Below, piece by piece: positions 1-35,712 of a stretch of DNA of 35,712 nt. The stretch is taken from positions 1 to 35,712 of IMG/VR virus record IMGVR_UViG_3300002144_000101. One strand, 5' to 3'. The notes beneath the pieces are model-generated. The model was not told the origin of the DNA. It did no database searches and saw nothing but the letters and a program-made list of their open reading frames with translations. The position numbers and the translations under genes are program-made. The stretch is from a virus. Each line of letters opens with the position of its first letter. Within the stretch, counting starts at the first letter, position 1.

Positions 1-251
1 CGACCTTTGTTGATCCATACTTGATGTTCACGGATATTGTTTTTGTCTGGTTCAACTATGACTACGTTATCAAAGTCATACGTGATTGTTTCAGCAGATT
101 CTTCATCTGTTATTATAGTCGTAGGTAGTCCCAAGAAGCGGGATGCCCTTCTTGCACAATACTCAGCCATCTCAACATAATTATACTTGCTTGAATTGAA
201 TGCAAATACAAGTACGCCTCGACTTATCTCTTGTTTTCTAGTTCTTTCCAT
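1..251 (-). CDS. Conserved hypothetical protein, 3'-truncated by window edge
   Basis: Only the first 83 residues are present; the gene runs off the left edge. The frame is open from an ATG at 251-249, which overlaps the last 28 bases of the 107-aa gene upstream. The visible part begins with a short charged leader, then a hydrophobic strand (RGVLVFAFN, about residues 11-19), a tyrosine-rich helix (YNYVEMAEYCARRASRFLGL) and a second strand ending in TTIITD. This strand-helix-strand start looks like a Rossmann or GT-A type nucleotide-binding fold, and similar N-termini occur in uncharacterised proteins of marine T4-like phages. I cannot assign a reaction. No strong Shine-Dalgarno precedes the ATG, so translation may be coupled to the upstream gene. 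The reading frame is well supported; the function is not. Confidence 0.7.
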   Translation of the reverse strand, partial: MERTRKQEISRGVLVFAFNSSKYNYVEMAEYCARRASRFLGLPTTIITDEESAETITYDFDNVVIVEPDKNNIREHQVWINKG

Positions 252-547
252 TCGGCATACCACTCGGTCATAACACTATTGTATAAAGTCGTTAAAGATT
301 CTAACAAAGAAGTAACTTCTACTTGTACTGGATTATCGAAAGTATCAATTAAAACTGTCATATGTGAGGTCATATTCGAAAGGGCCGCGAAAGAAGCGAG
401 GATAGCAATGGTTTGAGCATCTGCTCTCCATAACCCGCCTTGCTCGGCAATGATAAGTTTGCTGTTGTATTTTTCTTTTAAATATGCTTTGGCAGAGTTG
501 TGACTAAACCGTGCTTTAGCGTCTTTAATTAATGTTTTTGTATCCAT
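224..547 (-). CDS. Conserved hypothetical protein, 107 aa
   Basis: A 107-residue protein with a basic N-terminus (MDTKTLIKDAKARF) followed by a segment reading SKLIIAEQGGLWRA at about residues 29-42. The rest is largely helical and ends in a charged tail (EWKELENKR). It has no signal peptide or membrane segment. It resembles a small uncharacterised protein often seen in marine T4-like phages; I do not recognise a function. A GGGAG lies about 13 bases before the ATG. The gene follows the hairpin at 595-634, so it probably starts a separate transcription unit from the fibre genes, possibly from the TCTAAATA at 570-577. Its 3' end overlaps the next gene by 28 bases. Confidence 0.72.
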   Translation of the reverse strand: MDTKTLIKDAKARFSHNSAKAYLKEKYNSKLIIAEQGGLWRADAQTIAILASFAALSNMTSHMTVLIDTFDNPVQVEVTSLLESLTTLYNSVMTEWYAEWKELENKR

Positions 548-569
548 AGATTAAGTACACTCCCACATG

Positions 570-577
570 TATTTAGA
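570..577 (-). promoter_or_regulatory. Possible late-promoter element TCTAAATA
   Basis: The minus strand reads TCTAAATA, 7 of 8 matches to the T4 late consensus TATAAATA, 22 bases between the element and the 107-aa ATG, and just beyond the hairpin that ends the previous unit. Position is right for a late promoter, but it differs from the GATAAATA form seen at the other sites, and an octamer with one mismatch is common in AT-rich DNA. Confidence 0.3.
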
Positions 578-594
578 TGGATTCATGAGGGTAG

Positions 595-634
595 AAAAAA
601 AAGAATTGTAGAGACTAGGTGTTATTCCCAGTCT
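595..634. terminator. Hairpin terminator after the 78-aa gene, possibly bidirectional
   Basis: Bases 612-619 (AGACTAGG) and 627-634 (CCCAGTCT) form an 8-position stem with a 7-base loop. Read on the minus strand the one imperfect pair is G-U, and the stem includes the stop codon of the 78-aa gene; eight Ts follow at 602-595 after a 9-base gap. Read on the plus strand the imperfect pair is A-C, but six Ts (634-639) follow directly. It would end the long minus-strand baseplate/fibre transcript, or block antisense transcription. Confidence 0.5.
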
Positions 635-858
635 TTTTTGCCACCAGACAGTTCGTTGTATTCATAGCCTGCAAGGTATGCGTCAACTTCAGAAGGTTTC
701 ATTTGAGGTGGGACTATTTCTTTACCTTTGCCAGTGCCTTCGGGCCAGTAATGAGGGGAGTTAGGGCGATGATACCAAGAGTCAGCAGTTCCCCTATCAA
801 AAGGAGAACCGTTCCAAGGTGGATAATGTATACCGTTGAACTCTGTGGTGTCAGCCAC
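622..858 (-). CDS. Small conserved T4-like phage protein, 78 aa
   Basis: A 78-residue, Trp/Tyr/Pro-rich acidic protein. Its core (FDRGTADSWYHRP, then PHYWPEGTGKGK, then an acidic helix ending AYLAGYEYNE) matches a family I know from marine T4-like phages, where several short copies may occur; its function is unknown. The start is GTG at 858-856, three bases after the stop of the fibre-like gene upstream. No ATG exists further in before the conserved core, so GTG is the only sensible start, and translation is probably coupled to the previous gene. The stop codon sits inside the predicted terminator hairpin. It is probably the last gene of the baseplate/fibre unit. Confidence 0.75.
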   Translation of the reverse strand: MADTTEFNGIHYPPWNGSPFDRGTADSWYHRPNSPHYWPEGTGKGKEIVPPQMKPSEVDAYLAGYEYNELSGGKKDWE

Positions 859-861
859 TAC

Positions 862-1815
862 TTAAGAACCAGCTACTGAACTTGCTAAAGTAGGTGTTCC
901 CCAAGATGCTGATAAGTTAGTTGTCTCTGGTTTCTGTAGAGTCAATGTTACAGCAGTACCAGAAGATGCTACCAAGTCATTAGGAATCTCGTCCCATACT
1001 GTGTAGATAGTAATAACTGAACCAGTGTCGCCGTTAGACCCTTGAGTTCCGTTAGACTTAACAATGTATCTAATGAAAGAACTTAAGTAACCTGAAGGAC
1101 CTGATGATGCAGTTTGTGTGAATGCAGTTGCGTTCGCTGTTGTAAGTCCAAAGTATCCTTTGTTAGCATCAATAGTTGGAGCAGTTCCGCCACCACCGAC
1201 TTTTTTGATACCATTATAAGCAGTAGCGGCAATAGTAACTGTACCTGAGTTAGGAGCAGATTGAACAACTGTACCAGTGTTTGATGCTAGATCAGAGAAT
1301 AGTAAGTTGATACCTGAACCTGATGGATGCGAAGCAGTCATTTTGATCTGACCACCTGAATTAAAAAAGTATCTAGCCGCATCGCCTGAAGCAAATGTAA
1401 CAGTGTGAGTGAATGTTAAAGAATTCTGCCATGAAGTCGCACGTGTTGCAGTAGAAGTAGATGTACTTCCGACAGCCGCCGCATTGCGTCTGTTAGTATA
1501 GATAGTTGTTAAGTTAGGTGAGATCGCACTTAAGTATGTAACTGTTCCACCTGATGTAGGTGCTGTCACAGAAGTGATTGATGAACCGCTATGAGCGGCT
1601 GCTGATGCTGTGTTAGCAACTAAAGCATTCCATTGTCCAGTTGCGATAACTGTTCCACCTGCCGCAACTTGGGATACCGCAGTTTGTCCGTAACCAGCAG
1701 TAGTACCGCCAGTTGCCCAAACAGTGTTTAGTTTGTTTGCTCCAGTTTCTGGATTTCCACCAACTAATGTGTTGAAGTCTGTTGCTTGTATTAAACCGTT
1801 TTGTGCGTAACTCAT
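862..1815 (-). CDS. Fibre-like virion structural protein, 317 aa
   Basis: A 317-residue Ser/Thr/Gly/Ala-rich protein, with few charged residues and a predicted beta-rich composition typical of phage fibre or adhesin subunits. The N-terminus (SYAQNGLIQATDFNTLVGG) and a second patch (TGQWNALVANTASAAAHSG, about residues 60-78) resemble the attachment region of uncharacterised marine phage structural proteins. There is no catalytic motif and no signal peptide. It follows the 408-aa tail fibre by 20 bases and precedes the 78-aa protein. The ATG at 1815 has only a weak GGGAA upstream. I infer an accessory fibre or fibre-tip role from composition and position; the exact role is unknown. Confidence 0.7.
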   Translation of the reverse strand: MSYAQNGLIQATDFNTLVGGNPETGANKLNTVWATGGTTAGYGQTAVSQVAAGGTVIATGQWNALVANTASAAAHSGSSITSVTAPTSGGTVTYLSAISPNLTTIYTNRRNAAAVGSTSTSTATRATSWQNSLTFTHTVTFASGDAARYFFNSGGQIKMTASHPSGSGINLLFSDLASNTGTVVQSAPNSGTVTIAATAYNGIKKVGGGGTAPTIDANKGYFGLTTANATAFTQTASSGPSGYLSSFIRYIVKSNGTQGSNGDTGSVITIYTVWDEIPNDLVASSGTAVTLTLQKPETTNLSASWGTPTLASSVAGS

Positions 1816-1835
1816 GTCTTAAATTCCCGTAAAAT

Positions 1836-3062
1836 TTATTTGATTGTGACTATGGCTTCTACTGTGCCAAAGTCAGTTGTCGTTTTGTCTTCTAATGCTC
1901 TACCAATTACGTTGAATGCAGTTGCTTCACCTTCATTAGCGGCACGTGCATGTCCTGCTCCAGCACTCACCAGTCTTTGACCTTTGCGTACCATTCCTAA
2001 AGTTTTTACTCGTACACGGCCTGTCATTGCAACTGCTGGATGAGTTTCATTATCGCCTGCACCGTTATTCATTAAGAAAGCCATGTTATCAGAGATAACT
2101 CCGAATACATCTTCGCTCAATTCGTACTTAACAGCAGTAATTTCAGCGGTACCGCCTAATTCTACAACCGTTCCAGGAGTATATACATCATCTGCTGAGA
2201 ATCGTTCCGCCAAATCCGCATAAGTTGCTGTTAGACGTGATCCAGCAGTCAATGTCCAGTTACCTGTAATTGCTCCTGCCGTTGTATTAGCACCAGTAGT
2301 TAATGCTGTTGCTTGTGTTTGAACTGTTAAAATGTTACCGTTATATGTTGGTAAATAAGCGGCTACGTTTGAGTTACTGTATGTACCAGCGAATGAGATT
2401 GGATCTCCGTTTGCGTACATGTATTTGTCTGTTCTAATACCGTATAAGTTTGCACCAGCAGAGTTACTAATTGCAATACCACCTGTATCGAATACGAGTG
2501 CAGAAGCATTTGTTCCTGTGTTACCAGTGACAGTCCAAATACCTGTTATTGTTCCATTAGTAACTGCTGAACCTGTAGTAATTTCAGTAGTAGTCAATGC
2601 ACCTGTAATATTTGCTGTTGTTGCAGTTAAGTTTGCAATAGATGCATTAGCAGAAATAGTTAGATAACCTGCTGTAAATGCGTTTGCACCTACTTCGTTC
2701 GTGGCTGTAAAGTTGTTTGCTGTTGCGTTGCCTGTAATATTAACAGCACCAAATGTAGTGTTTCCACCTGAACTAGTTGAAGTCAGGGCTAGCCATGCTA
2801 ATGCGTTTGATTCTCCGTCTGTTGGACATACTTTTAATGTAGCAGTTGAAGAATCGTACCAAATCTGGCCTGCTAGTGGGTTTGATGGGGGTGTTGTATC
2901 TGCGAAATTCTCAATTACGTGTACGAAGTTAGTGTCTAAAGTTTGCCCGTAACCAGCATAGTTTCTGCCTGGCAACCCTACTGAGGTACTTGTGGTATTA
3001 ATAGTACCATCGGCAATGGTCGTTAAGACTACTCCGTTGCTTTTTACAATTGTATATGCCAT
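1836..3062 (-). CDS. Tail fibre protein, 408 aa
   Basis: Probably a receptor-binding fibre. Residues about 29-95 (GLPGRNYAGYGQTLDTNFVH, later LAGQIWYDSSTATLKV) form an N-terminal module common in marine T4-like tail fibres. The middle (about 110-270) is an Asn/Thr/Ala-rich repeat with runs such as NITGNATANNFTATNEVG, as expected for a trimeric beta shaft. The C-terminal 130 residues start at YADLAERFSADDVYTPG and contain VFGVISDN and a motif around TGRVRVKTLG. This compact domain is widespread at fibre ends and recalls the C-terminal maturation domains of fibre proteins, but I see no S74-type catalytic signature. A GATAAATA promoter candidate and CGGAG lie upstream of the ATG, the latter spaced about 13 bases. 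Confidence 0.82.
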   Translation of the reverse strand: MAYTIVKSNGVVLTTIADGTINTTSTSVGLPGRNYAGYGQTLDTNFVHVIENFADTTPPSNPLAGQIWYDSSTATLKVCPTDGESNALAWLALTSTSSGGNTTFGAVNITGNATANNFTATNEVGANAFTAGYLTISANASIANLTATTANITGALTTTEITTGSAVTNGTITGIWTVTGNTGTNASALVFDTGGIAISNSAGANLYGIRTDKYMYANGDPISFAGTYSNSNVAAYLPTYNGNILTVQTQATALTTGANTTAGAITGNWTLTAGSRLTATYADLAERFSADDVYTPGTVVELGGTAEITAVKYELSEDVFGVISDNMAFLMNNGAGDNETHPAVAMTGRVRVKTLGMVRKGQRLVSAGAGHARAANEGEATAFNVIGRALEDKTTTDFGTVEAIVTIK

Positions 3063-3087
3063 TTTCTAATTAACTCCGATATAATAT

Positions 3088-3095
3088 TATTTATC
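3088..3095 (-). promoter_or_regulatory. Late-promoter candidate GATAAATA before the tail fibre gene
   Basis: The minus strand reads GATAAATA directly after the stop codon of the 206-aa gene, 25 bases between the element and the tail fibre ATG. With T4-like spacing, the transcript would begin just upstream of the CGGAG ribosome-binding site. The octamer is identical to those at 34831, 26650 and 3878. Confidence 0.55.
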
Positions 3096-3716
3096 TTAAA
3101 TTGTTACTAAGTTCGTTAGGGATTGTATCCTAACAGTATAATCTATTTGTATTTGTCTGTTCAATGATTTTTGCACCGGGTGGAAAATTACATGAGTCAA
3201 AAGTCGTGTAATAATGTTGCCGTTGCTATCGGTACCGTAGTTTGCTAGTAATCCTAACTCATCAAATATGTAGTTAGAATCTGTTTGTGTACTATTATCA
3301 AACGCGGCTTGCCCTGAAGGCTCACCGTAATCTAAAAGACATTGTACTAAGATATCAGTATATACACGCCCAGTGGTGTGAAATACTGTCATTTTGTTTC
3401 TTGTTGGGTCTAAGTTGAAAACACTCGTGTCATCAACGATCTTTGCGTATGTTTGATTGTATAATGCCGCATTCTGACCTGTTGTGTTAGGTGGTAGATA
3501 TGTAATAACACCTGTATCATCAACAGATGCACCGCCGTTACCGAAAGCCATTTGATATATCTCACCGTAGCCTCTGCTAGAAAGTGTATCAGCGATTGCT
3601 TCGGACATGTTCTCATAGTTGATAGCATTCTTTGCTTCTTGTATTACTTCGCCGGTCTTGTAGTCTCTGATCGTCAGGAAGCCTTCCATTTTTAGAATTT
3701 GTTGATCTGCTGACAT
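3096..3716 (-). CDS. Virion structural protein, 206 aa (baseplate/fibre connector-like)
   Basis: A 206-residue protein beginning with a beta-hairpin motif (EGFLTIRDYKTGEVIQEAKN, residues 11-30) followed by AINYENMSEAIADTL. This start is typical of marine T4-like phage structural proteins. A central Gly/Asn-rich part (YQMAFGNGGASVDDTG, about 55-70) leads to a C-terminal beta region (FDELGLL, then LLTHVIFHPVQKSLNRQ, then IDYTVRI). It sits where T4 carries genes 8 to 10, after the gp6-giant gene pair, but I do not see clear homology to gp8. The ATG overlaps the stop of the 54-aa gene as TAATG and has a good GGGGAG. A role in the outer baseplate or in fibre attachment is inferred from position. 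Confidence 0.75.
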   Translation of the reverse strand: MSADQQILKMEGFLTIRDYKTGEVIQEAKNAINYENMSEAIADTLSSRGYGEIYQMAFGNGGASVDDTGVITYLPPNTTGQNAALYNQTYAKIVDDTSVFNLDPTRNKMTVFHTTGRVYTDILVQCLLDYGEPSGQAAFDNSTQTDSNYIFDELGLLANYGTDSNGNIITRLLTHVIFHPVQKSLNRQIQIDYTVRIQSLTNLVTI

Positions 3717-3880
3717 TAACTATCTCCCCGTACTTGCACTAATACTTCTGTTGTGTTTGGATCAGAAATTTTAACGCTGGATGAGAAGTAAATTCCACCC
3801 GTTTCATGTGGTTTTTGGACAGCAACACTGTCTTTCTTATTGCTTTCTGATTTATTATCATTCATTTCTTTATTTATCAT
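3716..3880 (-). CDS. Small structural-type protein, 54 aa
   Basis: A 54-residue ORF fills the gap between the giant gene and the 206-aa gene exactly. Its ATG (3880-3878) directly abuts the giant gene's stop codon, and its own TAA overlaps the next ATG as TAATG. The first 20 residues are polar and charged (MINKEMNDNKSESNKKDSVA); residues 24-51 (PHETGGIYFSSS, then VKISDPNTTEVLVQVR) form a likely beta-hairpin. That hairpin matches the pattern at the N-terminus of the next protein (FLTIRDYKTGEVI), so the two may share an anchoring element. I recall similar tiny proteins in marine T4-like phages. A second in-frame ATG at codon 6 is an alternative start. Confidence 0.72.
   Translation of the reverse strand: MINKEMNDNKSESNKKDSVAVQKPHETGGIYFSSSVKISDPNTTEVLVQVRGDS
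3871..3878 (-). promoter_or_regulatory. Late-promoter candidate GATAAATA inside the 54-aa gene start
   Basis: The minus-strand octamer GATAAATA begins at the G of the 54-aa start codon. A transcript from it would start within that gene, so it could serve the 206-aa gene and its followers, or initiate at the codon-6 ATG. It is identical to the other three GATAAATA sites. Confidence 0.45.
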
Positions 3881-6800
3881 TTACGTAATGTCCGTATGTA
3901 GAAACTGTGCTGGCACTGTATTGCTAATTTGTAATGGATCTCCGAGTACAGTATTAAACACATAAGAGTTCCAAGTTTGATCGTAATAAACATTTGGTAA
4001 CATGTTTGTACTCAATAATCCAAGAACTTCAGTGTTAACAGGGATATCGTTTTGCTTACCTGTACCACCAGTACCTCTTTGTAATCCTGAAATCGAATTC
4101 GTTGCAAAGTCTACTGTAGTGAATCCAATTTGCTCACCATTAACGTAGATTTTATTACCAACAAGTGAAGTAATTGTCAATGTATCACCTGCTGTTATGT
4201 AAACACCTGTTCTAATATTCAATATCGGTGCTAAATCTACAACAGTCACAAAATAATCAGTCTCTGGATCTAATGTTACTCCAGTAGTAGTATTTACAAC
4301 AGTTACACCAGTTAGAATTCTTTTATCCGATACTAGTCCAATTGAGTATACGTTATTCACTGGGGAAGGTGCAGTATTTGTTTGTACTACGTTGTCTGTC
4401 AATCTAGTAACATCGTATACATAAATTGATGTACTTAATGCATTGATCGGTCTTGTCAACCATGTTCTTGCTTGTACGTTTGCACGATACACTGATGCTT
4501 CCTGCTCACTGTTAACAAAGTTCAAATAGATTTCTTCATCTGGAGTCGAGTCTGGTATCATGTTAGTCATAATAACTACGTCGCCTGGTTGAATAACTGT
4601 TAGTATACTTACTTCATTGTCAGCATTAACTTTTAATTTGTCAATTGGTACACGATAACCGTTAACAGTAATCCAAAGTCTTTCAACATTAGTTTGTTCC
4701 CATTGTGTTACGTTCATAATACCTGTAGCATTTGAAAGAGGGACTGATGCCAGTGAATCTCTAGTCGATTTAATCTTAAATGATGTTCCATTAACAATCT
4801 CTAAGACATAATATGTTGTGCCTTGAACAAGTCCACCTAATAATGCATCACCTGCTTGTGAACCTTGAGCAGTAAAGATGACCGGAGTATTAACAACGAG
4901 TTCACTCGTTGACGTTACAATAATTTCATTATCTGAAGTAACAGTTTCACTTGCTTCTGTCGTAACTAAGAAGAATGTTCCTTGTCTCCAAACATAGCCG
5001 CCGCTTATGTATGTGCTAATGCCTGTTACAGGGTTATTAATTGCATCGACTGCTGGGTCAAAGATTTGAGTATAGATATCAAATCTATTTGCGTCTACGA
5101 CTTTAACATAATAACTATTACCATTCAATTGAATTGAACCAAGTGTTCCGTCAATTGTACACAATACATCATCTGATAATGAATGTGGTATCCCTGTCGT
5201 AATACGTGTTGTCCAGTTTCCGCCTTCTCTAACAAGCATGTTGCCAGTAGCAGTTGTGAGTACAATTGGTGCACCAGATGAATCTTTTAGAGTTGCAGTT
5301 GTGCTAGTCAATATAGCATCAACAAAGTAGTAAGTGCCCTGTACTAGATTACCGAAGTTTGTTCCTGCGAATAGCACAGTCTGCCCTACTACAAATCCTG
5401 ATGTTGAAGCAAACGTAACTACATTTGTTCCACTAGTAGTGTTAGTCGCTGTTGTAGTGATCGGCACTGTCATAGACGTAACAATTGCAGTAATGTCAGC
5501 AACAGTAACAGCATTTGAACTACCTACCATTGAACCCGTGCCTGTTGTAACTGTAATAGGAGTTCCACCAACTGTCAATGAGAGTGTAAACGTTGTTGCA
5601 TTAATAATTTGTAAGATATAGTACGTCACGCCTGCAGTAATCCCACCGAATGTTGAAGCAGAGAACACGATAGGCTCATCTAATGTTAAGACTGATGTGT
5701 CAGCACAAGTTAAGGTGTTTAATAACTCATCGTATGTAACGATACTTGGTGTATTCTGATCGTATGACTCTACACTTGGTGTGTCTTCATCAAAAGTACC
5801 TTCGTAATGATCAGTAGCAGTAACTGTAATTGTTGTAGGAGAACTGCCTGTAATACCAGCAATACCGTACTGTGTTGTTAAGTATTGTCTTCCAGTATCA
5901 TTGTATGTCAATACTGATATCTTCGCTCCGTTTGCGGGAGGAGCATTGAACAGAATAGTATCACTACCTGAATCGATTGTGTATTGTGATATAGTTTGTC
6001 TTAGTCCATCAATCTCAACAATAGCATTATGTGGGTTAGTGCCGCCTACAAAGTTATCTAATGCATACGATGAACTTGACCCGTTACCCACAAACTCTTG
6101 TACTTCTGGAACAGTATAGCCGTATTGAGTATCACCGTTTGATTCTCCGAACAATGAGTACACAATGTAGTCAGTATCATTTGCATATGAACTAGGAGGA
6201 CCGAACACAAGTTTTGCTTGAAGACCGTTTGGTTGCTGTGCAATTGCATAATCGTTTGATACATAAGATGATTTACCTGATGCATCAGCAAGTGTTAACA
6301 CTGTTCCACCTAGAGTTTCGGAAATTGTAAATTCATTTCCATCTATAATTGTTTTAATAAAGTATTCTGAATTAGGTGTAATGTCAGTTCCAAACATATC
6401 TGCCGCAAAGTAAATTCTACTGTTTGCAATTAAGCCTACAGTTGAACCAGTTGTGATTGCATTGTTACTTGCTTTTGTTCTACTAACAGTGTTGTTTTTT
6501 CCCAAGACAAGTTTATTGCCGTTGTGATAAACAATAGGATCAGTCCAAACTGTACCTGTACCAGTTTGAATATTAACAATCATCGACCCGGTTGCGTCAG
6601 TCAAACTGAACACTGGGCCAGCCAAGCCTGATGTTGAATTGTAGGTTGCTGAAATTGTTATTGAATTTGTTGCTGTTGAAATTTCTTTTACATAGTAAGT
6701 GACATCTTCTGCAACGCCACCAAAGACAACTCCTTGGAATGATATTGGATTGTTGGCAACAAAGTCTACAACACTTACACATGTAATTCTATCGGAAGAT

Positions 6801-9800
6801 GCTTCTGTTTCTGTTGCTTCAATTTCAACAGAACTTGAACCGGTTCTAATTAAACCAGAACCTTGGAAGTAAGTGTTGCTGAAATTACAGTTGAGATAAA
6901 TGTCATCGAAGCCAGTTTCATCTACTTCTCTGATAGGATCAGTGTCTGTGTTTGCTTTTACTAATTGATTTCCGTTACCAACTTCATAAACATCAACTCG
7001 CAATTGTTCTTTTGGAGCAAACTGTAGTGGTGTATTAAGTGTAATCACTTTAGTTGGCCAATCAATCGTGTACTCGCTTGTAGCAAGTCCTGTACCCAAA
7101 TTTGTTGTTGGGTCAATGATCTGTAAACTAAGATCAATTGGATATTGTACAAACAAATCAAAACTAAAAGCAACTTGGAATTCTGTCGCTGGTTCAAGTG
7201 TGCGAGTCACAACATTATATCCAGTATGTGAGTACTCTGTTGGATCCCATAATGTTCCTGGACGTGTTACAACTGTCATTGCAAAGTTATCTTTGATATA
7301 ACCTGGAACTAGTTCTTCAGGTCCGTAACCGAATGCAAAGTTTGCACCTTGAACATCGTAGATAGGTTCTGCTGTAGTAAATGCATTCGTTGTTGCCCAG
7401 GTTACACCAGAGTCAGATGATTGTAAAACTATATTATCGTCGCCGACTACAATAAAGATATCTTCATCTGAATTGTAATTAACACCGTTCAGATTACTAG
7501 TAGTATTTGATGTACGTGTTGTCCAAGTCAAGCCATCGGTAGATGTCTGTATTCTACCGCTATCACCGACTGTCATCCAAATGTTGTTAACATAGACAAC
7601 ATCGTTTAGTGTTTGTGCTGTTGCATCATACAACGACATTCTACATTGTAGAGGGATAATTGCATCTAGTAACGATACCTGAGATGTCAATGCAGGGTCT
7701 GTAAAGAGTTCTACTTGAGTACTAGTAATAACATCAACGTAGTACGTTACTCCTGCTGTTAATCCACCGAACGAGTTAGATACTCTAATTGGATCTGCGT
7801 CTGCAAATCCTGCTGTGTTAGTGACGTTAAGTTGATCTGTTGCCGAGTTAATAGACACTACATCGACTTCATTGATGCCTGTCCAACTGCCACCGTTTGT
7901 GGTTTGATAGACAACGTTGTTCTCACCAACTGCTATAGCGATTGTTCCGTTACTTGCAACTGCGTTAAATCCGTTAGGAGTAAGTGATGGTCCGTCTGAC
8001 CAGAACTCACCAGATGCTTCATAACTATAAGCAATGATGTTTGTGTCTATTAACTCAGTAACCCCAGTTGAGTAATCATATTTCTTACCCTTACCTACTG
8101 CGATGAATCCACCGAAGTTTGAAGTGTCGATTGATTCAACACCATTCAATGATACATCAAAAACTGTGTTGTATGTTTTGCGTGATAACCACGTAAGGCT
8201 ATCATCACTTTGTACGATTTCGTTGCCGACTGAAACGTAGTAGCCATTTCTGTATGCTACACTGTTTAGTTGTACAGCAGGAACAGTCAATACTGTTGAA
8301 TTAGTTGTCCACACAACACCGTCATTACTTCTAAAGATCGGAGTTGCGGTGTTAGTAGAAGACATGACATAAATGCCATTGCCTAAAATAATATCAGTTA
8401 AGTTAAGTACTGATGTTGCAATTTGTTTAATTGCCCATGTCGATCCTACAATTGATGTCAGTAAGCCTGAGTATGTTCCTAAGTTTGCAGACGCAATATA
8501 ATGGTTTCCGTTCCAAAGCACAGACGTACCTGAAATTCCTGTTGGGTAAAAAGACTGATCTTTTAATTGTACGTCAACAGTGTACTGGTCTTCAGGAGCA
8601 AACGCATTGCCTAAGTAAACAGCATTCGGGTATGACACACCCTCGAATAATTGAGTAAGATCAAGGCCTGGCATGTTGACTGTGGGTTTGTAAAAACCTT
8701 CAACTCTATCTAATGCATTAAGTATACGATTGTCTGATCGCAGTTCTTCCCATTTACCAATAATAAATTCATTGTCATCATTTGATACAACACATCTGTA
8801 AACTCTGTTTAGGTATTTTACAATTGACTGATTAAAGTAGAAAGGCTCTGGTAAGAATGCATAACTACCTGCTTTAGACATTGAGAAGTCTGTTGCAACA
8901 CTTGTAGTGGCGGCTATTACAGATCCGCCTGGGGTAGTAGACACCGATACCCCATTACCATTAATTAATACGATATAATAAGTTGTGCCACTAGTTAAAT
9001 TACTAGCAGTGGCTTCTGCTGTACTCAATCCCATAAAGACTACTGGATCGTTCAACGAGAACGTAGATGCATTTGATACAGTTAAGTAACCAGTAGCAAC
9101 GCCGCCCGAATTTGTTGCGGTGACACTCGTCGTTACAAAGCCACCGAAGTCAAATCCTATTCCAGAAACCGGAACAGTCATCAATGCATCTGAGTAGACT
9201 TCTGTCTGTGTATCTGATATGATCTTTAGATAATAATTAGATACTAAATCGTTTGGATTTCCTGATATAATTAAACTTGTGATCGCACCATCTTCATCGA
9301 CATCGTTTACTTGCAAGGTAACATCATTTGGCGTTGATGTTCCACCAACTTCTGCTCCAGATACTGTGATGATATTAGTAACTGCGTAGCCAGATCCTGC
9401 TGTACTGATGATTGCTCTGTACCCACCTAGTTTGTATCCGATATCGAATTCAGCAACTGCTTGTGGAGTCTGTGTAAAGTTGAATGTTGCTGAACTATTA
9501 GACAACGCAACATCTGCACCGCCTGACGATAGCGATACAGTGATATATTGTGCTCCAGTACCTGTCATTGATCCGTTGTCTGTTAATAGATCAAACTCTG
9601 GCCCAGATGCGACATCTGCGATTGTAAATGATGTTGCGTCTAGTATGGCTTTAACATAATACTCTGTTCCTACAACAATATTTCCTAGTCCTACACCAGA
9701 GAATATAATCGGCATATTTACATATAATGATTCTGTAGAAACACATGTTACAGAATTGTCAACTGTTAAAGTTCCTGTACAGAACACAGTGATAGATGTC

Positions 9801-12800
9801 GTTGTTGCAGTACCAGTACCAGTACCAACTCCAGTCGCTGTAAAGACTTCGCCAATGTTATTAGATGTTGCTCCGATATCAGTGAAGACTGTTGTGCCTA
9901 CAGTAGTAATTGTGTAAGTTGTTCCTATGATGAAGTCGCCAGCAGTTCTAATACTGTTACTAAAATCTGTAACATAGTAAGGAGTTCCCGCTGTTACTCC
10001 ACCTTGAGTAGTATCAAAAACAACTGGCATGTTATCATAGAAGTTACTTGTGCCTTTATCATTCTTTGTTAGTGCAATTCTATCAATAGTCGCAATCGTT
10101 GCACTAATTGCTCTAGTAATTTGAGCAGTTAATGTACCTGAAGCAATGTCAGTGTAATATGGAGACGTGTTGTACAAAGAGAATTGCTGTCCGTTAATTT
10201 GTCCAGGAGACACCGGCAACGATACGTTCATTGTCATTGAGCCAGTTGCAGTTGCTAATTGTAACACATCTTTTTGATTTGTCAATAGTGCAGAACCAGT
10301 AGACACACTTGTTAATGCTAATGGGTTATTGTTAACCTGTGTTGCAATTTTAATTGATGTTCCTGAAACAATTTCATTGACATAGTAAACAGTTCCTGAT
10401 ATGATATTACCATAGTTTGTAATTGCATTACCCGATCCATCGACCATTGAATTAAAGATGATCGGATCATTAATTGTAAGTTTGCTTGTATCTGCTACTG
10501 TAATTGCATTTGTTCCAGTCGTAGTTGCTGACACAGTTGTAGTAACAGGAGTTGCTGTTGGACTAATTGTGATAGTCTGACTATCAACTACAGTTGTTAC
10601 GTAGTAAACATCGTTTTCAACAATATTACCGAATGTTGTGCCTGTAAAGAATAACGGAATGCCTATATAGAACCCATCAGTTCCACCTGTGCCTATAACA
10701 CTCTGTGGAATTGTAAGTTTATTTGTTGTTACAGTCGTGGCTGTTGTTTGTAGTATGCCAGGATAATTTATTGTCAGCACTGCTGTATCAGAAACTTTAC
10801 CTGCATAACAGATCATAGAACCACTACCAGCGTTTAAGGGGAGTATGGTGCCACTGTTTGCTACTGCACTGATTGTAAAATCAGTTGTATTAATAATAGT
10901 ATTGACATAATAAACAGTGTCTGCTGTCAATCCACCGATGACTGCGCCAGTAAATTTAATTGGCATACCAACCGAGAAACCAATTGTCGAACCAGATGTG
11001 TTTAGTGTAGATGAACTGTCATACGGATTAAGTGTAAGTACATCACCAGTAGCATTAGTTGTAATTACTTCACGTGCAAATTCAGAGTACACTATTTGCT
11101 GATCGTTTACAACATTCGCTATTTCAAAAATCGCACCCTGTGCTGAGGCAGCGATTGATTCAATTGGTGGCTGGGTTGCTTGTAATCCTATAGATGAACT
11201 TGAAACGTTCTCACTGTTAAAGTAACTACCTGCAAAGAAAGAACCATAGAAAGCATTTGCTTCCCAATCTAAGATTTGACTTGTGTAAGTAGTTCTATCA
11301 TATCTTAACGTAGAAACGACTTCTCTAACAGGAGATGCACTAGAAATTGCCGACGCTCTAGCACCAAGATTTAATGCGAAACTTCCATCTGTTGTTGCAT
11401 CTGTGAATTTAATTCTATGCATTTGATTGACAGCATCAGCATAACTAGGATACAACGCAACAAGTGCTGTTGGATTTGTTTCTAGTACATTGACATAATA
11501 CCATTGGTTGTTAATTAAGCGAGTAACACTTGCACCATCTGTTGAATCTTTATATTGTACCAAATCACCTGTTGCTAGACTAGGGGCAAACAATGAAATT
11601 GTGTGCAACGTAGAATTAATATCTGCGTTTGTAAAGAATAGTTGTAAAGCAGGGTCGATTCTGATCTCTGGTAAAACAGCATACCCTTCACCGGGATTTA
11701 TAACTTTCACACTGTTAACAGAATCAATTGACATCACCACTTCGAATTGTGCTTCGACTCTTGGTTCTGGATAGATTGTTGTATCAATGTATGCTGTGAC
11801 ACGTGGAGGTTCCACGTAGCCTTTACCGCCATTTAAAATTAATACAGCAGGAAGATCAGTAAAGACAGATGCACCAGGAATATGTGATGTTGCAACAGTG
11901 TTGTTTATTCCTCTTTGTAAACCACCTAATATGTTTAATGCACGATCAACATATGAGTAAGCAATTTCTTCTTTGTCGATTACAATAGAACCGTTGATGG
12001 GGAAGCCAGATGCATTGTCAACAATCAAAACTGTTGATCCCAATGTTATGTAACTGCTAAGAACAGTTATGTTATAATCAGTCTGACCAGTGACAGACAC
12101 CCCGTAGTTATTAAACCACTCTTTGTATTGTGGAGTAGTCCAAATAGCATTCGTTGGTAAATATTGATTTACATTGTCTATGTCAGCATATACTAATTGC
12201 GGACTGATATACCTATTGACGTTCGTGTTGTACTCGGCTGGCAAATCAAAGTCAGTTACACCACCATTATATGGGTCAGTGCCAGTATATTTAAACAAGA
12301 AATCTTTAATCACAACGTGATAAGGCTTAACTTCATTTAGATAACCAGTCAAGAATGTTTGATTGTCTGTCTGGTAGTTTTGTATAGGTTTTAATTCTCT
12401 GATCGTATGACTTACATCGACAAGAGATGTCTTGTTTAACCAAGGCAAGAAGTTTTGTGATTCATCTGTTTCACTTTGAATGTATTCAAATAAAAGAATC
12501 AATGACTTGTTTCTGTGTGACACAAGTTCATCAATATAAATTTGCTCATTTAATGAACGAACGATCCAGCGTGTTTCTTCACTTGGATATTCGTCGTATG
12601 AAGCAGTGTCAAAGAAGTTGTCTCCGAAGCCTGTTTTGCCTGCGGCATAGTCCCACAAATATGTTTTAAATTTAATCGTACCGTTTTGTAAACCGACACG
12701 AGTCCAGACACCTGCGCCATCAAAGCGATAGAGTTCCCACTTGCCATCACCGTTTGTCTCAACGGTTGCTATAGTACCTACAGCAATTGATAGGGTGGCC

Positions 12801-15800
12801 AAGTCAGCATAGATTGCTACTGATACTGTTGACTTAGTATTGTTATTGTATTGCCCGACTGGATTTAATGTTGGCAAATACCAGTTGACATATTCCCAAT
12901 AATCTGTTGTATCATAATATGTTCCAGTCTGAAACAAGTATGTTGCATTTTGTCTTGTCTCTGATATCGGAACACTTGCTAATATTGTATTTGCGTATGT
13001 TAGATAATTTTGTATTCCCAAGAATCTGTTAAAGAAGAAACTTTGTCTTGGACGTGCTAACACACCAGACTGAACTGCTTTAGGTAAGAACGGATCAGGA
13101 ACAACTTGACCACTCTCATCAACACCAGACATAGAGTCTAGTAACCGATCATACAGCCCTCTAGGGACATTAGAGGGGAGTTGCACTCCTAATCTAGGTA
13201 ATCCCGGTAAGAAATCATCTGAGAAACCGTCTCTGATTAAATTGAATTCCTGGTGCGGGACAGCATCACTATTTCCTGTTGCAAACCCTACATGAAATAC
13301 TGAATCAGTTGAATTAATGTATGTTTCTGAGTTGTAGATAGCAAAAGCGTTTTGCAACAGTGGCGCCATATAGGCGATGCCTGAACTTTGTGGTCGAGCA
13401 ATATAAAATTGTAATGTGCTGTCTGCTAATGTTTTATTTCTATCTGTAACGACAACGTTTGTGTTACGAACCCAGAAATAATATTTAGGTATCACAACGT
13501 TGGAAGCGTTTAACACACTTTCAACACTATAAACAGTAACGTCTTTTGGTGTTCCCAAACCTGTATATGCTTCAGGAGGAGTGCCACTAGATACCCATGT
13601 GTAAACGGCTACATCTGATCCTGGGAATGTTTGTCCCCAATATCTGCTGTTGTACTGTGCATCATTGTTTTGATGATAGTTTACCCAACGCACGTTTGTT
13701 GTATCAAACCAAAGTTGTCCAAGGTTTCGATCTCCCCAGATTAAACCTCCGTTGACTCCACCTAGATTTACATTATAGTTAGCTGGATCTATGTTAGAGA
13801 TGTAATCTAAGTTCTCTCTGACCGCACCCAGCAACTTGTTTTGCATAGGATCGAAATAATCTAAATTGATTAGTGTGTTGTTTGTTTCAGCACTATAAAT
13901 TTGTGTGTTCTGTATTTTGCTAATATCTACAACTGCGCCTGATTCTCTATAAATCATCCAGTTACGTAGGCCTGACGCATTGTTATAAACGGTAATTTGA
14001 CCGTTGATGTCGCCAGGTAAGAAGTTAGGTGTTCCCACAACAACTCGGTTGTTGCTATAATCTAAAGCAGTTCCATATAAAGGCTCATTGCCGTATTGTT
14101 CTACTTTGCTGTTAATGTTCTGTGCGTAGATAAATTTGCCTGGCGCAATTAAACTTGGGTTGTAGTTTTGTAAGAAATCAAACATGTAGACTGCACCAGC
14201 ATTCGGATAAGTATCTACGAATCTTGTTGCATTGTTATCAAAGATAGTGTCGTTGTCTAAGTTCTCATCATCAGTAAAGTCAAATGTTGTTCCTAAGAAT
14301 CTTTCACCCAATGGTGCAGAGATAACAACAGAATCATATTCATTGAATTTAATTGTGTTGCCGAAACCGTTACGACTTGCATTGTGCGGGCATTTAATAA
14401 TTTGTGTTTTAACGTATGCTTCTAATCCCAACTCTGTCAAGGTGTCATAGTCTGTTTGTTGCAGAACTATTCTTTCATTGACAAGACTCAGGCCTGAACT
14501 AATAACAGAAATAATTAACTTGTTGTCGGAAGTTGCACTTGCTGTAATATTAGTAATGCTAGTTGACGCAATTGATTGTGCTACTGCTGTTGCATTGCTT
14601 CCAGAAGTTAAGTTAACTCTGAAACCGTTAATCAATAAGGTTCTGTTTGCAGTTAGGCTACATGCATTTGTGCCTGTTACGACTCCGTATTTTCCGCCTT
14701 GATTTGTAAATCGATAAACAACACCGTTATAGGTTGTGGGTCCTTCTACTATAATTTCTTGAGGAGAACCAATTAATACTTCACTACCACTTGCAGTTGT
14801 GTCATTAGCATAACCAAATTGAGCACCGACTCGTGTGTCATTATCTGCTACAAATGATTGTTCCCATATAATTACTTTACTGCTTACAGTAACAATGTCG
14901 CCTGCTTTCAGTGTTCCGAAATATCTTAAGGCTTGTTGTCCGCCACCGACTGCATAATTGCTGTCATCAACAAATGTACCATTGACTGATACTTTTGTTA
15001 TTGAACTGTCTACTTGATTATAGATAGTACTGCTAAGTGTAGGCTCGGTTGTTAATGTTACAACAGTATTAGTTGATCTGCTTTCTTTAAGTGAGAAGAC
15101 TCCTATTCCAGTTGCTGTTGCATAGTAAACTTGATCTGGATTGATTCCTGAATCACCAAATGTTCCTGTCTGCGAGAAAACGATTGCATCATTGTCGCTT
15201 ATAGTTGCGCCTGTATATGAAATAACATTTCCTGTTACTCCCGTTGCTGTTCTGCTAACAAACAATTGTGTCCATGCTAAATCAAATTGATGTGGCTGAT
15301 TAGGGAGTGAATTATATTGTGATTCAAAATTCTGTACTACTCTATTAAAAATGTATGTTGCACCAGAGTTATCTGTGCCAGCGACCGAGCCTGTGTTTGG
15401 AGCTCCGACAATAATCTTATCACCGTTGTTATCTGTTGATACACTAAAGCCAAAATTGTCGCCTGCTATTGCATTAATTGGAGCAACTGTGCCCTCAATT
15501 TCAGCCAATTCTACATAAGAGATTTGATCTGCTGTACCAGTACCTGTACCAACACCAGTAGCATTAAAGATAATGCCTACTTTGTTGTCTACTGCGCCTA
15601 GTGCTTTAAAGTCTGTTGTGCCTACGCTTGTAATTGTATATGTTTCACCAATTGTAAAGAAGCCTGCTGTGAAAGGTATGCGTTGTCTACTGTAAACTTC
15701 GATTTGATTAGACAGTGGGCTACCTGAATATATCCACTCTTGGTCATCACTGATTGCTAGACTTGTGCCTGCACCTTCTGGACCAGTAAATGATTGCAAC

Positions 15801-18800
15801 AAGATAATGTCATCAGTTAACACAGTATCGTTTAATGTATAAATTCTAAGTGTTGATGATCCGAATGCGCCAGTGGTAGTTGTTGGCTCACTGATTACAA
15901 AAAGATTACCTGAGTAAGCAATTGTTGTGCCGAACGATGCCGCACCTGTTAATGTGCTTCCAGCATCTAAATCAAATGCAGATGTAGTTGTGTTGTATCC
16001 GTAACGATAAACTTCACCAGCGACTTGATCACTGACTAAGTAACCCATTCTAGGTGTATATGCTACTGCACTACCGAATGTTTCACCGTCTGCTTTTGAA
16101 AGTGTATTTAATTGTGCATAGTTGATAGACTTTCTATATACTCCCCAATCACCACTAGATGCTTCATCAACCCAGACGGTGTTCTTCGAAAATTCTGCTT
16201 CATTTAAATCTAAGTCTGCAATTTTTGCAGGAGTGGCTATTCGTTGGTTAACAAATGTAAGTCCTAAGCCATTGCCTGATAATACTATATCATTAACTGC
16301 TGGTAAAGTCAAGTTAACTATAATGTCAGTCAGACTTGCAACTCTAGTTACTAAGTAATAACCATTGACTTCAGTAGATACATTGATAAAATTAATCGGG
16401 TCTAATCGTGTTAACCCATGTGGTTTATTAAACGTAACCGTAGTTGTGTTGTCTGAGTTAGCACGAAGTCCTACTACTCTGCCAACAGGTTTCCAAGCAT
16501 AGACTCCCCACTTTTCTTTAAAGTTCGCTAACCAAACATAATCTCTAACATAGAAGTCCCTGATTGGAACTCTGATTAATGCTTGACTGACAGCATTAGG
16601 CAATCCACTGTAATAAAATGATGACATTTTTACGTCATTAAAGTTTACATACCCGGCTGTCGGATATAAGTTTTGTGTTGATGTTGTAGTCAGTGTCGGT
16701 AACACAGCCGGAGAACTAAGTGGTCTAGCATAGTTATACAGACTGTAGATTGGAACTTCTTGTTGTGAACCCGTTGTTGACACGCCGTTTGTTAAAGACA
16801 CAATGCCAGGATTACCTGTCAATAGTGATTCATTTAATTTAAAATCTACAAAATTATTATTAAGAGTGCCGCCGAACTGCCCTGATAAAATACCCCAGTT
16901 TTCATAGACATCATAATCAATGCCGCCTTGTGGCAATGACGCACCTTTAAATGCAGACACTGCGTTAACAGTACCTTTTGATTTAATCATGTTCTTGTAA
17001 ACATTGATTTGCGTAATGTCTGAAAGATCGATTACGTTGAGATAATCTCTAGGTCTGTAACCAATCAACGAGAATGATAATTGATCAGCATCATTTTCTA
17101 AGTTTGCTTTGTTCGTATTATAATACAATGTTTGCTCATACGCTCTTGTAGATGAGTTAGGTAGCAACCCTGTTTGTATTTGATCATAGTCTGTTTCAAC
17201 CCACTCAAGTTCTTTGAACGTTGCAGAAGGTTCGAGTACTCGGCTTGCAATCCAGTATTTGTTTTTGAAGGTAACGATCATTCCCTTAGTGTATTTTACA
17301 CCAGAAGCCCATTCTTTTACATTGTCTTGGTTGTATATAAATCCAGATGCAAAGACAGTACCATTCCATTCTGCTGATTTAGAGCCGCGTAAGAAAACAC
17401 GATTTTGTCTAAGTCCAGTAACTAAGTTATAGATGACATCGTTAAAGTTTGTTGTATTATTGAACACAATGCCATGTTCAAAATTACTTAAATTAAATTG
17501 ACCGTAGGCAAACGTATCTCCAGTATTTTGTGTCGTTATTGTAAACTCTGTGTCGAGTCTTTTTATTGCCATGTCTTTCAGAGCAATCGGATAGAAATTC
17601 TGATTCAACACAAAATTGTTTTGTGCAATCGTCAATGGTTGAACAATGTTACTTTCTTTGTCAATCTTTAGATACTGCGCCGCAGGGTTAACTGTGATCA
17701 GTGATCCGTTTTCCCAAGACAGTTGAACCCAGTAAACATATTCTCTAATCATCAATTCCCAGTTAACTGCGTTAGCAAATTCAATTAGATCAAACTTCAT
17801 GCCTTTGCGTTCTGTCCACGCTCCGTAACTTGCTAAGAATTGTGCTACTTCTTGAGGTGTGTAGAATTGTGTACCGTATGGAACTAACTGTTCTTCTATG
17901 GCAGTAGTTGTGTAATCTTTAGCAACTCTAACTGTTAAAGTGTCATACGTAATGACAGAATTGTTTCCATTCAACAAGGGTCTATCAATTGTAAAGTATG
18001 CTTGACTTTGTGAGTTTCCGAATACTTTCCAACCATTGGCTACTTGTTGTATAACAACAGCAGAATAAACAATTTGATCAATTGGTTGGTTATCATGTAA
18101 TAATACTTGATAACTTTCATCTGGGATAAGCAATGACGCATTAACACTGTTTGGTGTTCCTTTCTCTACAAAAAACTTGAGTAATGTTTTATCACTGTAA
18201 CCCGCTAATCTATAGACTAGCCTTACATCCAGGTTGTCAAGCAATGAAGTGATTGTTTTAGTAGCATCAATTCCTTGTTGCTTTTCAAAATCAACAATCC
18301 AGTTAAGATAACTTGTTTTTGCAGTACCAGAACCATAAACATCGACATCAGAAATAACCAAATGACTTCTGTCGTTCACTAGGTATTGTTTGAATTCTAT
18401 GTTATACTTGTAATTGTCTACGTCTACTGCTAAGTTAAAGAAATCTGCAGGCTTAGTTAATGCAAACAATCGCATTAAATCGAATGGCCACGAAGAACTT
18501 CTTCTGTATGAGAATTCTGCTGGTGCGTCATCTCCTGCTTTCCAATCTCTTTGGAAAGTAGTTTGCGTATAATTTCCTACAATCGAAACGAATGGTGACA
18601 CCAAGTTTCCTTGATCATCGACTGGTAATATTTTACTTAAGCCTGGGCGTTTTAATTGGTCTATGGTAACACTTAGTGCTACACTGCCGTTCCAAATAAT
18701 GCCTGCTTCTATGTCATTCCACATAACAGTGTTATTACTTGTGTATGGAGCCGCACCGTATTGTGCTGTCCACCAACTTGGCACCTCGGGGAAACCTAGC

Positions 18801-21800
18801 ATCTCCCATGGAGCAATGTTTGGCTGTGAAGTACCATAGAAATATTCGTAAACACCTCTCCAGTAACCTTGCTCTATTGGAGTGTTTGTTATTCTGTTTG
18901 CAGATTGAAAATAGTTCCAACTAAACTCATTACTACTTGAATATTGTTGATCTTTGTAGTTAATTCTGTTCTGGCCAGCCCAATTTAAAAAGCGTGGGGT
19001 GTAAATCTTTAACCAATCTGCGGTGCTATAACTAGATTCTCTAAAGAATCCAGGTAGAACTTCGTATGCTTGTATAGGAACGATTGTACTTAATTTGAGG
19101 TTGTTATAGATTCGAGTTTCAAATTCTAATAGTGCTTGATCTCTAAAGTCTGTAAGTCCTGTTGCCGGTGTATAGTCTAGTGTGTACAGTGACGTGTAAG
19201 AACCATCGTGTCCTTTCAACATGTAAGTAGGGACTGAGTAATTAGGATCTAATACAACACCAGGCAAAAACGCTGGATAAAGTCCTAACTTAGTAGGAGT
19301 ATTCGGAATATACGAACCATATGTTTGATTGTATTCTTTAATCGTTACTATGTCTCCAGCAATCAATCCGATTGTTACAGTTAACGATGGAGCAGTAATT
19401 GAGACTGTGTAATCAACGCCGGTGATTAATTGAGTCGTTGTTGTTTTACCTACTGTTGTTCTAGTTAAGTAAACTAAGACTCCGCTATAATTTGCTTTTG
19501 AAAAATCATAAATTGTACTTAACGGATAAATCGCTTCTGTTAGAGCATTTGCGAATGTGTAAGTAGTTGACTTATACGGAGACTGTGACGGCAACATATC
19601 AGACCAGAAGAATGAATCCGAGTCTGATTTAGATTGAGTAATCGCTTCCAATGCAGTATCTAATATAACCGATGGATTAAACCGTTGTGCAAACTCAGTG
19701 TTATTAACTGTCTGTACTATAAGTTGTTTGTATTTGATGTACTGTTCAGAGTTATACTGTAACGCATCAAAAACATTGTGTTCTGATTTACGCAAGAAGG
19801 TACCTGGCATAACGAGTGATGCGGAATTTTGAATAATCGCTGTTCCGTATGGCACCATGTTGCCTAAGTCTCTGTAGTTGTTAGCACCAAACATAACGCC
19901 GGCTGTGTTAGCATTGTTAATAAAAATATCTTGGTACTGTCTTCTAATATCACCTAGGGCCGCTGTACCTAATGTCTCATTGAACGGGTTGTTGCTTAAA
20001 TTTACAGGTATGCTATAATAAGCAGTTGTACTAACTTGTTTACTTAATAGTAAAATCTGTATAGGCGTATCAATAATAGGTGCAGTTTCTAATGTAATCG
20101 TAGTTGTTTTAGCCGTTGAAGTAACTGTGTATTCGGTAGGCAGTTGGTAGACATTATTTACGTATACTTGCACAGACGGCCACTTGTTTGTGACATTCGG
20201 ATCCGCGGGCAATACTGGAACATCACACGTGAATGAGGCTGTGGTCCCTGCTGAATATTCTAGTTCAAATATTTGATATTGAACTGAGGGGGCAACCGCT
20301 GTTTGCCAACCTAATTCACGTGTTTTTGTGATACGTGTATTATAATTGTACACATAACCTGTATTAATTAGTTGCGTAACTGGACTTGTCCCTGTTACAT
20401 AAGTAAATGTATCGACATTTAATGAGACATCAAAACTAATATCGCCTTGGTTCACAAGATCAGAGTATCTGACAGGGAAACCCAAAACCGAATCGTTTAC
20501 GCCCACACCGCGGCCATATGCAAAAAGTTTATTACCTAAGAATGATGTTCCTTGATAAATTGTAGCGTCTCCGAACGACACGCTGTCTTTGTCATAGACA
20601 TCAAATAATGGTGCCTGATTAACTGTTAGTTTTTGTTGACCTTCTTCCCATGCAGTTCCATCGAACCAGAAAGTAGAGCCTTGATTGTAATAGCCTCGAA
20701 GTGCAACAGTTTGATTATCAACTAAAACGGGAGAATCTTCTGACTCGGATAATGTGATCGTAAGATTAGAAGATTGGGTTATTTTTGAAAAGCCGACAAC
20801 ATAAATTGTATTTTTAACATTTGCATTTGTGTCTGCTGTAAAGATAATTCTTGCGCCAGAGAACAATTGATAATTGTTAACAGTTGTGTCACTACCAACA
20901 ATTTGTGCAACTGTTGTGCCTGCAAAAGTTGAACTAACAAACTCAACAGTTATAACAGTGTTTGTTCCACTGACAGTTATGTCAGTGATTTGCGTGTTGT
21001 TTGGCAACAGATTTGTAGAGTCTGTAACATATTGTCCGACTTGGAACGGCTTAGTAATGTTAGTTGTTGCAATCGTAATCGTCGTGCTTGTGGCCGCAGT
21101 AGACGCCGCTATTGTAGCATTGTACGTTGTGTATGATTCAATGTCTGGATAATATTGTTGTTGGTTAGCAACTTGACTAAATGCATTTGTTGTGCGTGTA
21201 TCAACAAAGTCAACAGGTTTTTTTGCTTCTGTGCCAGCATCAAATAGTTTGAGATTTGGATAGAACTCAATGATCGGGCGTTTTGCTTTATTCTTACCAG
21301 TTGCATATGTAGTAGTAATGGTTGGATTGTTATTATAAGTCGCAGATGCATTGATAACATCAATGTGGAACCATCTGTTAGATCGTGACCAAGCATTCTT
21401 ATTAATTGCGTTTCTTGCAATAGTAATGTAATCTTCGTCAATAGGTATAAACAATTCAACATCGAAGTTGCCAATTGAATAGTTCAATGTGTCGTAGGGG
21501 ATATACTCAGTGCCAGTAAAATCTTCTGGGACCGATAGTTCTGTGGTCGGTATAAGTTGTATTGACTCGCCTACGCCTTCAACGTAATATTCACCTGTCA
21601 AGTAACTACTAGGTATAACATCTCCTTGAAACTGAACTTTTAAGCCGTTAGTAAACGCCACACCATTTGTTGATGTAAATGTTTTTTGTCCGATGACATC
21701 GGTATCAACATCTAATGTGTTTGTTAGGTTACTATCAATGAGTCTTATTACACCCACTTTGTTTGGATTTGTTCCATCTTGGTAGTATAATGTATCTAGT

Positions 21801-23242
21801 ACTGCTGATAGATAAGGGATTTCTAAAACAACGCCTGCGGCATTTCTATAGAAAGTTAAGCCTAAGTAGTCAGTACCAAATTGTGCTGTAATCTTTTGTT
21901 CAGTTGGAATAACGCCGGCTGGTATTAAACGAATAGTTGGGTTAGTTGCATCACCAATGTAGGTGATTGTGTAAAAGTTTTCATTAACGTTTGAATAGAA
22001 ACCGTCTTCAAAAAGACCTTCATTAACGTTTGCGTTCATTGTGCCTGAATCAGCAGTCATTACTAATGCAGGACCATTTAAAATGTCTGAAATCTTAAAT
22101 GATATGCTGTCAACAATTTCTTTTACATAATAAATTGTATTGACATCTAATCCACCCAATAATGGATCGCCGCTTGGTTGTGCAAAAGTAACTGTTTGGT
22201 TAAGTATTAAATCGTCAGTTGAACCAGATGTAACAACTGCGTCAGTAGTAGTTGCTGTGATTGCTAACGTTACTGCTGGAACAAGATTAGGAGATGTTAA
22301 GTTAACATCATAGTTTGCTCCGCTCTCATCAAAGAATGACTGTACAAAGCCTACTTCGTTTGGTTCTCCAGTGGCATAGAACATAACACTAAGATTTTCA
22401 AGTGATGTTACTCCGTCAATGTTTCCTACTTCAGACAACGTTTTTCCGTTGATTTCAGAAAACAGAGTAGTACTGACAACATCAACTAAGTTGTTGCCTG
22501 GAAACAAGTATTGATCTTGTGCATTTCTGTTTGGGACGGTGAAGTTAACAAAACCCTGAAACGCTCCGTTATTACTAACACCTAAAACTTCCCTAGTGTT
22601 TTGGTTACTGTCTAGTCCAGTAGTACCTGGGACGCCTTGAATCCAAAACTGAGTTGGTTGATTAACTGCAAATCTATAACTGCCACCACGTAGCAACGTA
22701 ATTGTCGGGTTGTTTGATCCTGTCGCCGCTCCCAGTGCCTTAATGTTATATGCATTTGGGGTGTCTGTCACAACATAATCAGATGTTGAAAACACGGTTG
22801 CTGATGATACCGTGACCACTGGCGGTCCGGTTGGGATCCAGTAGTACTGATTAAAATTTATAAGTTTATCTAAGTCGGTAAATGAATCCCATGAATAGAT
22901 TTCACTTGTAAAAAGTCTATCGTTGTTAGTAGTAATGCCGTTGCGTAATTTAAGAGCATCTAATATGCCTGGGTATGTAATAAAATCTTTTGCAACTGAC
23001 TCGTTTTCTTTTAAGAAAACTACACTCGGATCTAACTGATAATCTGTGCGAACTTTAGTAGGTTCAATGACATAGTTATCTCTAGCATTTACCCCATAGC
23101 CAAATTTATTACCAACATACCCCTGAAGTCTTTCAGTAACCGGAGGGTTGACCAACTGATCAAGTGTCGCTCCTAAAAACTGAGCATTAGTATCAGTTTT
23201 AAATATCTCTGGTAAGAAATTAATAGTTCTAATTTTTGCCAT
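3881..23242 (-). CDS. Giant modular baseplate/tail structural protein, 6453 aa
   Basis: A single open frame of 6453 residues lies directly downstream of gp25 and gp6, where the T4 order would place gp7 (about 1030 aa in T4). The N-terminus (INFLPEIFKTDTNAQFLGAT, residues 7-26, through YYWIPTGP near 135) resembles a structural protein of marine T4-like phages. Further along: a carbohydrate-binding-like patch near 1973-2015; an FG-GAP-like seven-repeat set at about 2380-3090; a conserved-looking segment near 3590-3670 (TGYLNEVKPYHVVIKDFLFK); a GLQRG module near 3776; three GxGY motifs; YYV beta modules at about 4080-4765 and 5465-6180; an Asp-box-like seven-repeat set at about 4905-5290; and a second GLQRG module near 6386. 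There is no signal peptide, protease or lysozyme motif. It is too beta-rich for a tape measure. A weak AAGGA lies 15 bases before the ATG. gp7 identity is inferred from position only. Confidence 0.85.
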   Translation of the reverse strand: MAKIRTINFLPEIFKTDTNAQFLGATLDQLVNPPVTERLQGYVGNKFGYGVNARDNYVIEPTKVRTDYQLDPSVVFLKENESVAKDFITYPGILDALKLRNGITTNNDRLFTSEIYSWDSFTDLDKLINFNQYYWIPTGPPVVTVSSATVFSTSDYVVTDTPNAYNIKALGAATGSNNPTITLLRGGSYRFAVNQPTQFWIQGVPGTTGLDSNQNTREVLGVSNNGAFQGFVNFTVPNRNAQDQYLFPGNNLVDVVSTTLFSEINGKTLSEVGNIDGVTSLENLSVMFYATGEPNEVGFVQSFFDESGANYDVNLTSPNLVPAVTLAITATTTDAVVTSGSTDDLILNQTVTFAQPSGDPLLGGLDVNTIYYVKEIVDSISFKISDILNGPALVMTADSGTMNANVNEGLFEDGFYSNVNENFYTITYIGDATNPTIRLIPAGVIPTEQKITAQFGTDYLGLTFYRNAAGVVLEIPYLSAVLDTLYYQDGTNPNKVGVIRLIDSNLTNTLDVDTDVIGQKTFTSTNGVAFTNGLKVQFQGDVIPSSYLTGEYYVEGVGESIQLIPTTELSVPEDFTGTEYIPYDTLNYSIGNFDVELFIPIDEDYITIARNAINKNAWSRSNRWFHIDVINASATYNNNPTITTTYATGKNKAKRPIIEFYPNLKLFDAGTEAKKPVDFVDTRTTNAFSQVANQQQYYPDIESYTTYNATIAASTAATSTTITIATTNITKPFQVGQYVTDSTNLLPNNTQITDITVSGTNTVITVEFVSSTFAGTTVAQIVGSDTTVNNYQLFSGARIIFTADTNANVKNTIYVVGFSKITQSSNLTITLSESEDSPVLVDNQTVALRGYYNQGSTFWFDGTAWEEGQQKLTVNQAPLFDVYDKDSVSFGDATIYQGTSFLGNKLFAYGRGVGVNDSVLGFPVRYSDLVNQGDISFDVSLNVDTFTYVTGTSPVTQLINTGYVYNYNTRITKTRELGWQTAVAPSVQYQIFELEYSAGTTASFTCDVPVLPADPNVTNKWPSVQVYVNNVYQLPTEYTVTSTAKTTTITLETAPIIDTPIQILLLSKQVSTTAYYSIPVNLSNNPFNETLGTAALGDIRRQYQDIFINNANTAGVMFGANNYRDLGNMVPYGTAIIQNSASLVMPGTFLRKSEHNVFDALQYNSEQYIKYKQLIVQTVNNTEFAQRFNPSVILDTALEAITQSKSDSDSFFWSDMLPSQSPYKSTTYTFANALTEAIYPLSTIYDFSKANYSGVLVYLTRTTVGKTTTTQLITGVDYTVSITAPSLTVTIGLIAGDIVTIKEYNQTYGSYIPNTPTKLGLYPAFLPGVVLDPNYSVPTYMLKGHDGSYTSLYTLDYTPATGLTDFRDQALLEFETRIYNNLKLSTIVPIQAYEVLPGFFRESSYSTADWLKIYTPRFLNWAGQNRINYKDQQYSSSNEFSWNYFQSANRITNTPIEQGYWRGVYEYFYGTSQPNIAPWEMLGFPEVPSWWTAQYGAAPYTSNNTVMWNDIEAGIIWNGSVALSVTIDQLKRPGLSKILPVDDQGNLVSPFVSIVGNYTQTTFQRDWKAGDDAPAEFSYRRSSSWPFDLMRLFALTKPADFFNLAVDVDNYKYNIEFKQYLVNDRSHLVISDVDVYGSGTAKTSYLNWIVDFEKQQGIDATKTITSLLDNLDVRLVYRLAGYSDKTLLKFFVEKGTPNSVNASLLIPDESYQVLLHDNQPIDQIVYSAVVIQQVANGWKVFGNSQSQAYFTIDRPLLNGNNSVITYDTLTVRVAKDYTTTAIEEQLVPYGTQFYTPQEVAQFLASYGAWTERKGMKFDLIEFANAVNWELMIREYVYWVQLSWENGSLITVNPAAQYLKIDKESNIVQPLTIAQNNFVLNQNFYPIALKDMAIKRLDTEFTITTQNTGDTFAYGQFNLSNFEHGIVFNNTTNFNDVIYNLVTGLRQNRVFLRGSKSAEWNGTVFASGFIYNQDNVKEWASGVKYTKGMIVTFKNKYWIASRVLEPSATFKELEWVETDYDQIQTGLLPNSSTRAYEQTLYYNTNKANLENDADQLSFSLIGYRPRDYLNVIDLSDITQINVYKNMIKSKGTVNAVSAFKGASLPQGGIDYDVYENWGILSGQFGGTLNNNFVDFKLNESLLTGNPGIVSLTNGVSTTGSQQEVPIYSLYNYARPLSSPAVLPTLTTTSTQNLYPTAGYVNFNDVKMSSFYYSGLPNAVSQALIRVPIRDFYVRDYVWLANFKEKWGVYAWKPVGRVVGLRANSDNTTTVTFNKPHGLTRLDPINFINVSTEVNGYYLVTRVASLTDIIVNLTLPAVNDIVLSGNGLGLTFVNQRIATPAKIADLDLNEAEFSKNTVWVDEASSGDWGVYRKSINYAQLNTLSKADGETFGSAVAYTPRMGYLVSDQVAGEVYRYGYNTTTSAFDLDAGSTLTGAASFGTTIAYSGNLFVISEPTTTTGAFGSSTLRIYTLNDTVLTDDIILLQSFTGPEGAGTSLAISDDQEWIYSGSPLSNQIEVYSRQRIPFTAGFFTIGETYTITSVGTTDFKALGAVDNKVGIIFNATGVGTGTGTADQISYVELAEIEGTVAPINAIAGDNFGFSVSTDNNGDKIIVGAPNTGSVAGTDNSGATYIFNRVVQNFESQYNSLPNQPHQFDLAWTQLFVSRTATGVTGNVISYTGATISDNDAIVFSQTGTFGDSGINPDQVYYATATGIGVFSLKESRSTNTVVTLTTEPTLSSTIYNQVDSSITKVSVNGTFVDDSNYAVGGGQQALRYFGTLKAGDIVTVSSKVIIWEQSFVADNDTRVGAQFGYANDTTASGSEVLIGSPQEIIVEGPTTYNGVVYRFTNQGGKYGVVTGTNACSLTANRTLLINGFRVNLTSGSNATAVAQSIASTSITNITASATSDNKLIISVISSGLSLVNERIVLQQTDYDTLTELGLEAYVKTQIIKCPHNASRNGFGNTIKFNEYDSVVISAPLGERFLGTTFDFTDDENLDNDTIFDNNATRFVDTYPNAGAVYMFDFLQNYNPSLIAPGKFIYAQNINSKVEQYGNEPLYGTALDYSNNRVVVGTPNFLPGDINGQITVYNNASGLRNWMIYRESGAVVDISKIQNTQIYSAETNNTLINLDYFDPMQNKLLGAVRENLDYISNIDPANYNVNLGGVNGGLIWGDRNLGQLWFDTTNVRWVNYHQNNDAQYNSRYWGQTFPGSDVAVYTWVSSGTPPEAYTGLGTPKDVTVYSVESVLNASNVVIPKYYFWVRNTNVVVTDRNKTLADSTLQFYIARPQSSGIAYMAPLLQNAFAIYNSETYINSTDSVFHVGFATGNSDAVPHQEFNLIRDGFSDDFLPGLPRLGVQLPSNVPRGLYDRLLDSMSGVDESGQVVPDPFLPKAVQSGVLARPRQSFFFNRFLGIQNYLTYANTILASVPISETRQNATYLFQTGTYYDTTDYWEYVNWYLPTLNPVGQYNNNTKSTVSVAIYADLATLSIAVGTIATVETNGDGKWELYRFDGAGVWTRVGLQNGTIKFKTYLWDYAAGKTGFGDNFFDTASYDEYPSEETRWIVRSLNEQIYIDELVSHRNKSLILLFEYIQSETDESQNFLPWLNKTSLVDVSHTIRELKPIQNYQTDNQTFLTGYLNEVKPYHVVIKDFLFKYTGTDPYNGGVTDFDLPAEYNTNVNRYISPQLVYADIDNVNQYLPTNAIWTTPQYKEWFNNYGVSVTGQTDYNITVLSSYITLGSTVLIVDNASGFPINGSIVIDKEEIAYSYVDRALNILGGLQRGINNTVATSHIPGASVFTDLPAVLILNGGKGYVEPPRVTAYIDTTIYPEPRVEAQFEVVMSIDSVNSVKVINPGEGYAVLPEIRIDPALQLFFTNADINSTLHTISLFAPSLATGDLVQYKDSTDGASVTRLINNQWYYVNVLETNPTALVALYPSYADAVNQMHRIKFTDATTDGSFALNLGARASAISSASPVREVVSTLRYDRTTYTSQILDWEANAFYGSFFAGSYFNSENVSSSSIGLQATQPPIESIAASAQGAIFEIANVVNDQQIVYSEFAREVITTNATGDVLTLNPYDSSSTLNTSGSTIGFSVGMPIKFTGAVIGGLTADTVYYVNTIINTTDFTISAVANSGTILPLNAGSGSMICYAGKVSDTAVLTINYPGILQTTATTVTTNKLTIPQSVIGTGGTDGFYIGIPLFFTGTTFGNIVENDVYYVTTVVDSQTITISPTATPVTTTVSATTTGTNAITVADTSKLTINDPIIFNSMVDGSGNAITNYGNIISGTVYYVNEIVSGTSIKIATQVNNNPLALTSVSTGSALLTNQKDVLQLATATGSMTMNVSLPVSPGQINGQQFSLYNTSPYYTDIASGTLTAQITRAISATIATIDRIALTKNDKGTSNFYDNMPVVFDTTQGGVTAGTPYYVTDFSNSIRTAGDFIIGTTYTITTVGTTVFTDIGATSNNIGEVFTATGVGTGTGTATTTSITVFCTGTLTVDNSVTCVSTESLYVNMPIIFSGVGLGNIVVGTEYYVKAILDATSFTIADVASGPEFDLLTDNGSMTGTGAQYITVSLSSGGADVALSNSSATFNFTQTPQAVAEFDIGYKLGGYRAIISTAGSGYAVTNIITVSGAEVGGTSTPNDVTLQVNDVDEDGAITSLIISGNPNDLVSNYYLKIISDTQTEVYSDALMTVPVSGIGFDFGGFVTTSVTATNSGGVATGYLTVSNASTFSLNDPVVFMGLSTAEATASNLTSGTTYYIVLINGNGVSVSTTPGGSVIAATTSVATDFSMSKAGSYAFLPEPFYFNQSIVKYLNRVYRCVVSNDDNEFIIGKWEELRSDNRILNALDRVEGFYKPTVNMPGLDLTQLFEGVSYPNAVYLGNAFAPEDQYTVDVQLKDQSFYPTGISGTSVLWNGNHYIASANLGTYSGLLTSIVGSTWAIKQIATSVLNLTDIILGNGIYVMSSTNTATPIFRSNDGVVWTTNSTVLTVPAVQLNSVAYRNGYYVSVGNEIVQSDDSLTWLSRKTYNTVFDVSLNGVESIDTSNFGGFIAVGKGKKYDYSTGVTELIDTNIIAYSYEASGEFWSDGPSLTPNGFNAVASNGTIAIAVGENNVVYQTTNGGSWTGINEVDVVSINSATDQLNVTNTAGFADADPIRVSNSFGGLTAGVTYYVDVITSTQVELFTDPALTSQVSLLDAIIPLQCRMSLYDATAQTLNDVVYVNNIWMTVGDSGRIQTSTDGLTWTTRTSNTTSNLNGVNYNSDEDIFIVVGDDNIVLQSSDSGVTWATTNAFTTAEPIYDVQGANFAFGYGPEELVPGYIKDNFAMTVVTRPGTLWDPTEYSHTGYNVVTRTLEPATEFQVAFSFDLFVQYPIDLSLQIIDPTTNLGTGLATSEYTIDWPTKVITLNTPLQFAPKEQLRVDVYEVGNGNQLVKANTDTDPIREVDETGFDDIYLNCNFSNTYFQGSGLIRTGSSSVEIEATETEASSDRITCVSVVDFVANNPISFQGVVFGGVAEDVTYYVKEISTATNSITISATYNSTSGLAGPVFSLTDATGSMIVNIQTGTGTVWTDPIVYHNGNKLVLGKNNTVSRTKASNNAITTGSTVGLIANSRIYFAADMFGTDITPNSEYFIKTIIDGNEFTISETLGGTVLTLADASGKSSYVSNDYAIAQQPNGLQAKLVFGPPSSYANDTDYIVYSLFGESNGDTQYGYTVPEVQEFVGNGSSSSYALDNFVGGTNPHNAIVEIDGLRQTISQYTIDSGSDTILFNAPPANGAKISVLTYNDTGRQYLTTQYGIAGITGSSPTTITVTATDHYEGTFDEDTPSVESYDQNTPSIVTYDELLNTLTCADTSVLTLDEPIVFSASTFGGITAGVTYYILQIINATTFTLSLTVGGTPITVTTGTGSMVGSSNAVTVADITAIVTSMTVPITTTATNTTSGTNVVTFASTSGFVVGQTVLFAGTNFGNLVQGTYYFVDAILTSTTATLKDSSGAPIVLTTATGNMLVREGGNWTTRITTGIPHSLSDDVLCTIDGTLGSIQLNGNSYYVKVVDANRFDIYTQIFDPAVDAINNPVTGISTYISGGYVWRQGTFFLVTTEASETVTSDNEIIVTSTSELVVNTPVIFTAQGSQAGDALLGGLVQGTTYYVLEIVNGTSFKIKSTRDSLASVPLSNATGIMNVTQWEQTNVERLWITVNGYRVPIDKLKVNADNEVSILTVIQPGDVVIMTNMIPDSTPDEEIYLNFVNSEQEASVYRANVQARTWLTRPINALSTSIYVYDVTRLTDNVVQTNTAPSPVNNVYSIGLVSDKRILTGVTVVNTTTGVTLDPETDYFVTVVDLAPILNIRTGVYITAGDTLTITSLVGNKIYVNGEQIGFTTVDFATNSISGLQRGTGGTGKQNDIPVNTEVLGLLSTNMLPNVYYDQTWNSYVFNTVLGDPLQISNTVPAQFLHTDIT
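4700..6850 (-). repeat. YYV beta-module cluster II (giant protein residues about 5465-6180)
   Basis: At least six divergent copies of a roughly 60-80 residue unit. Each has a hydrophobic strand ending near DPIVF or VIF, a glycine-rich FGG turn, then TYYVxxI, an xxFTIS strand and a closing G(S/N)M motif. YY or YF cores in this cluster fall near 6700, 6370, 5630, 5340, 5115 and 4815. Copies differ strongly, so the expansion is old. The likely role is a rod or stalk of repeated beta domains. Confidence 0.7.
7370..8520 (-). repeat. Asp-box-like seven-repeat propeller (giant protein residues about 4905-5290)
   Basis: Seven repeats combine a strand pattern such as LNSVAYRNGYYVSVG with a following turn of the S-x-D-x-x-x-x-W type: SNDGVVWTT, SDDSLTWLS, YEASGEFWS, TTNGGSWTG, STDGLTWTT and SSDSGVTWAT, plus a less typical first unit (WNGNHYIAS to GSTWAIK). 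This is the pattern of BNR/Ycf48-like beta-propellers. The expected sialidase active-site arginines are not evident, so a binding or scaffold role is more likely than an enzyme. One YYV module (core near 7750) is inserted between the fifth and sixth repeats. Confidence 0.65.
8740..8850 (-). other. Carbohydrate-binding-like patch 2 in giant protein
   Basis: Residues about 4798-4834 read VKYLNRVYRCVVSNDD followed by GKWEEL. This is the short pattern of aromatic-bracketed modules seen in CBM5/12-like domains (V-x-Y, x-x-x-Y, terminal W). The motif is short and the call rests on spacing of aromatic residues only. Confidence 0.35.
8950..11000 (-). repeat. YYV beta-module cluster I (giant protein residues about 4080-4765)
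   Basis: At least seven divergent copies of the YYV module with cores near 10920, 10610, 10395, 9985, 9675, 9235 and 8985, for example DTVYYVNTIINTTDFTIS and GTEYYVKAILDATSFTIA. One short GTGTGTA module is embedded (9800-9935). Further single copies lie outside the clusters near 22140, 15125 and 7750. Confidence 0.7.
9800..9935 (-). repeat. GTTxF-GTGTGTA module, copy B
   Basis: About 45 residues reading IGTTYTITTVGTTVFTDIG, then F-TATGVGTGTGTA. The same module recurs at 15525-15660. It is a recurrent insert in structural proteins of marine viruses. The two copies are clearly related in protein and partly in DNA, so they could recombine. Confidence 0.6.
13980..16110 (-). repeat. FG-GAP-like seven-repeat propeller (giant protein residues about 2380-3090)
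   Basis: Seven repeats of the integrin FG-GAP type can be counted: GETFGSAVAYT, ASFGTTIAYSGN, GAGTSLAISDD, GDNFGFSVSTDNNGDKIIVG, GAQFGYANDTT to VLIGSP, GFGNTIKFNEYDSVVISAP and LYGTALDYSNNRVVVGTP. Each is followed by a strand such as GAVYMFDF or GATYIFNR. Seven units fit one closed beta-propeller. Inserts separate repeats 3-4 (GTGTGTA module), 4-5 (about 170 residues with a YYV-like core) and 5-6 (about 100 residues). Confidence 0.65.
15525..15660 (-). repeat. GTTxF-GTGTGTA module, copy A
   Basis: About 45 residues reading IGETYTITSVGTTDFKALG, then F-NATGVGTGTGTA, inserted between the third and fourth FG-GAP-like repeats. It is the partner of copy B at 9800-9935. Confidence 0.6.
17200..17325 (-). 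other. Carbohydrate-binding-like patch 1 in giant protein
   Basis: Residues about 1973-2015 read EWASGVKYTKGMIVTFKN, then KYWIAS and finally LEWVET. The pattern W-x-x-G-x-x-Y-x-x-G-x-x-V, Y-x-A, final W is that of CBM5/12-like chitin/glycan-binding modules. A surface-glycan binding role is inferred. Confidence 0.5.
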
Positions 23243-23260
23243 GTTCGTTTAATCTAATCC

Positions 23261-26200
23261 TTATGACTGCAATGTTGCAGGGGTTAGTGCCGCTACTACT
23301 ACAACATCATTTGTTGTGGCCGCATTGACAAAAATTTCGTATGGTCTGCATTTAATTTCGTACAAGTCTCCAAATAATTTTTCTGGGTCGTTAGATACTA
23401 ATACAGCAGAAGATATAAGTTCTTGTGTTTGTTCATGTAAGTATGCACTTAACTCAGAAAAGAAGAATGTGTCTCCAAAATTCCAAAAGTTTATACTAAA
23501 ATAACTATCCATTGCCGCAAGTACGGCACTTCTTATTTCACTATTACTTGCATTTGTGTTGCTCGATTTAATAACTTTAATAGTTGCTCTTAGTGACGCA
23601 TCTGCTTTCGCTCCGAACAACGGTTTGAATGTAACACTATTTAATATAACAGAATCCGACAGCATTTTATAATCTTGTATTTTGCCGTATGCAGTATTCA
23701 ATTCATTTAATGTTGGTTGCTGTGGTTTTACAACTGTATTTGTAGTGTCATTAATCCAATTTTGATAAGCAGTATAATATGCTTGAGTTACAACATACAA
23801 ATCAATGATGTTTGTAGTCGCTGGATCAATTCTAGTTGTGTTGTTTGCATTGTGTCTATATTGAAAAGACAAGCCCTGTCTTCCTTCTTTAACTGAATAA
23901 TCAATTTGAGCAGTTAAGACATAAAAAGGTGTTGTTACTGTAGGGTCTTGTACAGTTTTGTAAAAGACTTTATCTGCGTATGCATAGAATAGTTGTCCCA
24001 CTGGGAATTCATACTTTACAACTTCAACTTGTGTTTTTGTTGAATAAGAATAATTAATGTCTGAACTAGGGACAATTAGTTGACGTGTTAAGTTAATAGG
24101 ATCAACTGTTGTTTGAAAGAATGTGTAAACTCCAATATTGGCGCTGTTATTAACATACCCTGTGATGTCATTAAAGAAGTCTGGACTCAGAATTAACTGA
24201 CCGTTATTAACATCAGTTGCCGCAACTTCAACTTGGAAGTCATTGACATAACCATCAGATTCAACTGTCTGTCCTAAGATATTAACCCTAGTGTCTGCTC
24301 CTAAAGCAGTACTTGCACCAAATGTTGTATTGATGCCTAGCATATTAATAAAGTCTTGTATGATTTTGCCTGTAAACGGATCGTATACTAATTCGTTCTT
24401 GCTGAAAGTAAATCGTGTATCAGCAACACTACCAAAGTAGTATGTCAGTGACCTATATGTTACTGTGTAACGATTGTTTCCTAAACTCGTAAACTTGACA
24501 AAGTAATTAGTTGCTGTAGGTGCGCCAATTGACCAACGTTCTTGTGTGATCAATAATGAATTGTTAAAGATTAATGTAAAGTCTTGTTGTAATTCAATTT
24601 TAAGAATTGCTTCTTGTATAACAGTCGATGACAATGAATTATCAAAGACAGGAATAACTTGTGTAAGTGTAACGCCATCAGGGGCATAGCCATTGACAGT
24701 TACAGGACCGGTGCCATTAGCAAACTTGCCTTGGCCGGAGTTATTACCATCACCAACTACATTTAAAATTGTTGACCAGATATAAGTCTTTTCACCGCCG
24801 GTAGGGATGCCTGCTACTAAGCGATTGTTATTATCAAAGTAATAACCAATTGGAGCTGATAATTTTGCAATTGCGCCTGTTGTTATGTACTTGGCATTTG
24901 ATGTTGTAAATGGACCCAATGGTGCTGGGTTTTCTACAGCGCCTGTCAGTGAATAAAAATAACCACTCTGACTTGCTGAGTCAACTGAACTAGACTTCCA
25001 ATACAACACAGGAGAGCCGGTGTCTGGATATGCATATCGTGTGTAGTTCTGAATGTAATATTGATTAGCACGATTTAAGGCTAACACAGACGCTAAATCA
25101 TCAGTAAAGAACTGAATGATATCACTTGTGTTGCTTACAACTAATGATAAGAACCCATCAGTACTGTCCTGATATAACGCTCCGTCATCTCCGAAAGAGT
25201 TTGTACTTGAATACTTGCCAGTTGGGTCGAGTAAATCTAAATTCTTAGATACACCGATTGAACTTCTATTAACTGCTTTCGATTTAATAATAGAGTTATA
25301 AAGAGTATACGGGAAGTTTGTGTAATCTTCTCCGTTCACCATACGATTCTGTGTGTAGTATCTAGTAGGTGCTCTTTGTTTGATCTCAGAAATTGGCTCT
25401 CGTGCTTGTGCAGTTGAAACAACGTTTGGTAATTGCAAGTTTATTGTAAGTGTTTCGGTTGATCCTCTTCTACCGATATACGAGATTGCAACTGAGATGC
25501 CATTCATTTCTGAAGGGTTAATAGTGTAAGTCAGTGCGTTACTTGATCTTACATATGCTCTGAAGTTACCAACTGGTATCTTAGAGAACACACCGTCACC
25601 AAATGTGTACGAGACTTGATCATTAAACCTAGAGTCTACAGAGAATATTTCTTTGTCTGATTGTTCTGTTTGTAAATATGCGTCAGCATATACGTTTTCA
25701 ACTTGTTTCCAAGGAGTTGACGTGCCGTCTGCATTGAGTTTATATAACCATGTATCAGTTTGATTAATACCAGCAATATCAATATCAAGTGCTTGATTTG
25801 ATATCTTTTGCTGGAAAGAAAAATCGTAATTTGTTAACGCTCCTTGTTTAAAATAGAACATGTAACCAGTGTTCGAAGAGCCAAAGCCTAATCTATCGTT
25901 TCGATACAATAAATTAAGTTTTCCGCTTGGGGACGGAGGAATTTCGTATACGTATTCTTGGTCGAGTGATGTTGCACTTACGAGTTCGAAATTCATCGAT
26001 TGTCCGTCGATTACCGACGTAAAAGGAACGATTGGTAAACTAGTTTGTGGAATTCTAATAGAATATTCACTAGTCTGTACATTTAAAATATCAGATGTGT
26101 TTGCTGGTCTGCCAATACGTTGTGTATCAACAAGAGTAGCATTGATAATTGTATTCATTTGCTCTAACCAATTTTGGTTAGAAGGATCATTCCACAATAT

Positions 26201-26623
26201 AGGAATATTGCTTAAATTAAGACCGTTGACATCAGTTAAATTTTCTGTTGTTCTTATTGCAGAAATTTTTAAATAGCCGTTTGCACATGTATTTCTTTTT
26301 GGAGTATAACTAACTAAGTTAGCAAGTTTGACAACTGAGTCTCTACGTTCAGCAGTGTCAATAAAGTTCTCACGGGCGTTTAGATCGTTTCTGAACGCTA
26401 GTCCTTGCCCCATGAAAGACATGACATCAAGCAAAGCGATAAACTCTGAACTTTCTACATAATCATTGAATGTTTCTGGGTAATAAAGACGCAGGTAATC
26501 AATCATACTCTTACGAAGTGTTTCGTAATCGTAACTTCTAAAATCGGCTTCGCGGAACGTTTGGTAGATGGCTTTCCAGTCGTTTACGCCGAATAATCCT
26601 GATTGCCTTGAACTTGTAGCCAT
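23261..26623 (-). CDS. 6: Baseplate wedge protein gp6-like, 1120 aa
   Basis: gp6 is the wedge subunit that forms the dodecameric ring around the T4 baseplate hub. Residues 10-111 carry the family hallmark: LFGVNDWKAIYQTFR, then DYLRLYYPETFNDY, then SEFIALLDVMSFMGQGLAFR, then LNARENFIDTAERRDS. Around residues 414-432 an RAPTRYYTQNRMVNGEDY segment matches the baseplate-J-like core. At 1120 residues it is much longer than T4 gp6 (about 660), with extra sequence in the middle and C-terminal half. A GATAAATA element ends 19 bases before the ATG, leaving a short leader with AGAGAGAG as a possible ribosome-binding site. It lies between gp25 and the giant protein; gp25 and gp6 interact in T4 wedges. 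Confidence 0.95.
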   Translation of the reverse strand: MATSSRQSGLFGVNDWKAIYQTFREADFRSYDYETLRKSMIDYLRLYYPETFNDYVESSEFIALLDVMSFMGQGLAFRNDLNARENFIDTAERRDSVVKLANLVSYTPKRNTCANGYLKISAIRTTENLTDVNGLNLSNIPILWNDPSNQNWLEQMNTIINATLVDTQRIGRPANTSDILNVQTSEYSIRIPQTSLPIVPFTSVIDGQSMNFELVSATSLDQEYVYEIPPSPSGKLNLLYRNDRLGFGSSNTGYMFYFKQGALTNYDFSFQQKISNQALDIDIAGINQTDTWLYKLNADGTSTPWKQVENVYADAYLQTEQSDKEIFSVDSRFNDQVSYTFGDGVFSKIPVGNFRAYVRSSNALTYTINPSEMNGISVAISYIGRRGSTETLTINLQLPNVVSTAQAREPISEIKQRAPTRYYTQNRMVNGEDYTNFPYTLYNSIIKSKAVNRSSIGVSKNLDLLDPTGKYSSTNSFGDDGALYQDSTDGFLSLVVSNTSDIIQFFTDDLASVLALNRANQYYIQNYTRYAYPDTGSPVLYWKSSSVDSASQSGYFYSLTGAVENPAPLGPFTTSNAKYITTGAIAKLSAPIGYYFDNNNRLVAGIPTGGEKTYIWSTILNVVGDGNNSGQGKFANGTGPVTVNGYAPDGVTLTQVIPVFDNSLSSTVIQEAILKIELQQDFTLIFNNSLLITQERWSIGAPTATNYFVKFTSLGNNRYTVTYRSLTYYFGSVADTRFTFSKNELVYDPFTGKIIQDFINMLGINTTFGASTALGADTRVNILGQTVESDGYVNDFQVEVAATDVNNGQLILSPDFFNDITGYVNNSANIGVYTFFQTTVDPINLTRQLIVPSSDINYSYSTKTQVEVVKYEFPVGQLFYAYADKVFYKTVQDPTVTTPFYVLTAQIDYSVKEGRQGLSFQYRHNANNTTRIDPATTNIIDLYVVTQAYYTAYQNWINDTTNTVVKPQQPTLNELNTAYGKIQDYKMLSDSVILNSVTFKPLFGAKADASLRATIKVIKSSNTNASNSEIRSAVLAAMDSYFSINFWNFGDTFFFSELSAYLHEQTQELISSAVLVSNDPEKLFGDLYEIKCRPYEIFVNAATTNDVVVVAALTPATLQS

Positions 26624-26636
26624 AGTCTCTCTCTGT

Positions 26637-26684
26637 TAGATATATTTATCTTTTCTAAAACCGAGTATTTTTAAGATATATCTA
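26637..26684. repeat. 9-bp inverted repeat between gp25 and gp6 genes
   Basis: TAGATATAT at 26637-26645 is the exact inverse complement of 26676-26684, separated by 30 bases. The arms are wholly A/T-rich, and one includes part of the GATAAATA late-promoter candidate. It could form a weak RNA stem or be a chance product of AT-rich sequence. Confidence 0.3.
26643..26650 (-). promoter_or_regulatory. Late-promoter candidate GATAAATA before gp6
   Basis: The minus strand reads GATAAATATATC here, sharing GATAAATATATC with the site at 34831. It lies in the 61-base gap after gp25, which ends in tandem TAG codons. Transcription would begin about a dozen bases before the gp6 ATG. This site would give gp6 and the giant gene their own late transcript. 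Confidence 0.55.
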
Positions 26685-27134
26685 CTATACTATTGCGGCT
26701 GTGTTTGTCTGATTGTCAAAAAATAAGTTTAAATCTCCAGCATTATTAAAGGGAGTAACAGCTAATTCTAACTCTACTAAGATGCCACCCTCTCTTGGAT
26801 AAGCCTGTATTCTGTTGACATTGAGTCTTGGATCTTGTGATACAACTCTTTGCAATTCATTTTCAAGTTGTTGTGTGACATCTCGTGTGTTTGGCTCAAA
26901 TACAAAGTCCCAAAGAGTAGTACCATAATTCGGTTGTCCTACTTTCTCGCCTTTTCTAATATTAAGTGCATTAACTAAATCTTGTACAACTAATTCAGCA
27001 TTAGTTAATCTATACTTTTTACCATAGACTAGCGGATTTTTAATTAGGCCGCCGGAGCCGTCAAGGCCTGGAACTTCGTTTACAGTTCTGGGCTTCTCTG
27101 CGTTTATTGATGAAAATCCTACGTATGTTGGCAT
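26685..27134 (-). CDS. 25: Baseplate wedge protein gp25-like, 149 aa
   Basis: gp25 is the small wedge subunit related to TssE of type VI secretion; in T4 it links gp6 to the start of the tail sheath. Residues 52-81 carry the family core DLVNALNIRKGEKVGQPNYG followed by TTLWDFVFEP, with the acidic LWD-F-FEP end. The length fits the family (132 in T4). Downstream strands (INRIQAYP-like, then GGILVELELAVTP) complete the fold. The gene starts 20 bases after the Hint-domain gene, with AGGA 13 bases before the ATG, and is followed by gp6 after tandem stop codons. Confidence 0.95.
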   Translation of the reverse strand: MPTYVGFSSINAEKPRTVNEVPGLDGSGGLIKNPLVYGKKYRLTNAELVVQDLVNALNIRKGEKVGQPNYGTTLWDFVFEPNTRDVTQQLENELQRVVSQDPRLNVNRIQAYPREGGILVELELAVTPFNNAGDLNLFFDNQTNTAAIV

Positions 27135-27154
27135 AATACTATTTATGTCCTATT

Positions 27155-29245
27155 TTATTTCTTTTTATATGTCGTGCCGCCATCGACTGTTGACTTTAAA
27201 CTGTTGTGATGTAGTACGTAAGACCCGTCTTGTTCTCCTGCCCAGAATGCAGTATCACCCGCACCTATCACACTAACAAACATTTCACCAACAGATTCGA
27301 TTGAAACAACTTCGTCCCAGAATTCGATATCATCTTTCATACACAAAATTTCTTTATTCAGTAAGTCTGGCGCATCAATGAATTCTGATTCTTTAGTAAA
27401 GATCGGAGCAGTAGTAGAACATACTAATGAGATGCCCTGTGCTGTCCCTATACGTACACATGGCTGTAAATCTACATTATTGAATACTACTGAGCCAATA
27501 TATGTTTTTAAGTCAGTATCTGCTGTATTAAGCGAGATTCCATATCCTTCTTGTAATTGCCATGCACGTCTAATTGTTCTTCCATTGAATAGTTTGGTCT
27601 CTACTAAAGGTACATAAGTGTCTAAGACTACGCAACCTCCGCCTCCACTGGGAGTAGTCTCCGGCTGCTTGGGTGGTGGCAAAACCGGGCCCATAACTGC
27701 TTCTACTGTGTCTTGTACTGGTATCGTAACTATTATCGGAGTTTCGTCTGGAACAACAACTGGAAGAACAACTGGGGCGACCGAGTCAACAACTGTCGCT
27801 ACAACTGTAGGGCTTAGTCCGTTTCCATAATCAGCAAACTGGAATGTTGTTTCTCCAGATAACACAGACGGAGCTGTTTGTGTCGCAGGAATTATTGCTG
27901 GCGATGATCCTGATGTTCCGGTTAATGTTTGAGACGCAATTAGTGATTCTATTCCTTTTGTGATATCAGCAACATCAGCAACAGGCGGTAATGTAGTTGG
28001 TTGCTCTGCTTTTGTAAGTTCTCTTTCTATTGCTTTTGCTTCTGCAACGATAGCTTCTTCTTCTGCTAGTCCGGACTCCCATACTTGTTTTGCTTGTGCT
28101 ATTCTAACATCGCCCTTAGGATATTGAGCAGTTGCCGCATTAAACGCTTGTCGGGCTACACTTGTTTTTTGTTTCTTTGTATTCAACAATGTCAGTAGTA
28201 CGCCAAGAGCCGATCTTTTCTTCGCAAATCTTTCTATATCAGACACAGAACCAGTTGGGAAAATCTCACCTAACACAGCAGGTCTTGGTATAATAGGATT
28301 ACCTAAGACTGAATTAATTTGACCCGTTATGCCACTTCTGTTAAATGTATTGAATGCGACAGTAGGCAGTTTAATGGTTGATCCGCCACCTGAAGTCAAT
28401 GATGATAATGCAGATTGTAGTTGTGCTTGTATCCCTGGTGGTAACCCTTTTAAGGCGCCAGATGCTAGTCCACCAAGGGCGGCACCACCAGGTATTTTTG
28501 GTAGTGCAAGAGAACCATTGAATGCACTTGTTGCTAAATCAGTAGCGGTCTTCGTTAACGCACCAATGGATTTAGAGACAAGATTTGAAGCGCCTTTAGT
28601 ATTGTTTACAACTGATGATGCTGTTGCTGATCCGCCAGGCAAACTACTCATCCCGGTAGCAACAGCAGACGATGCGGCCGACTGTGCGCCTTGCTGTACT
28701 TGTTTTGCCGCGTTTGCTAATCCCCCTGTTTGTGTTAAACTTGTGGCAGACGAAGACAATGAACTAACTGCGTTTGTTGCGGTGGATACAGCAGATGCTG
28801 TTGCACCAGAAGTTATGTTTGTACTTAAACTTGCAACTCCACCAGTCACGGACGACACTGATCCTGTTAAACTGTTACCAACTGCACCGGCACCTACTGA
28901 ACTCGCACTAACTGAAGATCCTTTGTTTTTTAAATTGTCTAATGCTCCTTTGGGATCCACTTCAGTTGCGGCAATTGCAGTTATTGTTTCTGATTCTTTT
29001 TTTAACTCGGTTAAGTTTTGTGGCACGCCTGCTTCCATTGGCTTAAATGATTTTTTAATTGCATTAAATCCTGCGGCAGAAACACCTCGTGACAAACTTA
29101 ATGAATCTTCGTAACCAGGTACAGTTGAAATAGCAGATAATGACTTTGCTACGCCTCCTGTTGCACCAGTGGTAGTCGATGCTAACTGTGCTGAGGCTCC
29201 ACCTTGTCCGATTTTTTTAAGTACGGCTAATTTGTCGAATGCCAT
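27155..29245 (-). CDS. Low-complexity protein with C-terminal Hint/intein-like domain, 696 aa
   Basis: Residues 1 to about 280 are Ala/Ser/Thr/Gly-rich, without Cys. A charged helical stretch (about 310-430, with EEEAIVAEAKAIERELTKAE) follows, then a Pro-rich linker. After a GGGG turn, residues 538-681 look like a Hint domain: it begins with Cys (CVVLDTYVP) and ends YVLHHN before a Ser, as at intein C-termini. The following tail is 15 residues. The block B position reads CSTTAP, lacking the usual TxxH histidine. Similar C-terminal domains ending LHHN occur in cyanophage structural proteins. The gene overlaps gp5 as TAATG with a very strong AGGGGGAGG. Its place after the spike gene suggests a spike- or hub-associated part; self-cleavage is possible but unproven. 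Confidence 0.8.
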   Translation of the reverse strand: MAFDKLAVLKKIGQGGASAQLASTTTGATGGVAKSLSAISTVPGYEDSLSLSRGVSAAGFNAIKKSFKPMEAGVPQNLTELKKESETITAIAATEVDPKGALDNLKNKGSSVSASSVGAGAVGNSLTGSVSSVTGGVASLSTNITSGATASAVSTATNAVSSLSSSATSLTQTGGLANAAKQVQQGAQSAASSAVATGMSSLPGGSATASSVVNNTKGASNLVSKSIGALTKTATDLATSAFNGSLALPKIPGGAALGGLASGALKGLPPGIQAQLQSALSSLTSGGGSTIKLPTVAFNTFNRSGITGQINSVLGNPIIPRPAVLGEIFPTGSVSDIERFAKKRSALGVLLTLLNTKKQKTSVARQAFNAATAQYPKGDVRIAQAKQVWESGLAEEEAIVAEAKAIERELTKAEQPTTLPPVADVADITKGIESLIASQTLTGTSGSSPAIIPATQTAPSVLSGETTFQFADYGNGLSPTVVATVVDSVAPVVLPVVVPDETPIIVTIPVQDTVEAVMGPVLPPPKQPETTPSGGGGCVVLDTYVPLVETKLFNGRTIRRAWQLQEGYGISLNTADTDLKTYIGSVVFNNVDLQPCVRIGTAQGISLVCSTTAPIFTKESEFIDAPDLLNKEILCMKDDIEFWDEVVSIESVGEMFVSVIGAGDTAFWAGEQDGSYVLHHNSLKSTVDGGTTYKKK
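27203..27634 (-). other. Hint/BIL-like domain within the 696-aa protein
   Basis: This segment encodes residues 538-681, 144 residues from the Cys1-like codon (TGC at 27634) to the terminal His-Asn (AAC at 27205), followed by Ser. The size is that of a mini-intein or bacterial intein-like domain without a homing endonuclease. No endonuclease insertion is seen. The block B histidine is replaced (TTAP). Confidence 0.6.
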
Positions 29246-31314
29246 TATGCACCTCCCCCTGGCCTTAGTACATTTAATGTATTAGTCGCTGACTCTTTTA
29301 GATTAGAGCCTGCTGAAGCTCCAGCGTTGACAACTCCTGCTAACGAGTTTGGTGCTTCTTTACCTGTAATTGCCCCTGAATTTGTTAGTATTGTTTGTGA
29401 TTTCTGTAAGACGTTTGTAACACCGTGTGCTTGTGCTGTATTTGATGCTACTAATGTATCAAGTGATTTTGCACCAAACTTTCCAGTAAAAGCTGAACTC
29501 GGCATTGCTTGTGATGCTGTTTTTCCAGCACTAATCAAATTGTTAACCATTGTTTCAGAACCAGGTTTCAAAATTCCGGCTTGTGATAACTGACTTGGGG
29601 TTTGACCGAATGCTCCAACCGTAACACTTTTTGCGCCAGTAATAGCATCGGATACAATCGATGTTCCTGTTACTCCGGCGGCCGCTCCTGAGCCAGATGC
29701 GACATCTGTTGCTATTCCAGCAAGTAAGGTAGTTGTCGTGTTCTTGTCTAGTGATTTACTTGCAGACGATACTTCTGGCACCGATGCTGTTGTTGCGTTA
29801 GATACTCCGACTGGATCGCTTTCAGCACCTTGAATATTTGCCGCAGTCAAGTTGTCACTTGGTACAGCAGGCAATGCATCAGCTCCATCTAAATTAATTT
29901 CAACATCAACTCCCTGGCCAGCCGCTAACCACGGTGCATGAGCCGGAGCCCTTGATGTGATACTTAGTAATTTGCCGGGTGCCGCCGACCACCCTGTTTG
30001 TTTATCAAACAATGTTTCTGGGTGTGCTGTTATATCTATTGGCTCAACTACGACAGGCGTTGTCGGGCTTGATCCAGAATTTAATTGAACTTTGCTACCT
30101 TCAATAAACGTTTCTCCCGCACTTTTAACAGAGGCCGGACCTGTAGATTCTATTGATGCGGCTCCATCGGCCTTGACTAATACATTAGCAAGAGAGTACA
30201 ATTTGTAGTCCGCGCCAACTCGGTGAGTTGTTTCTTTTTCTGAATTAAAATGTAAGTTTTCAGTAGCATTGATATTAATATCTTTGCCATGAATATTTAA
30301 ATTATTATCTGCATGTAGATTTAAGTCACCTTGTGTTCGTAGATTAATAGAATTAGACCCATAGATATCAACTGTTCCTTCTTTGCCTAATTCTATATAC
30401 GATTGTCCGTTAGAATGCAAGATCATCAATACTTGACCGTCATCACTCATTAGAATTTGATGGCCTAACGCAGTTCTGAATCTAATTAATTGATCTCGTC
30501 CTATGATGTCTCCATCATCCATAACGATTGAATGTCCACCACGTCTAGCAACAACTTGCAATGTTTCTGGCTTGTCTGGGTTTAGATTTTGTGCAATGTC
30601 TTCGTCTGTAAAGCCACCTGAGTAGATAGGTCTTCCTGGACTGCTTACACCCCAGCCTACTCTACTTGCTGATTCTCTTGTTGCACTAGAGCCGATCGGT
30701 CCTCTAATCCTATCTCGTAATATACCCTGCTGTTGCATCATGGCCGCTGTGTAACTATGAACTGGCTTAGGGGCAGTTAAGTAATTTACTCCGTCTGCAA
30801 CGGATTTGTCGTTTGTGTTGATACTCGCTACAGGTAGTACAGTTGCACCACCATAAGATTGTGCCTCGCCTTCGTTTAGAACAATATTATCTGAGGAACC
30901 AATTGCAGGCACCATATTTAAGTATTCAGGTCTAGCAACCATACCAAGATAGAAGCCATAGTTAGGATCGCCGTTGACAAAAACAACAAGCACTTCTGAT
31001 CCTATATCAGGAGGAGAGTTCCATTGTCCGTATGCACTTGGGTTAGATTCATACTTACCTAGATCCTTGTTGCCTGCTGTTCCGGCGACAGAACCAAAGA
31101 AACTACTAAGTCTATTAACAGTTATCCAAGACCCACTATCTTGTGCATCTTGCCTTAAAGAATTACTAGGAAATACGTCAAGTCTGCCTGCATTCGTAGG
31201 GTCAATATTACTCATCACAGTACATAGCAATGCGGTCTCAATGACTGCCGCTTGGCCTGCACCGGGTTTGCTCCTTTTTAATTGCCCTTTAGGTTTGTAT
31301 ACGTTACGTGGCAT
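29245..31314 (-). CDS. 5: Baseplate spike gp5-like protein without lysozyme domain, 689 aa
   Basis: This is the central puncturing spike, analogous to T4 gp5 and VgrG. Residues about 25-130 form an OB-fold (VMSNIDPTNAGRLDVF to PPDIGSEVLVVFVNGDPNYG, then FYLGMVARPEY). Residues about 279-410 form the spike beta-helix, with short strand repeats such as GTVDIYGSNSINLRTQGDLN and NIHGKDININATENLHF. Between them, where T4 gp5 has lysozyme, there is no lysozyme catalytic motif. A segment near 440-470 (ITSRAPAHAPWLAAGQGVDV) is seen in cyanophage gp5 proteins. The last 200 residues are Ala/Ser/Thr-rich, like the next protein's N-terminus. It is coupled to the hub gene upstream by TAATG, with GGGGAG. 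Confidence 0.9.
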   Translation of the reverse strand: MPRNVYKPKGQLKRSKPGAGQAAVIETALLCTVMSNIDPTNAGRLDVFPSNSLRQDAQDSGSWITVNRLSSFFGSVAGTAGNKDLGKYESNPSAYGQWNSPPDIGSEVLVVFVNGDPNYGFYLGMVARPEYLNMVPAIGSSDNIVLNEGEAQSYGGATVLPVASINTNDKSVADGVNYLTAPKPVHSYTAAMMQQQGILRDRIRGPIGSSATRESASRVGWGVSSPGRPIYSGGFTDEDIAQNLNPDKPETLQVVARRGGHSIVMDDGDIIGRDQLIRFRTALGHQILMSDDGQVLMILHSNGQSYIELGKEGTVDIYGSNSINLRTQGDLNLHADNNLNIHGKDININATENLHFNSEKETTHRVGADYKLYSLANVLVKADGAASIESTGPASVKSAGETFIEGSKVQLNSGSSPTTPVVVEPIDITAHPETLFDKQTGWSAAPGKLLSITSRAPAHAPWLAAGQGVDVEINLDGADALPAVPSDNLTAANIQGAESDPVGVSNATTASVPEVSSASKSLDKNTTTTLLAGIATDVASGSGAAAGVTGTSIVSDAITGAKSVTVGAFGQTPSQLSQAGILKPGSETMVNNLISAGKTASQAMPSSAFTGKFGAKSLDTLVASNTAQAHGVTNVLQKSQTILTNSGAITGKEAPNSLAGVVNAGASAGSNLKESATNTLNVLRPGGGA

Positions 31315-33635
31315 TAGTCTCCCCTACCATCTTCATCAATCGTTACTGTGCCTGACGGATTGTTATCATCGTCTGCTGTTCCACTACCGGACAAACCATT
31401 TGTTACCTGAACTGCGGCCGCTGTCGGCTGGCCAGGTTCCGGGAGCATGCCTTGGCTGCCAACAGTTGCATCGGCGCCGGTGATAGTAGGAGTTACAATT
31501 GGGTCCTCCTGTTTTTCTCTATTGTCGCCGGCTGCGGTCTTGGCACTGTCAGAGTTAGGGAATGTATTAATAACCAACTCTAAATTTTGTGTAAACGTTC
31601 CGCTTTTAAAATTGCTTTTAATGATAGTGACTTGATAACTCACGCCTTCAACTATATCAGCAATATTTTCTGGATACTCCCAAAACAATATATTATCGTT
31701 TAAGTCTAGTACACCAGTGCCTTCATCATAGTCTACTGCTTCTTTAAAGTTAATCTCTATAAACACTTGCCCGCCATTGGCATTTACATTGAAACCAGTT
31801 GTCCCATAAAATCTATTATATACATCTTCTATACTACTAGTTTGATCTTGCACAATAAAATCAGGGTCACCTAAAATTGTAATTTGTGCCTTGCCATAAT
31901 CGGCAGGACTGTATAAACTAGTAGTGTAAGCATTTTGTGCTTCATTGCCTTTGCCGAGTTTTCCTAGTTTAGGACCGTCTTGATATTGTCCTGCTTGACT
32001 AGCAACATCAGTGTCGCCACCTGTCGCCACAGTAGCATCATTTTTTGCGTTGGCTTCGGCTATTGTTTGTCCTAACACTACATTATAATATAGGTTGTCT
32101 AATTGTTGTTCATATTTTAATACTTCAGAGTTTTTTCCTGTGTACCAATAATCATATCGTTTGTGTGGTCCGTAATAATTCATACCTGGGTTTACATAAT
32201 CTGAGGTTATAACAGGGGTTTGATATGTTTCAAACACATATTTTGTGTGGTATGACCAGTCTGCTCTTATTGGATCCCATACTGCTTTAGATAATTCTGC
32301 TGTCACATGGTACCACCCTACTGCGGCTTGACCGCCTGGCGGGTTCCCTTTGTTATCTTTTTTGTCTTTGTCTGGAGTAAGTGATGTGGTATACAAAGTT
32401 GTCATGGCGTCACGTAAATATGTACTTTGTTTAACCAGATCGTCAAATATTTCTAATAGTGCTGAATCAGTGGCGTAAGTGATTAAACGTTTAGTGCTGT
32501 CAGGAACAGATTTAACTTCTGTTGCAATTGTTGCGTCTTGTGAGTTCTTTGCGTTTGTTCCCTTCCATTTAAATTTGTCAACATCTTCTGGTGTGACTAG
32601 TTTTGCCGTTTTTAATCTGTCAGCACCTTCCCCAATAAACACAGCCTCAAACGTATTTGGATTTGAAAGTATTGCGTTATCTTTGAGTATTTGTTGCTGA
32701 TTATTTAATTGTTTCGTTAAATCAGCCATTGCTTCTTCAATAGTTTCTGCTGTAATTCTTATGTCAAACGGAATTCTGCCTCGTTTGACACCAAAAGACA
32801 TTGTGGGTGCGATTGCCCTAGCTTCGACTTTGTAAGTAACAATTTTACCATCAATTTTAAAATCGATACCAGAGATCATTATGTCATGGTATGTTTGAAA
32901 CAACGAATTTCCCTTTGACCCAGACGTATCTATTAGAGTATCATCAATCTTCATATCACCGGATACAGGGGTACCATTAATATCATAGCCGAGAAAAGCA
33001 ACACCCAAGATGAAAAATTGCTTAGACGGATTACGTAATGTTCCTTTAGAATAACCAAGATCGGAAGAGTATGCTTGTAGTGCTTCTGATGCATCTTTTA
33101 ATTTAGTAATGAACGAAAATCCATATGGTTCAGTGATAGTGAATGACAGTTCTGCTATGTTTGTTGCTGTGCCGTCCGCTTGGCCTGAAACCATTTGAGA
33201 GATTTCTAAGTTATCTATGTAATAATCAAACTCAAACCCTGGTGCTCGTCGGGAGTTGTTGTTATTTACGCCTCCGCTCTGTGCTACAAGAAGTGCGCCG
33301 CCTGCACCATCTGTTTGTAATGCTTCGACATTAGTTCTTCCTGATGCGGTGAATGCATCGTATGCATCTGGTGTAATCATATACAAACTTACTTGATAGT
33401 TATATGATGCGAGTGATGCTAACGGATTCTTTAATCGTCTACCCGGGGCAGATGCTGAACCTGTGTTAGCATTAGATTGTGCGTTACCAGAGCCACCAAT
33501 GTTTTTTGATGCTGTTGTATTAGTCCCGGCAGTTTGATCAACTGTGCCTTGTTGAGCCGTGTTTAATGGAGACCCAGGGTTACTTCCTGCACTTAGGCTG
33601 CCATCATCATTTACTTGATTTTGATTTACTGGCAT
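31314..33635 (-). CDS. Baseplate hub-like structural protein, 773 aa
   Basis: A 773-residue protein directly upstream of the spike gene. The N-terminal 65 residues are disordered and Asn/Ser/Gly-rich. The region NPLASLASYNYQVSLYMITP (about 69-88) begins the folded part, followed by beta strands (FEFDYYIDNLEISQMVSG, then TEPYGFSFITKL). A C-terminal domain at about 577-692 has YGKAQITILGDPDFI and VSYQVTIIKSNFKSGTFTQN, then LELVIN. That layout is typical of hub proteins of the gp27/gpD/XkdQ class, where a value-at-a-position strand is followed by a G-x-F-T-x-x-L-E-L end. The tail is acidic and Gly/Pro-rich. The TAATG start has AGGA 8 bases upstream. I infer a hub, the platform for the gp5 spike, from this domain and its neighbours; homology to T4 gp27 is not shown. 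Confidence 0.72.
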   Translation of the reverse strand: MPVNQNQVNDDGSLSAGSNPGSPLNTAQQGTVDQTAGTNTTASKNIGGSGNAQSNANTGSASAPGRRLKNPLASLASYNYQVSLYMITPDAYDAFTASGRTNVEALQTDGAGGALLVAQSGGVNNNNSRRAPGFEFDYYIDNLEISQMVSGQADGTATNIAELSFTITEPYGFSFITKLKDASEALQAYSSDLGYSKGTLRNPSKQFFILGVAFLGYDINGTPVSGDMKIDDTLIDTSGSKGNSLFQTYHDIMISGIDFKIDGKIVTYKVEARAIAPTMSFGVKRGRIPFDIRITAETIEEAMADLTKQLNNQQQILKDNAILSNPNTFEAVFIGEGADRLKTAKLVTPEDVDKFKWKGTNAKNSQDATIATEVKSVPDSTKRLITYATDSALLEIFDDLVKQSTYLRDAMTTLYTTSLTPDKDKKDNKGNPPGGQAAVGWYHVTAELSKAVWDPIRADWSYHTKYVFETYQTPVITSDYVNPGMNYYGPHKRYDYWYTGKNSEVLKYEQQLDNLYYNVVLGQTIAEANAKNDATVATGGDTDVASQAGQYQDGPKLGKLGKGNEAQNAYTTSLYSPADYGKAQITILGDPDFIVQDQTSSIEDVYNRFYGTTGFNVNANGGQVFIEINFKEAVDYDEGTGVLDLNDNILFWEYPENIADIVEGVSYQVTIIKSNFKSGTFTQNLELVINTFPNSDSAKTAAGDNREKQEDPIVTPTITGADATVGSQGMLPEPGQPTAAAVQVTNGLSGSGTADDDNNPSGTVTIDEDGRGD

Positions 33636-33949
33636 TATATTCCTAGTACTCTACGCAATGTATCCAGGCGAGGTATAAAAATCTTTGTATTAGTTGTGAA
33701 ATTAAAATAAGGATCAGGTCCCAATTGATTGGGGTTTCTAGCCGCAAATACCCACCACAACTTAGGGTCATTATACAAATCATTTGCTAATATATCAGGT
33801 CTGAATTCATACTTCGCTGTAATAATAAACTCAACATCTGATGTATCCCTAGGAATAGGTCTATTAACCATCACATCTAGGAATTGTTTATTAAAAACAC
33901 CTGTTTGAAAATAAGGACTTGTTCTGGGATATATACCGTTGTTAGCCAT
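33635..33949 (-). CDS. 53: Baseplate wedge protein gp53-like, 104 aa
   Basis: gp53 is a wedge subunit that joins adjacent wedges in the T4 baseplate. The family core is clear at residues 47-83: YEFRPDILANDLYNDPKLWW, then VFAARNPNQLGPDP. The protein is shorter than T4 gp53 (196 aa), ending soon after the core in IFIPRLDTLRRVLGI. The start chosen is ATG at 33949, which overlaps the upstream stop as TAATG like the next three genes; a TTG two codons upstream (33955) also keeps the frame open but is less likely. It lies between the 256-aa protein and the hub. Confidence 0.92.
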   Translation of the reverse strand: MANNGIYPRTSPYFQTGVFNKQFLDVMVNRPIPRDTSDVEFIITAKYEFRPDILANDLYNDPKLWWVFAARNPNQLGPDPYFNFTTNTKIFIPRLDTLRRVLGI

Positions 33950-34719
33950 TACCAAATACCCCCACCAGTACGTTTATTGCCTTGATTTAATCTTCCTTGA
34001 GCATACTCTCTAAGACTAAAGTTGCTACTAATTTCATTTCTGCTAACAATCGGAATACATTGAATCGACATTGTTATTTTTGTAGGTACAAATGTACTTT
34101 CAGTTGATTGTGCTGTTCTAAAGGTTGGTCCTGGGGACGTACCACCTGGGGCAATTTGTCCGCCTACTAAATTTTGTGGAGCACTAGAGTTGTCATCTAC
34201 TGTATTTGTTGCTCTTATGTAGTCAACATCGTTTGGCAAGTTATAAGTAAAGTTTGTTATTGCTAACGGGTGTCCTTCAAACTGAAATGCTCCCATACCA
34301 TATAAGAACGCTAACGGGGGAGGAGTTCCATTCTTTGGATTCTCGTCTTGTCCATAAAACATTTTAGTCATTGATCTGAAGAAGTGAATACATGCTAGTA
34401 GATAATTTGCTTCTTTCGTGTCTTGTGCTGTGAAAGTACAGCCAATCATTACTGTATCGACTGAACTACTTGTGTATTGATTTATTTTAAAATTCGAATG
34501 CGTAGGTGATGTGCTATCATACGTTGCCGCATAAGTGACGTTAACAGTAGGCGTATACGGAAATATAACTCCATCTGTATCTATCAGCGGGGCTAAAATG
34601 CCAGCCCCAGCAGGATTTTTATACAAATATTCTGACTGTGGACCCAAACTAAGTCTGACTCTCCAATCTTTGCCTTGTGGCACTGCTAATTCTGCTGACG
34701 TAGGGTTAGATACATTCAT
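33949..34719 (-). CDS. Tail-tube cap/baseplate-like structural protein, 256 aa
   Basis: A 256-residue protein that begins the baseplate unit. Visible motifs are KDWRVRLSLG (17-26), VIFPYTPTVNVTYAATYD (51-68), THSNFKINQY, then YLLACIHFFRSMTKMFYG (about 105-122), GTPPPLAFLYGMGAFQFEG, and NLPNDVDYI. This pattern is shared by structural proteins of marine T4-like phages located beside gp53. A role like T4 gp48/gp54 (tube cap at the hub top) is possible from position, but I cannot show homology. The start is well supported: GGAGG 6 bases upstream, and the ATG overlaps the stop of the tiny leader ORF as ATGA. Confidence 0.75.
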   Translation of the reverse strand: MNVSNPTSAELAVPQGKDWRVRLSLGPQSEYLYKNPAGAGILAPLIDTDGVIFPYTPTVNVTYAATYDSTSPTHSNFKINQYTSSSVDTVMIGCTFTAQDTKEANYLLACIHFFRSMTKMFYGQDENPKNGTPPPLAFLYGMGAFQFEGHPLAITNFTYNLPNDVDYIRATNTVDDNSSAPQNLVGGQIAPGGTSPGPTFRTAQSTESTFVPTKITMSIQCIPIVSRNEISSNFSLREYAQGRLNQGNKRTGGGIW

Positions 34720-34757
34720 TCTGTGCCTCCGCCATCCGGATACTGTTGTGTCGGCAT
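34716..34757 (-). CDS. Tiny leader ORF 2, 13 aa
   Basis: Thirteen codons (MPTQQYPDGGGTE) with AGAGGA seven bases before the ATG. Its start overlaps the stop of leader ORF 1 as TAATG, and its TGA overlaps the ATG of the 256-aa gene as ATGA. Codons encoding the GGG part also form the ribosome-binding site of the 256-aa gene. It may be a coupling peptide; coding use is unproven. Confidence 0.4.
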   Translation of the reverse strand: MPTQQYPDGGGTE

Positions 34758-34789
34758 TATGTGTTCCTCTTGATGTTTATCATAGCCAT
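34757..34789 (-). CDS. Tiny leader ORF 1, 10 aa
   Basis: Ten codons (MAMINIKRNT) with AAGGGA four bases before the ATG, lying downstream of the GATAAATA candidate at 34831. The stop codon overlaps the start of leader ORF 2. No homolog is known to me; the case rests on ribosome-binding sites and overlapping stop/start codons. Confidence 0.35.
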   Translation of the reverse strand: MAMINIKRNT

Positions 34790-34800
34790 ATTTTCCCTTG

Positions 34801-34808
34801 TATAAATA
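34801..34808 (+). promoter_or_regulatory. Perfect T4-type late promoter octamer TATAAATA (plus strand)
   Basis: The plus strand reads TATAAATA, an exact T4 late consensus, 109 bases between the element and the sigma-factor ATG. It could give late, self-reinforced expression of the gp55-like gene. It faces the minus-strand GATAAATA at 34831-34824, so the two transcripts would cross. Confidence 0.45.
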
Positions 34809-34823
34809 GCAGTCTACATGATA

Positions 34824-34831
34824 TATTTATC
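34824..34831 (-). promoter_or_regulatory. Late-promoter candidate GATAAATA for the baseplate unit
   Basis: The minus strand reads CGATAAATATATC-type sequence, the same core as before gp6. It is the only good late-promoter match upstream of the 256-aa gene and would give a leader of about 100 bases holding the two tiny ORFs. Confidence 0.55.
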
Positions 34832-34865
34832 GCAGTTAAAAACCGCTTAATTTTACCCGTATTAG

Positions 34866-34894
34866 TTGCTTGTTTAAAGCACAACATGTATAAT
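34866..34894 (+). promoter_or_regulatory. Sigma70-type promoter for the late sigma-factor gene
   Basis: TTGCTT at 34866-34871 and a perfect TATAAT at 34889-34894 are separated by 17 bases. Transcription would begin about 10-15 bases before the AAAAGGAG ribosome-binding site. The host RNA polymerase could therefore make the late sigma factor before any late promoter is active. Confidence 0.65.
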
Positions 34895-34904
34895 ACAGGT
34901 TAAC

Positions 34905-34912
34905 AAAAGGAG
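34905..34912 (+). promoter_or_regulatory. Strong ribosome-binding site deciding the gp55-like start
   Basis: AAAAGGAG lies 5 bases before the ATG at 34918, which fixes the start of the sigma-factor gene. Confidence 0.75.
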
Positions 34913-34917
34913 TTTCA

Positions 34918-35712
34918 ATGCCTATACCACAGAAAAAACCAGTCAATTATTTAAACAACAAAGATATTTTGAAAGAAATTCACAAGAGCAAAACATCTTA
35001 TTGCTCCTTTACCAAGAACGAGTATCACCAATACGATGGTATCATTGATTGTCCAGACATGTCACTAGAAAAAAGTCTAGCATTCGCAATTAAACCTACG
35101 CAAATCAAAGAAGCAAAGTTGATGAAGTCACTTAGACTATCAGCAGAGCAAGGATTGACAGGTCAACGCAAAATCGACCCTAAAACAATCGAAACAGATG
35201 GTTTAATCTTTCGGGTAATGACTTGGGACCACATTCCATTGTCGCAAAAACAACCTCGTAAAGTTGTTAAGAAAAAGAAAGCATTCGACATCATTGATTT
35301 TGATGAAGCTAATTCATCTGAAGATTCATTTGCTGATTTAGAAGATAAAAAAACAAAAGCATTGGTCGATGATATGGTTCATGCTAAAGTAAACTTTCCC
35401 CCGTTTCAACATTATCGTTTAGATACTGACACAATGACTTTAAGTTTGGTTGGCAAATCTCATTGGAAAGGTGGCATGAAGACTGGTTCTTTTACTGCTA
35501 CCAACGGTGCTTTAACTGACAAACTAGCACGTATGTACATCATGTTGTGTGAAAAGTATGCTATGAAGTACAACTGGCGTGGATACACTTACAACGATGA
35601 GATGCGTAACTCTGCTATCTTGCAGTTGACTTATGTAGGCTTACGATTCAATGAAGCAAAGTCTGCTAACCCTTTCGCATATTATACTGCGGCAATCACT
35701 AACAGTTTCTGT
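34918..35712 (+). CDS. 55: Late-transcription RNA polymerase sigma factor gp55-like, 3'-truncated
   Basis: The first 265 residues are present with no stop codon before the window edge. gp55 is the phage sigma factor that directs host RNA polymerase to TATAAATA-type late promoters. Residues 9-25 (VNYLNNKDILKEIHKSK) match the N-terminus of T4 gp55 (NYVNNKELLQAI). Residues about 205-265 (KYNWRGYTYNDEM to FNEAKSANPFAYYTAAITNS) match the T4 segment GYTQSWKQEM to NPHAYITQACFNAF, the core-binding sigma region. T4 separates these blocks by about 40 residues; here about 180 lie between. The insert holds RVMTWDHIP (99-107), a Lys-rich patch and an acidic stretch, and resembles the longer gp55 of cyanophages. 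It is divergent from the baseplate unit it probably activates. Confidence 0.88.
   Translation, partial: MPIPQKKPVNYLNNKDILKEIHKSKTSYCSFTKNEYHQYDGIIDCPDMSLEKSLAFAIKPTQIKEAKLMKSLRLSAEQGLTGQRKIDPKTIETDGLIFRVMTWDHIPLSQKQPRKVVKKKKAFDIIDFDEANSSEDSFADLEDKKTKALVDDMVHAKVNFPPFQHYRLDTDTMTLSLVGKSHWKGGMKTGSFTATNGALTDKLARMYIMLCEKYAMKYNWRGYTYNDEMRNSAILQLTYVGLRFNEAKSANPFAYYTAAITNSFC

Follow-up and report, generated by a model that had tools for sequence, protein, structure and literature searches.

What does a single open reading frame of 6,453 codons encode, when it is found in a linear viral fragment of only 35,712 bases from the IMG/VR collection (hereafter, the window), and is it one gene at all? The frame lies on the minus strand (3881–23242), begins with an ATG, and runs without an internal stop, yielding a predicted protein of 6,453 residues, ~702 kDa, and a pI of 4.4. 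As the ORF comes from a metagenomic fragment, it could in principle be an assembly chimera or the result of an uncorrected error that fused several genes. We searched viral contigs with residues 1041–1970 and with the last 920 residues of the protein, which returned 49 and 30 loci, respectively. The closest clade consists of homologues of 6,419–6,454 residues, each in a single frame, in at least five separate IMG/VR contigs, while other full-length single-frame homologues measure 5,373–6,631 residues and reside on contigs of up to 352 kb. Further merged loci outside the closest clade contain single frames of 5,994, 4,117, and 4,013 residues, and 19 additional contigs carry an intact giant frame of 4,124–6,671 stop-to-stop codons, except for one that is truncated at the contig end. 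Among the merged loci, the frame was broken in one contig only: In the close relative IMGVR_UViG_3300028844_002497, a frame change splits it into parts of 2,909 and 3,413 residues, owing either to a sequencing error or to a real split, and this relative is what can be cited in favor of a fusion artefact.

The sequence of the ORF itself speaks to the same point. The G+C content at each codon position is constant along its length, and the pN/pS ratio amounted to 0.14–0.31 in each 300-codon bin in a comparison with an 81%-identical homologue (0.13–0.32 over the whole length versus the closest homologues). Because the ratio is low in every bin, the entire frame, inserts included, acts as translated sequence under purifying selection, and no region of the ORF displayed diversifying selection. 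The chimera reading is thus refuted by the many independent contigs whose frame is unbroken and agrees in length and order, and the steady codon-position composition and the pN/pS values likewise rule out a frameshift artefact, leaving its probability practically at nil. A preliminary description of the window had reported one uninterrupted frame of 6,453 residues; that frame stands, with no assembly join.

The giant gene is embedded in a baseplate gene cluster. On the minus strand, the order is a virion-protein gene, a gp53-like wedge gene (33635–33955; PF11246, E = 4e-4, just under cut-off), a second virion-protein gene, a gene for a gp5-type hub protein (29245–31314; phrog_13211, with an OB domain, PF04717, just under cut-off), an unknown gene, the gene for a gp25-type baseplate wedge protein (26685–27134; PF04965 over cut-off, phrog_43), the gene for a gp6-type baseplate wedge protein of 1120 residues (23261–26623; phrog_10646, E = 3.7e-251; phrog_219, E = 1e-26), the giant ORF, a phrog_11259 gene (3096–3716), and tail-fibre-like genes.

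Profile searches place the giant protein in a known family. Its two halves matched PHROG 10938 (“virion structural protein”) with E values of 1.9e-209 and 2e-33, where the match covers several backbone blocks and is best at residues 1040–1970. Judged by these matches, the product of the giant ORF belongs to the PHROG 10938 virion proteins of jumbo phages. Using tblastn, we found homologues in 84 phage records, and all phages among the matches listed were jumbo phages. Almost all jumbo phages that we examined encode a PHROG 10938 virion protein directly after gp6. The order gp25-gp6-giant recurs in GAP32 (homologue of 3,341 residues), PA5oct (3,857), Atu_ph07 (4,449), Phosso (4,555), CBB (3,340), RaK2 (3,326), Munch (3,342), XacN1 (3,313), and phAPEC6 (3,323), and the giant gene immediately follows gp6 in Vibrio 2.275 (3,771) and in those environmental contigs where both genes are present. 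The adjacency is not absolute in the family, since in Salicola phage SCTP-2 (3,807) the giant gene lies ~90 kb from gp6. In the same phage (MF360958.1, 231230–234886), a different giant ORF of ~3,096 residues precedes the giant gene in place of gp6.

For three of the cultured relatives, the protein has been located in the virion: CBB_236 was detected by mass spectrometry with 21 peptides (PMC5259590), phAPEC6 gp245 (381.9 kDa) was detected by mass spectrometry with 17 peptides (PMC7247149), and the record annotation of the PA5oct homologue states ESI-MS/MS. Our sequence comparison identified phAPEC6 gp245 as a homologue of the giant protein. The relation to virion proteins suggested in the preliminary description is thus borne out by both the family assignment and these cultured homologues.

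Alignment of the whole family revealed conserved blocks at residues 1–150, ~600–2240, ~2900–3900, and the last 150 residues, with variable parts in between. The N-terminal domain (residues 1–150; 22793–23242; FLPEIF.T.TN.QFL.ATLDQL), a candidate wedge anchor, shares 54–87% identity with environmental homologues and 26–38% with those of cultured jumbo phages, in agreement with the phage-type N terminus noted earlier. The main backbone (residues ~600–2240; 16523–21445) matches PHROG 10938 and has a mean column identity of 66% in an alignment. A second backbone block, supported by PHROG 10938 and the alignment (residues 3100–3970; 11333–13945), contains beta modules that also occur in the giant gp7 proteins of cyanophages (DASGFP..G.I.I..E.I.Y and G.GY..PP), and the conserved C terminus (residues 6300–6453; 3884–4345) is found in both the long and the short environmental forms. 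The RaK2-, 121Q-, GAP32-, PA5oct-, and Atu_ph07-type members of PHROG 10938 occupy the same slot after gp6 and share the conserved N terminus and the backbone blocks with the window protein.

The variable parts, in contrast, are to a large extent built from repeats. A hidden Markov model of a ~75-residue beta module (GG[LI]..GT.YYV..I) detected 14 copies in the window protein. Copy 1 occupies residues 329–408 (22019–22258) and copy 2 residues 2672–2741 (15020–15229), whereas copies 3–8 (8894–11017) lie at residues 4076–4146, 4170–4244, 4239–4323, 4396–4459, 4490–4563, and 4708–4783, copy 9 lies at residues 5130–5201 inside the YCF48/BNR-like region discussed below, and copies 10–14 (4697–6814) lie at residues 5477–5559, 5589–5661, 5835–5910, 5933–6005, and 6099–6182. 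Neither a search for tandem repeats at the DNA level nor a self-BLASTP of the giant ORF recovered any repeat; the copies are too diverged for self-comparison, so that the HMM was needed. Most long environmental homologues carry 10–14 copies, three more divergent ones carry 4, 2, and 0, and the HMM detected no copy in either of the short environmental forms, in the homologues of cultured jumbo phages, or in cyanophage gp7. Among the loci compared, the module is confined to frames of the giant gene, some of them truncated. The two short forms (4,013 and 4,117 residues) also lack much of residues 4000–6300, and the cultured members (3,313–4,555 residues) are without the 14 modules and most of residues 4050–6300; the last 1,753 residues of the giant protein gave no match in cultured phages. 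Length differences between members would mostly reflect gain or loss of inserts.

Two further regions resemble propellers. Residues 2240–3150 (13793–16525) match the integrin-type FG-GAP repeat (PF14312, FG-GAP_2; E = 3.1e-8; 34.1 bits versus a Pfam cut-off of 23), and this region matches in 22 of 23 sequences. Residues ~4900–5300 (7343–8545) resemble the YCF48/BNR type (PSII_BNR), with 17.7 bits versus a cut-off of 27 in the window, matches in 7 of 16 sequences, and an E value of 5.2e-6 in the best relative. A chitin-binding type 3 motif (CBM_5/12, PF02839) at residues 1977–1998 (17249–17314) scores 15.5 bits, under the Pfam cut-off of 26.2, and recurs in 14 of 19 sequences with E values up to 0.1. 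The preliminary description had portrayed most of the protein as beta modules, with two propeller-like repeat sets and glycan-binding-like patches. The modular bulk is supported; as to the propellers, the FG-GAP set scores over cut-off and the YCF48/BNR set under it in the window, and the glycan-binding patches find weak backing in a motif that recurs but stays under cut-off. The best reading of this anatomy is that beta modules and propellers appear to have been inserted into a conserved backbone.

Is the giant protein then gp7? In the T4 gene order, the slot after gp6 belongs to gp7, a wedge protein that is present as a monomer in six copies and contacts gp6, gp8, gp9, and gp10 (PMC3004832). 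The giant gene occupies this very position, as the preliminary description had pointed out, and no separate gp7 was found in its relatives: T4-type gp7 (phrog_964) was absent from the complete genomes of GAP32, PA5oct, and Atu_ph07 and from four large environmental contigs (264–352 kb), in a search where T4 and P-SSM2 served as positive controls and where the window’s own genome is represented by a fragment only. By position, the window protein is accordingly the only candidate for the role of T4 gp7 (1,032 residues), from which it differs in being six times longer and in showing no detectable profile or fold similarity. We compared residues 1–330 and each 700-residue chunk of the giant family with T4-type gp7 and its helical core by hhalign and obtained no match, while cyanophage giants, used as a positive control, matched the gp7 core with E = 1.6e-12. 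Profile comparison at residues 1–400 and 3500–3700, the regions where gp7 homology had been suspected, likewise gave no match to T4-type gp7. The Tail_P2_I profile did not match relatives of the giant protein either, yet this search is insensitive because it missed T4 gp7 as well.

Cyanophages likewise encode a giant product right after gp6, of 3,495 residues in ACG-2014e, 5,195 in P-SSM2, and 6,737 in S-WAM1, the last of which is annotated as “baseplate wedge initiator”, and cyanophage proteins of 3,045–6,737 residues in this slot match the gp7 core. Like the window protein, these cyanophage gp7 proteins (PHROGs 2885/4406/701) sit right after gp6, are huge and beta-modular, and share two module types with it. 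They differ in carrying the gp7 helical core at their N terminus, where none is detectable in the window protein, and in being followed by gp8 in most cases, whereas no gp8 was detected in relatives of the window protein. Residues ~3620–3860 of the giant protein did align with cyanophage gp7 (E = 1.2e-5 to 7.9e-5), but we traced the apparent gp7 link at residues 3620–3790 to the shared beta modules and not to the gp7 core, and these modules occur in other baseplate proteins too. Separately, four stretches of the Atu_ph07 giant protein match a segment inserted in the cyanophage gp8 profile, which hints at modules that move among baseplate proteins.

Structure prediction yielded models with low to moderate confidence. 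AlphaFold2 modeled residues 1–1190 with a mean pLDDT of 54.7, with the N terminus (1–150) not modeled confidently, and residues 3100–4080 with a pLDDT of 67. The first model found no useful PDB match and the second no PDB match, with none to gp7 in either case. In a Foldseek search of BFVD, the model of residues 3100–4080 matched other giant phage proteins strongly, including that of Atu_ph07, and a cyanophage “baseplate wedge initiator” more weakly (E = 1.5e-4). Sequence-profile searches of the PDB with six segments returned nothing for the backbone and weak matches for the propellers only; matches to the P22 coat protein (E = 0.04) were taken as chance.

Two accounts of descent compete on these data. 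The giant protein may descend from gp7 as a true orthologue, so diverged that the similarity is no longer detectable (cyanophage gp7 comes close to this state), and have then grown by module insertion. The shared slot, the lack of any other gp7 in relatives, the gp7 core in the cyanophage giants of the same slot, the weak modules common to both, and the Foldseek match all point this way, but none of the stretches tested from the family matched gp7 or the cyanophage helical core, in a test that the cyanophages passed, and the cyanophage similarity is carried by modules present in several baseplate proteins; we consider this descent quite possible, if short of an even chance. Alternatively, an unrelated protein may have taken over the slot as a functional replacement, a scenario that we likewise entertain as possible at somewhat below even odds. 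It is consistent with the negative profile and fold tests and with gp8, which was not found in GAP32, PA5oct, or the environmental contigs either, such that the wedge periphery looks rebuilt; yet a missing profile match is weak evidence at such divergence, given the shallow family alignments (Neff 2.4–3.8), and the N terminus, the likely anchor, came out unresolved in the AlphaFold2 model. The cyanophage lineage has clearly enlarged gp7 itself, whereas descent of the jumbo-phage family from gp7 cannot be shown. Deciding between orthologue and replacement would reveal the way in which the baseplates of contractile tails are enlarged.

What the protein does can be approached from its position. 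One conserved gene stands beside gp25-gp6 and encodes a conserved backbone with inserts, under purifying selection throughout. In simpler contractile tails, P2 gpI is the third wedge subunit. In phage A-1(L), gp32 takes this place in a (gp31)2-gp32 wedge heterotrimer (PMC10966104). Both have the position expected for the giant protein, in a wedge where a pair of gp6-like chains joins one partner. By analogy with T4 (PMC3004832) and A-1(L) (PMC10966104), from which we infer wedge contact, copy number, and surface contact, the conserved backbone blocks would dock the giant chain on the gp6 wedge, probably with one chain per wedge and thus six per virion. The chain would then do the job of T4 gp7, joining the wedge core to the periphery with links to the tail fibres, and it probably makes up the outer baseplate. 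The inserts, modules and propellers alike, may add a large outer skirt that contacts or senses the surface of the cell and could support fibre attachment and baseplate switching. We regard as likely this overall picture of an expanded PHROG 10938 protein, anchored on gp6 next to the wedge, with a gp7-like job and inserts that form an outer skirt in contact with the cell.

Surface sensing is suggested by domain types, of which the CBM and BNR matches fall under cut-off in the window, and the adhesive superstructure proposed in the preliminary description is plausible. The inserts might instead act as passive spacers that give a big virion a bulkier baseplate without host contact. Their purifying selection, the homologous insert positions kept within the closest clade, and the failure to detect a catalytic domain in them would suit such spacers, whereas recognition is the typical role of folds such as propellers and the CBM_5/12-like motif that recurs here, and insert content varies between clades; we deem the spacer explanation less likely than not. 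A more radical version, where within this jumbo-phage clade an unrelated giant chain of ~700 kDa replaced gp7 (perhaps also gp8) and came equipped with propellers that sense the receptor and modules that bind glycans, fusing wedge scaffold and host recognition, strikes us as improbable.

The window protein is a new, module-expanded form of a known jumbo-phage virion protein, striking but not isolated. Similar giants, one longer still, are already in public databases: the earlier remark that the protein is exceptionally long for a phage is overstated in view of the 6,737 residues of S-WAM1 in the same slot, and a literature search for published claims of a largest phage protein returned nothing relevant. 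Giant proteins in the gp7 slot are a solution that recurs among large phages related to T4, and the insertable ~75-residue module and the propellers offer concrete fragments for host-binding tests.

A few neighboring genes drew attention in their own right. Enterobacterial jumbo phages carry an ATP-dependent Clp protease/ATPase gene directly after the giant gene (in one phage, a few genes away), possibly linked to folding of the giant chain there; no Clp gene adjoins the giant ORF in the window. The protein encoded between the gp5-like gene and gp25 (27155–29245, minus strand) ends in ~150 residues that resemble a Hint/intein-type self-processing domain, in a block that begins with GGGGCVVL, finishes with YVLHHN, and is 66–68% identical in the closest relatives; Pfam and PDB profiles give no support for a Hint-type domain in it. 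Finally, the tail-fibre-like protein at 1836–3062 (minus strand) displays a weak C-terminal match, under the Pfam cut-off, to Peptidase_G2, a self-cleaving intramolecular chaperone.
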